A stretch of DNA of 64,000 nucleotides from a virus. The DNA is taken from IMG/VR virus record IMGVR_UViG_3300034198_013268, positions 1-64,000 of that record. One strand, 5' to 3'. The notes below the pieces were generated by a model. It did no database searches. It had not been told where the DNA came from and saw only the letters and a program-made list of their open reading frames with translations. Position numbers and translations under genes: made by a program. Shown here one piece after another: positions 1 through 64,000 of the stretch; the stretch's first letter is position 1, and the number at the start of each line of letters is the position of its first letter.

Positions 1-168
1 ATAACCATAGTCTTCTGCGGTGACTGTGCTGTCACCAAGATAAATTACTCCAGTTTCATCAATATTCTGAATAGACATAGTCATGGAATATTGGACCATA
101 TCAATATCGTCAACAAGCACCTCCGACCTCGTGGTATTAATTGTTAAAATTCCATGTCTAAGAGGCAT
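1..168 (-). CDS. Hypothetical phage protein, 3' end outside window
   Basis: The start is ATG at 168, preceded by a clear ribosome binding site (AAGGA) six bases upstream on the minus strand. The 56 visible codons begin MPLRHGILTIN and contain a VIYLGDSTVT segment. Similar short beta-rich stretches occur in small virion-associated or fiber-linked phage proteins, but that resemblance is weak. The gene reads out of the window, so its length is unknown. It lies 52 bases downstream of another beta-rich small gene on the same strand, which fits a shared transcript of structural genes. I cannot name its function. Confidence 0.6.
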   Translation of the reverse strand, partial: MPLRHGILTINTTRSEVLVDDIDMVQYSMTMSIQNIDETGVIYLGDSTVTAEDYGY

Positions 169-220
169 ATTGTTTTCCTTCCGTTTCCAATAGGGTGCTT
201 TTAATGTATTGTACGGTTTA

Positions 221-583
221 TTAGTCGGCAATGCCGACATAGGAGATTGCGATGAGGATGCCTGCGCCTGCAACGCTTGAGCCAATTTGGGTTACGTCAA
301 GGTCAATAACGTTACCCTTGCGGAATACGAAACCATCCGTTGCAACTGTTCCTGTTGCTGTTGCAGCATATTCGGCTGCTGGGATTGTGAAAGTTCCAAT
401 GGTGGTAGCGCCTGCTTGAATTCTTGCAATCAGAGATGCACCGGTAGGCGCGGTCTTGAGGCCGGCAGTTGCGTTGGTCATTTTTCCATCACATGGCATA
501 ACAATGCGAAGAACGTTTGCGGATACGGTAAGCGTACCTTCTGTCTGGATGGTGAATATTGATTGTGGGATAATGCCTGACAT
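221..583 (-). CDS. Small beta-rich protein, putative virion component
   Basis: This encodes 120 residues from an ATG with a good ribosome binding site (AGGAG). The sequence is rich in Thr, Ala, Ile and Gly and reads as alternating short beta strands (FTIQTEGTLTV, ATTIGTFTIPAAEY, FRKGNVIDLDV), with no enzyme motif. Such composition is common in head-decoration or fiber-tip jelly-roll proteins of phages, so a structural role is likely but not proven. The stop codon sits inside a short hairpin (GTCGGC ATT GCCGAC), without a T run behind it. A partial gene follows on the same strand. Confidence 0.55.
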   Translation of the reverse strand: MSGIIPQSIFTIQTEGTLTVSANVLRIVMPCDGKMTNATAGLKTAPTGASLIARIQAGATTIGTFTIPAAEYAATATGTVATDGFVFRKGNVIDLDVTQIGSSVAGAGILIAISYVGIAD

Positions 584-622
584 TTTTTCTCCTGTTGTTA
601 GATGGTACTTACATTATGCCAT

Positions 623-637
623 ATCCAGAATCTGGAT
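623..637. other. Perfect 7-bp palindrome
   Basis: ATCCAGA-A-TCTGGAT is a perfect inverted repeat with a one-base centre. It lies directly behind the stop codon of the gene at 638-904 and upstream of the gene at 221-583. A loop of one base is too small for a terminator hairpin, so a protein-binding dyad is the better reading. Function is unknown. Confidence 0.35.
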
Positions 638-904
638 TTAGTCAGGTATTTCTGAGGCTTTCATCAAGATGTCGCGTAAAGCAAACGCCAACATATTATT
701 AGTCTCGAATGAAGTCCATAATTCGCTACTGTTTGCTACGTCACGATTGCTGCTATAGGCATCGTTGATTGACTTTATTGCTAGATTAGACATTTCTTCG
801 TGGAATACAAAAGCCTCCACTACCAGGTCAAGGACTTTATATACGTCCAAGTCCGAGCGGTCGATACCCATGTGCGTTATTAGCTGGTTGTCTATATTTG
901 ACAC
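638..904 (-). CDS. Hypothetical alpha-helical protein
   Basis: The preferred start is GTG at 904, because AGAAGGA lies five bases upstream. A longer reading from an ATG at 940 has no ribosome binding site and would start inside a stable hairpin. The product is 88 residues (starting MSNIDNQL), acidic and mostly helical, with no recognised domain. It is the middle gene of a minus-strand run with a nuclease-like gene upstream. I do not recognise the family. Confidence 0.5.
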   Translation of the reverse strand: MSNIDNQLITHMGIDRSDLDVYKVLDLVVEAFVFHEEMSNLAIKSINDAYSSNRDVANSSELWTSFETNNMLAFALRDILMKASEIPD

Positions 905-926
905 AAAATTCCTTCTGTAGGGGGAA

Positions 927-956
927 CTGCCCGCCCCCATTTAAGGAGGCAGGCAG
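927..956 (-). terminator. GC-rich hairpin, possible terminator or attenuator
   Basis: On the minus strand the 12-base arms CTGCCTGCCTCC and GGGGGCGGGCAG pair fully, counting two G-U pairs, around a 6-base loop. It lies between the stop of the gene at 1005-1448 and the start of the gene at 638-904. No T run follows, so termination would be weak or factor-dependent. The pairing is continuous only on the minus strand; the plus strand has two A-C mismatches. Confidence 0.4.
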
Positions 957-1004
957 AACCTAATATGATGGTTCGTCAATTACGGTTGCAGAGCCCGAAC
1001 ACTT

Positions 1005-1448
1005 TTACTCTGCATCGTACTTCTCGCTTAACACCAGGTCTGACACATGTGCTGGAAGGAGCAAGAACCCTTTGGAAGGGTTATCGCTCGATGAAGCAAA
1101 GGTCACCTTACTGAGTGTGGAGTAGTTCTTACGAAGATAGCGCTTGATGCGGTCGACTGCAACCACTAAAAAAGCTCCATCTAGATGATATTGATAGACC
1201 CACCATTTGGCGGTTGTTACGTTTATTCCACTAACAACCCAGTCTTCCGTGCCGTCTTCTTTGAGACGTTGTCTTGGCCATTGCTCGGTTTCTATGACCA
1301 TTTTGCCGTTGCGATAGCGGTCGGTTTTTACTTCTATATCGCCAGAAGCAATATCTTCAATAAATTTACGGACAACATCCTCGCCGGCCTCGCCAAAAGC
1401 CAAGTCTTTAAGGAAATTTGGGGCCTGTATGTCAAAACGGTTAGTCAT
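1005..1448 (-). CDS. PD-(D/E)XK-like nuclease candidate
   Basis: The product is 147 residues from ATG at 1448. Near the N terminus are GEAGEDVVRKF and then D-I-E-V-K-T-D, an E-x-K arrangement typical of the restriction-endonuclease fold, in which the N-terminal Glu and the central E-V-K could form the metal site. A later ETEQ fits a further catalytic strand. Length and order resemble small phage-encoded nuclease-fold proteins, but sequence alone does not show activity. There is no ribosome binding site. A promoter with its -10 only eight bases upstream of the ATG suggests a leaderless transcript. Confidence 0.5.
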   Translation of the reverse strand: MTNRFDIQAPNFLKDLAFGEAGEDVVRKFIEDIASGDIEVKTDRYRNGKMVIETEQWPRQRLKEDGTEDWVVSGINVTTAKWWVYQYHLDGAFLVVAVDRIKRYLRKNYSTLSKVTFASSSDNPSKGFLLLPAHVSDLVLSEKYDAE

Positions 1449-1456
1449 TAGGGACA

Positions 1457-1485
1457 AGACTACACAGTTATGTAATTTTCCGCAA
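1457..1485 (-). promoter_or_regulatory. Sigma70-type promoter for the nuclease-like gene
   Basis: On the minus strand TTGCGG and TAGTCT are separated by 17 bases. The -10 ends eight bases before the ATG at 1448, so transcription would start at or next to the start codon. It faces away from the plus-strand promoter at 1507-1535, making a compact divergent control region. Confidence 0.5.
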
Positions 1486-1506
1486 CCTTAAAAATAAACT
1501 TACAGG

Positions 1507-1535
1507 TTGTGCTTTGCGGAAGTGAGGTGTATAGT
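1507..1535 (+). promoter_or_regulatory. Sigma70-type promoter for the 1568 gene cluster
   Basis: TTGTGC and TATAGT are spaced by 17 bases, 32 bases upstream of the ATG at 1568. It probably drives the basic protein, the tRNA-like element and the small membrane-protein genes up to 2855. Confidence 0.6.
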
Positions 1536-1567
1536 CATACTTCACATACCTATCAAAGGAGTCACTC

Positions 1568-1810
1568 ATGGCGCGTAAGCCTCGTACTTATCAGGAATTA
1601 AAAGACTCGGGAATCGTTCGTCGTGGACGTATTGCTCCCAAGCTTTCTAAGAAAGAAATTCAGGAGCGCCAAGAGCGTGAGCGTATAGCTAATCGTCAGC
1701 GTCAAGAGGCTCGCCGTCGCGCAGCTATGGTTCTGCAGCATAATTACCGTGATGAATTTAGTGAGTTGTACAAGCACGAGCTTGCAAACATACAGTCCGA
1801 AGATATCTAA
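1568..1810 (+). CDS. Small highly basic protein, possible nucleic-acid binding
   Basis: The product is 80 residues, with ribosome binding site AAAGGAG before the ATG. The central part is strongly charged and helical (KKEIQERQERERIANRQ followed by RRRAAMV), with an excess of Arg and Lys. That suggests a single long basic helix able to bind DNA or RNA. No named family is recognised. It has its own promoter and is followed after six bases by the tRNA-like element. Confidence 0.6.
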   Translation: MARKPRTYQELKDSGIVRRGRIAPKLSKKEIQERQERERIANRQRQEARRRAAMVLQHNYRDEFSELYKHELANIQSEDI

Positions 1811-1816
1811 TATCTA

Positions 1817-1893
1817 ACGGGCGTATCCCCTCACTCTTATAAGGTGTAGAAAGGGTAGCTGGTGGCACGTGGGTTCAAATCCCACCGCCCGTA
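1817..1893 (+). tRNA. Atypical tRNA-like element, candidate UAU (Ile) anticodon
   Basis: A perfect 7-bp acceptor stem is seen (ACGGGCG 1817-1823 with CGCCCGT 1886-1892), discriminator A at 1893, and a perfect T arm at 1869-1885 (GTGGG, loop TTCAAAT, CCCAC). Total length is 76, as in normal tRNAs. The middle does not fold normally. A 4-bp stem, CACT with GGTG, encloses the 7-base loop CTTATAA, which would give anticodon UAU with U33 and A37 in place. No ordinary D arm lies before it, and a segment resembling a D arm (TAGCTGGTGGC) lies after it. It may be a degenerate, rearranged or tRNA-like regulatory RNA. CCA is not encoded. Confidence 0.5.
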
Positions 1894-1916
1894 CTACTTT
1901 TCACAGGAAAGAAATT

Positions 1917-2009
1917 ATGAATCCATTTATTGCTTACACTGCAGGAATAATTGTCGGTATATCCATCGGCATTTTTTTAGGTGTTTTTATCTCGAGGAAG
2001 TGGGACTAA
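1917..2009 (+). CDS. 30-residue single-pass membrane miniprotein
   Basis: ATG at 1917 follows the ribosome binding site CAGGAAAG. The product begins MNPFIAYTAG, has one hydrophobic stretch of about 22 residues (IIVGISIGIFLGVF) and ends with the basic SRKWD. It opens a run of overlapping small genes. The composition is that of a one-helix inner-membrane peptide. Phage peptides of this shape include holin accessories and superinfection factors, but nothing here identifies which. Confidence 0.6.
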   Translation: MNPFIAYTAGIIVGISIGIFLGVFISRKWD

Positions 2010-2010
2010 A

Positions 2011-2271
2011 ATGACCGAATCAACATGGACTTGGGTTTTATTTTTCATGGAGTTTATTGGTGTTTTTGGCTCCTATATAGTGGGTAACCAAAAATGGCAG
2101 GGTCATCTAATCGTCGCTCTCCACTCTTATCCTTGGCTTATTTATGCGCTTATTTTTGATAAACCAGGGTTTATAGCGATGTGGGGTTTATGGCAATGTG
2201 TTCATATTCGCAATATGATTAAATGGCGAAATGCTTACAAAAAACGCCAAAGCTACGAGGAGGCTTTTTAA
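2011..2271 (+). CDS. Small multi-pass membrane protein, weak PnuC-like pattern
   Basis: The product is 86 residues from ATG at 2011, with AGGAAG upstream. A longer reading back to 1981 would overlap the preceding small gene and has no better start signal. Three hydrophobic segments are visible (residues about 5-20, 30-45 and 50-65), with many Trp and a basic C terminus. A pattern of Trp, Glu-x2-Gly and a final helix with R-N-x3-W resembles short phage relatives of the nicotinamide-mononucleotide transporter PnuC, but it is half-length. A transport role is only a suggestion. Confidence 0.6.
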   Translation: MTESTWTWVLFFMEFIGVFGSYIVGNQKWQGHLIVALHSYPWLIYALIFDKPGFIAMWGLWQCVHIRNMIKWRNAYKKRQSYEEAF

Positions 2272-2471
2272 TGATGGCTGCATTAACTTTTGTAATTATT
2301 GCCGTTTCATTTATTCTGGGACGAATTACAAATTTCAAAGATGACAACAAGATAAAAAAACTTGAATTAGATTTGTCTATAATGACGAACGCACGAGATG
2401 ATTGGCGAACACGCCATATTGAACGCATAACAAAAGACCGCATAGAAAAGGAATCATCCGATGAGGCGTAA
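2271..2471 (+). CDS. Membrane-anchored protein with charged C-terminal helix
   Basis: The start is ATG at 2271, overlapping the previous stop (TAATG), with GAGGAGG upstream. The 66-residue product has an N-terminal membrane helix (residues 2-17) and then a charged, coiled-coil-prone region (KKLELDLSIM, HIERITKDRIEKE). The design is one anchor plus a cytoplasmic helix. It reminds one of spanin or holin-regulator subunits, but there is no lipobox or cell-wall motif. Function unknown. Confidence 0.6.
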   Translation: MMAALTFVIIAVSFILGRITNFKDDNKIKKLELDLSIMTNARDDWRTRHIERITKDRIEKESSDEA

Positions 2472-2574
2472 GATTTTAAAAATTACGGCACTTGTAGTCA
2501 CTGCTCTTTTTGCAGGAATTGTGGCCTGGGGTGCAAATGTTCTAACCAAAAAAAATAACGAAATGTGGGAATAA
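2461..2574 (+). CDS. 37-residue membrane miniprotein
   Basis: ATG at 2461 lies 11 bases inside the end of the previous gene, in another frame. The product begins MRRKILKITAL, has one hydrophobic helix (ALVVTALFAGIVAWGA) and ends NNEMWE. The positive N terminus predicts an N-in orientation. The stop overlaps the next ATG (TAATG), so four genes in a row are translationally coupled. Confidence 0.6.
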   Translation: MRRKILKITALVVTALFAGIVAWGANVLTKKNNEMWE

Positions 2575-2855
2575 TGAAAAACATTGAAAAGCAAATACGT
2601 GCTGTAGCCGCTGTATTGCGCGATAAACAAAAAGGCACCCTACCGGACGCAGTTACTGTAGAAATAACTCCTGAATTTTTGGAAAATATTGCAGATGAAC
2701 TAGAGTCTCTTAAAAAACAACTAGCCAATAATAAGTACCGCGAGACTTTTGGTATTGAAAAAATTAAGAAACAACAGGGGCCTCACGACCCTTCCGGTGA
2801 TTCTATCTGGAAGCACGTACGCGGCAAGGGTCTGTACGACAAGCCCGATTTTTAA
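2574..2855 (+). CDS. Hypothetical soluble helical protein
   Basis: The product is 93 residues from ATG at 2574, coupled to the upstream miniprotein. It has an amphipathic N-terminal helix (KNIEKQIRAVAAVLRDKQK), a short PDAVTVEI segment, a second helix (ENIADELESLKKQL) and a polar tail. No family is recognised. Its 3' end overlaps by four bases the end of the convergent ParB-domain gene. Confidence 0.6.
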   Translation: MKNIEKQIRAVAAVLRDKQKGTLPDAVTVEITPEFLENIADELESLKKQLANNKYRETFGIEKIKKQQGPHDPSGDSIWKHVRGKGLYDKPDF

Positions 2856-3631
2856 TAATCGGCGTGAGCCTGGGTAAAACTTATCAATCTCTCTGCGGTT
2901 GTAGAACCATCATATGCTGGAGAAGATTTAAGGTACCGAATAAACGTATACCATTCACGCTGTTGTTCAGGAGAGTCAAATACCAGCGTGTATTGAACAA
3001 CAGATTTATTACTCCCGCTTGAATTGATAGCAGTGCTGCCCATTGTTGCAGCTGCTTTAGTGTCTATTCCTTCATTTGCGGTGATGACCGTATCCCCTGT
3101 AGCTGCATCAAAAGAAGTAGTTGCATTTGGCATTAAATTTAACGGCTCATCCGGGAAAGAAATCATTATTGGCGGGATGTAACCGTTGTCTATTTCTTCA
3201 TCTGGAAATTTTTGCACGTGTTCAGTTAACGCGGCAATTTCAAATTCATCCCATTGCAATTCTTGCATAAGACTGGCGTAACTTGAGTTAATTTGTCCGA
3301 GCATGTCCAGAACTAACGAGTCTTCTGTTTGACCTAGTTCCATAGTCCTGTTATCAGCGAGAGCAAACGCTATTGCTCTTTGGTCGTCCGACTCAAGCTG
3401 GACAGCGGCAATGCTTTCCCATCCAAGGAGTTTTGCTGCCATCATCTGGTGGTTTCCGGCAATGACAGTAAATGTTCCATCATCATTTGGCCTTACTACT
3501 ATCGGCTTGACTTGACCAAACTCCGTGTAAGAGGCAGCGATAGCATTTACGTCACCACGTCGTGGGTTGTTCTCGAGATGTAACAAAGAACTAATAGGCA
3601 GTGCTAGATGAGCAATGCTTTCGTGAATCAT
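2852..3631 (-). CDS. ParB/Srx-domain protein with unusual C-terminal half
   Basis: The product is 259 residues. The N-terminal 110 carry a ParB-like nuclease/CTPase fold: NPRRGDVNAIAASYTEFGQV, then KPIVVR, TVIAGNHQMMAAKLLGW and RAIAFALADNR. These match the ParB boxes seen in phage DNA-modification and replication proteins. The Asn of GNHQ replaces the usual Glu/Gly-His-R arrangement. Residues 130-259 are not a ParB HTH domain but a separate acidic region followed by a helical domain with EQQREWYTFIRYLKS. The start overlaps the upstream stop by four bases. It probably acts on DNA or nucleotides; its exact role is unknown. Confidence 0.75.
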   Translation of the reverse strand: MIHESIAHLALPISSLLHLENNPRRGDVNAIAASYTEFGQVKPIVVRPNDDGTFTVIAGNHQMMAAKLLGWESIAAVQLESDDQRAIAFALADNRTMELGQTEDSLVLDMLGQINSSYASLMQELQWDEFEIAALTEHVQKFPDEEIDNGYIPPIMISFPDEPLNLMPNATTSFDAATGDTVITANEGIDTKAAATMGSTAINSSGSNKSVVQYTLVFDSPEQQREWYTFIRYLKSSPAYDGSTTAERLISFTQAHADY

Positions 3632-3864
3632 ATGTCTTCCGATGATTCCAGGCTTAGTGTTGCTTGAATCTTCCCATCAGATACTGCAGTTATTTGGATT
3701 CCCAGGATATGCATGACTATGCGAGCAGTCTCGCCCATGCTGCTATCTAGCTCTACTAGCTCCGCGTCTGTTAGCTCGCCGTTATCGGCAAGGTCCATAA
3801 ACTCTTCTTTTATGTGCCGCCAGATTGACAATCTAGTATCTTCAAAATTTTCCTCTTTTGCCAT
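3628..3864 (-). CDS. Hypothetical acidic helical protein
   Basis: The product is 78 residues, begins MAKEENFEDTRLSIWRHI and is acidic and helical throughout. It overlaps the start of the ParB-domain gene (ATGA), so the two are coupled and may work together. A weak AGGG precedes the ATG. No domain is recognised. The start codon lies within the -35 hexamer of the divergent ssb promoter, so the two units share one control region. Confidence 0.6.
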   Translation of the reverse strand: MAKEENFEDTRLSIWRHIKEEFMDLADNGELTDAELVELDSSMGETARIVMHILGIQITAVSDGKIQATLSLESSEDI

Positions 3865-3892
3865 TGCAATACCCTATCACCCTGGCTATACT
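3864..3892 (+). promoter_or_regulatory. Strong promoter for ssb
   Basis: TTGCAA and TATACT are spaced by exactly 17 bases, 41 bases before the ssb ATG. Both hexamers are close to consensus. Confidence 0.7.
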
Positions 3893-3932
3893 CGTTCAAG
3901 AGAGGCTACGGCCATTAACCAAGGAGATAGTA

Positions 3933-4412
3933 ATGACTACCACCACAACAATGATTGGGAACGCTACGGCAGACCCGGAACTCCGCTACTTTGAGAGCGG
4001 CACAGCAAAGGCAACTTTCAGTATTGCGGTAAATCGCTACTGGAAAGACGACAGCGGTGAAAAGAAGGAACAGACTTCCTACTTCAATGTTCATGCTTGG
4101 GGATACCAGGCTGAGGACGTTGCTCGCGTAGTTTCAAAAGGAACACGCGTAATGATTGTCGGCCGTCTTGAGCAGCAGACATGGGAAGATAAGACATCTG
4201 GAGAAAAGAAGAGCCAGATTGTCGTCATCGCCGACCAGGTTGGTGTAGGACTTATCTCAATCGAGTCATTTGAACGCCGTACTGGCGGAGGTGGCACTGG
4301 AGTCGCCAGCGACAAGGTAAGCACGGCCACACGCTCTGCTGCGCCAAAGAAGCCAGCTCGTCCAGCAGCTCGTCGTTCAGACATGTTCGAGAGCGAAGAA
4401 GAGCCCTTTTAG
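3933..4412 (+). CDS. ssb: Single-stranded DNA-binding protein
   Basis: The start is ATG at 3933, directly after AAGGAGATAGTA. An upstream in-frame start lies inside the promoter and is rejected. The product is 159 residues. The N-terminal 110 form an OB fold of the bacterial SSB type: MIGNATADPELRYF, ATFSIAVNRYW, TSYFNVHAWG, KGTRVMIVGRLEQQ and a final IVVIADQVG strand. A Gly/Ala/Lys-rich linker leads to the acidic tail ending EEEPF, which recruits partner proteins in this family. It should coat ssDNA during phage replication and recombination, working with the annealing protein at 49668-50339. Confidence 0.93.
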   Translation: MTTTTTMIGNATADPELRYFESGTAKATFSIAVNRYWKDDSGEKKEQTSYFNVHAWGYQAEDVARVVSKGTRVMIVGRLEQQTWEDKTSGEKKSQIVVIADQVGVGLISIESFERRTGGGGTGVASDKVSTATRSAAPKKPARPAARRSDMFESEEEPF

Positions 4413-4419
4413 TCGCTTT

Positions 4420-4462
4420 GCCCGCTAGGATTTAGTGTGACTTTCGTCACGTCCTAGCGGGC
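4420..4462 (+). terminator. Hairpin after ssb
   Basis: The perfect 11-bp arms GCCCGCTAGGA and TCCTAGCGGGC enclose an inner GTGAC TTTC GTCAC stem-loop. It begins seven bases after the ssb stop. There is no T run, so termination may be factor-dependent or the element may stabilise the mRNA end. The symmetry would work on either strand. Confidence 0.6.
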
Positions 4463-4492
4463 TAGCAACCCCTTTAAAATAAGGCCCTAACC

Positions 4493-4511
4493 ATCCACAT
4501 GCTGTGGATAA
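4493..4511. promoter_or_regulatory. Dyad containing a perfect DnaA box
   Basis: ATCCACA-TGC-TGTGGAT is a perfect inverted repeat. Read on the minus strand, 4511-4503 is TTATCCACA, the consensus DnaA-box 9-mer; the other arm (CCATCCACA) matches seven of nine. It lies between ssb and the secreted muralytic gene. A second box cluster or an AT-rich unwinding element of oriC type is not obvious, apart from the AT-rich 4561-4585. Confidence 0.45.
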
Positions 4512-4535
4512 CCCTCAGTCAAGAGGTTCCGTGAG

Positions 4536-4564
4536 TTGCGGTCTGCTTTTATGGGGGGTATAAT
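4536..4564 (+). promoter_or_regulatory. Near-consensus promoter for the Rpf-like gene
   Basis: TTGCGG, a 17-base spacer and a perfect TATAAT lie 72 bases before the TTG start at 4637. The long leader carries a small hairpin (GGACG 4587-4591 with CGTCC 4602-4606) before the ribosome binding site. Confidence 0.7.
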
Positions 4565-4636
4565 TAAATTACTAACTATTACATAGGGACGACGTACATT
4601 CCGTCCAGCACTTATTCCCCTATCAAGGATAAAACA

Positions 4637-5662
4637 TTGAAAAAAGTCATTCGCTCATTAGTTTTCGTTACCCTACTGCCATTGTTTGTAAGCAACATGG
4701 CAAAAGCAGAAGAGGAGGCTAGTTTGACAATGGCTACTACTCCATCTGTGCAGGTTGTTGCACCGGCCGTTCAGGCCAAGGTAAAAGCAATGGCGCAAGA
4801 GTACGTTAATCCTTTGCTTGTTGCCCAGCTTAAGACCGGCAAAGCTGGTTCTATAGAGTTTTGGGAAGCGGTATCTTGGTGTGAGACAAATCACGACTGG
4901 AAAAATAGCGGATATTATGCCGGCGGCTTGGGCATTGCCCAGTCGGCTTGGCAGGGGTACGGAGGTTGGGATTTTGCCAAGTCACCAAAGAACGCCACCA
5001 AAGAAGAGCAAATTATTGTTGCCAATCGTCTGTCTTTCTTGGGTTATCAAACAAAAAATGTATTTCTTACCCTTGATGACAAGTTGCAGGGTAAGCCTTT
5101 CTTTCGTCCAGCAGTAGGCTGGCGTAGTTCCAAAAATTGGGGCAAAACTTGTGTTAACTGGAAAACGCGCAAGCCAAATAACTATCGTTTTACGGAACAG
5201 GGTATGGCCAAGTTTGAAGTTACAAATCCAAATAATGTAGCCAGGAGTAAGCCTCATTCCGCCAGTGTTCACAAGTCTTCTGTGTCTACAAATTCGTGTC
5301 CACAATGGGAAGGCAAGTTAAAAAAGTATGGCCTTCCTGTAAAAGAGTTCTCGCGTATTATGTATCGAGAATCTAGGTGTCAACCAAACGTTATTGGGTG
5401 GAACTATTATAAAGGCACCTCATACAAAGACTGCAAGTTGTCCCCGGCGGATGTCTATAAACGGTGCAAGGCGGTGCGCTCGTACGACTCAGGACTTCTA
5501 CAGATAAATTCTTCGTGGGTCACTGTGGTCCAAGAAGTTTGCCATTCAAAGCGTGGAAACATGAAAGTTCTCCTAGACTACAAGTGCAACTTACAGGTGG
5601 CAAAATACCTTCTTGACAATGGCGGTATGGGGCACTGGAGTGGAACGTCAGGAGCGAAATGA
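4637..5662 (+). CDS. Secreted Rpf-like muralytic protein with second lytic domain
   Basis: The start is TTG, with AAGGAT upstream. Residues 1-24 are a signal peptide (basic start, hydrophobic core, AKA cleavage site). Residues about 75-115 match the resuscitation-promoting-factor domain: WEAVSWCETNHDW with candidate catalytic Glu83, then GGLGIAQSAWQGYGG. Residues about 222-340 form a second lysozyme or soluble-transglycosylase-like domain with YRESRC (Glu245) and SGLLQINSSW. Both should cleave peptidoglycan glycan chains. The signal peptide implies export rather than a holin-released endolysin. Its own strong promoter supports independent expression. Rpf domains are typical of Actinobacteria. 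Confidence 0.85.
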   Translation: MKKVIRSLVFVTLLPLFVSNMAKAEEEASLTMATTPSVQVVAPAVQAKVKAMAQEYVNPLLVAQLKTGKAGSIEFWEAVSWCETNHDWKNSGYYAGGLGIAQSAWQGYGGWDFAKSPKNATKEEQIIVANRLSFLGYQTKNVFLTLDDKLQGKPFFRPAVGWRSSKNWGKTCVNWKTRKPNNYRFTEQGMAKFEVTNPNNVARSKPHSASVHKSSVSTNSCPQWEGKLKKYGLPVKEFSRIMYRESRCQPNVIGWNYYKGTSYKDCKLSPADVYKRCKAVRSYDSGLLQINSSWVTVVQEVCHSKRGNMKVLLDYKCNLQVAKYLLDNGGMGHWSGTSGAK

Positions 5663-5859
5663 CATATAAGTACCCAATAGAAGAAGCTAAAGAAAAACCA
5701 CACGACATACACCTTAAATTTGGTGAAAAAATGGACGTTCGCGGTTCTTATTTTGTTGTAGTGCCAGTTACTGCCTGTGCTTGGGTTGGCGCAACTGAGA
5801 GTGAAATAACCTTAGATGTAGAACTTGTTACTTGTCCGCACTGTTTAAAGAGGAAATAA
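5659..5859 (+). CDS. Small protein with C-terminal CPxC motif
   Basis: The product is 66 residues; ATG overlaps the stop of the muralytic gene (ATGA). The C terminus has VTCPHCLKRK and an earlier Cys in VTACAWVG, an arrangement seen in small zinc-ribbon-like actinophage proteins. The rest is beta-rich. It is translated with the secreted lysin but has no signal peptide. Function unknown. Confidence 0.6.
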   Translation: MTYKYPIEEAKEKPHDIHLKFGEKMDVRGSYFVVVPVTACAWVGATESEITLDVELVTCPHCLKRK

Positions 5860-5861
5860 CA

Positions 5862-6158
5862 GTGGTAGGAAAAGATGCTTGGGGATTTGACCCTTCCGGC
5901 ATGATGGCTAGGTTAAGAGAAGGAGAAAAAATGACGTTTGATGAGTGGATGAAAATAGGTCTTGAGTCTGGATGGTGCGGGCCCCCAGTGTGTTACACCC
6001 ATGATGGACTTCCTATGTCCGAAGAGGAAGAAGAAGAGTTTCAAGAAGGAGACCCGTGCATACACGTGATTCGTATGTATGAAAGCGAAGAGCACAAGCA
6101 ATCGGTAGAGGTAGAGCACTCACCGTCACAATGGCGTAACCAGTGGAAACCTACTTAA
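5862..6158 (+). CDS. Conserved phage hypothetical (WCGPPVCYTHDG type)
   Basis: GTG at 5862 is preferred because GAGGAAA lies eight bases upstream and the previous gene stops at 5859. The product is 98 residues. The central WCGPPVCYTHDGLP, an acidic run of seven residues and then DPCIHVIRMYES form a pattern I associate with a conserved hypothetical family in phages of Actinobacteria and Cyanobacteria. Three Cys and two His could bind a metal, but this is not shown. It overlaps tail to tail with the gene at 6151-6384. Confidence 0.65.
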   Translation: MVGKDAWGFDPSGMMARLREGEKMTFDEWMKIGLESGWCGPPVCYTHDGLPMSEEEEEEFQEGDPCIHVIRMYESEEHKQSVEVEHSPSQWRNQWKPT

Positions 6159-6384
6159 AGGTAATCTGACCGAGTGTTGGGACTATTGTTCCCAGTGTTC
6201 CTGAGCCACGCTCATTAACTATAGACTTCGTCTCCAATGAATGTACTCTGGTTTCATAAACCTGAATGACGCCTTGCATTCGTTTTATTTCGTTGGCAAG
6301 CATTGCCATTTCCGTACGCATTGCCTCGATGTCTTGTTCATTTTCATAGGAGTCATCGTTGTTTGATTTATTACGCTTAGCCAT
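6151..6384 (-). CDS. Small coiled-coil protein
   Basis: The product is 77 residues. A polar N terminus (MAKRNKSNND) is followed by heptad-like residues 18-55 (MLANEIKRMQGVIQVYETRV), then a Gly/Thr-rich tail. It is last in the minus-strand operon running from Dps at 7781. There is no clear ribosome binding site and it sits 16 bases behind the previous gene. Function unknown. Confidence 0.55.
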   Translation of the reverse strand: MAKRNKSNNDDSYENEQDIEAMRTEMAMLANEIKRMQGVIQVYETRVHSLETKSIVNERGSGTLGTIVPTLGQITFK

Positions 6385-6400
6385 AAGTTAAGTGTATCGC

Positions 6401-6856
6401 CTATTTGCGGGTTTTTTCTTTTACTGTTGGTCCGCCAACGACCCATGCATCACAAGTTCTTGCTGAGTGACACTTGAAGTCAAAAGCTTCACAGTACCCA
6501 ATGTCTCCTGAGTCTATAATCTCCCATGCGTCGTTTCCTTTTTCGTTACCAAGCGCATCGGCTATACAGTTAAGCATTCGTGGCGAGCGGATAAACATAA
6601 TACAGTTACCGCATTTTTGCTTTTTTGCAGAGGCGACACTGACGCTCCATCTGTCTGCTTTTTTCTGCCAAAACTGACCATTTGGTTCTTTAGGATTAAG
6701 CGGTCCGTAGTCCGCATCTTTAATAGCTTTTTGACGATTGCGGATATTAACCTTAATATCTTGCGTGGCTGGAGGGCATCCTTTTTCGTCCCCGTCTTTT
6801 GTTTCGAACACAATTCCGGAAATAGAACCCGAGTATTCTCCCCATGTTGTTTTCAT
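6401..6856 (-). CDS. Cysteine-motif phage protein, probable metal or Fe-S site
   Basis: The start ATG at 6856 overlaps the stop of the nuclease gene (ATGA), with GGAG upstream. The product is 151 residues. The C-terminal half holds CGNCIMF, MLNCIAD, GYCEAFDFKCHSARTCDAW and VVGGP. The order C-x2-C ... C ... C-x7-C-x5-C resembles a family in marine and freshwater phages that looks like high-potential iron-sulfur or zinc proteins. The first half is unremarkable. Co-transcription with Dps ferritin could hint at iron handling, but this is inference. Confidence 0.65.
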   Translation of the reverse strand: MKTTWGEYSGSISGIVFETKDGDEKGCPPATQDIKVNIRNRQKAIKDADYGPLNPKEPNGQFWQKKADRWSVSVASAKKQKCGNCIMFIRSPRMLNCIADALGNEKGNDAWEIIDSGDIGYCEAFDFKCHSARTCDAWVVGGPTVKEKTRK

Positions 6857-7248
6857 TTGAACTCCGTCCATGTTTTGTCACCAACACCAAAGTATTCACG
6901 AGCAAAACCGGATTCAATAATGTCTTTATTCAGACAAGCTGTGGTTGGGTCGTCGATTTTGTCGGAAGAATATATTCGAGCTAAAATACGGCCGTACTTA
7001 TCGTTCTTGTCGGGGATAGTGTTAACAAATACCCACTTGTGGTTTGTGAGCCAGTCTTCTGTGTAGTGTTTGGCTTTTAGGCCCATTTCTTTTTCGGCTA
7101 AATCTTTGGTTCTTGACTCTGGCGTATTTACTCCATAAAGTCTTACACGAATTTTGTGATGGATGTTAAACCCTAGGTCAATCATCAGTTCGACTGTATC
7201 TCCGTCTATGACCTTTAGAAGGGTCGCTCCGTACCAGTATCTGTCCAT
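6853..7248 (-). CDS. Staphylococcal-nuclease-like (thermonuclease) protein
   Basis: The start ATG at 7248 overlaps the Dps stop (TAATG); longer readings lie inside Dps. The product is 131 residues with a complete SNase fold: KVIDGDTVEL, RVRLYGVNTPE and DKYGRILARIY. The catalytic triad Arg36, Glu44 and Arg87 is present at the expected spacing, but the calcium ligand equivalent to Asp40 of the staphylococcal enzyme is Asn41. There is no signal peptide, so it would act in the host cytoplasm or the virion on DNA or RNA, for example in host nucleic-acid degradation. Confidence 0.85.
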   Translation of the reverse strand: MDRYWYGATLLKVIDGDTVELMIDLGFNIHHKIRVRLYGVNTPESRTKDLAEKEMGLKAKHYTEDWLTNHKWVFVNTIPDKNDKYGRILARIYSSDKIDDPTTACLNKDIIESGFAREYFGVGDKTWTEFK

Positions 7249-7781
7249 TAGAAGCGGTTTGGCTTTTGTAGTCCGAGTGATGCGCGTAACTGCCATTGCC
7301 ATTTTTGACACATATCGATTCGCTCCGATATGAAGTTAGCAATACCTTGTTCATTCATGTCGTTAGCGACAGTGAATACCGCTTTGAGCTCTCCTGTTAG
7401 TTGCGTAATGCTCTTGAGAAGTTCCATAGACATCGACGATGGGGTATCTTCTGGTTCTGATTCAGCTATCGTGCGCATCTCTACAAGACGAGACAGGTGG
7501 AATGGAGCGTCATATCCGAGCTTGAGTATCATCTCGGCGATGGTATCTACCGAGCTAAATAGGTCTTCATAGATATCACTAAACAGTTCGTGGTATTGAG
7601 CAAAGTCTGGACCCTTAACGTTCCAGTGAAACCCATGAGCTTCGTGGTAAACAGAAAAACTGTCAGCCAAAAGATAGCTAAGCGCCCTAGCAAGAGGGTT
7701 ACCTACTGCTTCTCTGCGCGTAGGTGCCATTCTTTCTTGGAGTTCCTCAAGTCTGCTGTATAGCTCTTCTTCGTTTGCCAT
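7248..7781 (-). CDS. dps: Dps-like ferritin, DNA-protection protein
   Basis: The start is ATG at 7781, with GAGGA upstream. The product is 177 residues, normal length. The ferroxidase ligands are all present with canonical spacing: His52 in FHWNVKGP, His64, Asp79 and Glu83. Dps dodecamers oxidise and store iron, limiting hydroxyl radical damage to DNA. The N terminus has a charged helix (EEELYSRLEELQERM) that could aid DNA contact. It is the first gene of an operon with nuclease, cysteine-motif and coiled-coil genes. A phage copy may protect host or phage DNA during infection. Confidence 0.88.
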   Translation of the reverse strand: MANEEELYSRLEELQERMAPTRREAVGNPLARALSYLLADSFSVYHEAHGFHWNVKGPDFAQYHELFSDIYEDLFSSVDTIAEMILKLGYDAPFHLSRLVEMRTIAESEPEDTPSSMSMELLKSITQLTGELKAVFTVANDMNEQGIANFISERIDMCQKWQWQLRASLGLQKPNRF

Positions 7782-7806
7782 TGTTGTCCTCACAATTGTT
7801 GTTAGC

Positions 7807-7841
7807 TGCAGTATATATCAACTGCAAGCACGTATTAACAA
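7807..7841 (-). promoter_or_regulatory. Promoter and candidate operator of the dps operon
   Basis: On the minus strand TTGTTA (7841-7836) and a TATATA-type -10 (7817-7812) are 18 bases apart. The inverted repeat TGCAGT-8-ACTGCA (7807-7826) overlaps the -10, a good position for a repressor. Which protein binds is unknown. Confidence 0.5.
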
Positions 7842-7867
7842 GAAAACCCCACCCGTTAAGGATGGGG
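7840..7867 (-). terminator. Rho-independent terminator behind the hydroxylase gene
   Basis: On the minus strand an 8-bp stem (CCCCATCC with GGGTGGGG, one G-U pair) is followed by TTTTCTT. It separates the hydroxylase gene from the dps promoter. Confidence 0.8.
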
Positions 7868-7908
7868 CATTCCTGGCCCTAAGGTAGGCATGTACTAATT
7901 ATCTCACA

Positions 7909-8442
7909 CTATATGGCATCTACAATTAAGTGAACCCTGTCGGTGATGCCTTTGTTTTCAATACTATGGTATCTATTTACATTATCTATAAGCCATATTT
8001 CGCCTGGCTGCATATTCTTTACTTCGTCTTCTATCTTAAATATGCAGTCTTTGTTGGTAACCACTGGTACGTGGATTCTGTGAGTTTTTGCAGTTAATGG
8101 GCCTTTATCTTTATGCCTGGGTATAGCCGCACCGGCTTTTAGTCTTGTCAACATTGCTTGTTGAACTACTACTAATCCCAGTTTCTCTGTCACAGCAATG
8201 GTAATTTCCTCTACGTATTTACCAAAGCGTGCATAGGCCTCATGTATCTGATGCGAATTAAGTCGATGCAAAGCGTCGTACATTAAAGGGATGGTGTCTG
8301 TGTTGTAGGACGCAACTCCACCACTTTTCTTGCGTTCTTTGTATTTTAACCAGTCTTTTGGAGTTATGGACAAGACATCATTAAGAAGGTCATCAAATAA
8401 GGGCATTTTGCCTATAAATAAAAATGCTTCGTTTTCTTTCAT
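7909..8442 (-). CDS. 2-oxoglutarate/Fe(II) aspartyl-hydroxylase-like protein
   Basis: ATG at 8442 is preferred over upstream starts, which reach into the capsid terminator. The product is 177 residues. The C-terminal half has the double-stranded beta-helix signature of aspartyl/asparaginyl beta-hydroxylases: AAIPRHKDKG (His-x-Asp iron ligands), RIHVPVVTN, GEIWLIDN and RYHSIEN with the distal His, then an Arg in DRVHLIVDA for 2-oxoglutarate. It would hydroxylate a protein or peptide side chain. It stands alone between two terminators, directly after the capsid gene, so a virion or host target is possible. Confidence 0.75.
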   Translation of the reverse strand: MKENEAFLFIGKMPLFDDLLNDVLSITPKDWLKYKERKKSGGVASYNTDTIPLMYDALHRLNSHQIHEAYARFGKYVEEITIAVTEKLGLVVVQQAMLTRLKAGAAIPRHKDKGPLTAKTHRIHVPVVTNKDCIFKIEDEVKNMQPGEIWLIDNVNRYHSIENKGITDRVHLIVDAI

Positions 8443-8464
8443 GCACAATCTTCCCATATATAGC

Positions 8465-8502
8465 AAAAACCCCGCCCACACCGTTCAAAGGTGTAGGCGG
8501 GG
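8465..8502 (-). terminator. Strong terminator of the head operon
   Basis: A 13-bp GC-rich stem (8470-8482 with 8490-8502, one G-U pair), a 7-base loop and a TTTTT tract on the minus strand. It lies 16 bases behind the major capsid stop and ends the long head transcript. Confidence 0.9.
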
Positions 8503-8518
8503 TTCCGCTTAGTGCTTA

Positions 8519-9868
8519 TTAGGCTTCTGGAGCGCCGTCGAAGGTTACCTTGACGAATGCTTCCGGACGCTTAACTGCAAGTGCGAGACGCTGTTCAGCG
8601 AGAACGACGATTGCGTTACGTACGAAAAAGTCTGCATGCTGTTCCGAAATGCGGATGCTTGCTTGTTCACGGTCGTAAAGCTGTGCGCCTGTTCCGAATG
8701 CTCCAACAAGGCAAGTACCTTCTGCAATTGCAGGGGTATCGATTGCTGGGATTCTCCAAAGCTTTGGCTCACCGCCCATTGCGATAGAAACCGCAACGAG
8801 GTACTGACCGAAGGAGTCCTTGGTCAATTCGATGTCTTCCCAGTCGTTCGGGTGCATAACGACGCCGGTTGGCTCGTAGTATGACAAGAACGAAAGAGTC
8901 GCAGCACGACGGATTGCGTCAGCCTTGTTGTCTGGAACTGGTGTTGTTGCACCTTCTGACCAGCTGTACTCTTGGATACCAGGAGTCTCAAGGACACCGA
9001 GCAAGTTTTCACCCGAACCATCACCGTTGAGGATTTGAGAATCCTCAAGAAGACGCAAACCGTACATGAGCTCGTTGTCGATGATGCTACGAAGTTGTGG
9101 CTCATCGGCGAGGACGTTACGGTGTGCAGCTTCCCAGTGGGCCAGTGTGCGAACTGGAGCCTGGTGGCCTTCAAAGACCATGCTTGATTGTGGCTTGGCG
9201 GCAAATGAGCTTCCTGAACGCTCAGCTACAGGAGCAGCTGCGTTTGTACCACCACCAACGCTTGTGAAACCAAGCTGACGGAAGTATTCAATAACTGCAG
9301 CAGTCGTTGTACGCGATGGGAACAAGTCACGAACACGCTTTGTACGTGTTGGAGGAGTTACGATTGCGTCACGCTGGATTGTACCGAACTGTGCATCTGC
9401 ACCGCGACCCATTGTGCCACTTGGCAATGCTGAGTATACGTCCTTGTAGTTGGTCAACGAGAAGTTGCCCTGCCAAGGTGAAGGCATGTTTGCGCCGTTC
9501 TGGCCACCCTGAAGGTGCTTAAATTCTGGTGAGTCAAGGAACATCTGACCGATGCTCTTGTAACCGAAGTCACGTGCTGCTGAGTTTAACTGAGCTTCTG
9601 CGCTCTTTGCATTGTACTCAACTGCTACGGATGAGCCACTCTGTGAAGAGCCCCATGCGTCAACTGACTTCATTGATTCAAGACCTTCGATGAGGCTCTT
9701 GATTTCACGGATATCGGCCATATTGCGGTCGAAAGCTGACTTCTGCTCAGTAGAAACAACAACGGTGCCGTCCTCTACCTTGAATGAGTCTGCAATCGCT
9801 TTGTTATCAGCCATTTTGGTTCTGAGTGCGGTTTGAAGTTCGCGCACTCTTGATTCGTCATAAGACAT
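8519..9868 (-). CDS. Major capsid protein, HK97 fold
   Basis: The product is 449 residues, with ribosome binding site AAAGGAG. The N-terminal 110 residues form the charged helical delta or scaffold-like region (MSYDESRVRELQTALRTKM, AFDRNMADIREIKSLIEGL). The HK97 core follows: GTIQRDAIVTPPTRTKRVRDLF, FRQLGF, AHWEAAHRNVLADEPQLRSII, LRLLEDSQILNGDG, VVMHPNDWEDIELTKD and a C-terminal ALAVKRPEAFVKVTF. These match capsid proteins of the phage-capsid family. It would build the head shell and be trimmed at the N terminus by the protease at 42841-45171. It is the last gene of the head operon. Confidence 0.93.
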   Translation of the reverse strand: MSYDESRVRELQTALRTKMADNKAIADSFKVEDGTVVVSTEQKSAFDRNMADIREIKSLIEGLESMKSVDAWGSSQSGSSVAVEYNAKSAEAQLNSAARDFGYKSIGQMFLDSPEFKHLQGGQNGANMPSPWQGNFSLTNYKDVYSALPSGTMGRGADAQFGTIQRDAIVTPPTRTKRVRDLFPSRTTTAAVIEYFRQLGFTSVGGGTNAAAPVAERSGSSFAAKPQSSMVFEGHQAPVRTLAHWEAAHRNVLADEPQLRSIIDNELMYGLRLLEDSQILNGDGSGENLLGVLETPGIQEYSWSEGATTPVPDNKADAIRRAATLSFLSYYEPTGVVMHPNDWEDIELTKDSFGQYLVAVSIAMGGEPKLWRIPAIDTPAIAEGTCLVGAFGTGAQLYDREQASIRISEQHADFFVRNAIVVLAEQRLALAVKRPEAFVKVTFDGAPEA

Positions 9869-10007
9869 TTTTTCTGCTCCTTTAAAGCAACGAAATTTGG
9901 ATTTTTTTCAGATACGTCGTCTTAGGTAAGCACCCAGCACCTGTGTCCTCTACCTAATGTACCAAACCTTTTATCTCTGTAGTGGCAGTACCGTTGTAAT
10001 ACAAGGA
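9869..10007. other. Intergenic leader of the capsid gene
   Basis: These 139 bases contain no convincing gene. A 7-bp inverted repeat, TTAGGTA (9922-9928) and TACCTAA (9951-9957), could form a hairpin in the capsid mRNA leader. A possible weak minus-strand promoter (TTGTAT-17-TACAGA, around 9979-10000) is too poor to call. A separate capsid promoter would make sense given expected expression. Confidence 0.3.
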
Positions 10008-10190
10008 TTAAATTGGTATATGTAAAGATTTACCAGATTTAATTATCTGCGCAATTTCTGACGCAAGACGCCAGTAAAGGTCTAAGTTTTCTGGTGATTC
10101 ATTTACGCCAACATCAGATAGGTCTAAATTTCTGTAAGCGGCTATGAATATCTTCTCAGTGTCACTAGCGGCATTGTTAATTTCAAACAT
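10008..10190 (-). CDS. Small hypothetical protein before the capsid gene
   Basis: The product is 60 residues, acidic and helical, beginning MFEINNAASDTEKIF. The ribosome binding site AAAGGGAA lies within the end of the giant gene upstream, three bases away, so the two are on one transcript. No domain is recognised. The position next to the capsid gene suggests a head-related role, which is not proven. Confidence 0.6.
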   Translation of the reverse strand: MFEINNAASDTEKIFIAAYRNLDLSDVGVNESPENLDLYWRLASEIAQIIKSGKSLHIPI

Positions 10191-10192
10191 TG

Positions 10193-13100
10193 TTATTTCC
10201 CTTTGTTTTCAGGCATATTACGTACAAAATTGTTAATAAAAGCTGCGCCTTCTGCGGAGTATCTCTGTTGGCGTAGGTCTATGTTGTAGCGCTTTATTGC
10301 TTCCGCAACGAGCTTGCTGGCGATACCCTGACGTTTTGAATCTGGTGAAATAAAGACGTTCATGTTTCCTTTTTTCTCAAGAGGAAGGTCTTGAGGGTAG
10401 TGATAAACAATTCCTTTTAATATTCCTGAATCATCTCTCCAGAGAAGGCAATCAACCCATTGATTTGGTTTTAAACCATTCCCAGTTCCTTTAAAATAGG
10501 AAAGACCAGGAGGGCCTATTTTTTCAAATTGCTCAGCCTGGCTTTTGAATGGCCACGGCATGCCATTAAGGCTTTCTTCGACATCTTTCCAGGGCTTGCC
10601 TTTGAACGTCGGCATCTTGGCCTTTTCTTCCGAAGACCTGTACTTCTTAAAAGACCCTCCCATAGAAGGGTTGGGAGCAGCCATGTTGCCGGAAATGTTG
10701 CCCGTGTTGCTAGCAGAAGACGCAGGTTCAATAACACGTCTGTAGCGAATCTGTGTAGAACGAAGTGCTCTGTTTTCTTTGTCCCATGCCAACAGTTCCT
10801 CGGGGGTAACGCCTTCACCAAACTTGTCTTTGCGCGACTTCTTAATTAGTGCCCTTATTCCGCTCCGTATCTTTTTGTCAGAATCATTTAAATTTCCGTC
10901 AAAAATATCGCTCACAGATTCAGATAGTTTGTTTAAGAATTTGTTTTTTTCATTTTCATCGTACCAGTAGTAACCGTTGCGCGGCCAGTGCGATGCGCCA
11001 ATTCTTCCTTCGTCGCCCATACTATTTCCGTACAGGGATATTTCTGATATTCCTAACTCTCTGTATATTTCTTCGTTGCGTGCGTTTAGTGCAGTTGCTA
11101 TTCCCAGTCTTTGTGCTCCCGTTCCAAATCCTTTAACCTCCATCCATTTGTGTTCTGCTTCTGCCGTATCTTTGTCAAAGTACATAACCCTGATAAAGGA
11201 CCCAACACTATTTTCGTCGTTAACTCCGCTAGAAGATTTTCCTAAATATTTAGGCAGAATCTGTCCAGATATTTCTATGCGTTTTTTGTTTGGGGGAATA
11301 GGGTAGGCTGCGTCATCCCACCCTCCATCTCCAGTATCGGTTACTGTCACGGTTAGGGGAACTATATCGAACTTGTTCCCTCTGTTGATTTTTTCCCGGT
11401 CTATATAGTCTTTCTGTCCAACTATTACGCCAGCAAAAGCCTCTCTCATGGCAGCTTCTATATCTTTATTACTTCCGCCGTCCGCAATGAGTTTTTTTGC
11501 TTTTCTAGCTGCAGACCTCTCGTTTTTTGAGACAGTTTGATTCTCTGCAGATTTTTGTACACCGGAACTTGACATTTTTCCAGTAATGTCGTTTTGCGAT
11601 GCCCAAATCAAAAGGTCCAATGGAAGGTCTTTATCATTGAACTTGTCCATTGCTCCCGGCTGTTTACCTATAACGTCTCTAACTAGTTGCTTATCGGGGT
11701 CTGACAAAGCGTCAAAGGTGTTTTTTAAATCGTCGTCTTCTACGAATTTCTCTGGTTTTCTAACGGTGGGTTCAGCCGGTCTTGCTACGGGTGGTACGTA
11801 GTCTTTGATTGATGGGTCTATTCTGCGTTTGACCACTGCATCAAAGACTGTTCTGCGTGGAAGCTTCATATCTTCAGCTATCTTTTCAATACTTTTTCCA
11901 GCTTCAAAACTTGTCAAAATCTGACCATCTCGGCTTCCTTTTGAAACCGGTTTTGGGTCTACTTTGATAGTGGGTCGTCCAGCCATTTTAACCGTTTGAT
12001 TAGTGTCGTCAAAGTCGGCATGAACGTACGCAAGCGGGTCGAGTATTTTTAGGGTTCCGCCCTTTTTCTTCTCTGCAAGCAGTTTTCTAGTTGTTATGTC
12101 TTCAGAGTCCCAAAGGTAAAACTCATCTGCAAATTCAGCCACCTTAGGCATAATCCTGTAGTTGGTATTCATGACTGCCGGAATAAAGCTTGACGGAAGT
12201 CTTCTTGGGTCTGTTTGTTGACGTGCTTCTACGTTTGAGGTTAAAGCAGATTCTGGAGCAACGTTGTAGTGGGCAACAATGTCATAGCCTTTGGCTCTTG
12301 CTGCCGTTAGTGTTCCAAAGCCTGCGTTGTATTGCCCTGTTGAGTCGTACACAATGTCGAGGCCTTCTTCCAACGCCTTCACAATGGTCATATCAGCTAC
12401 CGTTTTAGATTCTTCATGAACGGCACTAGCCCAGTGAGGGTTACCGGCTGCGTGAAGCTGTCTAGCTTCAGGGAATAATGTTTTTATTTCATCAGCATCA
12501 ACATGGACTGCCGCATCAGCCTTAGGAATCCCATGTACCCCAAGGCGTCTGTCTGTTGATTTTCCTGAACCAGCTGAACCACCAACGGAAATAAATTGCT
12601 TAGGCCCAGTTTTTTTGCGTTTTGTGACCGTGGCAATTATCGCATTAACCATTGGCGTATAGGTGTTGTCAAAGCGCTCTTTCCAGATTTTTCGTGTCCC
12701 ACCAAAAGTGGCCGTCACGTCTACGGATTCTTCTCCCTGAAGAGGAGCGTAAAACCAAGACGTGTCTAAGGCTCTGGGGTCATTTATTTCTTTATCAGTC
12801 AAGTAGCTGGGTGTGTCTAGTTTTCCAACACGTTTTTGCATTGTGTCATCTATCGGCTGCAGGGGTCCTGCTGACATCTTTCCAGAAATACTAGAACTAA
12901 TCAGTTTTTTTTTAGAAGCTTTAGGGCCTCGTCCTCTCGGACTGTTATTAAAACCGCCATCTAGGTAGTCGTCGTCTATTGCTTGCCGTATTGCAGCTTC
13001 GTCTTCTGGAGATATTGGAGTATCACCGAATCCACTTGCTGGTCCTGGAAAACCACCAGGGCCAGGACGTTTTGGTCTTACACCAAATCCACCAGTGTTT

Positions 13101-16100
13101 TCACCTGGACCATTCGGTTCATCTGGTTTATCTGGACGTTTTGGCGGAGCACTTCCGGGTGGTCGCTTAGGTTGCGTACCGTACCTAACCCAATCGTCGT
13201 ACTCGTCAAATTCTTCAGAACTCCATGTTCTATTTCGTGGAAATTGTGTGTCTACGGTAAAAGGGGTGTCTGGCCAATCATCGGTCGCAAGTCTTCGATT
13301 TCGAGTGCTTGAAACGGTTGTGTCGGTAGGGTCGTATTGAGGGCTTGCGTCGCTGTCCGATGTAGAGGCAGGACGTCTTGCGGCGTTTGGTTGTGTTCCT
13401 CTATATCTATCGTATTGGTTTCTGGTAGAGGAATTGCTTAAAACCTCGTAAGCTTCGGATAGTTTTTTAAACTCTTCTTCAGCTTTTGGGTTGTCAGGGT
13501 TTACGTCCGGATGTGTCTCTGCGGCTTTTTTTCTGTAAGCTTTTTTAATAACATCATCAGAAGAATCTGGAGCTACGCCTAGGTCGGCATAATAATCTTT
13601 ATCCTTCCACTGTCGCGGCCCAGATGTTGCCATTTTACCCGTGATGCTGCCGTTGTTGTTCCATTGTGGAATATTGGGGTAGATGACATTGTTTTCATAC
13701 GTTACACCGCCAGTTGGAGACTCCCTGCCAGCTACTTCATCTATCGCATCAAGGAAAGCTTTATCTTCCTCTTCGGTTATACCCATATAAAAACCATGGC
13801 TCTTGTAGCGCGCTCTACCTGCTGGGTGGTCAAGACTGTAAGAATGGAAATGCTTACTTATTGGTTCGTGACGCTTCCACTCTTCATTATTTTTATCCCA
13901 GCCACGCCATGGCCACCGATGACGGTCATAGAATTGAGCCAAGCTCATTAAGCGAGTTAACTGCATTGGTCGTACACCGAGTTCGTCTGCTATTTCACCA
14001 GTAACTTTGGCTTCGTTTATCTGAAAACCTACCGGCGCTTCCCTTCTTGCTTTTGCTATGCGCCTATGTGCATACCAGCCTGCATGAAGAGCAAATTCTT
14101 CAACATCAGCATCATTTATATCTAAAGTTCCTTTTTTGTTTATTTTTTTTGACAACTTTATAGCCCTAGAAGACAACTCATCTAACGGCATGTTTATGTA
14201 TGCACGTTTTTTATCGTTCCAGTCGTGAGCTTCTTCTCCAGTATTTACCGGAGGTATTCCCATTTTCCCGGAAATAGATTTTGCTGTAACCCGTCCAAGG
14301 TCACGCGCAATTACCGGATTCATCCACTGTTCAGGCATTGCGTTGAGAATATTATTTTCTTTAGATTTTGACCCGACCGTAGCATTTGAAGCAACAGCCA
14401 TTTTTTGTATTGCATGTGACTGTATGTCTTGCGCGGTACGAATTGGCATGTTGTTTCTTTTAGCAAAACGTATTGTTGATTCGCCATCACTGAGGCGTCT
14501 CATCATAGACAATTCTGATGGCGTCAAAACAGCGTCTCCATAATTTGCTAATGCACGCTTGAAAGCCTGACGACGCTCTTTGTCAAAAGAGCTAATAAAT
14601 GCCCTGTGGTTTCGAACATGTGCATTTACCATCGATTCTGGTATGTTTAAGCGCTTTGATGCACGAGATGCTCCGCCGGCCTGATGTGCAGCCATCATGT
14701 ACGTGTTTTCTTTGGCAAACATTGAGTCTATATTGTCAAGATTAAAATTTGCACCGCTACGTTTTGTCAATCGTTCATCAGCGTTTCTTACTTTTGAAAA
14801 CAGTTTGTCTTCAAAAGAAGAATAATCTTGCTCAGACATTCCCATCATGCTGCGCATTTCATCAAACGAAGCGCCGTCAAGTCTACGCAATAGTACTTGC
14901 CTATCACCAGCAGATATGCCAGGAATATTGTGTCTGCTTAAGGCATCGCGATATATTGAGTTAATAGCAGGTTCTGAGGATTCAACAACTTTTGAGTATC
15001 TTTCTTGAGCTTTTTGAAGCTCTTCAGAAGTCATATTAAAAGTTTTTTTAGCTTTAGACATAGGAACTCTGTCATGGGTGAGAGCCATAAAAACTGACCT
15101 ATCACTATCTTCAAGTTTTTGACTAGCTTTGTTAGCCTTGTATCCCATTGATTCCAATAATGTTTTTACGTTATCTGCTGGAACATCGAACTGTTTAGCA
15201 ATGTCTTCGTAAGATTCGCCGTTTGTATGCATGAATGCAGTTTTGCGCATGGCGTCGCCGGCTGTCATAAACCCACCAACGCCTTGCCAATTTTGGCCTG
15301 GTTTACCTTGCCATTCTGCATCTATGGTGGCTTTGCTTCTTCTGTTCATTTCGCTTACACCGGCTTCAGTGAATGGCTTATTAAATAGCGAAGTTCTAGC
15401 TTTTTCAGCACGTCTTGATTGGAACATATTGGGGTCGTCAATTTCAGTAGGTCTATCAACCGGAGGAAGAGACTCAAGGTCAAAAAACTTAATATCTTTT
15501 CTACCTGATTCTTTAGCTTTTTCACGACGAAGAACATTCGCTCTTTTCATTACCTCGCGGTTTCTAAATTTTTGCATCTTTTCTGCGTGAACTAGCCCGT
15601 TCCGAATAAACATAGAATCGTTTTCATAGTCGAGCTCGTCATCTACGGCATCGCGTATCCACGCAACGTGACCAAAACCAGTGGTTATATTTCCATTTGC
15701 AATGTCTCGCACTGGAATCCATCTTGCACCGACCGCATCATCGGCTGCCTTAAATTCGGCATCAGGACTTACAACAAATTTTGTTGCGTTAACCTCTACG
15801 CCACCACTGAATCTTACGTCCCAGTCTTTTGACTTTATTGTCCCAAGTTCTCTAGTGGAAACGTCAGTCAGATTAGTAGTATCTATTCCTACTTCTTCTA
15901 GCAGTTCTCTGCGCGCTGCATCGGAGCCCGTTTCTCCTTTGTCTACAAATCCTCCAGGGAGAACCCACATATCGGTGGTGCTAGCTCTATGTGGACCAAA
16001 CCCGCGTTGAACCATCATCACTTCGAGTTCGTTTGTTTCTGGGTTGCGGCGCAGCACTACTGAGTCTGCGGCTCTTTGCATTTGACCTTGGTCTTTGCCT

Positions 16101-19100
16101 ATTACCCAATCGTCAGCGGCGTCAGAAGCATCGTAACCAATATGGGCATCGCTCTGATAGGGAATCAGGGCACGACGGCTCCAGCCCATGTTATTTCTTG
16201 ATTCCGCAACAAGTTCATGTGTCTCCCACGGTAACGGCCATCCTGCTTTTTGAACCCCAAGCATTTCAGCCGTTGCTGTTCTCATGTCCCTATGAGGGCC
16301 ACTTAGTGTATTTCCGGTATTGCGGTCAACAACATAAAGACCCTCAGCCTGCCCGGTAATTGAGTCAAATGTGTTTCTGACCTCGACGTCCAGTGCGACT
16401 GGTTTTTCTCCTGTGCGCGGCTTATATTTTCCAGTGCGCCATGCTCGAGCATTGTCTTTTCTGTTTCTAAGATAATCTGTTTTACGCTTACCCATTAATC
16501 CAGTGATGCCAAATGGGTCAATTTGAATATCTTCTACTGGAGCACGGTTAAGATAATTGACTATATTGCTGTCCGCAGACTCGGATAAGCCTCTTATTTT
16601 TCTTTTTGATGAGCGTACTGCTGTCGGAACATCTTCTATGCCGCCAGGTATTTTGTCAAGCTCACGAAACATATGACGCATTTCAGGGCTTGCATACCTA
16701 AAGGCAACTGTATCTTGATAGCGTTTTTGACGCCGACCACGCGATGAAGAAATTGCTTCTTTCAGATTCTTGTTGAGACCAGCAAAGTTACTACGCATGC
16801 GTTTGTAGATTGAAAAGTTATCACCATCAAAATCTCGTAAAATATTTGGGTCACGAGGAACGGACAAACCTAGAGCAGCATTTTTTCCAGCTTGACGCGC
16901 TCTATTTTCTGACATATTGGGGACGGAACTATCGTTACCGCGCATAAACCCGCTAACTCCAAGATTGCGAGCAGTAGAAAGAGCGGAGTCTATTTCTGAT
17001 TCTATTGCTCTAAGGTCTGATATTTTTTGGTCTGCTGCTTTTGTAATGCGCGCAGTTACTCTTGATGCCCCATCTCCACCTGTTCTGCGAGTCAAAAGCT
17101 GGTCGTGCTGCATGAACCAATACAGTGGTCCTCTTATGGATTCTCCAGTATCTGGGTCGTCATATCCAATAAACTGTCTATCAAACCTACGTTGACGATT
17201 AAGGTATCTAGCAAAGCTCTCTTTGTCCGGACGCCATCCCCGCGTCCAAATATCGTTACCATTTTCATCTTGCCGTCCAGTTTTGCGTGCTACTAAACTT
17301 GGTGGTCTTTGAATGAGCATGTTTTTTATGGCATTGCGTATGTTTTTTTGTTCTCTACGTATAGAGTCATACTCAAGGCCAGATTTAGCTTTAACTTCTT
17401 CTAGACGGGTTATCTCTTCACGAATTTGTCTTTTTACAGTACTGCTATCTGTTCTTTTACGACCAAATTCGTTTCTGATTTTATCAAGTCTTTTTTTCTG
17501 ATAATCGCCAAATCTCTGACTAACTCCAGCATCTGCAGTTTGACGTATCCGCGCAAAATCTTGGTTAGAAATGCCGTTGTCAACTGCGTGCATCTTTAAA
17601 GCATCGGCAACAATTTTTTCATCAAGAATGTTTTCATCTTGTGCTATTTCTGAAAAACTAAGTCCTTGTGATTCAAACAAACTCCAGAAACGAGCTCTTT
17701 CTTTTTTAGCTTTTGCACCCTTGTCAAGCAGTTGAGTTTTTTGTTCTGCTATTTTTTCTTCTACGGCTTTTCTTAGCTCTGCTCCGCTACGTCGCGCGCT
17801 TACGTCTACATCAAAATTTTCACCGTTTACAATACCCATTGTTGCTGCGCTATAAACGCCAGATGGAAGGGCGTTTATATCAATTGAACCATCAGAGCGA
17901 CGTGGCAGTGGTCCGCTCATTTCCTCCATTACAGCAATGAAATCATCCCATGCAAACGTTTCATCAGGACGAACAAGTTCTCCAAGCGGAAGACCATCAA
18001 TTCCCATGCCGCGAGATAATTCAGAAGTTCCTTCTCCATCAATAAGTTCGGGTTCTACGTTTTGATAACGCTGCATAATGTGACTATTTGTCATATCCCA
18101 CCACTCAGGTGAATTTAAATAGCGTTCAAATACGTCTCTTGGAAGCATTTGAGAATCTGCCTGCGGGTCGTACGGGAGCCCAGTATCAGGATTGATATTC
18201 ATTGGGTTGTTTCCCCATGTTGATGGGTCTTCTGGGTCTACGGCAGAAGGGTCATCGCTTCCGGCCCATACCCAGTCCTGGTCGAGATAACCAAAAGCAT
18301 CCTCAAATGGTTCTTCAGCATCCGGCATACCATCTTCTGGTTCCCCAAATTCATCTTCTTCTTGTGGTCGCTCCATCCATCCGGCTTGATACGCAACTTC
18401 AAGAAGAGCTTCTTGTTTGTAGTACCAGTCCTCAATGCGTTGTTGCAGCTCCATTTGTTCTTGTTGAAGCTTTTCACCCTCAGCTTGTATTTCAAGCATT
18501 GCTTCTTCCCAGTCTTTTTCCTGCCATGGCTTTCCGGTAGCTGGGTTGATTGGTGCTGGGTCGTTTACGTCTAGGGTGCCGTTAGCCATTGAATCGAGAT
18601 ATGCAAGGAATTCGTCCACTGACATATCGTCCGTGCTTTGTCTTTGACGAATAGCAGGAAGACTTGCACCTTGTGCGGGGTCGGGGACTAAACCATCAGG
18701 TCTATTGAGCATGTCCTGAACGGCCTGGTCAAAATTGGGGTCATTAGAATCAATGCCTATTTCGTTAATTCTTCGTTCGGCCAACTTGCGCTTAAAGGCC
18801 ATATCCATATATGTATCATCAACAGACTCAAGAATCTCATCAGCCAAAGAACGCCTATCGTTCATGTCTGCACTGGCTGCGGCTACTGTATCTATGACAC
18901 TTTGAGGGTTTGTCGTGGTTGGGTCAACTAGCTCTGGCAGAATAAATGTATCCCAAAAATCTGCTACGTCTTCATCTGACATGCCGTTTATATCAAGGCG
19001 TGCAAGATATCCATCAGGAGAATATTTTTTATATTCATCAAGGAAAGCACCAACAAGGGGGCGTTTAATTTGTGCTGCTTGAGCTAGTTCGTCAGGAGCA

Positions 19101-21226
19101 AGTGGTGATGTGTTTCTGCTCCACATTGGCATTGGTAATCCAGCATTTTTTCTGCCATTTAACGTAAACTCAAATAGTCCGTCAACTTCAGCATCATCCA
19201 TTGCTCTGATTGCTCTGAAACCATCTCGCGCATCGGCAAAATCGGTTAGTGCAAATAGTTCTGGCCCATATGTTGCTAGTTGTGGGTCTGTTGCCCATTC
19301 TTCCAGCAGATTTCTTTTCCACTTGCGAAGTTTCCACTGCTGCTTTTCTTTAGCAGACATTGGATTATTATTACCAGAAGGTGGCGTCCCAGCCATTCTT
19401 CCTGTAATCCCAGCTCCGTATACCTCGCCTGGAGTGCGCGATGTACGCTCTACTCTTGCTGCTCGACGAGTTGCGGCTCTTTCGTTAAATGAAGATTGAG
19501 AACCAGCAGATTCAATAGTGGAGCGCATTGCAGGACGTAGTTTTTGAAAGTCACGTGGTGTATTTGTGTTGTTTGCAATTGTACGCACCTTAAGGTTGGC
19601 GTCTCGTGAAGACGGCTTAAATCCAAGAACTAGGTCTGAATTGCCGTCTGGTGAAACACCTTCAGGGAACGCTCTAAACAGTTCCCTTTCGGCCCTATCG
19701 TCAGCGGGATTGCGACGGATGTCCTTGTCATTCAGTGCCCACTGAGCAAGGTCGTCCCATGATTTTATCTTTCCATCACGTATTGCATCGATAGCATCTT
19801 CACGAATAAACTTTAAGTCGTTTTTAATTCGTGAGTATGTTTCTGGACTTGAATTTTTAAAAGAATCTTCATTGCGCTTGCGCCGTAAGTTTTCCTTTTT
19901 AACAAAATCGGTAACTTCGTCTCTATAAACATTATATTTTTTGGCAAGAGCATCTACCGAACTCTCTCCATCTTGAAATTCGTTAAATAGTTTTTTCCAC
20001 GTATCGCCATCAAGTATTGAATGTGGTTCATTCTCTGGTTTTTGAACCGGTATTCTTGTTGCTTCAGGTTTTGGCTTAGGTACTTTTGTTTTGGAAAGGT
20101 CCTCACGAACGTTGCGAATTGCACGTTCTGCGCGAACTACCGACGGAGCTATTTCCGGAGTCTGTCCGCTTATTTTGCGTATTTTTGGTTCTTTTTCGCC
20201 AGGTTTTTTTGCAAATTGTGGAAGCCCCATGGCGCGACGACGAAGTTTGCCTGCAACTGTAAAATCAGAACCCGGAGTTGGGTCCGGCATTTCTCTCCAG
20301 GTGCCATCAAAAAGAACTCCGTCGCCGTCAGCATCAGGACGGGTCATTGGATTTGGGTCGCCAGGAATTGGCTTAAATGACCTCAGCGTTCGACGTCCAA
20401 GTCTACCGGTGCTTGGTTTTGTTCCAGCATTAGGTACTTTTTCTCGAGCAATAGCTCTTCCTAGTTTAGAACCTAAAGCTTTAACGTCTAGTTCTTCATA
20501 GAATTCAAGGTGCTTTACACCCCTGGTTGCTCTTTTGCTTGAGGTGTCTATGCTTCCGGTTCCCCAAGAGCCGCTTGATAATTCATTGACCGTTTTTGAA
20601 CCGGAAGAAATATCCCAAGCTTTTGCCGGCGAGTAATGGCGAGATTTTTTACCTCGTGAGGTGTCTCTATTTATTCTGTTGTTTAATTTAGAAATAGAAA
20701 CGCTTGAAAGCTTGCTGTGTTTGGAATTGGATTTTGAAACATATCCACCACCAATTTTTTTATATGCCATAGCAAGGAGTTGTGCTTTTCTTGCTGTCCA
20801 TTCGCCTGGCTTGCCCCCATTTGAGCTGGCCATAATGCGTGCTTTTAGGTTGTCTCTAGCCTCTGGCTTTGTGTAGTTGGAAGCTTTGTTTCTCTGCGGT
20901 GTGGCAGTTTCTTGTTTAGCAGTCTTCTTTTTGTTACGACCGTTAATGGCCCTAAGGTCGCTCTCCAACTGTTGACGCCTGAATCTTCTACCAGAAACAC
21001 CTTGACCGGTGTATTTTCTAAAATCAGACTCATTGGTACAGGGCATCCAAGATTCTTTTCCATCCCTATTGTTGTATCTGCGAATGCCAATACAACCAAT
21101 TTGGCGAGAACGTATTCTGGCTGAATCTGGGTCACTAAAGACGTCTGGGTCACTAGAACGAACTATTCTAGGGCCGCCAAGGATATCCTTTTTTTCGTCT
21201 TCTAGAGTATTTTGTGAGTCGTCCAT
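10193..21226 (-). CDS. Giant multidomain polyvalent-type protein: NUDIX, J domain, zeta-like kinase, two GNAT-like domains
   Basis: The ATG at 21226 overlaps the stop of a 38-codon gene (TAATG), giving about 3677 residues in one unbroken frame. Approximate domains: basic N terminus; Asp/Gly-rich block [12 protein letters not shown] near 295-325; several HTH-like modules, five of them close together at 1995-2270; NUDIX at 1710-1845 with a full box ([17 protein letters not shown]); DnaJ J domain at 2540-2610 with HPD; zeta-toxin-like kinase at 2790-3060 with Walker [11 protein letters not shown] and DADEIK; GNAT-like domains at 3220-3505 (QRLGIATAL) and 3515-3677 (KRQGIASKL). Motifs like ITGKM or ISGKM precede the J, kinase and both GNAT domains. 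It lies in the head operon; packaging into the capsid and delivery to the host is an inference from this position and domain mix. Confidence 0.85.
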
Positions 21227-21342
21227 TATTTCCATCGGCTACGTGGTGCGGAGGCGGGTTTTAGTGCTGCAATACCGGTCAATGCTGCTAACCAATAGTA
21301 GCCCACTTGCCTAACATGCGGGCAAACGTAGAAAGGCTTCAT
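21226..21342 (-). CDS. 38-residue coupled small protein
   Basis: ATG at 21342 overlaps the stop of the gene before it (TAATG), and its own stop overlaps the ATG of the giant gene (TAATG). The product begins [12 protein letters not shown], has a short hydrophobic middle ([13 protein letters not shown]) and a basic end (PRSRWK). The double overlap is the main evidence that it is translated. It may mainly pass ribosomes on to the giant gene. Function unknown. Confidence 0.5.
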
Positions 21343-21536
21343 TATTTTTTTGTGCCTTTTTCCAAAATCCATGTTGGATTATTTGAGAGAATTATTGACA
21401 AATTAAGTATTCTGCTTTTTTCTTTGGCTGACTCGATAAAACCCCAGTACACAGGATTGTCTTCGGTTCCCATATTTATGGTCGCGCGCATTTTTTCTGT
21501 GCCATCAGGGGTTCTCGCTATTACTTTAGGTCTCAT
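21342..21536 (-). CDS. Small hypothetical protein between giant genes
   Basis: The product is 64 residues beginning MRPKVIARTPDGTEKMRATI. ATG overlaps the stop of the 1238-residue gene (ATGA). It is beta-rich at first (ATINMGTEDNPVYWGFI) and then helical. No family is recognised. It belongs to the coupled chain of genes between portal and capsid. Confidence 0.55.
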   Translation of the reverse strand: MRPKVIARTPDGTEKMRATINMGTEDNPVYWGFIESAKEKSRILNLSIILSNNPTWILEKGTKK

Positions 21537-24500
21537 GGCTTGAATACCTCATCCTCTCCGGCTTCTATAACCTCAGAGGCACGAACAATTGGGATGTTTA
21601 AAGATTGAGCAATGCGGGAAATTTGAATATACGGACCGTAGTCCTCTAGGTTGTCGGGTTTTGTCCAGTCTGGGTCTTCTATGGACTGCCCGCCCTCATC
21701 GATGGCAGGCCACTCGGAAGCTCCACGCCATGGGTCATCGTAGAATCTGTCGTCTACAACTATGTAAGCTACATCACTAAGAGCTACTCCGCCATGAATC
21801 TGCGCCTCAGTGTAGTCAAACCTTTCGTAGTCACTGTCGCTCTTTGCAAAACTAAGAAGGTCACCCTTGAGTTCCTGACTAAACAGGGCGTGTTTAGTCG
21901 GGTTTAAAAAACTGGAAGCGGTAGAAGCCATAGACAATGAGTCCGACTCCGTCCAGGTCGAGCGACTATTGACATGAGGGTGCATGACTAACTTTATAGG
22001 ACCATAATGATGCGTGGCGTCAAGGTTGCTCTCGGTAAGCCCATCAGGAGCGGTGACTCCGTATATTGGGCGTTGCCCTGAAAAAGATGGCAAATACCCA
22101 AACAGTGTGAATTCCTGAACTCGTCGTATGTTGTCCATGCTGTTGCCGCGACTAGTGCCGCTCTCGAATAATGTTTTAAATTTTCCACTTTGAAGCATGT
22201 CTAATGTAGCTTGAATTGGCATAGCTACGGAAAGCTCAATTGGCAGCTCGTGCGGCTCTACATCGTTAAACTCTGGGGCATTAACAGATATTGCGCTTTG
22301 TATGCTTTTTTTCCATTGTTCTAGCGTTTGCTCTGTGGCCGTATCTCCTTGCCCGGATTTTGTACTTAAAAAATTTGTTTTAAACCCTGCGGTGGTTGCT
22401 CTTTGGATTAAACCAAGAGCTATCTGGTTTATTTCATTTGCGTGAGGATTTAGTTGAATAAAGTTTTTGACCATTGCGGCTCTTGAGCCTTCACCATCCA
22501 TTGGTACTTCAGAGAATAGTTTTGCTTTTACGCCAGTAAGGGCTTCTACGATTGATTGCTCTTCAACTGTTAGCTCCCTGTCTCTTCCTCCCCCAAAACC
22601 AAGACGTGACAGAATTGATTGAAGTTCGCCTGCTTTTTCTCCTACTAGAGCTTTAAAAGCGCTTACGTCTTCGGGCTTTCCAGTGCCCATTTCTCTCACG
22701 TCCTCAATAGACGTATATCCTTTACTAATTACGTAACCGGTCAAATCATTTAGTACGTCTTCAATTTCTGTCGGATAGTTTCCCGGCATTAGCCACTCAA
22801 GTGGGGCACCAGTGTCTCTTGCTTCCTGTACGGACTGAACTGGTTTTGGTCTAACGTCATATGATGACTCAGGCGAGAGCATATGGTTAGATATGCTTTC
22901 CGGATTGTCTGGGTTGTATCCAATATATTCCGCTTCGGTGACTTCGTTTGAGGCTGACATTTTTCCAGTAATATTGCTGCGGGAAACGGCGTCATTTATT
23001 GCTTTGGTTGTTTGTTCGATTGTTATGTCAGGCGATGTCATTGACACAAAGTCGCCATACATCGAATCCGGAGAAAGAAGTGGTGCTCTTTTTTCTTTTA
23101 CTGCGTCAGATAGCTCTTCTGCTACGGCTATGTCAGCCCAGTCGTTAATATTTTGCAATTCATTATCATCATAGTTTGCAAAAATATCTTCATCAAAAAA
23201 CAAAGGATTTTTACTGGTCATAGAAGTCTCAAATTTTGCATCTAGGGCGCTTGCCATTTCTCGTATCATCTCAGGAGTCACCATTTTTGAATCAGCAGGA
23301 GAGGTTCGGATTTGAAGCTGAGCTTTCACTGCAATAGCCATTCTGTCCATTGACCTATGTGGATTAGACATTTCCTGTCCAATTACAAGATTTACCGTAG
23401 TGGCAAGGCGAGGGCTTTCGTCTTCTAGCTTTTTTACCGCCTCTTTTGGTGAAACGCTCATAGACAACTCTTCGTCGTATTGCCATGGCATGCCTGTGAA
23501 ATGTTGACTAAGTGCTTCTTGTAATTCGGAAATACGGGCCCTGTACTCCTTGAGCATTTTCTCTCTGTCGTTTCCAAGTACGTAACGAATTCCTTTTTGT
23601 TTTCCGTCTACAGGGTCGCGCATGGTTACGTACGGGTTGCGTATAAACGCCTCAAAGTTAGTCCAAAACTGATACGGATTTGTTTGTTCTGAAAATTGTC
23701 CCAGTAAATCTCTGGCAATATTTGCTTCTGCTGGACCCGCTACACTGGGGCTTTCTGAGTGGCTAAACAAGGAGCCGTATGGGTTTGTTATTACGGGGTA
23801 CCCCTTGCCACGTTTTCCCTGCGCCAACCCCAAGGCGCTCACTTGAGCCCATGTTTTCTTCAGGAAACTTGGAGCCGTCGACCCCTGCATTCCCGGTGAA
23901 ATATTACCAAATTTTGCATAATTTACCGGTTTTCCTTTTTTGTTTTTACTAGGAAATTTAATTCTTGCATGCATTGCTATGTAATGAAGTCGTGATTCTT
24001 CGTCGCGCCAGTCGAAAGTTACGTCGTTTCCAGCCAGCTCAGTATTGACTTCATCTCTTTTAGCCCAAAGTTCCTTGAACTCGTCATCATATGCAGCTTT
24101 GCCGGCTGGAGGTTCTAATTTTTTGGGTCTTAAACTTACTCCGGATGACCCGCCAAAGCCCGCGTCGAGCTGCGCCTGTGTGCTCGAAGAAAAGCCAGGC
24201 AGGGGTTTTTTAATTTCTTCTGGTTTTTCATTTGGCTCGTCAGGTTTGTCAAGCTCGTCAGGCTCGTCGGCCGACATTTTTCCAGAAATAATACCGTATT
24301 TATTCCAATAGTCTTCGTTGCCTACGCGTATACCGCTAGCCCTAATACTGTTGACCATTTCAGCAAGGGAATCTCTTTCATCGTACATTTGATGAGCTTC
24401 AGCTGATTGAGCAATCTTATATAGTCTTGGACTATTTATGTTTCCCCTAGGGGTTTGACCATTTATTATTTCTGGATTATCTACCCATTTTTTGTTTTCT

Positions 24501-25249
24501 AAATCCCATCCAAGCGAAAGTGAATACTGCCTGATAGCATTTCTAAGGGTGCTCATATATTTATCATTAGTTTTAAGCTCGTCTAATGATTCACCGGCAA
24601 TGTTGTACTTATCTCTATAAGTGTTACTACCACGAGGGATTGGGAACATCCACCAATCAAAATGATTTCTATGAAATGCGTTCCAGTTTCTAGATTTTTC
24701 CCATGAGTCAAACAATCTTGCTTGAGCGTAATGTTCCGATAGGAGTTTATCTATTCCAACAAACTCGGCAGCATTTCTTTCCCTAGCCATTGCCCCCGTT
24801 ATGGAGCCGGCAACATTTGTTGGTGTTGGGTCTGGCATTTCACGCCAAGTTCCGTCAAACAATAAACCGTTGTTATTTGCATCAACTCTTGTCATCGGGT
24901 TTTGGTCGCCCGTTATTTCAGCGCTATTTATTGTTCTTCTACCAATTCGACCAAGACGAGGTAGGGCTTTTGTAAAAGAAGGGGCCGGATTGCCGAGACC
25001 ACCGTTGGTTATTCCCGGAATTATTCCTCCACTAATACCGCTAACGGTGTGACCAGCCTCTCCTGGGCTAGAAGAAGGTTTTGCTATGTTTCCGTCTGGT
25101 ATACCAGCCGAAGCGAGGCTTCCATCACCTAAAGTATCTATCCCAAGCACACGACGTTCTCTTAGTTTTTCCCAAGATACACGAGTGTTTCCGCGTTTAT
25201 TTCGCCGTTTTTTTCTTTTGTCTGATGGCTTAATAAAATCTTCCGACAT
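21533..25249 (-). CDS. Giant head-operon protein with ISGKM-type junctions and a C-terminal domain shared with the 1731-residue protein
   Basis: The product is 1238 residues from ATG at 25249; the TTG/GTG-type longer reading overlaps the upstream gene. The N terminus is basic (KRKKRRNKRGN). An Asp/Gly block (NPMTRVDANNNG, then [11 protein letters not shown]) at about 108-140 is nearly the same as one in the 3677-residue protein. Junction motifs occur at about 148 (SITGAM), 319 (IISGKMSA) and 758 (NITGKMSAS). The C-terminal region (about 1080-1200) has YGPIKLVMHPHVNSR and YTEAQIHGGV, resembling a C-terminal domain of the 1731-residue protein and possibly DUF3626-type or ART-like folds. The middle is helical with no recognised domain. 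Confidence 0.75.
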   Translation of the reverse strand: MSEDFIKPSDKRKKRRNKRGNTRVSWEKLRERRVLGIDTLGDGSLASAGIPDGNIAKPSSSPGEAGHTVSGISGGIIPGITNGGLGNPAPSFTKALPRLGRIGRRTINSAEITGDQNPMTRVDANNNGLLFDGTWREMPDPTPTNVAGSITGAMARERNAAEFVGIDKLLSEHYAQARLFDSWEKSRNWNAFHRNHFDWWMFPIPRGSNTYRDKYNIAGESLDELKTNDKYMSTLRNAIRQYSLSLGWDLENKKWVDNPEIINGQTPRGNINSPRLYKIAQSAEAHQMYDERDSLAEMVNSIRASGIRVGNEDYWNKYGIISGKMSADEPDELDKPDEPNEKPEEIKKPLPGFSSSTQAQLDAGFGGSSGVSLRPKKLEPPAGKAAYDDEFKELWAKRDEVNTELAGNDVTFDWRDEESRLHYIAMHARIKFPSKNKKGKPVNYAKFGNISPGMQGSTAPSFLKKTWAQVSALGLAQGKRGKGYPVITNPYGSLFSHSESPSVAGPAEANIARDLLGQFSEQTNPYQFWTNFEAFIRNPYVTMRDPVDGKQKGIRYVLGNDREKMLKEYRARISELQEALSQHFTGMPWQYDEELSMSVSPKEAVKKLEDESPRLATTVNLVIGQEMSNPHRSMDRMAIAVKAQLQIRTSPADSKMVTPEMIREMASALDAKFETSMTSKNPLFFDEDIFANYDDNELQNINDWADIAVAEELSDAVKEKRAPLLSPDSMYGDFVSMTSPDITIEQTTKAINDAVSRSNITGKMSASNEVTEAEYIGYNPDNPESISNHMLSPESSYDVRPKPVQSVQEARDTGAPLEWLMPGNYPTEIEDVLNDLTGYVISKGYTSIEDVREMGTGKPEDVSAFKALVGEKAGELQSILSRLGFGGGRDRELTVEEQSIVEALTGVKAKLFSEVPMDGEGSRAAMVKNFIQLNPHANEINQIALGLIQRATTAGFKTNFLSTKSGQGDTATEQTLEQWKKSIQSAISVNAPEFNDVEPHELPIELSVAMPIQATLDMLQSGKFKTLFESGTSRGNSMDNIRRVQEFTLFGYLPSFSGQRPIYGVTAPDGLTESNLDATHHYGPIKLVMHPHVNSRSTWTESDSLSMASTASSFLNPTKHALFSQELKGDLLSFAKSDSDYERFDYTEAQIHGGVALSDVAYIVVDDRFYDDPWRGASEWPAIDEGGQSIEDPDWTKPDNLEDYGPYIQISRIAQSLNIPIVRASEVIEAGEDEVFKP

Positions 25250-25254
25250 AAGCC

Positions 25255-25644
25255 CTACTTCATGCCAAAGTGATATGTATCCCAATCGCTAAGCTCAATT
25301 TTGTGTTTAGCGCAATAGTCTTGGATGGCTTCATTACGGGTCATTGGTGACTGCTTGTAATCTTGTGCTTCCATTATTTCTTTGGTGTATTCGGGCAGTA
25401 TTTTAACTACATTGAATACCATTTTTTTTTCAAGAAAATCTTCTTCATTTTCTGGTGTGCCGCGCATGTTTAGCGCATCAAGATAGTCAATCATTAATTC
25501 TTTTTTTGAAGACAAGCAGAAAGGTGGATATTCGGCCAGAATTTGAGCATCCTGGAACCCAGCGTTCCATGTTTTTTTTGCTTTAAAAAAAGCGGCTTTA
25601 TTTGCAGCGCTTAATGTTTCTGGGTTTACAAGTTTTCTTGCCAT
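25255..25644 (-). CDS. Hypothetical helical protein between giant genes
   Basis: The product is 129 residues: MARKLVNPETLSAANKAAFF and onward, helical, with one Cys pair. It begins three bases after the stop of the 2228-residue gene. Its 3' end lies just before the ATG of the 1238-residue gene, so the three are probably translated in series. No domain is recognised. It could be an assembly partner or an immunity-like companion of a neighbouring giant protein, but nothing shows that. Confidence 0.6.
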   Translation of the reverse strand: MARKLVNPETLSAANKAAFFKAKKTWNAGFQDAQILAEYPPFCLSSKKELMIDYLDALNMRGTPENEEDFLEKKMVFNVVKILPEYTKEIMEAQDYKQSPMTRNEAIQDYCAKHKIELSDWDTYHFGMK

Positions 25645-25646
25645 TT

Positions 25647-28600
25647 TTATTGCCAGTCCCTATTTCTAATGTGTGGGATTTGCTGACCGTCAGGCATTCT
25701 CCAGTTTCGCAGTGCATCACGGGCACTTCCAAGGTTCCATGTATGGTTTGATTGGGCGATGCCGCTTCTATTGAGTACTCTCACAACGTTACCATTTCCC
25801 TTTCCAGTATTTGGATTATTTGGATTTACTCCAATCAAGCTCTTCCACAGCTGACTTGGAATTATATCTCTTTTATCTAGACCGTCGCTGGATAATCCCT
25901 TAGGGGTAATGATTGCATCAACCCCCATCATTAGTGCCCAGTTTTCTGGAGCCAAATATGTCAGTGTATGAATTGCTCTATCCAGTTTTTTGTTATGTTC
26001 AATTGCGTCTTTGCCCGCTTGGCCTGGTTGCGAAATGTCTTGTCTTTGTGACGCAATCTGAACCACATAATTGAGTGTTTGCTCAATCCATGCGTTAAGT
26101 TTTTGTCTGTATTGAGCGTATTCCACTTGCTCAGCTGGCGATGCTCCAGAAGGGGGAAATAAGCCGGACATTATGGAGGAAGGAACTGACCATCCTCCGC
26201 TAGTTATTCCTTCTACTGTCATCGGTCCATCAGTGGTTGTAAGCCTGTCTATTTCACTTTGCAGACCGTTGGTATCTATCAAACCAGTTACTGGGTCAGG
26301 GGCAAATGAATTGGGTGCAATGTTAAAAACTCTTGTATCACCATGTCTACTATTTACGCCACCAGGAAAACCTGGAGCTCCAATTGCGTTGACAATAGAC
26401 CAAATTCCTTCATAAGTAGCGGAGTTTTGTCCAAATAATCCATCAAGAACTTCTGCTGACATTATGCTTTCTTGAGATATTAAACCAAGCGTCGTACCAT
26501 CAGTTCCATGCATTTGACTCCAGCTTACTGGTACGAGAGACCAGTATTCTCCGCGCCCGTGTTGTGACATTCCTTGACCAGGAATAAAACGCTCTCCATT
26601 AAGACTTTCTTGAGCCAGCTGTCCAGCAGTGTATTGAACACCTCTCGACCAACTATCGTTTACTCCTCGAGCTATGATTAGGTGAGTTGGGTTTCCATCG
26701 CTATCAACATTGGTAGCCATTTCTTCTAATTCTTTGTCTGAAAGAAGAACTGGTTTAGAGTTAAATCCACCCCATTCCCACATGCTTCCCATCATCATTG
26801 CGTCAGTGTCATGAAACTCTCTACCAACAAGGTCTGGATGTCCTGCTACCGAACGATTGCCGGCCTTGTACTCCTTATATGCTTCATCCATTAAAGCAAG
26901 CGCATCGACATGTTCGTCAGATATTTCGTCAATAATTACAGCACCCGTTGTCGGGTCTACTTCTGGAGCATTAGGAAACCCATCAGCACGATGCTGCTGG
27001 ACAAGTTCTGTTATTTCTTGTGGACTTCTATTGGGTTGGTTGCTTATTGGAAGTCCGCCATGAGGGTCAAGAACAAACGGGGCATCATCAAAAAACCCAA
27101 AGTCTTGCCGTGTGCTTGTTCCCGACGCTTGTCTGGCACGACGAGCAAGTATCTGCCTATTGAGTCTTTTTGCAACTGATTCTAGGTCTTGTCTCTCTGC
27201 TAAAGTAACCGCATCTCTTACGTCCGGGTCGTGGACAATGTGAGTATTTAACAAATTCTCCATCTGTTCCATCACGTTTCCGTTTGCCACATACCTCAGA
27301 AGAGCAACCCTATTGCCAGGCGACATCATGTACGTTGCAAGGTCTTGTTCCATTTTATTGGCAGTATAAGAATGAACACCCCTAATTGTTTCAAGGGTTA
27401 TCTTCCATTGTTTGTCGGCTTGTGCTCGAAGAGAGTTTAGTTTAGCTTGGTCAATAGGCCCAATCCAGCCTTGTAGGACACCTATTGCTTTAGTGTCGTT
27501 ATTTTGAAGTGCTTCGGCTACGGCGCGTGTTACGTCTTCTAGTTGAAGTGCGGCATTCATGCTTTTTATTGCATCAAGATGTAATTGTCCAAGCCCAGTT
27601 TGTCCGTTATCTACAAACATGTCGCCATCAGGAGTGTAGAATCTTCTATGCGGCATAAAAGGGTCCATGCCTAGTTCTCTTATGTCTTGAAGGGACAGGT
27701 TGTCATTAACGGTTGGACGTGATGACCCACTTGACGTATCAATGCGCGAAGGGTTTGCCTCATTAGTTGGGTCCATCGGGTAAGGACGGAAAAACCCATT
27801 ATCCATACGAGAATCACCGGCTGCTGCAATTACGTCAGCATAGTTACGGTCTACCGATAAACCAGCAAGCGTTCCGCCATTTGGGTCAGAGAAGTCAACT
27901 TTTACAAGTCGTGGAAATTCCTCATTTCTTCCTCCTTGAGCGGTTTTAGTTGCATCAACGGCTTCGTTAAATGTGGGGATTACATCAGTTATTTGTTTCA
28001 CCGCACGGGGGTCAGTCGTGATTTCTAACGCCGGGTTGTCTGCAGAAAGGTCTACACCTGCAGTAATGCGCACATACTGCTTGGGTCTTATGGCCGGGTT
28101 GACCGTGATTTGCAATTCCGGAAAATCTCTGTATCGCCCAGTGGAGGGGTCTACTTCTGGAATAATACTTCTGTCGTAAACGTCAAGAGCAGATGGTTCA
28201 AGACCTGATAGGTCCTCAACGTATAGTCCAGTATTGTTGTCAATGTAGCCGTTTGGCATATAACTAATATTTAACGCTTTGTTTCCTACGCCCGGGTCTA
28301 GCGATGGCCCTGTAATTACTCGCGTTGCTACTCCAGGTGCTTGTGGTTTAATGTCATTAGGACGTACCCATCCTGGTGTACGTACTGTTGCTACTGGTTG
28401 GTCATATATGCCAAGACTTTGCGCAAGACCACCAGAAGAAGACGGTGTGGGCTTATGAGGAGTAAAATTACGTTTTTTCTTTCTATCCACTCCGGTCGGT
28501 ATTCCAACATCATCTATGATTGAGTTTCTTAGTGATGGTTTTAAGTTGTTTACCAAAAAGAAATCGTTACTGTTTTCCCATTCGGATAAAACAAGTAGGT

Positions 28601-31600
28601 TATGCAAGCTTCCAGACCTAATTCCAGAAAGTCTTGGATTTGATTTTTTTAAGTCTTCAAGATAATCAAGAGCTGCATCTTCACTTATTGGGTCATTGGG
28701 TCCAATTTTGAGATGACTTCTCCACTCTGCTCTAAGTGAATCTAGGCTGGTATGGAGGTTTCTGTTTATTCCATCTACAACATGCGCGGGATAGGTCTTG
28801 CTTGGGTCAAGGAAATCACCAGTTGTTGTCTGTGGATACGTTAGTCCGCTTCTTGCCTTGGACCTTTGCACTCCACGCGATGCCATTCTTTGAGGCTGTC
28901 TAGAGGCTGGAGCTTTCTTTAGTCCGCGTTTTCTAAATTTTCCAGTGAGTCTTTCTGTAAATGTAGACTTTTTAGGCTCGTTTATTATCTTTTCCCGCGT
29001 TGACTCTCCAGCAATAAGCATCATTAGCCTGTCGCCTTTGTTGTCTACGCGTTCAACTACAGACAGAAGGTGCTGACCATCTTCTCCTATTATGTGGGAT
29101 GACCCACTTACGTTATCAATAACCATAACTAGGGGTTTATGGTCTTGCCTGTCGTCGTATACGTAAACTTTATCGTCCATTTCGCGGACAATTGCATGGC
29201 CAAGGTTTGATGGAGAACCAGGAACATCAGGTTTAGAAGGGTCGTTCAGGTCGCGTAGCGCACTGTTATATACCTCGCGCAAGTCATCCTGATGTTCGTT
29301 ATCAAAGTCCGTTAAGTAAGGAGTGAATCCTCCAATATTCCTTAAGGCATTATTAAGGTCAAGAATTCTTCCATAGTTATCTGGGTTATCCCGCCATTCA
29401 TTTTGGTCAACTATTCCAGGAGTTGGTACAAATCTTAATTGTTCCAGTATGTTGCTCGGGTAAAGTTTCCATATATCGCGAGGGGATGTTGCTTCTTCCG
29501 CTCTTGAACTAATCATTGGCAACTCGGACAACGATTGAGGAATTGTTATTTTCATTCCCTCTGGAACGCCCTCGTTTCTAATGTCATAACCAACACGGGC
29601 TATTCTTTTAGCCAATCTTATTCTTAAGTTGTCTGTGGGCTTTGGCATTCTTCCTTGTTCAAGGCGTTTTGCTGCAGCAGATTCACGTGCCCATTGGCGA
29701 CCTTCGCCGCTCATCCAGCGAGAAATTATCCCTGGAACTTCTGGTTGGTCACCTCTAATATCACGTCTTATCGGACGCGTATTTTTTCTTTTTGATTTAT
29801 TACTCCACCAGTTCCCGTTGCCGGTATTGATGAATTCATCAAGGTATTCTCTGCCCTTAGGAGAGACAAACTGTCCATCAGTATGACGGCCCAAACTCAT
29901 TTGCCCGGTTATGCCAGTAGAAGTTTTACCGGTAACAACGTTATGTTCTATGTCTTTTCCGCCGGAGTACGGAGCTTGGCCGTTCATCTCCATGGCCAAC
30001 ATGTCTCCGTCACTATCTAAGACCATTGCAAGATGAGAGGCCACACCAGTACTGTATGGGGACGTTACTGGTTCAAGCAAATCATCACGACCGACCAAGG
30101 GTCCCACCATTCGGTCGTCTAATGCCGTGACCGTTGTCGAGTTGTAACGCTTAGGGTCTACCCAGTATTGCGCCATATCAATTGAAACAACATGTTTTTT
30201 GCCGTCTGTGCCAGTCACTATGCGCAGAGACATTTCTTCACGTAAGATTCTTTGTTCTTCAGTTTTACCGTCAGACAGCGTGACTACCCTGTAGTTGCTT
30301 AGTTCTATGCTTGTATCCGCAGGAGAAGGTAGGTCACCCGACGGAAAATGTCTATACAAACTGACGTAAGCCCCCCTATCAGGTGCGGTTGGGTTTCCGG
30401 AAAGACCATACCCCTCTATCCCGTTAGCCAATCCTCGTTCGGCAGACACCACGACGTCTTCACCGGGGTCAAACCCGGAATCCAGTATTATCTGGTCGAC
30501 TAGACCTTTAAACATCTCCCACTCTGGAGTTGGTTCTCCTATTTTTGAAGGGGAATAAAATCTTACGTTAGCGGATATGTTTTGCTCTATATTGGAAATA
30601 GCATCAGACTCATCAACATTAATGTTTTTGAAAAAATCGTGAAGGTTTGCAATTTCGCCAGCAACTTTATTTTCTTTTTTTGATTTTTTATCAACGCGGC
30701 GTCTGCTTCTTCTTGTTTCGCCATCAGCAAGAGGGTCAAGAGAAAGGATGCGCCCTGCCCAGCCCTTTCTTTTTTGTTTGACCGTATTGCTTAACGGGTC
30801 AAATGTCAAAATAGTCTTTGCAATATTTCTACGTCTTGACGGTTTTAGTGAGCCCCCATTGAACGCGTCGTCAATGAGGACGTCCTCGAATGCGTAGTCA
30901 ACCCAAGCATCTGCAAACTCTTTATTATCTCCGCTTACACGACGTATGAATTTTTCTGCTTTTCTACGATTTTTAAGAGTGTCGTCTGCGTGGTCGTATT
31001 TGCCATTAACTTCCAGGCCAAGAGCATGTAATTCTTCCCAATCGGATGGGTAAAACCGAACACCCGTATCCATGTCGGCCCAGTCCCCTGTGCCGTTGAG
31101 AATATCTTGCCAAGTATATGAGCGAGTCGCGGCACTAAGTCCTGCAAGCATTTCTTCTTGAGTAAGAAACTTAAATTTTTCTTGTTCTCCAGATGGTGTA
31201 CCGTTGTGTTTTTTGGGCGACCCAAACCAAGGGTTGAGCGTCATTGCTCCGGTTTCGTACAGTTGTCCGGCCATAGGATTAAAGTAGATGGGAAGGTTTT
31301 CGTCCCACACGCCACCCTTATCACGAAGCTCTTGAGAAATTGTAATTTCTGGTTTTACTTTGCGTGCTCTTCTGCCGCCTTCGGACATGTCAATAAAACC
31401 ACGCTGTGCAATATCTTGCCCAACGCGCGACATGCGTAATCCTGCTGCCGTTCTTGCCCGTGCAACCATTGGGGCATTTGGATTAAGTGCGCTATACGTA
31501 TTTCTAAAAGAAGGATTTAATTGGCGGTCGGTCGCTTTTCTTACTCTTCTTTCAGAACGTTTTGTAAATTTTTCAACTCTCCCGGCCCGCACATTGTCAG

Positions 31601-32333
31601 CGGTTCTTTCGGTAAGTCTTCCAGCACGATACAGCGCTCCACGAGGCTCAATGCCTGCGTTGAGTTCGTTCTGACTTCTATCATCTATGGATTGAAGGAA
31701 TTGACCAAGTCGACGAACCGCACCCATAGAGCAGCCGAGACCGAGCCTGTTAGTAAACTGTCCACCATTTAACGTATCTTCAGGGCACCGCCAACCCTGC
31801 AGGTCAGTGTCCCATATTGCCCGCATTCCTTTGACTTGAAGCGTAAGGCTAGATAGTTGCTGCTCGAGCTTAAAGGCTTTTGCCTTGTAAGTTACAGCAT
31901 GCTGCTTATAAGCCACATCCATTGATGCAATCAAAACATCCGTTACTGGAAATGAATAAACTGGTTCAAAGTCTTCAACATCGTCTGGCTCCCCATAGAC
32001 GTCTTCTGGCGTATCAGATTTTGTTTCCACAATCTGCAGGAATGATTTTTTTTCAAATTCTTCACTTAGTCTCAGGGCCTCCTCTGGGGAAACAAGCTGA
32101 GACAATTCACCCAAATCTACAGCATTTGCTTTTTTGGGTGATTCGACAAATAGGCTTATATCAAGAGAATTAAAAAGTTCTTCATTTGTGAACTTGGAAG
32201 AGTTAGCCCATGTAGCCCATCGCTCGCCCTGTCCATGTGCGCCAAAAGCACGCATATCACCATTGGGGCTTGTTACTAAAAGAGCAAAGGGCTTACCGTC
32301 TATTTTGTCTTTTACGACTGAAATAGTTTTCAT
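25647..32333 (-). CDS. Giant protein of 2228 residues with C-terminal ADP-ribosyltransferase-like domain
   Basis: ATG overlaps the stop of the 687-residue gene. Residues 1-60 are a beta-rich head (FALLVTSPNGDMRAF). Residues about 178-201 have WRCPEDTLNGGQFTN...GCSMG, a Cys motif shared with two neighbours. A basic segment (260-310) precedes a long region of unknown folds. One junction motif (GITGQMSLG) lies near 806. The C-terminal part, about 1850-2050, looks like an ADP-ribosyltransferase: GFNSKPVLLSDKELEEM, the ART Arg in IIARGVND near 1888, and HGRGEYWSLVPVSW near 1925. The final catalytic Glu is not assigned. ART domains are common phage effectors; activity here is not demonstrated. Confidence 0.8.
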   Translation of the reverse strand: MKTISVVKDKIDGKPFALLVTSPNGDMRAFGAHGQGERWATWANSSKFTNEELFNSLDISLFVESPKKANAVDLGELSQLVSPEEALRLSEEFEKKSFLQIVETKSDTPEDVYGEPDDVEDFEPVYSFPVTDVLIASMDVAYKQHAVTYKAKAFKLEQQLSSLTLQVKGMRAIWDTDLQGWRCPEDTLNGGQFTNRLGLGCSMGAVRRLGQFLQSIDDRSQNELNAGIEPRGALYRAGRLTERTADNVRAGRVEKFTKRSERRVRKATDRQLNPSFRNTYSALNPNAPMVARARTAAGLRMSRVGQDIAQRGFIDMSEGGRRARKVKPEITISQELRDKGGVWDENLPIYFNPMAGQLYETGAMTLNPWFGSPKKHNGTPSGEQEKFKFLTQEEMLAGLSAATRSYTWQDILNGTGDWADMDTGVRFYPSDWEELHALGLEVNGKYDHADDTLKNRRKAEKFIRRVSGDNKEFADAWVDYAFEDVLIDDAFNGGSLKPSRRRNIAKTILTFDPLSNTVKQKRKGWAGRILSLDPLADGETRRSRRRVDKKSKKENKVAGEIANLHDFFKNINVDESDAISNIEQNISANVRFYSPSKIGEPTPEWEMFKGLVDQIILDSGFDPGEDVVVSAERGLANGIEGYGLSGNPTAPDRGAYVSLYRHFPSGDLPSPADTSIELSNYRVVTLSDGKTEEQRILREEMSLRIVTGTDGKKHVVSIDMAQYWVDPKRYNSTTVTALDDRMVGPLVGRDDLLEPVTSPYSTGVASHLAMVLDSDGDMLAMEMNGQAPYSGGKDIEHNVVTGKTSTGITGQMSLGRHTDGQFVSPKGREYLDEFINTGNGNWWSNKSKRKNTRPIRRDIRGDQPEVPGIISRWMSGEGRQWARESAAAKRLEQGRMPKPTDNLRIRLAKRIARVGYDIRNEGVPEGMKITIPQSLSELPMISSRAEEATSPRDIWKLYPSNILEQLRFVPTPGIVDQNEWRDNPDNYGRILDLNNALRNIGGFTPYLTDFDNEHQDDLREVYNSALRDLNDPSKPDVPGSPSNLGHAIVREMDDKVYVYDDRQDHKPLVMVIDNVSGSSHIIGEDGQHLLSVVERVDNKGDRLMMLIAGESTREKIINEPKKSTFTERLTGKFRKRGLKKAPASRQPQRMASRGVQRSKARSGLTYPQTTTGDFLDPSKTYPAHVVDGINRNLHTSLDSLRAEWRSHLKIGPNDPISEDAALDYLEDLKKSNPRLSGIRSGSLHNLLVLSEWENSNDFFLVNNLKPSLRNSIIDDVGIPTGVDRKKKRNFTPHKPTPSSSGGLAQSLGIYDQPVATVRTPGWVRPNDIKPQAPGVATRVITGPSLDPGVGNKALNISYMPNGYIDNNTGLYVEDLSGLEPSALDVYDRSIIPEVDPSTGRYRDFPELQITVNPAIRPKQYVRITAGVDLSADNPALEITTDPRAVKQITDVIPTFNEAVDATKTAQGGRNEEFPRLVKVDFSDPNGGTLAGLSVDRNYADVIAAAGDSRMDNGFFRPYPMDPTNEANPSRIDTSSGSSRPTVNDNLSLQDIRELGMDPFMPHRRFYTPDGDMFVDNGQTGLGQLHLDAIKSMNAALQLEDVTRAVAEALQNNDTKAIGVLQGWIGPIDQAKLNSLRAQADKQWKITLETIRGVHSYTANKMEQDLATYMMSPGNRVALLRYVANGNVMEQMENLLNTHIVHDPDVRDAVTLAERQDLESVAKRLNRQILARRARQASGTSTRQDFGFFDDAPFVLDPHGGLPISNQPNRSPQEITELVQQHRADGFPNAPEVDPTTGAVIIDEISDEHVDALALMDEAYKEYKAGNRSVAGHPDLVGREFHDTDAMMMGSMWEWGGFNSKPVLLSDKELEEMATNVDSDGNPTHLIIARGVNDSWSRGVQYTAGQLAQESLNGERFIPGQGMSQHGRGEYWSLVPVSWSQMHGTDGTTLGLISQESIMSAEVLDGLFGQNSATYEGIWSIVNAIGAPGFPGGVNSRHGDTRVFNIAPNSFAPDPVTGLIDTNGLQSEIDRLTTTDGPMTVEGITSGGWSVPSSIMSGLFPPSGASPAEQVEYAQYRQKLNAWIEQTLNYVVQIASQRQDISQPGQAGKDAIEHNKKLDRAIHTLTYLAPENWALMMGVDAIITPKGLSSDGLDKRDIIPSQLWKSLIGVNPNNPNTGKGNGNVVRVLNRSGIAQSNHTWNLGSARDALRNWRMPDGQQIPHIRNRDWQ

Positions 32334-34393
32334 TTACCCAATCCTAGTATCTTTAAGAACGTAGCGCGAGAAGACGAAAGCATATCGAGTCTATTTTTAA
32401 ACATGCTTCCAACTATCTGTAGGTGAACCTTGTCAGAACCGCTCAGCGCGCCATCTATGACTAGTCTTTGACGCATTTCTTCAAAGTCAAATTCTTTAGC
32501 CCTGCTGATTAACTTGTCAAACATTAGTACAGCTTGTTTTCTTTGCTCGAGTTTTAACTTTTCAAAATGCTGTCTATACATATTTCTGAGGTCATCCTCA
32601 AAAAAATCTTGCATTTCTCTTCTGATTCTAGCCCTGTTAGACGATGCCGTTCCTTCTGCAAGTCCAGCCATAGGATTTATGGAAGCAATGGCGTGCATCT
32701 TGCCACGTACGTTTACGGGCGCAATAGTTGAAGGGTTTCTTTTGTATGTGTCAAGAAGCCAGTCTGACATTGCTATTCCAAGAACTTCTCCAGCTGGTAT
32801 CTGTGTGGCGTCAATAATTCTATTCTGAGAACCTGACTGAATTGCGTCTTGAGCTTCAGAAATCAAGTAAGAACGACGAGCTCCAGTTCCTGTAACTCTA
32901 ACTTTTGGAGCTATTAAACCCATATATCTTTGCAGCTCTGAAGAAACGGATGCGCCTATGTGGTCATATTGATGTGTTGGGGCTATTTCAAATATTGTTT
33001 GACCATCAGCTCTTTCATGAAGAGTGACGCCGTTTTTAATTTTTCCTGTTTTGTACAGCTTGCTGCGCTTTAAAGCTTCGGCTCTTATTCCGGGAGCAAC
33101 AAACTCTATAGACCCATTATTGTTCAAGTGCCTTACGGCACCGGACAAATCATCTATTTTTTCTACTGGTGTAGGGGTATTGGATGATTCTGCACGTCCT
33201 TCTACGTGACGATTTTTAGGGTTTTTAAGGTAAAAAGATTCGTAGTGCCAACGGCGTATGCGTGTTTTTGTATTGCTGCCTGGAAGCTTTACTTCAATTA
33301 CCTCATTAGGGTCATCAATGTTAGGGAAGTTTTCGGAGTACCTAATGGCATCTTCCATCTCCGAGGCTACGTATCTAAGACGTGCAGCGGGGTCTCTGCT
33401 GTTGTTTATTTCAGCAGCAACATTTACCGTCTTGCCAAGCTTGCGTCTTTCACCAACGGTAAGCGGTCTAGCTTTTTCTATATTTAGTGTTCCGCCGCCT
33501 TTAAGTACGTAGCTTATTTTATTAATACCAGTATTGGACAAGAGACCGAGTTCTTCAACGCCTATATTTTTTGCATCAAATGCTGTCGTTACGTACGTAG
33601 CCCCCTCCATGTCCCTGTTGTCAGGGATTGTTCTCAGAACGCCAGCCGAAACTACTGGTTCCAAAACAAAACCATCTCGTCTAATCATTCTTGTGGTCGG
33701 AACGTCTATCCCAGACATAGCTTCAAGAATTGTTTTAGTAGCAGAAAGATTTGCATTTCTATTAAATGCTGAAACTTTTGGAATTTGCGGCGCTCTTGAT
33801 TGAATAACTTCACCCGATATATTGAGCGGTTTTACAAGTTCTCCACCTGGTGTTCCATTGCCGCCTCTACCGCCCGCGTTACGCAGGGCATTTCCTATTG
33901 CCTGCCCAATTATGTGAGGGAAATCAAAAAGCTGTTTTCCACAAGTTGAATAAGTTGCGTCAGTAAATCTTCCGCCAAATTGAAAGCCTTCTGGGCATCT
34001 AAAACCACGAGTGGGTTTGCCTGAAAAAAAATGCGGAGTTGGGTGCCTTGGTATTCCGTTGGGTGTTACGGCCTGCCATCCAACGGAACGCGCGGGGTTT
34101 CTTGCTACCGAGGCGTTTCCAGGGGTTATTATACTTCCAGCGGACTGAAGACCTTGCAATATTCCGCTATCAGAAGTAATTGTTCCAACTTTTACGTCGT
34201 AGTTTCTTGTTCCACCATTTCTCTGCATTGCGCATTTAAAAGCTACGGCGTTTGCGCTGTTGTCAAGAGCACGCATAGGAGCATAGAAAGCATTTGGATG
34301 CTGTATTGCAAGCGTCGGCGAAAAGAACCTAGTTCTATAAAATGAAATTTCTGATTTTTGCTCGCAGCAATTAGAAAGAGATACTGTCTTCAT
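32330..34393 (-). CDS. 687-residue head-operon protein with RCPEG motif, possible kinase-like fold
   Basis: It starts 23 bases inside the end of the previous gene. Residues about 133-153 carry FRCPEGFQFGGRFTD...C, the Cys motif shared with the 1731- and 2228-residue proteins. Later parts have FEIAPTHQYDHIGASVSSEL, RRSYLISEAQDA and EVLGIAMSDWLLDTYKRNP. The last resembles the catalytic loop region of HipA or PI3K-like kinases, but a full set of kinase residues is not visible. One imperfect junction motif (NVRGKMHA) is present. The C terminus is a long charged helix. Probably a virion or assembly protein; a kinase role is a guess. Confidence 0.65.
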   Translation of the reverse strand: MKTVSLSNCCEQKSEISFYRTRFFSPTLAIQHPNAFYAPMRALDNSANAVAFKCAMQRNGGTRNYDVKVGTITSDSGILQGLQSAGSIITPGNASVARNPARSVGWQAVTPNGIPRHPTPHFFSGKPTRGFRCPEGFQFGGRFTDATYSTCGKQLFDFPHIIGQAIGNALRNAGGRGGNGTPGGELVKPLNISGEVIQSRAPQIPKVSAFNRNANLSATKTILEAMSGIDVPTTRMIRRDGFVLEPVVSAGVLRTIPDNRDMEGATYVTTAFDAKNIGVEELGLLSNTGINKISYVLKGGGTLNIEKARPLTVGERRKLGKTVNVAAEINNSRDPAARLRYVASEMEDAIRYSENFPNIDDPNEVIEVKLPGSNTKTRIRRWHYESFYLKNPKNRHVEGRAESSNTPTPVEKIDDLSGAVRHLNNNGSIEFVAPGIRAEALKRSKLYKTGKIKNGVTLHERADGQTIFEIAPTHQYDHIGASVSSELQRYMGLIAPKVRVTGTGARRSYLISEAQDAIQSGSQNRIIDATQIPAGEVLGIAMSDWLLDTYKRNPSTIAPVNVRGKMHAIASINPMAGLAEGTASSNRARIRREMQDFFEDDLRNMYRQHFEKLKLEQRKQAVLMFDKLISRAKEFDFEEMRQRLVIDGALSGSDKVHLQIVGSMFKNRLDMLSSSRATFLKILGLGK

Positions 34394-35069
34394 CCAATGG
34401 TACCATTCTTGTTTTTTCTACTTCGTATCCATGTTCATGTTCCCAGTTGTCATCATCACAGATGTTTTTGACAAATGCTGGTTCCATAGCTATAAAATCT
34501 GAAAGCACCGTATATGCATGTTCCCAGTCTGCTTCTGTCACAACAGGGCTAAAAGTTTCATCAGGAGACTCAATGCCCATAAAAGCTAATGACTTTTTTC
34601 CTTCTCTAGATGTAAGTTTTCTGAGTCTATTATCAAAATCTTTATCCGACCAAAGACTACCATGTATGCCTTTTTTTAGTTTCTTACGGCAGTTCTTCAT
34701 ACCTGGATGATGACATCCTTCATTAGGCCACAACCCGGTGGTTTCATGGTGCAACCAAGCACAAATATTATTCAACGGGTAAAGCTCAGGATGGTCAGCC
34801 AAAATTACGCGACACCTACGGAAGCCGCCTTCCTTGCGCATGATTGGACGCCAATAACGGAGAAGGCGCTCAAGGTTGCCACGGCGAGGACCATAGCCAT
34901 GCAATACGTCTCCGGAGACCCGTTCCTGAGGAAGAGTATCTGGTACAGCGTTGCTTCCAGTGGGGATTCTGTCACCCATTGCGTTCATTAGGTTCTGGAC
35001 TCTATCTCCGGCTTTTTCCTCATTAGTAATAACTATTTTTGAGTTCATCAGAGTATTGATGATGTCCAT
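34371..35069 (-). CDS. Conserved actinophage protein (RGNLERLLRYWRPI type)
   Basis: The product is 232 residues. The centre has GPRRGNLERLLRYWRPIM, KEGGFRRCRVILADHPEL and CAWLHHETTGLWPNEGCHH, a pattern I recall from conserved proteins near the head genes of actinophages. Several His and Cys residues (CAWLHH, GCHHPGMKNC) could bind zinc. Function unknown. A possible internal promoter lies upstream of it at 35114-35140. Confidence 0.65.
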   Translation of the reverse strand: MDIINTLMNSKIVITNEEKAGDRVQNLMNAMGDRIPTGSNAVPDTLPQERVSGDVLHGYGPRRGNLERLLRYWRPIMRKEGGFRRCRVILADHPELYPLNNICAWLHHETTGLWPNEGCHHPGMKNCRKKLKKGIHGSLWSDKDFDNRLRKLTSREGKKSLAFMGIESPDETFSPVVTEADWEHAYTVLSDFIAMEPAFVKNICDDDNWEHEHGYEVEKTRMVPLDEDSISF

Positions 35070-35106
35070 AAAATTGGCCTTTGCTGGATTGTTTCTTTTA
35101 TTAATT

Positions 35107-35140
35107 GTACGCGCTTATATGTGCGTACTGTAAGTGTCAA
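35107..35140 (-). promoter_or_regulatory. Possible internal promoter with dyad
   Basis: On the minus strand a perfect -35 TTGACA (35140-35135) is followed by TATAAG after only 15 bases (35119-35114), which is short. A 6-bp inverted repeat, GTACGC (35107-35112) and GCGTAC (35123-35128), overlaps the -10. It lies in one of the few true gaps within the head operon. Confidence 0.4.
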
Positions 35141-35143
35141 TAG

Positions 35144-35491
35144 TTAAATTGAGGAATTGCGGAATATGTCTTTCACCCCAAGGTGTAGTCCATTTATAGC
35201 AACGTGTACCTTTTCATTATAGGGGTTGTACTCTTCCTCAGGCATACCATCGAGTCCTGTACCAAAGTATTTATCTCTCCACTTTTGGTCATCCCAGCGT
35301 TCCGACCATAACTCCTGCTGAGTGGTTGTAACTTCTAGTTTTTCAAGGTCCGACCTGTTGTGGGCAAAATCCCAGAAAGGAACTACGGTTTCTTTTGAAC
35401 CTATTTTTACTACTCCATTGTAGTCAATGGCTCCTGGAACAAAATAGAGGGTTGAGCCATCTCCAAATTTGCCAACAAGTACTTTTTTCAT
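35144..35491 (-). CDS. Hypothetical protein following the 1731-residue gene
   Basis: The product is 115 residues; ATG overlaps the upstream stop by four bases. It begins MKKVLVGKFGDGSTLYFVPG, is beta-rich first and then acidic and Trp-rich. No domain is recognised. Tight coupling suggests it works with the 1731-residue protein. Confidence 0.6.
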   Translation of the reverse strand: MKKVLVGKFGDGSTLYFVPGAIDYNGVVKIGSKETVVPFWDFAHNRSDLEKLEVTTTQQELWSERWDDQKWRDKYFGTGLDGMPEEEYNPYNEKVHVAINGLHLGVKDIFRNSSI

Positions 35492-38400
35492 GCTGAAGTA
35501 CTCGATTTCCTTGAGTTGAGTACTCTTTCCATCTCTTGAGCAATTTTTTCTTTTATTTCATCCTGAAGATTAAGACGGATTGCTTTTTCCGCATCCGCAG
35601 ATTTTGGCGCTCTTGAATTATGTGTGCTTGGGGAAAATACGTCTAAGCCGGCCTGGTTTTTAACGGTTAGTCCAATCCCCTTGCCGTCAAGATATTCTTT
35701 AAAATTCTTTGCAGCCATGAATGTTTCTAGTCTTTTCATGTTTTCGGGGATGTAATTAGCTTCACGGAGGTTTTTTACAGCATCTAGTTTTGCCGAAGAT
35801 GTAATGCCCATTTTGAGTATTGCATCATCAGAAAGAGGGTCTTCTTTAAAATTGGCAAAAGACTTAGGTATAGCGTTGTAATCTATAGCTACGTGTTCTA
35901 TTTCTTCTGGTTTTACACCGCCGAGGGTTAAGGACTCCATGGGTGCGTGTGTTCTCTCTGTAATTTCCGAACCGTCCGTGTTTCTGCCAGGACGAGTTCT
36001 GTGCGCAGAGAAGTCTTTTTTCCATTTTCCGTAAAGCATTTCAAGCGGGCTTATGTTCCATGTGTCATCGGATTTAACGCCATCGTGCCCGGAATGTATC
36101 AATGCTTGCTGTATCAGCTCAGAGTTATCTGAGTTCATCCCAACAGGTCTAATGTGGTCATTTACGGCATCTCCGTACCCATAAGAGGTTCTAGCAGATA
36201 CCTCTGGTCTTAATGTTAACTCAACGTCTCCGTATGTATCTACTCGGCCGCGAACACCATTGGTAGAGGGGGCAAATTCTGGGCTATACCTCTGCGGGTC
36301 AGTTCGTCCTGTTTGTGTCAATCGGTCAGCAGAGTCTTTCAACTCACTTTCAAGCCAGTCTTGATGAACTACATGACCGGAGATTGGACGCATTTCTTCT
36401 GGGGTGTCTGGGTGGATACCAATCCAGGCTTCATATTTTTTGCGAATGTTGTTTCCTGTAGCGTTTTTTCTAGCAACTCCAGAATCAATAACGTTTTTTA
36501 TAGATGCGGAAGGAACTTGTATGCGCACGCGAGGGTCTATGCCGGCGTGAAACTCATTTGCTGCAATTCGAACATCCCTAGCTAATGCTTCTTCGCTTGA
36601 GTTGGCTATGTACTTCATGAAATCAGGGTCGAGTCCGCTTAGTTCGTTTAACATCCCACGGTCAGGGCCGTCTATGTTTGGATATCTATCGCTTGGGTGA
36701 ATGGGTGAAACATTTTCACCATTTGCTAAAGCCTTGATGTGAGATATTCTCTTTGTCAAGCTGTCTGCATAAGGAGTTCTGCGTGTCTGTAGTGTCTGAA
36801 CTGGGAGGGTTGAAGCACCACGCAAAGGACCGTTTATCTCATCTGCATACTTTGTACCTACGTCAGTTCCAAATGAACCACCTTTTTTAACGATGGCTTC
36901 TTTGGCATTTTCATTTCTTTGTGCAACCGACGATGCTGACATTTTCCCAGAAATATTCGAAGAAATTGGCTCGTTTTCGACAGAATCAATTTTACTCCCG
37001 GCGTGAAAACGACGTAAATCATTGTTCCATTCAAATACGTTTAACCCCACTTGCGGCGTGCGCATAATGCTGGATTCAGGTATTTCATATTCAGTTATTT
37101 TTCCGCCAGCCTCTGTGTAAGCTTCGTCAAATGACTTCTTTTTATCTGTATTTCTAAGCTTTAAGAATTTTTTAACATCAAGAGTTGAGTCGTCATGTTT
37201 TACCCCTACTAAACGGCCATTTTTATTAACGTGCTTGCCACGTTCTGCTGCTACCTTGAGGTCGTCTACTGTTTCTCTTGAGACAAATACGGTGTTGTCA
37301 AAAATTGATTCAGCACCTTTTTCTCCATCATTGGTTATTGTCGTTCCAGTAACTGGGTTTTTTTGACGATGCAGTTTTCCGTCAGGCATTAGAGAGTATT
37401 TTGAACCATTCTCCGTAGTGAATGACTTCATTTTTCCAGAAACGCCTTGTTCGTAATTGGCCATTTCTTTTTCATAGCGCTGCATATCGTCTTGATATTG
37501 TTTGCGTTTTTGTTCAACTATTCTTGGAATAGAATCAACATCAAGTAAACCTTGAGGAGTGTCCGGGTTAGTAGCGGCTCGTTCAAGTATGCGCTGGACA
37601 ACCTCTGCGGAAGCAAGTGCATCGGCGTCTGCCGTATGCCAACCACTTCCAAGGTTTACATCAAGATATTCAGCTAAAGGACCCAGGGAACTTGAGGCTT
37701 TTTTGGTCCCATCTTTTGCTACCTGTACGGGTCCGTCGGGGTTTTCTGGAGTCCATCTTGGCAGTAGCTCATCTGAAAGCGCTTTGCTGTCTATGACTCC
37801 AGCAGGAGTAAAACTCATGCCTTCTTGTGCAAGTACCCTATTGAGAACTTCTAGGTCAAATGGAGTGTACTGACCGCCAAGAATAGGGTTTTCGCCCATG
37901 AATGCAATAAGTTCTTCGTGTGCTTGTTTTATAGTTTTTTGCTGTGCAAGGTAAGCATCCGTAAGTGGTTCTTGAAGGTCGTTTTTAAGATTTCCTTGAG
38001 CCCATTCTCCCAATGGGATACCTGGATTCATAAAGACATTAAATCTATCTATGACTTTCCCACCACGCATACGAACAGCGCCAAGCTGTACAGGCATGTT
38101 TCCATCGGCACCAAATCCTGTAGTTTCGTAATCAAAGTAAATAATGTCTAGCTTGTTATATCTATCGAGCATCTCTTGATAGCTTTTACACCCTCTAAAA
38201 ATGTCAATTAGAGAACCCGTCATTGGGCCATTATCAGGCTCTCTTGGGCGCGTTGGCTTTGATGCCATCTTCCCAACTATCCCACTAGAAGCGGTCCTGC
38301 GTTTCTGTTGGCTATTTCTGTTTACGGCACTTCTGACCCTATTTGCGTGCAGTGAGTCTCTTTGAAGTTGTTGACCGGTACCCATATGCCCGGAAATATT

Positions 38401-40683
38401 CCATTGACCTGGTGATATGCCATTCATCCGCTGGCCGATGTCGTTTATTTCCCCGCGTATGCGTGGTTCTTCTGCGGCAACATGTGCCAGCCATTGACCG
38501 TGCAATGCATGTGCTGGGCTCATTGGTACAAAATTTTCGCTTGGGTATTTTTTTCTGTAGCTTGCTTGTAATTTTGCATCAATAAAAGAATCAACAATGT
38601 TTTTTGTTCCAGCTTTTTGAGGAACTGGAACTACTGGTTGACTACCGCCAAGCTGCCCTCTCAAAAGTCTACTGATACCCATGCTTGTTTTTGGTCCAGT
38701 GCTTGGGTCCATGGTTGACTCGCCAAAAAGTCTCATAGTTGCAAAGTACTCTGCTCTTGCTTCTACGTTATTTGATTTTGCATAATCGCCACCGGCAAGT
38801 TCTGCCATTACTGCATGTTCTTCAGGAGTTACGTTAATGTTGTTAACAAAAGCATCGGTGAAGTTATTATGAAAATTAGCAAGGTCTGTTTCTAGGTCTA
38901 TTCTTCTATGACCAACTCTTCCTCCTGTATAATTGCCAGTTTGAAGATTAAATGCAGCCTGCCTAATGGCATCAATACTTGGATGATTCATCGGATTTTG
39001 TATTTTTGACAAATCGATTTGCCATCCTCCAACTTCTACGTTGGGCCTTCTTGAAGTAGCAGGACCTGCTGGGTTTAATGTTCTGAAAGCTGGGTTAATT
39101 CCACCATTTGGCAAGATTCCGTACCTGGTAAGTTGTTGATTATCTAGACCAAGAGCATTTAGTTTATTGCCAAAATCCAGCAAGTGTCCAAACTCGTGAG
39201 TTGCTAGATAATGAGCTTTCCCTTCAAATGAGTGAAGTCTGCCGCTGGCATTGTGAAACTGATTATACGCACTGTTTTCACCTCTGCAAAAAGCAAGCAG
39301 AGCGGCTGGGTTTATCTCCATCGTTACATGGACTCCGCCTTGGGCTGCCGAGTTGGCTTTTTTTGCTGCTGCTGTTGCGGCTACACCCGCAGACCTTCCG
39401 CCAGAAAGAATGCTCGGGGCAAAAGGTTTGACGCTTATTGCAACTGCAGTAGAAGAATCACCATCTATTTTATCAACGATGCTTAATCTTGTCATCCATC
39501 TGGCTGCATCTGGATTATTGAGCATTTCATTAATTTGCCCTTCCCAGAATGTTGTCATTATTTTTTTAGCTTGTCGGTGTTCAAAAAAACTTAACCCGCC
39601 AGGGAGGGCATTTTCAAATGCTTCGTCTATTTCGTTTGGGTCGACATTGGGCAAAAGTTGCGTCATGATATTCATGAAGTTCTCTTTTATTGATATGTCG
39701 CCAATCTCATGATAAGTACCGCTAGCATCAGGAAAAAGCTGTTTTAAACGTTGTCTGCTAATTCCGCCTTTGGGAGCGTCTCTAGCATCTCCAGTAAATT
39801 GATAGTGTAGGTGTTGCGCCTGGGAAGTCAGGATTCTCCCGCGTAGTATTCTTTCTTGTTCCGACAATTTATGGCTAGTTACGCCAATTACGGAACCCTT
39901 AATGTTTTTTCTTTGTTCCCTTGAACTCCCTTGCATTGCTCCAACAATGCCGTACTCGCCCAGTGCTGTTCTGATTCTACTTCCAACAGGCATCGAAGCC
40001 ATTATTGATTCAAGTTCTTCTGGAGCAGCTATCCTTTCGCCCGAAGCGCTATAACGTGTAACGTTTGGCCCCCCATTTTCTATTCTGTCTCCGATTTGCC
40101 CTGACATTTGAGCAGAAGCGGTCATGCCTCTACGAACTGCTCTTCTTGCTGAACCTGCGGCTGTTTGTGGTGTAACAATAAAGCAGTTACTGCCCGTTAT
40201 GTCGGTGAACTGGTTTGCTGCTGGAGTCCCTGGAGGGCAGCGCAATTTATTCTTGTCATCAACCCATAGTCCTCGTCCTTGCGCTACTCGGCTAAGTAGC
40301 GTGGGCATGCTTTCTTTTAGCTTGGGGCCAAGTGATTTAAAATCAAATTCATCGAGACTTTTAAATGATGGCGATTTTCTATTGCGCCAAAACTCATCAG
40401 TAACATAGTTTTCATATTCATGAAGTTCGTTTGTACCAGCTTTGCAAAGAAATAGGTTCTTGCCTGGCGGTACAAGCGGTATCGGGTCGCCTTGTTCCCA
40501 CGTTTTTATGTACTCTTCGTATGGATTGGCAAAATTGGATTCTTTTTCAGCACCTTCTTCTTTTTTGGAAGACGGTGGAGAATCTTTTTTTATTTCATCA
40601 GGCACGCTCTTGACTAACGACCCATTATTGGCCGCAAATCTTTTTAGTGCTTTATTAGCAAATGAATCTTTGTCCCAGCTCAC
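35488..40683 (-). CDS. Giant protein of 1731 residues: zincin metallopeptidase, DEDDh exonuclease, shared C-terminal domain
   Basis: Residues about 147-167 have LRCPPGTPAANQFTD...C. Near 494 is the zinc motif HEFGHLLDFG, and NVEARAEYFATM near 640 would give the third ligand; this pair is typical of zincin peptidases in phage polyvalent proteins. A DEDDh exonuclease (DnaQ type) spans about 840-1030: FDYETTGF, GQYTPFDLEVLNR and HTADADA. A domain at about 1480-1610 (YGDVELTLRPEVSAR, LTLGGVKPEEIEHV) resembles the C terminus of the 1238-residue protein. Junction motifs lie near 761, 800, 1079 and 1242; the one at 800 directly precedes the exonuclease. Probably packaged in the virion, acting on host proteins and DNA, by inference. 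Confidence 0.82.
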   Translation of the reverse strand: MSWDKDSFANKALKRFAANNGSLVKSVPDEIKKDSPPSSKKEEGAEKESNFANPYEEYIKTWEQGDPIPLVPPGKNLFLCKAGTNELHEYENYVTDEFWRNRKSPSFKSLDEFDFKSLGPKLKESMPTLLSRVAQGRGLWVDDKNKLRCPPGTPAANQFTDITGSNCFIVTPQTAAGSARRAVRRGMTASAQMSGQIGDRIENGGPNVTRYSASGERIAAPEELESIMASMPVGSRIRTALGEYGIVGAMQGSSREQRKNIKGSVIGVTSHKLSEQERILRGRILTSQAQHLHYQFTGDARDAPKGGISRQRLKQLFPDASGTYHEIGDISIKENFMNIMTQLLPNVDPNEIDEAFENALPGGLSFFEHRQAKKIMTTFWEGQINEMLNNPDAARWMTRLSIVDKIDGDSSTAVAISVKPFAPSILSGGRSAGVAATAAAKKANSAAQGGVHVTMEINPAALLAFCRGENSAYNQFHNASGRLHSFEGKAHYLATHEFGHLLDFGNKLNALGLDNQQLTRYGILPNGGINPAFRTLNPAGPATSRRPNVEVGGWQIDLSKIQNPMNHPSIDAIRQAAFNLQTGNYTGGRVGHRRIDLETDLANFHNNFTDAFVNNINVTPEEHAVMAELAGGDYAKSNNVEARAEYFATMRLFGESTMDPSTGPKTSMGISRLLRGQLGGSQPVVPVPQKAGTKNIVDSFIDAKLQASYRKKYPSENFVPMSPAHALHGQWLAHVAAEEPRIRGEINDIGQRMNGISPGQWNISGHMGTGQQLQRDSLHANRVRSAVNRNSQQKRRTASSGIVGKMASKPTRPREPDNGPMTGSLIDIFRGCKSYQEMLDRYNKLDIIYFDYETTGFGADGNMPVQLGAVRMRGGKVIDRFNVFMNPGIPLGEWAQGNLKNDLQEPLTDAYLAQQKTIKQAHEELIAFMGENPILGGQYTPFDLEVLNRVLAQEGMSFTPAGVIDSKALSDELLPRWTPENPDGPVQVAKDGTKKASSSLGPLAEYLDVNLGSGWHTADADALASAEVVQRILERAATNPDTPQGLLDVDSIPRIVEQKRKQYQDDMQRYEKEMANYEQGVSGKMKSFTTENGSKYSLMPDGKLHRQKNPVTGTTITNDGEKGAESIFDNTVFVSRETVDDLKVAAERGKHVNKNGRLVGVKHDDSTLDVKKFLKLRNTDKKKSFDEAYTEAGGKITEYEIPESSIMRTPQVGLNVFEWNNDLRRFHAGSKIDSVENEPISSNISGKMSASSVAQRNENAKEAIVKKGGSFGTDVGTKYADEINGPLRGASTLPVQTLQTRRTPYADSLTKRISHIKALANGENVSPIHPSDRYPNIDGPDRGMLNELSGLDPDFMKYIANSSEEALARDVRIAANEFHAGIDPRVRIQVPSASIKNVIDSGVARKNATGNNIRKKYEAWIGIHPDTPEEMRPISGHVVHQDWLESELKDSADRLTQTGRTDPQRYSPEFAPSTNGVRGRVDTYGDVELTLRPEVSARTSYGYGDAVNDHIRPVGMNSDNSELIQQALIHSGHDGVKSDDTWNISPLEMLYGKWKKDFSAHRTRPGRNTDGSEITERTHAPMESLTLGGVKPEEIEHVAIDYNAIPKSFANFKEDPLSDDAILKMGITSSAKLDAVKNLREANYIPENMKRLETFMAAKNFKEYLDGKGIGLTVKNQAGLDVFSPSTHNSRAPKSADAEKAIRLNLQDEIKEKIAQEMERVLNSRKSSTSA

Positions 40684-40701
40684 CGGAATTCCTCCAGATG
40701 A

Positions 40702-40947
40702 CTAGACTGCCGGCTCTGTGCTGTTGTCCTCTGGCGCTGTGTTTGCTTCAGCTACTACAACTTCTTCGACTGCGGCCTCTACGACCACAACCTCTTCAGC
40801 TACGGCAGAAACAGCTTCTTCCACTACTGCAACAACAACTTCTTGAGTTTCGGCTTTTTTACGCTTTTGTTTTTCTACTGGAGCAGCTTGGGCTACGGCC
40901 TGTGATGCCTTTTTAGCTTCGCGTTCTTCAGGGGTGAGTTTTCTCAT
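40702..40947 (-). CDS. Low-complexity Val/Glu/Ala-rich small protein
   Basis: The product is 81 residues, start coupled to the scaffold-like gene (overlapping at 40947). A basic N terminus (MRKLTPEEREAKKASQ, KQKRKK) is followed by a strongly acidic, repetitive stretch of V, E and A (VVVAVVEEAVSAVAEEV). This would form an extended amphipathic helix. Such charge-split proteins occur among scaffold accessories, but no family is recognised. Confidence 0.55.
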   Translation of the reverse strand: MRKLTPEEREAKKASQAVAQAAPVEKQKRKKAETQEVVVAVVEEAVSAVAEEVVVVEAAVEEVVVAEANTAPEDNSTEPAV

Positions 40948-42431
40948 TATTCCTCCGTTGTGAGTTCTGATTCGGCAGAAAGAATTTCAAATTCCATCAG
41001 TGTGGAAACAAAATTATCCTCTGCTGATTTTTCGCTATTCTTAGGCATTGCTGAACCGGTTGCCCAACTTCCTGGAATTAGTTCTTCCAACCCGAGGTCA
41101 ACTGCACGCTTCATGATGTGAGCTTTTGCTGCTTCTGGGTCTTTTGCTCTACCGAACGCCTGAACAGCATTGCGGAGGTCGTTTTCATCCGCGATTGGAT
41201 ACGAGCCGTCTGGAAGTGCAGAGCCCTTGCTGGCCATCGAACCACGAGTTTCTTCGCTGTACGCTCGCTTGAGTGCAATCTCTGCAGCTTCTGCTTCGAT
41301 AGCGCTGGCTTCTTCTTGGGTGTACTCGTCGTATCCAAGAACTTCACCATCAAGAGAAACAAAAACGTCGTAAGACTTTCCGTTCATTCCCTCAATTTCA
41401 ACAGCGTAAACATCGTAGCCTTCAAATACATCGGGCTCTACTGCAACAATATCGCCTTCGACGCTCTTTGTTGCAATCTCTGCTGCTTCTCCAAAACCAA
41501 TCATGACCTTGTTTTCCAAAGCTGATTTAACTTGCATCACGTCGTTATTAAGCATGTGCCAGCCCATGACTTCACCGGTAGAACCATCAAAGAAGATTTC
41601 TACAGGCTTGCCATCTTTACGCTCAACGTCAACAACAAAAAGGTCTGCCTCATCTGAGTAGCCAGAGTCAAGAACTTTGCCGCGGAACATATCCTCGGCC
41701 ATTCCCTCAACTTCGATTAGCGCCGGCATTCCCTTTTCGGAAACACATCCACCAGGGCATGAATCACAAACTTGCGTTCCGCCTGGGTAAACCTTACGGT
41801 CATATGAACAGATAAATGCGTTCTTGTCAAACTCTGAAGACTTATAACCCATGCTCATGAGGCGACGCTTTTTCATTTGTTCACGTGTTGCCTGAAGCGG
41901 GTTGCCCTGAGCATCCTCTTCTTCCTCGTCCATGCCGTTGTCCATTTCGTCTTCAGCATCCCACTCAGCATCTTCCATAGCAATTGGCGTACGCTTCTTT
42001 TTTGGAGCGGAACGACTGACATACATATCGCCTTCATCAACCATGTCGTCATCTTCGTGCATCATCTTCATGTCTTCGTCTGCCATCATTGTGCCGTCTG
42101 GCATCATGTGTGTTCTCTTTTTCTTGATAGGCATCCCATTTTCGTCTTCAAGCTCCTCGTCGACTCCGCCGTCGGTGACGTCTTCTGCATCGTATAGGTC
42201 ATCATTCATTCCAGCATCAAGAGCCGTGCCCTTGGGTTTCATCACTGGTTTTTTCGAAACAGGAATTTCTGGATTACCAACCATCCCCATTTTTACTTGC
42301 TGAGCCAAGGCTCCACATTTTCCGCAGACCTTAGCGCCTGGCTGATAGCCACATTCGCCCAGGTCTAATCCTTTGGCACAAACAGAAATTTCTCCATCTG
42401 CGTTTAACTTAGCTATCGGTGCGTCAGCCAT
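40947..42431 (-). CDS. Scaffold-like head protein with zinc motif and PepSY-like repeats
   Basis: The product is 494 residues in the usual scaffold position behind the protease. Parts: N-terminal Cys motif (CAKGLDLGECGY, VCGKCGALA); a long acidic, Met/Asp-rich low-complexity region (about 60-185); a second Cys cluster (FICSYDRKVY, CDSCPGGC); two related alpha/beta units with DLFVVDVERKDGK...DGSTGEVMGW and YDVYAVEIEGMNGK...LDGEVLGYDE, like PepSY folds; then GSALPDGSYPIADENDLRNA and AKAHIMKRAVDLGLEELIPG, a C-terminal module common in actinophage head proteins. Acidic composition fits an internal assembly scaffold; function not proven. Confidence 0.7.
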   Translation of the reverse strand: MADAPIAKLNADGEISVCAKGLDLGECGYQPGAKVCGKCGALAQQVKMGMVGNPEIPVSKKPVMKPKGTALDAGMNDDLYDAEDVTDGGVDEELEDENGMPIKKKRTHMMPDGTMMADEDMKMMHEDDDMVDEGDMYVSRSAPKKKRTPIAMEDAEWDAEDEMDNGMDEEEEDAQGNPLQATREQMKKRRLMSMGYKSSEFDKNAFICSYDRKVYPGGTQVCDSCPGGCVSEKGMPALIEVEGMAEDMFRGKVLDSGYSDEADLFVVDVERKDGKPVEIFFDGSTGEVMGWHMLNNDVMQVKSALENKVMIGFGEAAEIATKSVEGDIVAVEPDVFEGYDVYAVEIEGMNGKSYDVFVSLDGEVLGYDEYTQEEASAIEAEAAEIALKRAYSEETRGSMASKGSALPDGSYPIADENDLRNAVQAFGRAKDPEAAKAHIMKRAVDLGLEELIPGSWATGSAMPKNSEKSAEDNFVSTLMEFEILSAESELTTEE

Positions 42432-42835
42432 TAGAATTTCTCCTTATATTGCATAGAACCGGACAGGCAACCTTTTGGGTTGGAACATCCTCCACATGGA
42501 GACGTTCGTGATTCTCCCGAGACCATGCAGCGATACTTATGCGAATTTTTGTGTTGTTGTATAGGTTTAGCATAACCTATAACTGGCTTGCTCTGGCTGA
42601 CGTCAACACGTTTTTTGGGTCGCGTAAACCTGGTTGACTTCTCTTCCAGCAAGGTTTTTTTATCTATTAATAAAGTGTCAACTGTTCCAGTTTTTTCAAG
42701 CGAGATTAAGCTCTTGTGGAGACAGTCAAGTAATTCCCCAAAATGTGCTGCTTCTGTTTTTTGACCACTGATGAGTGCAGTTTTGAAAAGCTCAGCAATG
42801 TCGTCTATTTCACTGATGATTGACTCTTCTGTCAT
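42431..42835 (-). CDS. Small protein with Cys cluster
   Basis: The product is 134 residues. The N-terminal half is helical (IISEIDDIAELFKTALI). The C terminus has CMVSGESRTSPCGGCSNPKGC, four or more Cys that could bind zinc. It lies between protease and scaffold-like genes and touches both. Head assembly is the likely context; no family is recognised. Confidence 0.6.
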   Translation of the reverse strand: MTEESIISEIDDIAELFKTALISGQKTEAAHFGELLDCLHKSLISLEKTGTVDTLLIDKKTLLEEKSTRFTRPKKRVDVSQSKPVIGYAKPIQQHKNSHKYRCMVSGESRTSPCGGCSNPKGCLSGSMQYKEKF

Positions 42836-42840
42836 GTGGG

Positions 42841-45171
42841 TTATTCTGCCCAGTTTGACAATAAGTTGGTAGTTGCATCAATCGCGGCATTGCTCATCTG
42901 AGATACTCCAAGAATTTTGATTCCGTCTTCTGTGACGAGAGACTTAATGGAGTGGTATCTTGCCACTTCTTCTAGACACGACTTTGCTTCAAATAGGTTC
43001 TGTATGTCAATCGGGAAAAGAAAAGCATCTAAATCCTGAGTTTCAAATTGAAACCCCGACTTGACGTGAAGGTCAGCAGACTCAGAAATAGAAACATAAA
43101 TCTCTGATTTTCTACCATGTAGTTTTTTGGGCGACATAGGCGGCATGCGGTTATTTTTGTATTTTTCAAACGGGTCATCGGGTGGTTCACCGCCACTGCC
43201 GCCAGCGGCCGCCATTGGACGTGGTTTTTCCACAAACGAGGCCGGAAGTCTTTGCGGAACACGCTCAGGAACTGGCCTTGACGGTGCTGGAGCTGGTGTA
43301 CTAGGACGAGACGGCACAGGGCGCGGGATTGGTGTTTTCTCTGGCACTTTCTCCGGAACCTCAATTGGCTCATCTGTCTTAGGCATGCGAGGAGCAATTT
43401 TTCTTGGAGCAGGAAGATTGTCGAGACCAGTGGGTCCTGTAACAAAACCGTCACTATCTCCGTCGTATTTTGCTGGTTCCACTCGTACGGCGGCTCTAGC
43501 ACCACCAATTGTTTGTCTTGCTTGTCGAGGTAGCGCTTTCTCTAAGGCGTCCAGGGCACTAACTACCGCGTTAGATGCTTCATTTCCATACCAGTCAATG
43601 TTAGGGATAGCAAAGCCATCACTAAGAAGCTCTACAGTGAATCCGTGATGAAAGCCTATTTCATTAGCCGCCTCAAATGACTCAATATCATCAGATTTAA
43701 TAAACATATGGATTCCAGGGTTTTCAGACTTAAAATCATTCCAGGAAGCCATTGGCGTTGAAATGCCGCATGAGCCGCCGCATTCTCCACCACAAGCACA
43801 GTCCGACTTTTGCCCACCACATGCGCCGCCACAGCCACATGAACCATGGCTTTCTTCGTGCTCTTCGTGGTGGGAGTCATTTATTGGCATGTATACAACT
43901 TCAGCCCTAACTGGAGTTGCTGCCCCAAACATAAAATCAACACCATTGGGAGTGTGATAGCTGCCGCGAAGTGTTTCCGTGTGCCCATCTCTGGTTAAAT
44001 CAAATACAACAATATTTTCTTCAGCGCTTCTGATTACTATTTCTCCACCAAAATGAATGCTGATATTTTTAGCAAGAGCACCCATTCTGCCCGCTATAGG
44101 GTTTTGCCCCACTTCACCAGGACTATAAATAATTTCGTCAGTTTTTTTAAAGATTCTTCTGCCCATACCCCAAAAAAACTTTTCTTCTTCGTTGTCGGGA
44201 AATTCTTTAGCATTGCTGTATTTTTTTAAAAGGTTTCTTCCTTTTTGTGCCAGCTTTGCTGCATCTTGAGCGTTTTTGGGTACTGGCTCTCCCCATGCTG
44301 CGGCAGATAGCGCCAGTCTTGTCGGTTTGCCATCGTCGCCAACCATTGGTCCTGATGGGTTTGTAAAAAACCGAGTCAGGAACGAACCCTTGCGACGCAT
44401 TTTCTCAGGGGTGTTTGCAGGCCCCTTTACGCCTGGCTTAAGATTTGCTCCCTCAGTTCGTTTAAAATACTTTCTTCCGGCTGCCGTGAGGCCGCCATCT
44501 GGGTCCTTGAGTGGTTCGTCGGCGCTCTTTTGGCTGCCGTCAATAGGAATGCAATTAGGAACCATCTTGCCATCTTTGCCTGGCTTCATGCCCAACTGTT
44601 CGTAGCCGGGCCAGCATGGTCCAGAATCTGCAGCTTTCTGCTCGTCAGATTTGATTGATAGCGTGGCTGTTAGTTGATTTGCTCCATGCAGAACTGGAGA
44701 AACTTCGTATAGCTCAACTTCTTTAAGGAGATTGGCTTGTTGACTTGAGTCAAAAACGGCATCAAGTGTTTTGTACCCAATTGACCACTCTTGCTCTTCC
44801 CCAAAGAAAGCAACGTTTGCAAAAGCTTCGCGCCCTTTCTCGGCAGCAAGGTTAAATTGTACTCTTGCAAAAAGTCCGCCAACGCGCTTTTCTCTCATTT
44901 TTGCTGGAAGACGAGGGTCGTTTGGACCAACCTCGTATATCTCAAGAACTTTACCAATTGGCTCATTCCAGTTATGTCCCCAGACAACGCGAGGCTTACG
45001 GCGCTTAAGCGATGAACTAAAGCATCCAGGCAAACAAATGTCACCAACGCTGTCTTTGTTTCCCAATGCTGCCACAAAACATTCAACTAAACCCTGGGCT
45101 TGATTTACGTTTACTTGGCCAGGGATGGACTTGTACAGAGTTTCAGTAAAGTTTGATGTCTGAAATGACAT
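42841..45171 (-). CDS. Prohead protease (S78 type) fused to further head domains
   Basis: The product is 776 residues, with AAAGGT upstream. Residues 1-170 are an HK97-type prohead protease: His66 in VVWGHNWNEPIGK, Ser130 in EWSIGYKT and Glu156 in ELYEVSPVLHGAN. A short GPCWPGYEQLG...NCIP region follows. Residues about 225-330 contain KMRRKGSFLTRFFTNPSGP and LALSAAAWGEPVP, a DUF6321-like domain. Near 437-475 is a His/Cys-rich stretch (SHHEEHEESHGSCGCGG, CACGGECGGSCG) that probably binds metal. An Asp-rich DGDSDGFVTGPTG and a long Pro-rich linker lead to a helical C terminus. It should cleave capsid, scaffold and perhaps the giant proteins. Confidence 0.88.
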   Translation of the reverse strand: MSFQTSNFTETLYKSIPGQVNVNQAQGLVECFVAALGNKDSVGDICLPGCFSSSLKRRKPRVVWGHNWNEPIGKVLEIYEVGPNDPRLPAKMREKRVGGLFARVQFNLAAEKGREAFANVAFFGEEQEWSIGYKTLDAVFDSSQQANLLKEVELYEVSPVLHGANQLTATLSIKSDEQKAADSGPCWPGYEQLGMKPGKDGKMVPNCIPIDGSQKSADEPLKDPDGGLTAAGRKYFKRTEGANLKPGVKGPANTPEKMRRKGSFLTRFFTNPSGPMVGDDGKPTRLALSAAAWGEPVPKNAQDAAKLAQKGRNLLKKYSNAKEFPDNEEEKFFWGMGRRIFKKTDEIIYSPGEVGQNPIAGRMGALAKNISIHFGGEIVIRSAEENIVVFDLTRDGHTETLRGSYHTPNGVDFMFGAATPVRAEVVYMPINDSHHEEHEESHGSCGCGGACGGQKSDCACGGECGGSCGISTPMASWNDFKSENPGIHMFIKSDDIESFEAANEIGFHHGFTVELLSDGFAIPNIDWYGNEASNAVVSALDALEKALPRQARQTIGGARAAVRVEPAKYDGDSDGFVTGPTGLDNLPAPRKIAPRMPKTDEPIEVPEKVPEKTPIPRPVPSRPSTPAPAPSRPVPERVPQRLPASFVEKPRPMAAAGGSGGEPPDDPFEKYKNNRMPPMSPKKLHGRKSEIYVSISESADLHVKSGFQFETQDLDAFLFPIDIQNLFEAKSCLEEVARYHSIKSLVTEDGIKILGVSQMSNAAIDATTNLLSNWAE

Positions 45172-45277
45172 GCGTCTACCTTTCGAGCGAACTCTTTTAA
45201 TGATAAACCGTCAGAACCCTCTTCAGGTATAACAATTTAAAGGTATTAGTGCCTTTTAGTAAACTGTAGGACTTTTA
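45172..45277. other. Short gap between protease and portal genes
   Basis: These 106 bases hold only the ribosome binding site of the protease gene. No gene, hairpin or convincing promoter is seen. Confidence 0.4.
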
Positions 45278-47551
45278 TTAATCTACGCTAAAACGAAGTT
45301 TACAGCGGCAGTTCATAGCCAGGTGAGGCGGAGCTAACGGGTCGCCAGGAAAACGAAGTTCTCCATCATCGAACGTAAATGCACCAGATACAGGAATACT
45401 CTTTCCTTCAAGAAGTCTATGCTCCCCACGTACTTTTGCGTCTTTACGAGTTGCCCATGTTTTAGACGATGCTCCCACTTGTTTTGCGCCAAAGTAAAGG
45501 CCGGCGTTATATGAGCTTTGACCTTCGTGTTCCGCCATTACTCTTTTCTTTTTGGAAAGAAGATTGATAAAAATTGCCGCAAGAGCAGCTTTCAGCATCC
45601 CAATCTTGTCTTCTTCGCTAGACAGCGCAGAAGAAATTAATATTGCCGAAGCAACCTCATTGCGGGTTGTGTCGTTTGCTTTGCGTGTTCGCTCTATTTG
45701 AGCATCAAGAAATTCTTTAACTTCTTCTTCGTCCATCTCTATTGGCATAGATGTCTGCTGATTAACCAAACCAGAAGCGTCCTTAACTATCCCTGAATAC
45801 ACAGGACGAAGGTCTTCTTCTATTTGCTTATTCCAAACATTGATATCAAAAATAGAATCAACTTCAAGATTTCCGGCTTCTATAGCTTTGCGAGATTTTG
45901 CTCCACTGGCTTTTTCCATAACAACGCGTTGCTGTCTTTCAAAAAAACGCTCTAGGTTTCTATCGAGTATTTCTGTCCAGCTATCGGCACTTTGGTCTGC
46001 TTTTGTTTCCCACTCCGATATTTGTGACCATTCTGCAGTTTTGGTACTCATACCGCCCTGGTCTGCTGAAAGGGCACTAGGAGACCCCTGAGGCATGTTT
46101 GCTGCAACACTTTGCTGTTGTGTGGCCTGTTCTGCCATTAAAGCTGCGGTCATTCCTTCCGCTGGAGATGCTTGTCCTGTGGCGTCAATCATTTGAGGCA
46201 CGGCTGGAGGCTGCTCTCCCGGTGGCGGCACTGCACCTTCGGGTCCTGCTGGCATTGCTCCGGCAGCTGCTACGCCAGGCATTCCTGGTTGCGGTGGGGG
46301 CTGTGCAGTTGAATCAAATTTCTTATCCGTATAACCAATTGGAGTCAAGTTAGGGTTGGCTAACATTGCTTGCATTAAATCAGAATCAATATGCTTACGA
46401 CCTGTTTGCATTCTGTATTCATTGCCGCTAATTAAACCGTTTTGGAATTCATCAAGCAAATAGCGTTCGCGCTCCTGCTTGTACAAAATGAGGATAGGGA
46501 CTTCAGATGTGTCAAAGTCAATGTAGTACTCGTCGTCCAACTCATCAAGGGCACGACCAATCAATTCCATGTGGGGAAGCATTGTTTCGTTCCAGAAGAC
46601 GCGATGTTCTTCTGCGGCGTTTGAGAATGTTCGTCCTGAAGCATTGCCGATTACTGATTCTGGGACACCAAACGAAGCAAGGATTTCTTCTTTTGTAATC
46701 TGGCGCATTTGGATGTAATTTGCGTCGCGAGGGCTAGCACCGGTATCTACGTAATCAACGCCTTCATCTGAAGAAACAACAGTAATTGAACCAGCACGGT
46801 TTACGTTTCCTCTAAACCTGGCGCGAAGTTCATCCTTATCATCGTCATCAATTTCACCGCGAACAACAATCATTCCACCCGGACGACCATCATTTAAAAG
46901 GAAGTTGCGGTTGTATGTCTTGGATAAGTTTTCAATTTCTATTGCTATTCCAGCAGACTCCAAGGGGGTCAGGGAGAGGTAGGGGTCAAGGGGGTGAGGC
47001 TTGCGAACCCAAATAACGTCTTCCGGTTTTAGGTATATTTTTGTCCCATTGCGCATATCGACCTCAAAGCCGGATACAAATGTTTTTGGGTCAGGGATGG
47101 GTGCCGTATGTTGGGGCGGTAGAAGCTGCAACGCAATAATAGAGCCATCTCGGCCTCGCACTTTCTCTATGAATGCTCCACGGGAAGACATGAGTAACTG
47201 GGAAGATAGTCGATAACGGAATATGAATGAGTTCTCAGCCATATTGGCTTTGGAGTTCAAAATGTCAAGGATTTTATTGTCCTTATTATCTTTGACAATT
47301 TTTCCGTGGGGGGAGTTGTCGGCACGCAAGATAGCTGGAAGACGACTCTGGTTGCCAGCAATAGCATCGATGCATCGGTTTACCCATGTGACCTTTGCCA
47401 TTCCCTCTCTGTAGGCGCGTTCTATGTCCCAAGAATCTTTGTACGGGCGTCCAACCATGCCTGTATTGAAGGCAACAGGCGCACCAGGCGTCATGATAGA
47501 TTTAGCTTCCGAGTTACCTAAAGACTTATTGCTACTTGAGTTCCATGCCAT
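45278..47551 (-). CDS. Portal protein fused to MuF-like domain
   Basis: The product is 757 residues. Residues about 40-430 match HK97-family portals: WVNRCIDAIAGNQSRLPA, LLPPQHTAPIPD, EDVIWVRKPHPLDPY, LTPLESAGIAIEIENLSKTYN and ILASFGVPESVIGNASGRTFSNAAEEHRVFW. A Pro/Gly/Ala-rich linker (about 425-500) follows. The C-terminal 100 residues are a Mu gpF-like domain: TWATRKDAKVRGEHRLLEGK, RFPGDPLAPPHLAMNCRC. The dodecameric portal forms the packaging and exit channel; MuF domains are virion proteins carried in small number. In many phages portal and MuF are separate genes, so this is a fusion. Confidence 0.9.
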   Translation of the reverse strand: MAWNSSSNKSLGNSEAKSIMTPGAPVAFNTGMVGRPYKDSWDIERAYREGMAKVTWVNRCIDAIAGNQSRLPAILRADNSPHGKIVKDNKDNKILDILNSKANMAENSFIFRYRLSSQLLMSSRGAFIEKVRGRDGSIIALQLLPPQHTAPIPDPKTFVSGFEVDMRNGTKIYLKPEDVIWVRKPHPLDPYLSLTPLESAGIAIEIENLSKTYNRNFLLNDGRPGGMIVVRGEIDDDDKDELRARFRGNVNRAGSITVVSSDEGVDYVDTGASPRDANYIQMRQITKEEILASFGVPESVIGNASGRTFSNAAEEHRVFWNETMLPHMELIGRALDELDDEYYIDFDTSEVPILILYKQERERYLLDEFQNGLISGNEYRMQTGRKHIDSDLMQAMLANPNLTPIGYTDKKFDSTAQPPPQPGMPGVAAAGAMPAGPEGAVPPPGEQPPAVPQMIDATGQASPAEGMTAALMAEQATQQQSVAANMPQGSPSALSADQGGMSTKTAEWSQISEWETKADQSADSWTEILDRNLERFFERQQRVVMEKASGAKSRKAIEAGNLEVDSIFDINVWNKQIEEDLRPVYSGIVKDASGLVNQQTSMPIEMDEEEVKEFLDAQIERTRKANDTTRNEVASAILISSALSSEEDKIGMLKAALAAIFINLLSKKKRVMAEHEGQSSYNAGLYFGAKQVGASSKTWATRKDAKVRGEHRLLEGKSIPVSGAFTFDDGELRFPGDPLAPPHLAMNCRCKLRFSVD

Positions 47552-47561
47552 ATTTATTTAC

Positions 47562-47729
47562 TTATTCCAGTCCTAGGAGGAGCCCAACTATGCCACAGGC
47601 GATTCCTGCAGATATAAAGCCAACAGACACGTCAATTAAAAACGCGCCGATAGATGTCATAATTATAAATGACCCTATGAGTATATTGGCGCTTGTAGCG
47701 CGGGTTAGTCGTTTGAGGACGTTTTTCAC
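47562..47729 (-). CDS. 55-residue two-helix membrane protein upstream of portal
   Basis: GTG at 47729 opens a frame of 55 residues, MKNVLKRLTRATSAN then two hydrophobic helices (ILIGSFIIMTSIGAFLI and FISAGIACGIVGLLLG). The basic start and hairpin topology are those of a small inner-membrane protein. It ends 10 bases before the portal ATG and is first behind the minus-strand promoter at 47765-47793. An overlapping frame on the same strand (47632-47817) lacks this coherent pattern. A holin is possible from shape, though position in a head operon is unusual for one. Confidence 0.55.
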   Translation of the reverse strand: MKNVLKRLTRATSANILIGSFIIMTSIGAFLIDVSVGFISAGIACGIVGLLLGLE

Positions 47730-47764
47730 CGGTGTACCCTGTTTTCCGAATGATTATGTATGGT

Positions 47765-47793
47765 TTAATACTAGTAGGAAAAATGCTGAACAA
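47765..47793 (-). promoter_or_regulatory. Promoter of the minus-strand head operon
   Basis: On the minus strand TTGTTC and TATTAA are spaced by 17 bases, 36 bases before the GTG at 47729. It is the only good candidate at the head of the 39-kb head operon and is divergent from large terminase. Confidence 0.55.
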
Positions 47794-47802
47794 TAGGATG
47801 AT

Positions 47803-49107
47803 ATGACAAATTGGCAAGAAGTTTTAGAGTACCTAGAACCCAAGAAACCGTCTTTCTGTCCAGAAGAAGCGTCACTAACCCAAAAAGTTTTTTTGAGGAC
47901 TTACTCAATGGAAGCTCTTTTTGGCGGAGCGGCTGGTGGTGGAAAAAGTTCCGCGCTACTGATGGCTGCCCTTCAGTATGTAGATATCCCAGGATATTCA
48001 GCTATTTTATTTCGTCGTACGTATGCCGACTTGGCTCTTCCTGGAGCTTTGATGGACCGTTTTAGGTCTTGGATTTCTAATTATGACGATGTTCATTGGA
48101 ACGCTAATAGCTATGTAGCTACGTTTCCATCGGGGGCCAGAATTTCGTTTGGTTACCTAAACAATACAAATGACTACCTTCGTTATAAGGGTTCGGAATT
48201 TCAATTTATAGGCATGGACGAGGTCACCGAAATTAGAGAAGCCGACTATAGATATCTCTTCTCCCGACTACGCCGGCCAAGCACAGGTGAGCTCTCTAAG
48301 GTTCCGTTGCGTATGCGCGCCGCCTCAAACCCTGCTCCCAATTGGGTTAGACAAAGATTTATTGTTGAAGGCGATACCGCTGGTCGTATATTTGTGCCTT
48401 CAATGCTTACTGACAACCCGGGAATTGATGCCGAGTCTTACAGACAGTCTCTCTCTGCCCTGGACCCCATAGAACGCCGCAGACTAGAGATGGGAGACTG
48501 GTGGGCTACCAGTCTTGGTACACTCTTTGATAGAACCTCGTTCGTCATAGTCGACCATACCGAAGTGCCGCATGTCACATCAGCCGCAAGAGCAGTTCGT
48601 TTCTGGGACCTTGCCGCCACGGAACCATCTCACTCAAACCCGAACCCTGACTGGACAGTTGGGACACTGATGTTATTTGACCAAGGGATAGCTTACGTCC
48701 TGGACATTAAACGAGCCAGGGTAAAAAACGAGAAAGTAGAACAGCTGGTTGCTCAAACCGCTATTGAGGATGGTCATGCTGTCTCAATTAGAATGGAGCA
48801 AGAACCCGGTTCTTCCGGTAAAGCACTGGTTGACCAATACGCAAGGTACGTTGTACCTGGGTATGACCTGATTGGAATACGACCAACCGGAGACAAAGTG
48901 ACTCGAGCCAGACCTTTTGCTGCAGCCGCAGCCAATGGAAACGTACGGCTCGTTAGGGGTCCTTGGCTTTCTGACTGGCTCGATGAATTCTCTTCTTTTC
49001 CTGAAGCGGGAGACCATGACGACCAAGTTGACTCCGCCGTGGGAGCTTTTACACATTTAGCAGGTTTGGGGTTGCCACAACGACGACCAACCCATATACT
49101 CATCTAG
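47803..49107 (+). CDS. terL: Terminase large subunit
   Basis: The product is 434 residues. Walker A GGAAGGGKSS at 41-50 and Walker B FIGMDE near 136-141 form the ATPase that drives DNA packaging. Arg-rich ILFRRTYADLALPG and MRAASNPAPNWVRQRF are typical of the family. The nuclease half has FWDLAATEPSHSNPNPDW (first Asp) and DHDDQVDSAVGAF near the end (last acidic site). Ribosome binding site AGGATG. It docks on the portal, which is encoded divergently. No small terminase gene is recognised in the window. Confidence 0.93.
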   Translation: MTNWQEVLEYLEPKKPSFCPEEASLTQKVFLRTYSMEALFGGAAGGGKSSALLMAALQYVDIPGYSAILFRRTYADLALPGALMDRFRSWISNYDDVHWNANSYVATFPSGARISFGYLNNTNDYLRYKGSEFQFIGMDEVTEIREADYRYLFSRLRRPSTGELSKVPLRMRAASNPAPNWVRQRFIVEGDTAGRIFVPSMLTDNPGIDAESYRQSLSALDPIERRRLEMGDWWATSLGTLFDRTSFVIVDHTEVPHVTSAARAVRFWDLAATEPSHSNPNPDWTVGTLMLFDQGIAYVLDIKRARVKNEKVEQLVAQTAIEDGHAVSIRMEQEPGSSGKALVDQYARYVVPGYDLIGIRPTGDKVTRARPFAAAAANGNVRLVRGPWLSDWLDEFSSFPEAGDHDDQVDSAVGAFTHLAGLGLPQRRPTHILI

Positions 49108-49135
49108 GTAAACCTACTACCTACCTAGGAGACTC

Positions 49136-49666
49136 ATGAAAAATGAGGACACCCCTAATAGCAATGCGCTATTAGAAAACTGGCAAAATGCCGTTGATAC
49201 CGTCAATCAAGCAATTATCCAAATGGATTCGCTATTTAAAGAGATAGCCGATACTCAAGCTATTGAAGAAGTATGCATTCGCATGTCTGACCTGCACTCA
49301 ATAAAAGCATCAATCGCAATGGTGTATGACACCGGCGCAAAATTTACAACAGATGCTATGGGCAACCTCGGTGAAGTCAATCTTCCTAATGGAGTAAAGA
49401 TTGAAAAGAAAACTGGTGCTGACCGTAAGACATGGCAGCACGTAGATTTGGCCAAAAATATTGCTAGTCGATTGAGCGACATGTCGGTAGATATGGAAAC
49501 TGGCGAAGTAATAATGAGTCCTCAAGAAATGGTTGTTAAACTTCTTGAGTATTGCGCTCCTTCCTATTGGCGCGTAAAAGAACTTGCAAAGATTGGCATT
49601 AGCGCGGACCGCTTTTGCGAAGTATCAGAACCTAAAACAAACATAATTATCCGAAAGGCTAAATAA
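49136..49666 (+). CDS. Hypothetical protein of the recombination cassette
   Basis: The product is 176 residues, with ribosome binding site CTAGGAG. It is mostly helical: LLENWQNAVDTVNQAI, then GVKIEKKTGADRKTWQHVDLAKNI, QEMVVKLLEYCAPSYWRVKELAKIG. No named domain. It sits one base before the Rad52-like gene; phages often have a small partner there. A DNA-binding or recombination helper role is plausible. Confidence 0.6.
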   Translation: MKNEDTPNSNALLENWQNAVDTVNQAIIQMDSLFKEIADTQAIEEVCIRMSDLHSIKASIAMVYDTGAKFTTDAMGNLGEVNLPNGVKIEKKTGADRKTWQHVDLAKNIASRLSDMSVDMETGEVIMSPQEMVVKLLEYCAPSYWRVKELAKIGISADRFCEVSEPKTNIIIRKAK

Positions 49667-49667
49667 C

Positions 49668-50339
49668 ATGAGCAACCTATATAACGAATTATCTAATCCG
49701 TTTCCACCCGAGATGGAACGTGAATTACGTAAAGGCGGTACCGCTCTTACCTATATTCCAGTAAGCGAAGTAATCACCCGTCTTAACAAGGTTCTCGGCG
49801 TTGAAAATTGGTCATTTGAAATTGTTTCATGCAATCGTGATTCCATTGACCCTGATTACATTGTTGCCCATGCGCGCATTACGTGGTGGACAGGAGAGCC
49901 TTCGGGGGTGGTCATTCGTGACGGCTTCGGAGGTCAAAAGATTAAGCGCACCAAAGCAGGAGACATTGTAGACCTTGGTGACGAGATGAAAGGTGCCGTA
50001 TCTGATGCTCTCAAAAAAGCCGCTCAAACATTTGGAGTAGCTCTTTACCTTGCGCGCTCAGAAGAAGCCATGTATGCAGAAGTCGAACAAGACACAGTAG
50101 CAACCCCTCCTACGCCTGCTATAAAAGTAGACTCCGAAATAGAGGGTATCTGGGAAGCTTTTATGAGTTTTACAAAGAAATTTAGTCCAGAACAAAAATC
50201 AAAATTGCGCGACATGTGGAGCGAATATAGCGACGGAGCACCAATTCCAAAGCTCAACACCGTAACTATTGAAGAAGCAGAATTCTTGCATGCTAGTGCT
50301 GTAGAAATCTCACTGGCAGAAAACTTCAAAAATGAGTGA
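49668..50339 (+). CDS. Rad52/22-like single-strand annealing protein
   Basis: The product is 223 residues. The N-terminal 130 match the Rad52/Sak fold: FPPEMERELRKGG, LTYIPVSEVITRLNKVLGVENW, YIVAHARITWW, VIRDGFGGQK and DEMKGAVSDALKKAAQTFGVALYL. It should anneal complementary ssDNA during phage recombination, together with SSB and the nuclease that follows. The C-terminal third is acidic and helical. The next gene starts eight bases inside its end. Confidence 0.85.
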   Translation: MSNLYNELSNPFPPEMERELRKGGTALTYIPVSEVITRLNKVLGVENWSFEIVSCNRDSIDPDYIVAHARITWWTGEPSGVVIRDGFGGQKIKRTKAGDIVDLGDEMKGAVSDALKKAAQTFGVALYLARSEEAMYAEVEQDTVATPPTPAIKVDSEIEGIWEAFMSFTKKFSPEQKSKLRDMWSEYSDGAPIPKLNTVTIEEAEFLHASAVEISLAENFKNE

Positions 50340-51102
50340 GCCCGGCCAGCTCCCAGAGTACTTATCAGCGTCATCTATTGGCACTTTCCAACAATGCCCA
50401 TTGAAGTACAAGCTTTCACGTATTGACCAAATATCAGAACCTCCAACAATGCAGACGCTAATGGGCAACTTTGTCCATGAGGTCTTGGAAGAGATGTATT
50501 CAAACTTTGAGCCCGATGAACGCACTATTCAATTAGCTCGTACTATCTGTACGACAATGTGGGAATCAGGGAACTGGGCAGAACGTGTTACACCTTATCT
50601 TGGGCGTACCACAATGAATGAACTTCGATGGATGTGCTGGTGGTGCATTGAAAACCTTTTTGGAATGGAAGACCCTAAAATAGTAACTCCATCTGGAGTT
50701 GAGTGTGAAGTCAACGGTGAATTAAATGGCGTTAACATAAAAGGCTTTATTGACCGCTGGAGCGTAGAAAACGGTATTGCAAAAATAACCGACTACAAAA
50801 CTGGTAAAACACCCAGCAAGCGATACATGGACGGTAAGTTTTTTCAGCTTACCCTTTATGCCGCAATGCTCGCTAAAGATGAAGAATTTAGTTCATTTAA
50901 CCTAGAGCTTCTTTATCTAAAAGATGGAGTACGCCTAGAGGGATATGCCTCTCCTGAGGATATAAATGAAGTAATAACTGTTGTCACAAACGTAAAGGAA
51001 CAAATAAATAAATCTTATGACAATAACGACTGGACAGCAATACCAAGCAAATTATGCGACTGGTGCATATACAAAAAAACAATCTGTACGCATTGGAACT
51101 GA
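50332..51102 (+). CDS. Cas4/RecB-like PD-(D/E)XK exonuclease with Fe-S cluster
   Basis: The product is 256 residues. SASSIGTFQQCPLKYKL opens the fold with Cys22; GNFVHEVLE gives the conserved His49; GFIDRWSV and ITDYKTGK form the catalytic Asp and D-x-K strands; QLTLYAAML follows. Three C-terminal Cys (242, 245, 252 in CDWCIYKKTICTHW) complete a 4Fe-4S site as in AddB and Cas4. Expected role: resection of DNA ends to feed the annealing protein. There is no CRISPR locus nearby, so a Cas adaptation role is unlikely. Confidence 0.87.
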   Translation: MSEPGQLPEYLSASSIGTFQQCPLKYKLSRIDQISEPPTMQTLMGNFVHEVLEEMYSNFEPDERTIQLARTICTTMWESGNWAERVTPYLGRTTMNELRWMCWWCIENLFGMEDPKIVTPSGVECEVNGELNGVNIKGFIDRWSVENGIAKITDYKTGKTPSKRYMDGKFFQLTLYAAMLAKDEEFSSFNLELLYLKDGVRLEGYASPEDINEVITVVTNVKEQINKSYDNNDWTAIPSKLCDWCIYKKTICTHWN

Positions 51103-51103
51103 A

Positions 51104-51583
51104 ATGAATGACGAGACATTTGCTCGTATTGTTGCTGAAGAAGTAAAAAACAAAGCTACGCCTAGTCAGCGTGAATACCTAGAGCAACCGCAAAACCGCG
51201 ATAGGTGGAGACGTGCTCTTATCGCTCTTGTGTCAAACCTTCAACAACAAATAGACGACATAGAAGCTGACGAAAAAGAAGATATAGCAAGATACACGGC
51301 TATGGGTCGCTCCGGCCTGGCTCTTTTGTCAGAAACAACATCTTCTTACTCTGAGCGCAAAAACAAGATTGAACGTTTTAAATTTTATGTTAGTTCAAGG
51401 CTTGACAAAGTGATGGAAATGTCTGAAACGTCAGATTTTATTTCACGGACCGAATTATTTGAAAAAGCAATCCGCGAGCACAAATACCTTATGGAACAAA
51501 ACGATATGGAAGTAACCCCTGCAGATGAGGCACTTTGGGCAACGCTTGACGGTCGTTGGGAGTTCGATGACATTACTATGTAG
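51104..51583 (+). CDS. Hypothetical helical protein
   Basis: ATG at 51104 comes just after the nuclease stop; a longer reading lies inside that gene. The product is 159 residues, strongly helical and charged, with coiled-coil character (NLQQQIDDIEADEKED, SSYSERKNKIERFKFYV). No domain. It probably belongs to the recombination transcript. Confidence 0.6.
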   Translation: MNDETFARIVAEEVKNKATPSQREYLEQPQNRDRWRRALIALVSNLQQQIDDIEADEKEDIARYTAMGRSGLALLSETTSSYSERKNKIERFKFYVSSRLDKVMEMSETSDFISRTELFEKAIREHKYLMEQNDMEVTPADEALWATLDGRWEFDDITM

Positions 51584-51585
51584 TT

Positions 51586-51885
51586 ATGCGTCATAGGTCT
51601 AGTAAAAAAGAAGCTGAATACAGACTAAGAAGACCATTGGTGGCTCGCCTACTAAAAGAGCGTCCGCTCTGCGAGGCCTGCCCTATATTTGCAAAGCATG
51701 ACGAGCGCGGAGTCTACGGAAGAAGACAAAGCGTAGATATTCATGAATTAAAAAGGCGCTCTCAAGGCGGTTCTATTTTAGATGAAGATAATCTTATGGC
51801 TGTTTGCAGGCCATGTCATACAAGAATTGGAAATTATCCACAGCTTGCTTTTGACTTGGGTTTGTCAAGACATGGATACGAATGA
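51586..51885 (+). CDS. HNH endonuclease
   Basis: The product is 99 residues. Zinc-binding CEACPIF and CRPCHTRI flank DIHELKRRSQGGSILDEDNL, which holds the HNH core (His of DIHE, Asn of EDN and final His of PCH). The basic start (RHRSSKKEAEYRLRR) suits DNA binding. Small HNH proteins near terminase genes often help packaging or act as free-standing homing nucleases; there is no flanking intron here. Confidence 0.85.
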   Translation: MRHRSSKKEAEYRLRRPLVARLLKERPLCEACPIFAKHDERGVYGRRQSVDIHELKRRSQGGSILDEDNLMAVCRPCHTRIGNYPQLAFDLGLSRHGYE

Positions 51886-52038
51886 CCACAAATAAAGATT
51901 AATTAACATGAGGTCATCATCGGCCAATGTTAGTATCAATAAAGCGCGCTAATCCTTCGATAAATAAGGGAGGCAGGTGGTCATAGGTCTAGCGAAACTA
52001 TTTCGCGGCACAGAGGTTGCAAATTATTGCCAAGCCCT
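51886..52038 (+). other. Gene-free stretch with a hairpin, possible small RNA or leader
   Basis: No coding frame is convincing. A perfect hairpin GCGAAA-CTA-TTTCGC lies at 51992-52006, and the stretch ends in a strong terminator. The layout would fit a small RNA of about 100-190 bases or just the 3' end of the recombination transcript. No clear promoter is seen inside. Confidence 0.3.
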
Positions 52039-52080
52039 CAAACACCCATCTGCGATGCCGGATGGGTGTTTGCTTTTGTT
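52039..52080 (+). terminator. Rho-independent terminator
   Basis: Perfect 12-bp arms CAAACACCCATC and GATGGGTGTTTG with a 10-base loop, followed by CTTTTGTT. It ends the terL-recombination transcript only 14 bases before the next gene. Confidence 0.85.
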
Positions 52081-52093
52081 GTAGTCTTTTCTC

Positions 52094-52624
52094 GTGTCTT
52101 CCCTTATTGGTCTTGATTTAAGCCTTACATCAACAGGGATTTCCATAAATGAGCAGACATTAACTGTTAATACAAAAACTCGAGGAGCCGAAAGGCTGCA
52201 TATCATATCCTCCGAGATAATAAACAAATGTCTTGAATTTGACGTTTACTGCGCGGTTATAGAGGGGTACTCCTTTGCTTCCCGGAACAGCCAAGCTCAT
52301 AGCATTGGGGAGCTAGGTGGAGCGGTAAGAATGAGACTCTGGGAAAATGGTATCCCCTTTGTTGACATACCTCCAACCTGTAGGGCAAAGTTTGCAACGG
52401 GCAAAGGTAACGCCGGCAAAGGCGAGGTAATTTCTTCAGTTTCAGCAAAGACGGGAATTGTTTTTTCAGGTGCTGGCGGGGATGATGAATGCGATGCTTG
52501 GTTGTTGGAACAGATGGCAATTAGTCATCTTGGTATTAGTAATTATTCATGGCCGGAGATGCATCTATCTGCATTAAGCAAGATAGATTGGGAAGCGTTA
52601 GACAATGCAAGGGAGCAAAAATAA
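52094..52624 (+). CDS. RuvC-like Holliday-junction resolvase
   Basis: The product is 176 residues from GTG. The RNase-H-fold acidic residues are in place: Asp8 (IGLDLSLTSTG), Glu57 (VIEGYSF), and Asp131 and Asp134 (GDDECDAWLL). GGAVRMRLWENGIPF and KFATGKGNAGKGEV fit RuvC-like phage resolvases. It should cut branched DNA before packaging. There is no ribosome binding site, and the gene starts 14 bases after a terminator, with TAGTCT seven bases before the GTG, so a leaderless message is likely. Confidence 0.85.
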   Translation: MSSLIGLDLSLTSTGISINEQTLTVNTKTRGAERLHIISSEIINKCLEFDVYCAVIEGYSFASRNSQAHSIGELGGAVRMRLWENGIPFVDIPPTCRAKFATGKGNAGKGEVISSVSAKTGIVFSGAGGDDECDAWLLEQMAISHLGISNYSWPEMHLSALSKIDWEALDNAREQK

Positions 52625-52965
52625 TGAAAAGAAGCGCACCTATAACACAGGTAGACGTAGAGAACGGGCTTCTATCGTTAATAGAAGATTTAGAAGAAGA
52701 AACCGAAGCATTTGAACGTTTAATTGAAGATGCGGCCAAGAAAGAAGCCCTCTACAAGACCAATTGGGCCAAGGAGTATTTATCTGCAAAGGGCTCAATT
52801 AAGGAACGTGAAGCATGGGCCGACTACAAACTTAGTGATGAAGTTTTTGATTATAAAATTTCTGAAGCGTTAGTAAAAGCAAAACGAGAAAAACTACTAT
52901 CCGTGCGTACTAGTATTGACGCTTTACGTACCCTTAACGCAAACGTAAGGTCTCAGGTAAATTGA
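52624..52965 (+). CDS. Hypothetical coiled-coil protein
   Basis: ATG overlaps the resolvase stop (TAATG). The product is 113 residues with an acidic coiled-coil (LIEDLEEETEAFERLIEDA), then a WAKEYLSAKG segment and a basic helix (KAKREKLLSVRTSIDALR). No family is named. It is translationally coupled to both neighbours. Confidence 0.6.
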   Translation: MKRSAPITQVDVENGLLSLIEDLEEETEAFERLIEDAAKKEALYKTNWAKEYLSAKGSIKEREAWADYKLSDEVFDYKISEALVKAKREKLLSVRTSIDALRTLNANVRSQVN

Positions 52966-53522
52966 TGAGTTTTGTTTTTGAAAAATCTATTTTAGGTTTA
53001 AATGAAATACGACCTGCTCCGTGGCGGGCTGTGCATGTTTTGAAACCAGATTTAAAAGTTCTTGTTGAATCAATTCGCGAATATGGGTTAATTAACCCAA
53101 TAGTGGTTCATAAACAAACCGGGTTAATTATTGACGGCTTTCATAGGGCGGTGGCAATTCAGGGCGACAAGGAACTTTCTAAAATCTATAAAAAAGGAAT
53201 ACAGTCTTTAGTTGTTGAGTGTTCAGAAACCGATTCAATGCTTATGCATATTCGGCTTAATCGCGCTCGTGGAGGTGTAGTCCTTCACCACCTCTCTCGT
53301 CTTGTCAAGCAGATATATCAATCTGGAACGCAAAATCTCTACGAACTGGAAGAATCACTAGGCATGACAAGCATGGAGCTAGATGCTCTTTTGGACGGTT
53401 CTCTCATCAAGTCGCGAAAAGTATCGGAACATCAGTACTCTAAAGCTTGGGTCCCAGTTGAGGCACCGGCTGGAAAAGTGGACTCTATGGCTGTTGAGCG
53501 ACCTCCAAATCCAGACAGGTGA
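52965..53522 (+). CDS. ParB-like nuclease-domain protein
   Basis: ATG overlaps the previous stop (TGATG). The product is 185 residues. ParB boxes: LVESIREYGLINPIVVHKQTG, IIDGFHRAVAIQ and HIRLNRARGGVVLHHLSRL. The final part has a short HTH-like helix (LYELEESLGMTSMELDAL). Unlike the ParB-domain protein at 2852-3631 it has the usual DGFHR motif. Phage proteins of this kind may regulate DNA replication or modification; no parS sites were found. Confidence 0.78.
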   Translation: MSFVFEKSILGLNEIRPAPWRAVHVLKPDLKVLVESIREYGLINPIVVHKQTGLIIDGFHRAVAIQGDKELSKIYKKGIQSLVVECSETDSMLMHIRLNRARGGVVLHHLSRLVKQIYQSGTQNLYELEESLGMTSMELDALLDGSLIKSRKVSEHQYSKAWVPVEAPAGKVDSMAVERPPNPDR

Positions 53523-53567
53523 TAGTTGGTGTAAACTGTTGTCGTTGCACTAATTGCGAGGTTTCAT

Positions 53568-53789
53568 ATGGTTGCCCCAAATACGAGCGTTGACTCAGAA
53601 CTACCATCCCCCACACGTAGAGAAGCCAGAGGAACAAATTCTGTTGCCCCCTGGTGGAAGAGAGCTGCCTCATATGGCGTTAGACGTCTTGCAGATAGCG
53701 TTGGGGGTAGCGGAAGGCAGAATACTTCAGCAGGTGAAGGTCGTTCACTGTTGCGGGAGCGCAGAACTGCGCGCCTAAGAGCTATTTAG
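53568..53789 (+). CDS. Small basic protein upstream of connector genes
   Basis: The product is 73 residues from ATG at 53568 with GAGG upstream. The sequence is Ser/Pro/Arg-rich with a central WWKRAASYGVRRLADSV and an Arg-rich end. An overlapping frame from 53554 lacks a credible protein composition. No domain; presence next to connector genes suggests a structural or packaging helper. Confidence 0.5.
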   Translation: MVAPNTSVDSELPSPTRREARGTNSVAPWWKRAASYGVRRLADSVGGSGRQNTSAGEGRSLLRERRTARLRAI

Positions 53790-53800
53790 TTAGTTGAACA

Positions 53801-54661
53801 ATGCTTGTTTCTGTTTCTGACTTAACAAACTACATGGATATTCGTTTTAGCTTGCGTCAGCAAGATGCCGCTGAAATGGTCCTTGAAGGCCTTCAAAGCG
53901 AACTTGAGTCGTTCTTGCGTCGACCCGTTGAAGTTCAAGAATATACTGAAACATACGTAATCCCAACATCGGAACAAGGTTACCCATCTTCTTCTTTCTT
54001 TTACGATAAGTCTATTGACACTACCGGTCTCTCAATGAACTACATCCAGCCGTCCGTGGTCTTCCCTTTACGAAATAGTCCTGTAATTCAAATTAAAAGT
54101 GTTTCAGTTCAAAACTTAGCTTTGAATAAAATTTACCTTGCTGAGGCAATGCAGAGAGATTCAATAGTAACCAACATAACGCGAAGCAACGATATTCTTA
54201 CTATAACTTCTCTAAACGATTTTACAAAAGGGCAGCACGTGACTATAAAAGGCGTGGTTCCTAATGACTACAACATTACGGTCAAAGAAATACTTTCAGT
54301 CACTCCAACATCATTTACGGTCAGTGCAACTAATGTCAATATAGACGCAGGTCCGTATGTTTCTGGTGGTACCTGTTTAACTGCGGGGACTGACTACACA
54401 ACTCAAAGATGGGGTGTTGAGCTTTATTACGGATTCCCTAATGACCTTGTAGAGGTTAACTATATTGCTGGTCTTGATGGCGAACAGATTAAAGTATTTA
54501 AATTAATGATTCTTCGCGCAGCCACAAGAGAAATGCAAAATATGCATGATGACGTAGTTGGAGTTAAAGACCTTAACTCTCGTAACGTTGCTCCGCTCGA
54601 AACTGGATTTACGGAAAAAGAACTAAACGCATTGAAGCGTTGGCGTAGAAGAAGAATATAG
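53801..54661 (+). CDS. Head-tail adaptor/connector protein
   Basis: The product is 286 residues. The N-terminal helical part (VSDLTNYMDIRFSLRQQDAAEMVLEGLQSELESFL) and the C-terminal part (VFKLMILRAATREMQNMHDD, TEKELNALKRWRRRRI) fit phage adaptor proteins that sit under the portal. A beta-rich insertion fills the middle (about 95-205). It opens the plus-strand connector and tail module and abuts the next gene with no gap. Confidence 0.7.
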   Translation: MLVSVSDLTNYMDIRFSLRQQDAAEMVLEGLQSELESFLRRPVEVQEYTETYVIPTSEQGYPSSSFFYDKSIDTTGLSMNYIQPSVVFPLRNSPVIQIKSVSVQNLALNKIYLAEAMQRDSIVTNITRSNDILTITSLNDFTKGQHVTIKGVVPNDYNITVKEILSVTPTSFTVSATNVNIDAGPYVSGGTCLTAGTDYTTQRWGVELYYGFPNDLVEVNYIAGLDGEQIKVFKLMILRAATREMQNMHDDVVGVKDLNSRNVAPLETGFTEKELNALKRWRRRRI

Positions 54662-55123
54662 ATGTCCGTTAAAGCGACGGTGAATATAAACGGTGTTCCG
54701 CCAATAGTGCGCAAACTAGGGGATATGCTGCTAAGAGGTAAGACCTTTACCCCTTTATTTGCTAAGCAAATAGCTGAAATAAAACTAGCGTGGGCAGGAA
54801 ATTTTACCACTGGTGGTTTTGCTTCTGGAGGATGGATGCCCCTGGATGCGGGTTATGCAGCATGGAAATTGGTTCGTTACCCTGGGTCTCCCCCGATGGT
54901 AAGAACAGGAAAACTTTTTCAAAGCCTCACGGCTGGAATGACAGAAAGCATCTTTAGCGCAACTCCAAATTCCTACAAAATGGGAACAACCGTTGAGTAC
55001 GCAAAGTTTCATCAATATGGAACTACAAAAATGCCAGCGCGTCAGATAGTATTTGTTCCTACTGAATTTGCCCAGAGGGCAGCAACAGATGCTGCCAATT
55101 GGGTAGTACGAGGGGAAATTTAA
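54662..55123 (+). CDS. Tail completion / virion morphogenesis protein (gpG or HK97 gp10 type)
   Basis: The product is 153 residues. The family mark is the C-terminal VEYAKFHQYGTTKMPARQIVFVP, as in Mu-type virion morphogenesis proteins. RKLGDMLLRG and SPPMVRTGKLFQSLT also fit. It joins head and tail during assembly. It lies between the adaptor and the tail terminator candidate, the usual order. Confidence 0.82.
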   Translation: MSVKATVNINGVPPIVRKLGDMLLRGKTFTPLFAKQIAEIKLAWAGNFTTGGFASGGWMPLDAGYAAWKLVRYPGSPPMVRTGKLFQSLTAGMTESIFSATPNSYKMGTTVEYAKFHQYGTTKMPARQIVFVPTEFAQRAATDAANWVVRGEI

Positions 55124-55737
55124 TGGCCGGCAACTTAATGTTCGGCGCTCAGTTTGCAAAAAGTTTTGTGAGCCAATACCTGAGTGCAGATATTCCACAA
55201 AGACTCATTAGGTACAGAAATGGGTGGAACCTCGATGACTTAACCCTTCCTGTACCGGTCGACTATTTGACCTATGAGCCGCTTGCTTTAGATGCTTGGC
55301 CAATAATAATTACTGTTGCTATCAATGCCAAGTCTTTTGACAGATTAGGTTTTGATGGTTGGTCGATGGACCCTCGCTATAGAGTTAAGTACGGCATGCG
55401 CACGTACGTTTGGGTAAGAACCGAAGGTTCCGAAGAAGCAACGCTTATGCGCGACAGGCTTACAACCGTAGTGCGTTCTGCCCTTTTGGACTATCCATGC
55501 CTTCAGCGTGCTGACGACGGCAATCAGGCCCTAGTAGAAGAAACCTCAATGTCTGAAGAATACTCAGAATTGACTTTGCTCAAAGGTGACAGGGTGCTTG
55601 CTGGAGCTTACTTGGGTTATGACCTATTATTAGATGAAGTGATTAAGCGGGAAGACCTCGGACCTCCTGTCTCACATTACGATGTCGAAGTACAAGGAAC
55701 GGGCGACCCGACAGCCACATTACCGCTGGAGAACTAA
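55123..55737 (+). CDS. Putative tail terminator or head-tail joining protein
   Basis: ATG at 55123 overlaps the previous stop (TAATG). The product is 204 residues: an alpha/beta protein with PIIITVAINAKSFDRLGFDGW, RYRVKYGMRTYVWVRTEG and MRDRLTTVVRSALLDYP, which fits proteins in the tail-terminator slot. The position before the sheath supports this. No firm family motif. Confidence 0.6.
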   Translation: MAGNLMFGAQFAKSFVSQYLSADIPQRLIRYRNGWNLDDLTLPVPVDYLTYEPLALDAWPIIITVAINAKSFDRLGFDGWSMDPRYRVKYGMRTYVWVRTEGSEEATLMRDRLTTVVRSALLDYPCLQRADDGNQALVEETSMSEEYSELTLLKGDRVLAGAYLGYDLLLDEVIKREDLGPPVSHYDVEVQGTGDPTATLPLEN

Positions 55738-56241
55738 ATGGAACATAACGACGCAAATTTTTTTAAAGCACTGCCATCGGTACAAACAGTGCTCCCTAGT
55801 GAGTATTTTGGAACAATTCAAATACAAAATACTTCCGGTGCAACCCTGCTTGTAACTGATGAAACCTATATGTATCCTCGTTCTGTTGCGTTAGTGTCAA
55901 TAAATAATGTAAGAATTGAAAAACTTATAGCTGAAAAAAAAATAAAAGCTAAAATTTTTGAAACTGATGCAACTTTGTCAATAGATGATGCAGATGAAAC
56001 CGTAGTTGCTGCAAAAAAAAAGCAAAAGAAAAAAGTTCACCGAGAGTCTTCCTCCCCCCAATCAGCAGAAAGTGCTGCGGATAATGAGCTTCTTGCCGCT
56101 TTGATTTCCGGTGAAATAAAAGAAACAGAACCACAAGTCGATGAAGCGCCAGAAATGGTTGCCGAAGAAGAAAAAATAGATTCAATAGAAACGGTTGAAG
56201 GTCTGCCAGAAGACGACGCAAAAGCGTTACAATCTGAGTAG
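55738..56241 (+). CDS. Hypothetical protein with acidic tail before the sheath
   Basis: The product is 167 residues. Residues 1-75 are folded and beta-rich (FGTIQIQNTSGATLLVTDETY). The rest is low-complexity: a Lys run (KKKQKKKVH) and a Glu/Ala/Asp tail. No domain. It probably takes part in tail assembly because of its place between connector and sheath genes. Confidence 0.6.
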   Translation: MEHNDANFFKALPSVQTVLPSEYFGTIQIQNTSGATLLVTDETYMYPRSVALVSINNVRIEKLIAEKKIKAKIFETDATLSIDDADETVVAAKKKQKKKVHRESSSPQSAESAADNELLAALISGEIKETEPQVDEAPEMVAEEEKIDSIETVEGLPEDDAKALQSE

Positions 56242-56286
56242 TCTCAATTCAAATAGCCCTTGTAAAATACGGGGACGGAGGAAGCA

Positions 56287-57747
56287 ATGCCAGGTGTAAT
56301 CGTCACAACCGCAGTTCGTACTGGTCCGGTTAACGTTCAAACTGCCGCAACCGCAACGATGTTCGTTGCCGGTGTAACAGACCGCGGACCAGATGGCCCA
56401 AACAATGCATTTTTAGTTTCGAGTATCTCTGACTTTGAAGCAATATACGGTGGTTACACATCTTCAGGATGGGTTCATCAATCAGTTAATGCTTTCTTTG
56501 AAGAGGGTGGCTCACGTGCTTACATCTCGCGCGTAGCACCTGCTGACGCAACTGAGGCCGACTGCATCCTTCTTGATGGCGTATTGCCGGTAATAACCCT
56601 TACTGCTGCTGGCAAGGGCACATGGTCTCACTCAGGTGTTTTGACCGCAACCGTCACGCAGCCTACCATTACAACTTTCAAGATTCAAATCAAGCTTGAT
56701 GGTGAGCTTGTCTACTCAACGAAGACTCATACAACATCTATTGATGCTGTAGAAGAAATTAATAACAGCGAAGTTGCAGCCATTTACGTTACGGCTGCAG
56801 ATGAAGGCGAAGAGACTATTCCTGACGCTGTAGCTGCAAAAAACTTCAGCGGTGGAACTGACGGTGCTGCCGTTGCTGCTGCCGACGTTGTTGCTGCAAT
56901 TGCTTGTTTTAACCAGAATATGGGACCTGGGGCAGTTTGCGCTCCTGGATACACAACATCTGACGTTAGAAACGCACTTCTTGAGCATGCTCAAGAAAAT
57001 AACAGAGTAGCAATTCTTGGTTTTGACAAAGATATTAGCGTAGACGATGCGATTGCTGAAGCAACTGACTACACTGACCTGCCGGACCAGTCAGAGCGCG
57101 CAGCCTTCTTTTATCCTTGGGTAAAGGTTCCTAACGGTAACGTTACAATGACCATCCCGCCAGAAGGATACGTATGCGCCAAGCGTGCAGAAATCCACAA
57201 TGGCTACGGCAGCTGGACCCCATATGCCGGAGAGCGCACAGAAAGCCGTTACGTAACGGTTCCTGCAGTTGCTCTCAGCAAGACGGACGCACAAAAGCTT
57301 GACGATGGCTACATCAATGCAATTAAGTTGATTAACAACAAAGCAAGAATCTATGGTGCTCGTTCGGTTTCTTCTGATACCGACAACTTCCGTTTCATTA
57401 CTTCAAGAGAAGTATTGAATCAAATTGTTGCAGAAGCCGAAGCGGACCTTGAAAGAATGTTGTTCTTGCCAATTGATGGACGCCGCTCTACATTTGTAGC
57501 GGTTGAAGCTGCACTAACAGCAATAATGGGAAGAATCCGTACTGGTGGCGGGCTTTTTGAAGCCTATGACCAAAGCGGTAAGTTGATTGACCCTGGTTAT
57601 GTAGTCCAAGTCAACGATGCAATCAACCCTTTATCACAATTGGCCACTGGAGTCATCAAGGCAAAAGTAGCAGCTCGTGTTTCTTCTATCGGAGACAAGA
57701 TAGAAGTGACAATCACTAAATCAAATCTAACATCAAGCTTGGCATAA
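56287..57747 (+). CDS. Tail sheath protein
   Basis: The product is 486 residues, with ribosome binding site GGAGGAAG. The start MPGVIVTTAVRTGP and VAGVTDRGPDG, FEAIYGGYTSSGWVHQSVNAFFEEGGSRAYISRV are characteristic of sheath proteins. The conserved C-terminal half has NNKARIYGARSVSSD, FRFITSREVLNQIVAEAEADLERMLF and the final VQVNDAINPLSQLATG. It forms the contractile outer tube, so the phage is a myovirus. Confidence 0.93.
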   Translation: MPGVIVTTAVRTGPVNVQTAATATMFVAGVTDRGPDGPNNAFLVSSISDFEAIYGGYTSSGWVHQSVNAFFEEGGSRAYISRVAPADATEADCILLDGVLPVITLTAAGKGTWSHSGVLTATVTQPTITTFKIQIKLDGELVYSTKTHTTSIDAVEEINNSEVAAIYVTAADEGEETIPDAVAAKNFSGGTDGAAVAAADVVAAIACFNQNMGPGAVCAPGYTTSDVRNALLEHAQENNRVAILGFDKDISVDDAIAEATDYTDLPDQSERAAFFYPWVKVPNGNVTMTIPPEGYVCAKRAEIHNGYGSWTPYAGERTESRYVTVPAVALSKTDAQKLDDGYINAIKLINNKARIYGARSVSSDTDNFRFITSREVLNQIVAEAEADLERMLFLPIDGRRSTFVAVEAALTAIMGRIRTGGGLFEAYDQSGKLIDPGYVVQVNDAINPLSQLATGVIKAKVAARVSSIGDKIEVTITKSNLTSSLA

Positions 57748-57759
57748 ACGGAGAAAAAA

Positions 57760-58206
57760 ATGGCATACTCAAGTTCACCCAGATACGCACAGAGACAAAT
57801 ACTGGCGAAATGTACCCCCATTGCTGGTGCTGGTGCTCCCACAATCAATGACTACTTTGCTCAAATATCTGGAGGCGAAATTACTGCCTCTGTTGAGAAG
57901 GTATATCTAGGAGGAGAACCATTCCCAACCACCCTTTGCGCTCCATCTGAGGTCGGGGACATCACCCTGACCAAACATTATGCTGACGACATGCAGGCGG
58001 TACTCAAGGCCCTGCGTCCACTGGTTGGGCGCGCTTACTATTCTATCTCAGTAACTGACGTAGACTGCGGTTTGGCAGCCCATCAAACGCAAAGAACCTA
58101 TTCGTCGGCCCTGCTTGTCGGAATGTCTGAGCCAGAAGGTGACGCATCTTCGGGTGCTCCAGTGACTTTTGCCCTTACATTTGCTGTAAACGGTCCTCCA
58201 GAATAA
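57760..58206 (+). CDS. Tail tube protein
   Basis: The product is 148 residues directly after the sheath, the usual myovirus order. It is beta-rich with GGEITASVEKVYLGGEPFP, GDITLTKHYADDMQAVLKAL and a C-terminal VTFALTFAVNGPP strand, as in phage tail tube folds. It should polymerise into the inner DNA channel. Confidence 0.82.
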   Translation: MAYSSSPRYAQRQILAKCTPIAGAGAPTINDYFAQISGGEITASVEKVYLGGEPFPTTLCAPSEVGDITLTKHYADDMQAVLKALRPLVGRAYYSISVTDVDCGLAAHQTQRTYSSALLVGMSEPEGDASSGAPVTFALTFAVNGPPE

Positions 58207-58261
58207 AAAAGTAATTCATTTACATTTGTATTGAGGGCACTAGTGTGCTATTGTTCACGCT

Positions 58262-58774
58262 ATGACAAACCTCTACGAAGATTCTGAATTCTCCAATCCC
58301 GCTCCGGTAGTAATCCCTGACGCGGATATTGATAATGTGTTAGACCAGCTAAAAGCTGTTATTGCCAAAAAGGTAAAACGTCCTGATGTTTTTATCAGCG
58401 TCCCTGAACGACCCGGTGTTACATTACTAATTAGCCCCAACATCACCCAACAGCAGATTAAGGCTTGGCAAAAAAATGCTGGTTCTGACTCTAAAAATGG
58501 AATTGACGCAACAAAGTTTGCGTGTCAAGTAATCGGACACACAACCGTTGGTGTTTTCCTTAATGACGAAGAAGTTTTTGAAGGCGGAAAACCACTTGGT
58601 TTTGCTTCTCCTTCAATTCTTAAGATGACGGGTGCATCACGAGCGCTTCCAGATGCAGTAATTGCATTCTTTGGTATTGACCCACACGTGGAGGCAGCAG
58701 CACTGGCAATCATCGACGCCGCTGGGTATGGCGACGTAATTGAGCAACAGGAAAACCCTACGAAACAATCCTAG
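58262..58774 (+). CDS. Tail assembly chaperone, short form
   Basis: The product is 170 residues between tube and tape measure, the chaperone position. It reads VVIPDADIDNVLDQLKAVI, VFISVPERPGVTLLI and ends NPTKQS. No ribosome binding site precedes the ATG; TATTGT lies nine bases upstream, so a leaderless message is possible. The last codons contain a -1 frameshift site giving the longer form. Confidence 0.8.
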   Translation: MTNLYEDSEFSNPAPVVIPDADIDNVLDQLKAVIAKKVKRPDVFISVPERPGVTLLISPNITQQQIKAWQKNAGSDSKNGIDATKFACQVIGHTTVGVFLNDEEVFEGGKPLGFASPSILKMTGASRALPDAVIAFFGIDPHVEAAALAIIDAAGYGDVIEQQENPTKQS

Positions 58775-58941
58775 AGGAATTAGTAGACGATTCTAGGATT
58801 GCGACTGCAGCCCGCCTTGGCGAGCTATTTGGTTCAGACCCAATAAAACTACTGGATTGCAGCCCTGATGAATGGGTGATACGCGTCGCTTGTGCTAAAG
58901 TTATAGAAGCGGACCGCGAGGCTGCGGAGCGTAAACGCTAA
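58262..58941 (+). CDS. Tail assembly chaperone, -1 frameshift extended form
   Basis: After Pro166 a -1 shift at AAACCCT would continue as YETILEELVDDSRIATAARL and end at TAA 58939-58941, giving 226 residues. The extra 60 residues are helical and charged (SPDEWVIRVACAKVIEADRE) and have no start codon or ribosome binding site of their own. Two forms made by frameshifting are the rule for these chaperones (gpG and gpGT in lambda); they wrap the tape measure protein during tail assembly. Confidence 0.85.
58753..58801 (+). promoter_or_regulatory. Programmed -1 frameshift signal
   Basis: The slippery heptamer A-AAC-CCT (58753-58759) is in phase with the chaperone. Six bases on, a perfect 10-bp stem, CAATCCTAGA (58766-58775) with TCTAGGATTG (58792-58801), encloses a 16-base loop. 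Heptamer form, spacing and stem all match known -1 sites. The zero-frame stop lies inside the stem. Confidence 0.85.
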
Positions 58942-58972
58942 TAGGCATTAACGCCTTTAAACTGGGGTTCTA

Positions 58973-61900
58973 GTGGTTGGATTAGGCGACGAGCGCGTCA
59001 ATATTGAAGTCAAATATGACGTTGACGGCGAAGAGAAGATACTTGGCGTCCAGGGTCAACTTCTTGCTTTAAATAAACAAGCAACTAATACTTCTTCTGT
59101 TTTTGGAAAAATGACAGGAAGTATGGGTGATGCCGAAACCCAAATGTCAAAAACTGAAAAAGGTGGCGTCCGCCTAACCAAGCAAATGTCTTTGCTCGAA
59201 GTTGTTGCACAAAAATTCCTTAAAGTTTCAAAACTTATTCGCGTTGGCATGGTGGCCATGACGGTCGAGTTTGGAGCAACAGCTCTTGCACTTGTCTCTG
59301 TTAATGCGGCTTTCAACATAGGCATAGGCCTAGTCAAACTATACAAATGGGCTATGCAGGGTTTAGCTGGGACGGTTGCCGCAGTTGGCGCTGCAGTACT
59401 AGTAGGAGCGGCGGCTTTTAGGCAATTTAGTGCCGCAACAGCGGCTTACAACTATAAAGACTCCAAGGTTCTCGGCAGCAGTTTAAGCCAGTCATCAAAC
59501 ATGATGCGCCAAATGTACAAAGATACAGAGTTGGCTTCATTTGGCATCAAAGCCTTGAGTCAGGCTTTTGCAGCGGCTAGCCAGAGCGCACAAGTAGACC
59601 CAAAGATGATTTCGCAATTAAAGCAAATGTCAGATTTTGCTGCTGCTGGCCCAGACCCCGCAAAAGGTCTTGCTTCGGCGGCTACGTTTCTTGGACTGCT
59701 CAAAAAATATAAGACATTTAATAAAGAGGTGCTTGGCTCTCTTAGGCAAGTAAGCCCAGAACTTGACCGACTGGTGAAAAGAGGTCAAGTACCAACAGAT
59801 GCTCAAACTTTTTTAGACCAACTTCAATCTGGTGAACTAGCTAAAAAAGCTGGCGTTAGTGGCGCAAATGCAAATATCAAAAAAACCCTATTCGGCAACT
59901 TTAAGGCTTTACTTGCCGATGCGTACACTGAAATAGCGGACTCAGGTCAAAGACTTCTTGCTCCTGTGCAAGATGCAATGAATAAGATTTATTTTGGTCT
60001 CAGAAACACTTTTAGAAAAGTAAGTAACGACCTAGTTGCTTTTGGTAACGGTGGCCTTATTGGGGCATTGACTTCTTTTGCAGACAAAGTAGAGCAATTC
60101 TCACTCAAACTATTTAGAACGTTTCTTCCTCAAGCAAATGGATGGTGGAAAAGAACCGGTGACGTATTTAAGTCAATGGTCAACGACTTCAAAGATGCCA
60201 GAGATATGTTTGCTCCAATGCGCAAGGGCGGCTCTGAGGTTATCCATATGTTCGGAGCTCCGATAGTTCAGGTTTTTAAATCTTTAAGACAAAACATGCA
60301 GCATCTAGCTGATGTTGGAGTCAAGAACGGTCCAAAATTTCAAGCGTTTGGCGATGCTTTGGCTCGTGTTGTAGAAGGATTTTTTAACATGGGTCAAGGC
60401 TTCAAGGAAGCTTTTACTACCGCGCTTCCTGTTTTAACAAGAATTGCAAATGTTCTAGGAACATTGATGGACACTATAGGCAAGGTTCTTGCAGGGTTTA
60501 GCAGATTGCTTGGTTCTGCTGGCGGTACAGCAGCAATTCTCGGTATGGGGTTCCTGGCCCACAAAGGCAAAACATCGATGAAGTCGGGGTTTGGCAGAGG
60601 TGCGCAAGGAAAACTAGACAGTGCCTACGGCATTAGAGAAGTAACAAAGCAAAGTCAAATTGGCAACGGTCTTCCTTTTACTAGTGCCGAAACGGACCTT
60701 CCTAACAGTCCTCTTTCTGGAGCATCAGGTCAGATGAGTGCTGCTTTGCAGCCAAGCGTAGCCGCTCTATCTAGTTCTTCTGCTGCTCAAACTGCTGCTT
60801 CTGGAGCAATGCAGTCAGCAGCCAATTCAATGAACGCACTAACCAGAGGGGTAACGGGTGGAGGCAAAAGTAATGGAGATAGAAGTTATGGAAGTAGTCA
60901 ATTTGCTACCACTGGAAACGTCGCTACTGGAAGTCCTGGCATGCCGAGCGGCGGAAACATTCAGATGTTACCAGGCGCAAACGGTCAACTTGTTCCTACG
61001 TTTGTTGCAAACTCCACACCCGCTCCCGGAAGACTTACTCCAGTACAACCTGGGGCAAAGGGGTATATTTCTCCATATGGGGGCCTAGAAAGAAGCGGTC
61101 CTCTTAAGCGAGATGCTAATGGTAATTTAGTTGTTACCAATCGTCGCGTTGGTTCTGGGGTCAGAAGTACAGACCCTGGACAGGGGCGTGGCGCTGCTGA
61201 AGCCGACGTAATACGGGCAACAAAAGCGGCAAGCGTTACAAGAGGACGCGACCTTGGGAAAAGAATGAACGAATTTGACACTCATCTACAGCAACTTGGC
61301 GTTCCGCACCCAGATGACCCTAGACCATTTATTGGTCCTGCCAAACCTGCTGGTCTAGGTCAAGCTCCAGTCTCGCTCACAAGAAGGCAAAGAATAAAAA
61401 ACGGTTTTAAATCTGGTCGTTCATGGGCTTTTGGCGGCAATGGCAGTTCGCTTGGCGGAGGAATTACTGGAGCTTTAAGTTCTAGTCCTGTAACCGGTAG
61501 AGTTAATCAAGGATTCTTTCCAAGAATGGGTCGTAAGTTTACTGGCCAGAGTACAGGTACAGACCTTGGTGGTGGCGCAAAAGGAGCTTTTGCTCGCGTG
61601 CTTGGACTTGGTTTTGGCGGGGATGGCAAGAACGGTAGAACAAGCGCATTTCAACAGGGCTACTTGGCGGAAAAAGAAAAGTTTAAACAAATTACTGGGC
61701 TTCAAAAAATGACTGCAGCAGCAAGATTTAAAGCAGTAAGAGGTGGTCTTAAAAATAGCAGGACCGGTTTGGGTCAAATTGGCGCATTTGCTGCTACTTC
61801 GTTGCTTGATACTGGATTTGCTAAAAAACATATTGACCCCAAGGTGATGCCATATATGCAAGCAGGGGCTGGCTTGATGGCCATCAACCCGGCGCTTGGT

Positions 61901-63811
61901 GCTGGAGTTGGCCTTGCGGGCTACGCAGCCAATGCCAAAACAACAAAGGGAGGGGCCACGATGGGGGCGGCTTCTGGAGCACTTATCGGCGCTGCTGCTG
62001 CTTCCTTTATTCCCGGTGTCGGAACCGTAGCGGGAGCACTAGTTGGTGCAGGAGTAGGTGCCGTTGTTGGGTTTATGAAAGCTAGAGGAAACCAAAAGAA
62101 GTTTGCTAAAGCGGGAGCCATAGCGGTTGTCGACCAACAGGCTTTTGCGGCAATATACAAAGGATTGGGAGAAATAGTCAAATCTGGTACTACCGTTATT
62201 TTGCGTAAAGGTATTGCTGATATGAAAAATTTCAGTGCAGAATTTGGAAAAGTTGGGCAGACAGCGGAAGGAAGAGCCAAGCTTTTATCTAAATATAAAA
62301 AAATTCTTACCCCGGACCAATTAAAAGAAATGACGGGCGGTATTAGCCACGGAGGGGCCACAAGAAAAGGGGTAGCCACGGTAGCAGAGCGTTCAGACAT
62401 GTATGCCAAAGTCATGACAAGGTCGGCCAATCAGTTTGATGACGTCATGAAATCTCTGCGTTTATCTACAGGAATGACCGCTGAAGAAATAAACAACCTT
62501 GCCCTCAAGGCAAACGTCAACTTATTTAATTCGGAACTAAAACTTTCCGACATAACAGCAAAACTTGGCGTTGGGATGCTTAAAACCGGCAAACAGTTTA
62601 AACAGGCGCTGAGAGACGTGGGTATTGATTCTCTTAAAGTGTTTGACGATTTTACAAAAGCAAAAGACATGACAGATGCCGTGCAGTCGGCAGGAGATGC
62701 CCTTCGTGGTGGGAGCACTTCTCCAGAAGCTTTTATTGATTACTACACAAAAGTTACCGACCTTCTTAACTTTAAAAACCCTGATAATCCAATAGCTAAC
62801 TTCTTAAAGCGCAGTAAAGGTTTTAGTGGCGGTGAGGCTTACGGCCCTGGAGGGGCTCTTCGTGGAGTCAAACGAAACAAAAAGTTTGACGCATTGGCAA
62901 ATTCGGCTCTTGGTAATGAACAAACAGATTTAGTTTCAGCCGTTACGTCACAGATTGGTGGAGGACTAACGGGCGCGGGATTTAATTTTGGTAATGCCGA
63001 AGGCGGAAGAAACGCCGTAAGCTCCAGGGTTGCTGCCTTATTTAACAAAGCTAAGGGCGGAGATAAAGCGGCCGAAGCACAACTATTGAAACTTCAGGAT
63101 ACTCTTTCTAAGACGGATGTCGCTGGAAATGCCATTAACCCATTTGCGGGGGCCAAAACATCTGCAGACGCGGCTGCAATTTTGGAAAACATACTTAGTG
63201 GCACTGACGGCGGAGACCCCTACAAGAATTGGAACACAAGAAATCTAGGGCCTAGGCCGTCAGCTATGTTCGGCAATCAGGCCATAAACCCAGAAATTGC
63301 TGGAAAGAAAAGCCCAGGACAAAAAACTGACCTTGAGAAAGAAATTGAAAGCGGTTTCTTGGCTGCAATCGACAAAGGCTTGATGGATACGGCAAAGAGC
63401 CCTCAATGGTGGGACAATGCCCCCAAGTGGTGGGAATCAGGCCTAGCGCTGAAGTACAAAGATGACGACCCAAGCCAGGAAGTGATAGGACTTCAGCCTC
63501 CGCAAGTAGCAAAGGGTGGAGTCGTAATGCCTCGCAGAGGCGGAACTCTGGTCAATGTTGGGGAAGCAGGGAGAGCAGAAGCAATTGTCCCCCTTAACGA
63601 CCCAAGGGCAACGGCACTCATGGCGGCCGCAAAACTAGGGAGAGCAAAGATAAACACACTTCCAGCATCTTCTGCCACAACCGGAGGTTCTGCCACTGGT
63701 GATACAAATATAAACGTTACAATTCATGAGTCCGGCAACCCAAGAGACACCGCATATCAGGTACTTGAGGTACTAAAAGCGCATGCAAAGAATGAAAGAC
63801 GGAGAAAATAA
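58973..63811 (+). CDS. Tape measure protein
   Basis: The product is 1612 residues from GTG. Hydrophobic helices lie near 85-150 (GMVAMTVEFGATALALVSVNA, LAGTVAAVGAAVLVGAAAF), and a glycine-zipper segment near 990-1035 (GAASGALIGAAAASF, VGAGVGAVVGFM) typical of membrane-inserting tape measures. Between them is a low-complexity Gly/Ser/Ala region. The C terminus has LVNVGEAGRAEAIVPLND, common in this family. It sets tail length and is ejected before DNA. Two GKM/GQM-S segments (FGKMTGS near 45, SGASGQMSAAL near 583) look like the giant-protein junction motif but are imperfect. Confidence 0.9.
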   Translation: MVGLGDERVNIEVKYDVDGEEKILGVQGQLLALNKQATNTSSVFGKMTGSMGDAETQMSKTEKGGVRLTKQMSLLEVVAQKFLKVSKLIRVGMVAMTVEFGATALALVSVNAAFNIGIGLVKLYKWAMQGLAGTVAAVGAAVLVGAAAFRQFSAATAAYNYKDSKVLGSSLSQSSNMMRQMYKDTELASFGIKALSQAFAAASQSAQVDPKMISQLKQMSDFAAAGPDPAKGLASAATFLGLLKKYKTFNKEVLGSLRQVSPELDRLVKRGQVPTDAQTFLDQLQSGELAKKAGVSGANANIKKTLFGNFKALLADAYTEIADSGQRLLAPVQDAMNKIYFGLRNTFRKVSNDLVAFGNGGLIGALTSFADKVEQFSLKLFRTFLPQANGWWKRTGDVFKSMVNDFKDARDMFAPMRKGGSEVIHMFGAPIVQVFKSLRQNMQHLADVGVKNGPKFQAFGDALARVVEGFFNMGQGFKEAFTTALPVLTRIANVLGTLMDTIGKVLAGFSRLLGSAGGTAAILGMGFLAHKGKTSMKSGFGRGAQGKLDSAYGIREVTKQSQIGNGLPFTSAETDLPNSPLSGASGQMSAALQPSVAALSSSSAAQTAASGAMQSAANSMNALTRGVTGGGKSNGDRSYGSSQFATTGNVATGSPGMPSGGNIQMLPGANGQLVPTFVANSTPAPGRLTPVQPGAKGYISPYGGLERSGPLKRDANGNLVVTNRRVGSGVRSTDPGQGRGAAEADVIRATKAASVTRGRDLGKRMNEFDTHLQQLGVPHPDDPRPFIGPAKPAGLGQAPVSLTRRQRIKNGFKSGRSWAFGGNGSSLGGGITGALSSSPVTGRVNQGFFPRMGRKFTGQSTGTDLGGGAKGAFARVLGLGFGGDGKNGRTSAFQQGYLAEKEKFKQITGLQKMTAAARFKAVRGGLKNSRTGLGQIGAFAATSLLDTGFAKKHIDPKVMPYMQAGAGLMAINPALGAGVGLAGYAANAKTTKGGATMGAASGALIGAAAASFIPGVGTVAGALVGAGVGAVVGFMKARGNQKKFAKAGAIAVVDQQAFAAIYKGLGEIVKSGTTVILRKGIADMKNFSAEFGKVGQTAEGRAKLLSKYKKILTPDQLKEMTGGISHGGATRKGVATVAERSDMYAKVMTRSANQFDDVMKSLRLSTGMTAEEINNLALKANVNLFNSELKLSDITAKLGVGMLKTGKQFKQALRDVGIDSLKVFDDFTKAKDMTDAVQSAGDALRGGSTSPEAFIDYYTKVTDLLNFKNPDNPIANFLKRSKGFSGGEAYGPGGALRGVKRNKKFDALANSALGNEQTDLVSAVTSQIGGGLTGAGFNFGNAEGGRNAVSSRVAALFNKAKGGDKAAEAQLLKLQDTLSKTDVAGNAINPFAGAKTSADAAAILENILSGTDGGDPYKNWNTRNLGPRPSAMFGNQAINPEIAGKKSPGQKTDLEKEIESGFLAAIDKGLMDTAKSPQWWDNAPKWWESGLALKYKDDDPSQEVIGLQPPQVAKGGVVMPRRGGTLVNVGEAGRAEAIVPLNDPRATALMAAAKLGRAKINTLPASSATTGGSATGDTNINVTIHESGNPRDTAYQVLEVLKAHAKNERRRK

Positions 63812-64000
63812 TGGCTATCACTATAATTGGTAGACAGTGGAATGCCGATTCTGAAAAATTAAAAACTCAAGTTGGGCGACCTATAGATGGCAATGGAAAA
63901 CGTACGGAAGGTGACTTTCTTGCAAAACCCGCCGAAAGAAGCATGCAGCAAAAACTTGACCCAGGACTAAATTTTTATTTTGCTGCCCCTCCGGCATCTT
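63811..64000 (+). CDS. Tail protein, 3' end outside window
   Basis: ATG overlaps the tape measure stop (TAATG). The 63 visible codons begin MAITIIGRQWNADSEKL and run off the window. The position right after the tape measure suggests a baseplate or tail-hub protein. The visible part has no recognised motif. Confidence 0.6.
   Translation, partial: MAITIIGRQWNADSEKLKTQVGRPIDGNGKRTEGDFLAKPAERSMQQKLDPGLNFYFAAPPAS

What the first reader, a model, noticed from the sequence alone, without database searches (positions are those of the whole stretch)
35488..40683. Zincin peptidase and DEDDh exonuclease in one head-operon protein
The 1731-residue protein has HEFGHLLDFG near 494 with a matching downstream Glu motif near 640, and a complete DEDDh exonuclease at about 840-1030. 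The exonuclease follows directly behind the junction motif GIVGKMASK. A packaged peptidase plus nuclease could disarm host defence proteins and degrade DNA at once after ejection. The peptidase could alternatively be the enzyme that processes the giant proteins.
Basis: partly seen in the sequence, partly recalled or inferred. Interest (0 to 1): 0.68.

Follow-up and report, generated by a model that had tools for sequence, protein, structure and literature searches.

The report
Phage cargo polyprotein with peptidase, exonuclease cassettes
A giant protein encoded among a freshwater phage's head genes carries an intact peptidase and an intact nuclease as separate cassettes, joined by a short repeated peptide motif that looks like a cut or swap site, so the phage probably ships a modular toolkit into its host rather than one fused enzyme.

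Summary
The gene at 40683-35488 (minus strand, 1731 aa) encodes a zincin-type metallopeptidase (HEFGH at 496, NNVEARAE at 638) and a complete DEDDh exonuclease (849-1028, above Pfam's cut-off). It lies between the prohead protease and the major capsid protein. The DEDDh residues are invariant in 16 of 16 relatives and the zinc ligands in all that could be scored. HExxH sits at the same place in 77 of 77 assessable loci of a 152-member family, so the zincin is core and the exonuclease an optional cassette.

What looks new is the junction. The motif [IV][STV]GxM occurs 19 times in the window's giants (0.5 expected) and R[LF]SSG 18-24 times in a sister clade. Each clade uses only its own motif. 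The exonuclease always lies junction to junction, even when it sits in another protein, and homology blocks end at junctions four times more often than chance.

I read it as a head-packaged precursor of cassettes cut at the junctions. Cleavage, the cutter and virion presence are inferred.

The parts
35488..40683 (-). 1731-aa polyvalent-type head-operon protein (P0001)
40180..40242 (-). hyperconserved Cys tag RCPPGTPAANQFTDITGSNCF (residues 148-168), shared by both clades
39934..39951 (-). junction GIVGAM (245-250)
38401..39933 (-). zincin module (residues 251-761)
39184..39198 (-). HEFGH zinc-binding motif (496-500)
38749..38772 (-). third-ligand motif NNVEARAE (638-645)
38383..38400 (-). junction NISGHM (762-767)
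38266..38283 (-). junction GIVGKM (801-806)
37600..38139 (-). DEDDh exonuclease domain (849-1028)
37429..37446 (-). junction GVSGKM (1080-1085)
36940..36957 (-). junction NISGKM (1243-1248)
35491..36939 (-). C-terminal module; a separate gene in the SSG clade; weak fold match to ADP-ribosyltransferases
42841..45171 (-). S78 prohead protease (+DUF6321), candidate cutter of the junctions
45278..47551 (-). portal protein with C-terminal MuF-like domain
8519..9868 (-). HK97-type major capsid protein
10193..21235 (-). 3680-aa giant with eight junction motifs and NUDIX, DnaJ and zeta-kinase modules
21533..25285 (-). 1250-aa giant with three junction motifs and DUF3626
25647..32333 (-). 2228-aa giant with one junction motif and a Cys tag

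Best explanation
P0001 is a polyvalent-type cargo precursor made with the head proteins and probably packaged with the DNA. It is built from independently folding cassettes: a Cys-tag N-terminus, a zincin metallopeptidase, a DEDDh 3'-5' exonuclease, a short module and a DUF3626-like C-terminal module. Short lineage-specific junction peptides separate them (xISGKM-type here). Most likely these junctions are cut by a phage protease during or after head assembly, so that peptidase, exonuclease and C-terminal enzyme act as separate products in the host. The cutter is either the S78 prohead protease next door or the zincin itself. Shown here: domains, conserved active sites, operon position, cassette boundaries, clade-specific motifs. 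Inferred: packaging, cleavage, the cutter, injection and substrates.
For: Active sites are invariant across relatives. The order portal-protease-494 aa-P0001-...-MCP is shared with G001, and with small changes in the SSG clade. The junction motif occurs 19 times in the window's large ORFs against 0.53 in shuffles and 0 in the other ORFs; the SSG clade has R/E[LFM]SSG 18-24 times and no ISGxM. The motif is a property of the genome, not of the cassette: the same exonuclease is flanked by GIVGKM/GVSGKM here, TRFSSG/TRFSSG in G012 and RMSSG/GLSSG in G013. All 14 exonuclease copies with both flanks start 47-65 aa after one junction and end 231-247 aa before the next, measured from the DYET motif. 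Homology blocks end within 10 aa of a junction in 24.4% of cases against 5.5% at random (maximum 7.8% in 500 trials; n=626, not independent). In the window and G001, junction codons are nearly as varied as the background, which points to the protein level. The C-terminal module is fused here but a separate gene in G008, G011, G012 and G013, so it works unfused. Precedents: Iyer et al. 2017; cleavage of P1 DarA by its prohead protease (PMC12810830).
Against: No proteome was available for any of these phages, so neither packaging nor cleavage has been seen. The MCP boundary (DV[YF]SALP[ST]GT) is the same in both motif clades, which does not fit an S78 protease whose specificity changed with the junctions. 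In the SSG clade some junction codons are biased (TCT-TCT), so DNA-level exchange may maintain part of the motif. Cultured Gordonia phages carry zincins without repeated junctions.
Confidence: 0.5

Rival explanations
1. The junctions are not cut. They are recombination seams or flexible linkers that let phages swap cassettes, and P0001 works as one uncleaved multi-enzyme protein.
For: Cassettes move between proteins exactly at junctions. Serine codons of the SSG clade are biased to TCT. Phage N4 virion RNA polymerase is packaged uncleaved although it contains a zincin.
Against: In the window clade and G001, codons at junctions are mostly as diverse as background, so selection acts mainly on the peptide. 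Shared cassettes carry the motif of the genome they sit in. Modules also occur as separate genes.
Confidence: 0.3
2. The zincin of P0001 is the protease that cuts the giants at the junctions.
For: HExxH is present in all 77 assessable loci, so it is the core module of this protein. The zincin type (HExGH against mostly HExAH/HExSH with a Q after it) and the junction motif change together between clades. Iyer et al. propose this role for polyvalent zincins.
Against: The co-change is effectively one phylogenetic contrast. Cultured relatives keep zincins without repeated junctions. In the SSG clade the S78 protease is itself the first cassette of a junction-rich giant, which makes it an equally natural cutter.
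Confidence: 0.25
3. The zincin and the exonuclease are host-directed effectors that act together immediately after ejection.
For: Both active sites are intact in all scored relatives, and the genes lie in the head operon next to other likely effector modules.
Against: The two modules are not linked in evolution: the exonuclease is missing, moved, or in another protein in many lineages. No substrate and no virion evidence.
Confidence: 0.2

Closest known systems
Polyvalent proteins of phages and conjugative elements (Iyer et al. 2017, PMC5512222)
   Same: Several unrelated enzyme domains in one polypeptide, a zincin as hub, location among late/packaging genes, and the published proposal that the zincin either processes the protein or attacks host proteins.
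   Different: A text search of that paper for 'exonuclease' returned one hit, in its reference list, and for 'linker' none, so no DEDDh cassette and no repeated junction motif were found described there. Here several giants per genome share one clade-specific junction motif.
Phage P1 Dar proteins (DarA, DdrB)
   Same: Head-associated, packaged and injected; DarA is cleaved by the prohead protease and DdrB is processed before packaging.
   Different: No sequence match was sought or seen; P1 is not described in these texts as using a repeated junction peptide.
Head-operon zincins of cultured Gordonia/Brevibacterium phages (GMA6 Orf14, Gray gp27, DalanDe gp21-22, Cantare gp11)
   Same: HE[IL]GH and a Y-x-x-T-N-x-x-E-x-x-A-E-x-W-A third-ligand segment like YAKSNNVEARAEYFA; genes between portal and capsid.
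   Different: Separate genes of 742-1040 aa without repeated junctions; profile similarity to the window zincin is only suggestive (17% probability).
PolC-type / DnaQ-like DEDDh exonucleases
   Same: All five catalytic residues and the H-x4-D spacing; best PDB matches are PolC exonuclease domains.
   Different: Carried as a portable cassette between junction motifs inside a head-operon protein, not in a polymerase.

Membership tests
Polyvalent proteins | two or more biochemically unrelated domains in one polypeptide | tested here: met
   Zincin motif plus DEDDh plus DUF3626-like module
Polyvalent proteins | encoded with portal/terminase packaging or late genes | tested here: met
   Between the portal-MuF/S78 protease genes and the major capsid gene
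Polyvalent proteins | packaged and delivered into the host | not testable with these tools
   No virion proteome for any relative; GMA6 mass spectrometry results are in a supplement that could not be read
Zincin metallopeptidases (polyvalent MPTase clades) | HExxH plus downstream Glu, conserved in relatives | tested here: met
   16/16 for HExxH and 15/15 for E641 and E645
Zincin metallopeptidases (polyvalent MPTase clades) | zincin fold | tested here: inconclusive
   Top VIA rows are zincins (lethal factor peptidase domain, PPEP), Z 5.2-7.5, on a model of mean pLDDT 53; no significant Foldseek match in the PDB
DEDDh (RNase_T / DnaQ-like) exonucleases | family profile above cut-off with D-E, D, H-x4-D | tested here: met
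   PF00929 35.9 bits against 24; residues invariant in 16/16
MuF-fused phage toxins | MuF domain in the same polypeptide | tested here: not met
   No MuF in P0001; MuF is on the portal protein
Substrate of the S78 prohead protease at the junctions | junction resembles and co-varies with the MCP scaffold boundary | tested here: not met
   The MCP boundary is constant while junctions differ between clades; only a loose [hydrophobic]-x-S-G likeness

The most novel reading that the evidence does not exclude
A lineage-specific peptide punctuation code: each phage clade marks every cassette boundary in all its giant head-cargo proteins with one private motif, read by a co-evolving phage protease, so that enzyme cassettes can be gained, moved and released as separate injected effectors. 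This would be a phage counterpart of viral polyproteins, with motif-typed cassette exchange.
Probability: 0.4. Interest if true: 0.8.

Novelty: new variant of a known kind. Interest (0 to 1): 0.52.

Why it matters
If the junctions are cut, these phages deliver a multi-enzyme payload as a polyprotein in their heads, and the motif gives a ready way to parse thousands of unannotated residues into functional modules. Head-operon giants of this kind are common in environmental viral contigs (152 relatives found) but nearly invisible to annotation. The clade-specific motif makes a long-standing proposal, that polyvalent proteins are cut into units, directly testable by virion mass spectrometry.

Tried and rejected
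1) Internal translation starts at the Met of xISGKM: rejected because the SSG clade's motif has no Met and the GG before ATG lies too close for a Shine-Dalgarno site. 2) S78 sites co-varying with the MCP boundary: not seen. 3) Pfam, NCBIfam and PHROGs for the zincin and the C-terminal module: no match. The PADLOC hit to 'DEDDh, CRISPR-associated' is a generic exonuclease match, not evidence of CRISPR. 4) Foldseek in the PDB for the zincin: nothing significant; BFVD: one hit to an uncharacterised phage protein (E=9e-5) and a 'Lethal factor' fragment from a siphovirus at E=0.05. 5) C-terminal module fold: low confidence (pLDDT 50); VIA rows are ADP-ribosyltransferase folds at Z 5.0-7.1, a lead only. 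6) A host or prophage in genome contigs: none. 7) Zincins of the two clades are not detectably alike outside the Cys tag. 9) The 687-aa neighbour has no match in the phage collection.

Full report
Observation. The window is part of a 73,421-base IMG/VR virus record. The gene runs on the minus strand from a GTG at 40683 to 35488 and encodes 1731 residues. HEFGH is at 496-500 and NNVEARAE at 638-645. The RNase_T profile covers 849-1028, above the curated cut-off. Motifs D851/E853, D943 and H1016-x4-D1021 are complete. The best solved relatives of the exonuclease are PolC exonuclease domains.

Relatives. A first scan gave 11 loci at about 35% identity; a scan on the exonuclease profile added a more distant clade; a scan with both clades found 152 relatives, 80 of them kept. 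In 77 of 77 loci long enough, an HExxH lies at the expected place. In the type-A zincins (window clade) HExxH is invariant in 16 of 16 and both downstream Glu in 15 of 15. All five exonuclease residues are invariant in 16 of 16. The exonuclease, in contrast, is optional: in type-A loci it is found at about residue 800, 1220, 1810 or 2300, and was not found in L113 and L116. In G013 it lies in the prohead-protease giant.

Fold of the peptidase. AlphaFold2 on seven sequences gave a partial model (mean pLDDT 53; blocks around the HExxH helix 70-80). Foldseek found nothing significant in the PDB. The second-look aligner ranks zincins in all eight top places, the lethal factor peptidase domain first (Z 7.5, 3.9 A over 153 residues), then PPEP enzymes and small zincin-like metalloproteases. 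At this Z and confidence that is support, not proof. HMM profiles do not link it to the zincins of cultured actinophages beyond the third-ligand helix.

Context. Reading downstream on the minus strand: portal with MuF domain, S78 protease, a 494-aa protein, P0001, several smaller genes, giants of 2228, 1250 and 3680 aa, then the HK97-type capsid protein. The closest cultured portals and capsids are from Streptomyces, Brevibacterium and Gordonia phages; their head operons also hold large proteins, zincins and a VIP2-like ADP-ribosyltransferase between portal and capsid genes. An actinobacterial host is likely, but that is inference.

The junctions. [IV][STV]GxM occurs 19 times in the window's large ORFs (0.53 in shuffles, none in the other ORFs) and 18 times in G001. 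In G008, G011, G012 and G013 the equivalent is R/E[LFM]SSG, 18-24 times, with no ISGxM. Cassettes common to both clades carry the motif of the genome they are in. Measured from its DYET motif, the exonuclease cassette starts 47-65 residues after a junction and ends 231-247 before the next in all 14 copies with both flanks. Between lineages, homology blocks end within 10 residues of a junction in 24.4% of cases against 5.5% at random (the ends are not independent, and alignments tend to stop in linkers anyway). Two consecutive cassettes of G012's P0001-like protein match two consecutive cassettes of the window's 3680-aa giant, and the C-terminal module of P0001 is a separate gene in the SSG clade. 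Codon diversity at window and G001 junctions is close to background (three positions with p about 0.03-0.04), so selection is mainly on the peptide; in the SSG clade a TCT-TCT bias leaves room for DNA-level exchange.

Mechanism. The best reading is a packaged precursor of cassettes cut at junctions. For the cutter there are two candidates. For S78: it is expected in the head, and in the SSG clade it is itself the first cassette of a junction-rich giant, so release at the junction would free it. Against S78: the capsid boundary DV[YF]SALP[ST]GT, which aligns within a few residues of the HK97 gp5 cleavage point, is the same in both clades while junctions differ. The HK97 gp5 sequence used was written from memory; one search gives the independent database alignment. 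For the zincin: it is universal and its type changes with the motif; against it, this is one contrast, and cultured Gordonia phages have zincins without junctions. I leave this open.

Known or new. Polyvalent proteins (PMC5512222) already explain zincin-bearing multi-enzyme proteins of the phage head and already carry both hypotheses for the zincin. I file it as a new variant of a known kind.

Limits. No proteomics, no activity data, one structure of low confidence, and metagenomic contigs only. The two motif clades were chosen because they share the exonuclease or the Cys tag, so the number of independent motif changes is not known.

Noticed in passing
window 40180-40242, 32330-34393 (residue 132 of the 687-aa protein), 25647-32333 (residue 182): A Cys tag of the form RCPxG...(N/G)xFT(D/N)...C recurs near the N-terminus of three different head-operon proteins, and in P0001-type proteins it is nearly invariant across both clades (60% identity over 42 aa). 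It could be a packaging or targeting signal.
   Followed up: partly
G013 (L077-L078), G008, G011, G012: In the SSG clade the S78 prohead protease is the N-terminal part of a 3055-4740 aa giant with 13 or more junctions, which also holds an ArdC-like zincin (HELVHWTGHS) and, in G013, a stretch resembling a UvrD-type helicase (helicase by eye only).
   Followed up: partly
window 35491-36825: The C-terminal module of P0001 gives weak fold matches to ADP-ribosyltransferase folds (SopF, DarT1; Z 5.0-7.1) on a low-confidence model.
   Followed up: partly
L113, L116, L119: These relatives carry two HExGH motifs (about 452 and 1050-1057) in one protein and use LTGAM/LSGxM junctions.
   Followed up: no
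L088 (Gordonia phage GMA6 Orf14): A zincin (HELGHTVGN) and an HNH nuclease (PF01844) occur in one head-operon protein of a cultured phage: a similar peptidase-plus-nuclease pairing with a different nuclease.
   Followed up: partly
window 40947-42431: The 494-aa protein has a 70-aa stretch (388-456) that in cultured Gordonia phages lies at the end of the capsid maturation protease just before the capsid gene.
   Followed up: no
L004/G001 P0001 residues about 800-1180 and L030/G012 residues about 2720-3270: A further cassette (HETSY...NHLVGGHIFRQ) sits between zincin and exonuclease in one clade and far downstream in the other; function unknown.
   Followed up: no
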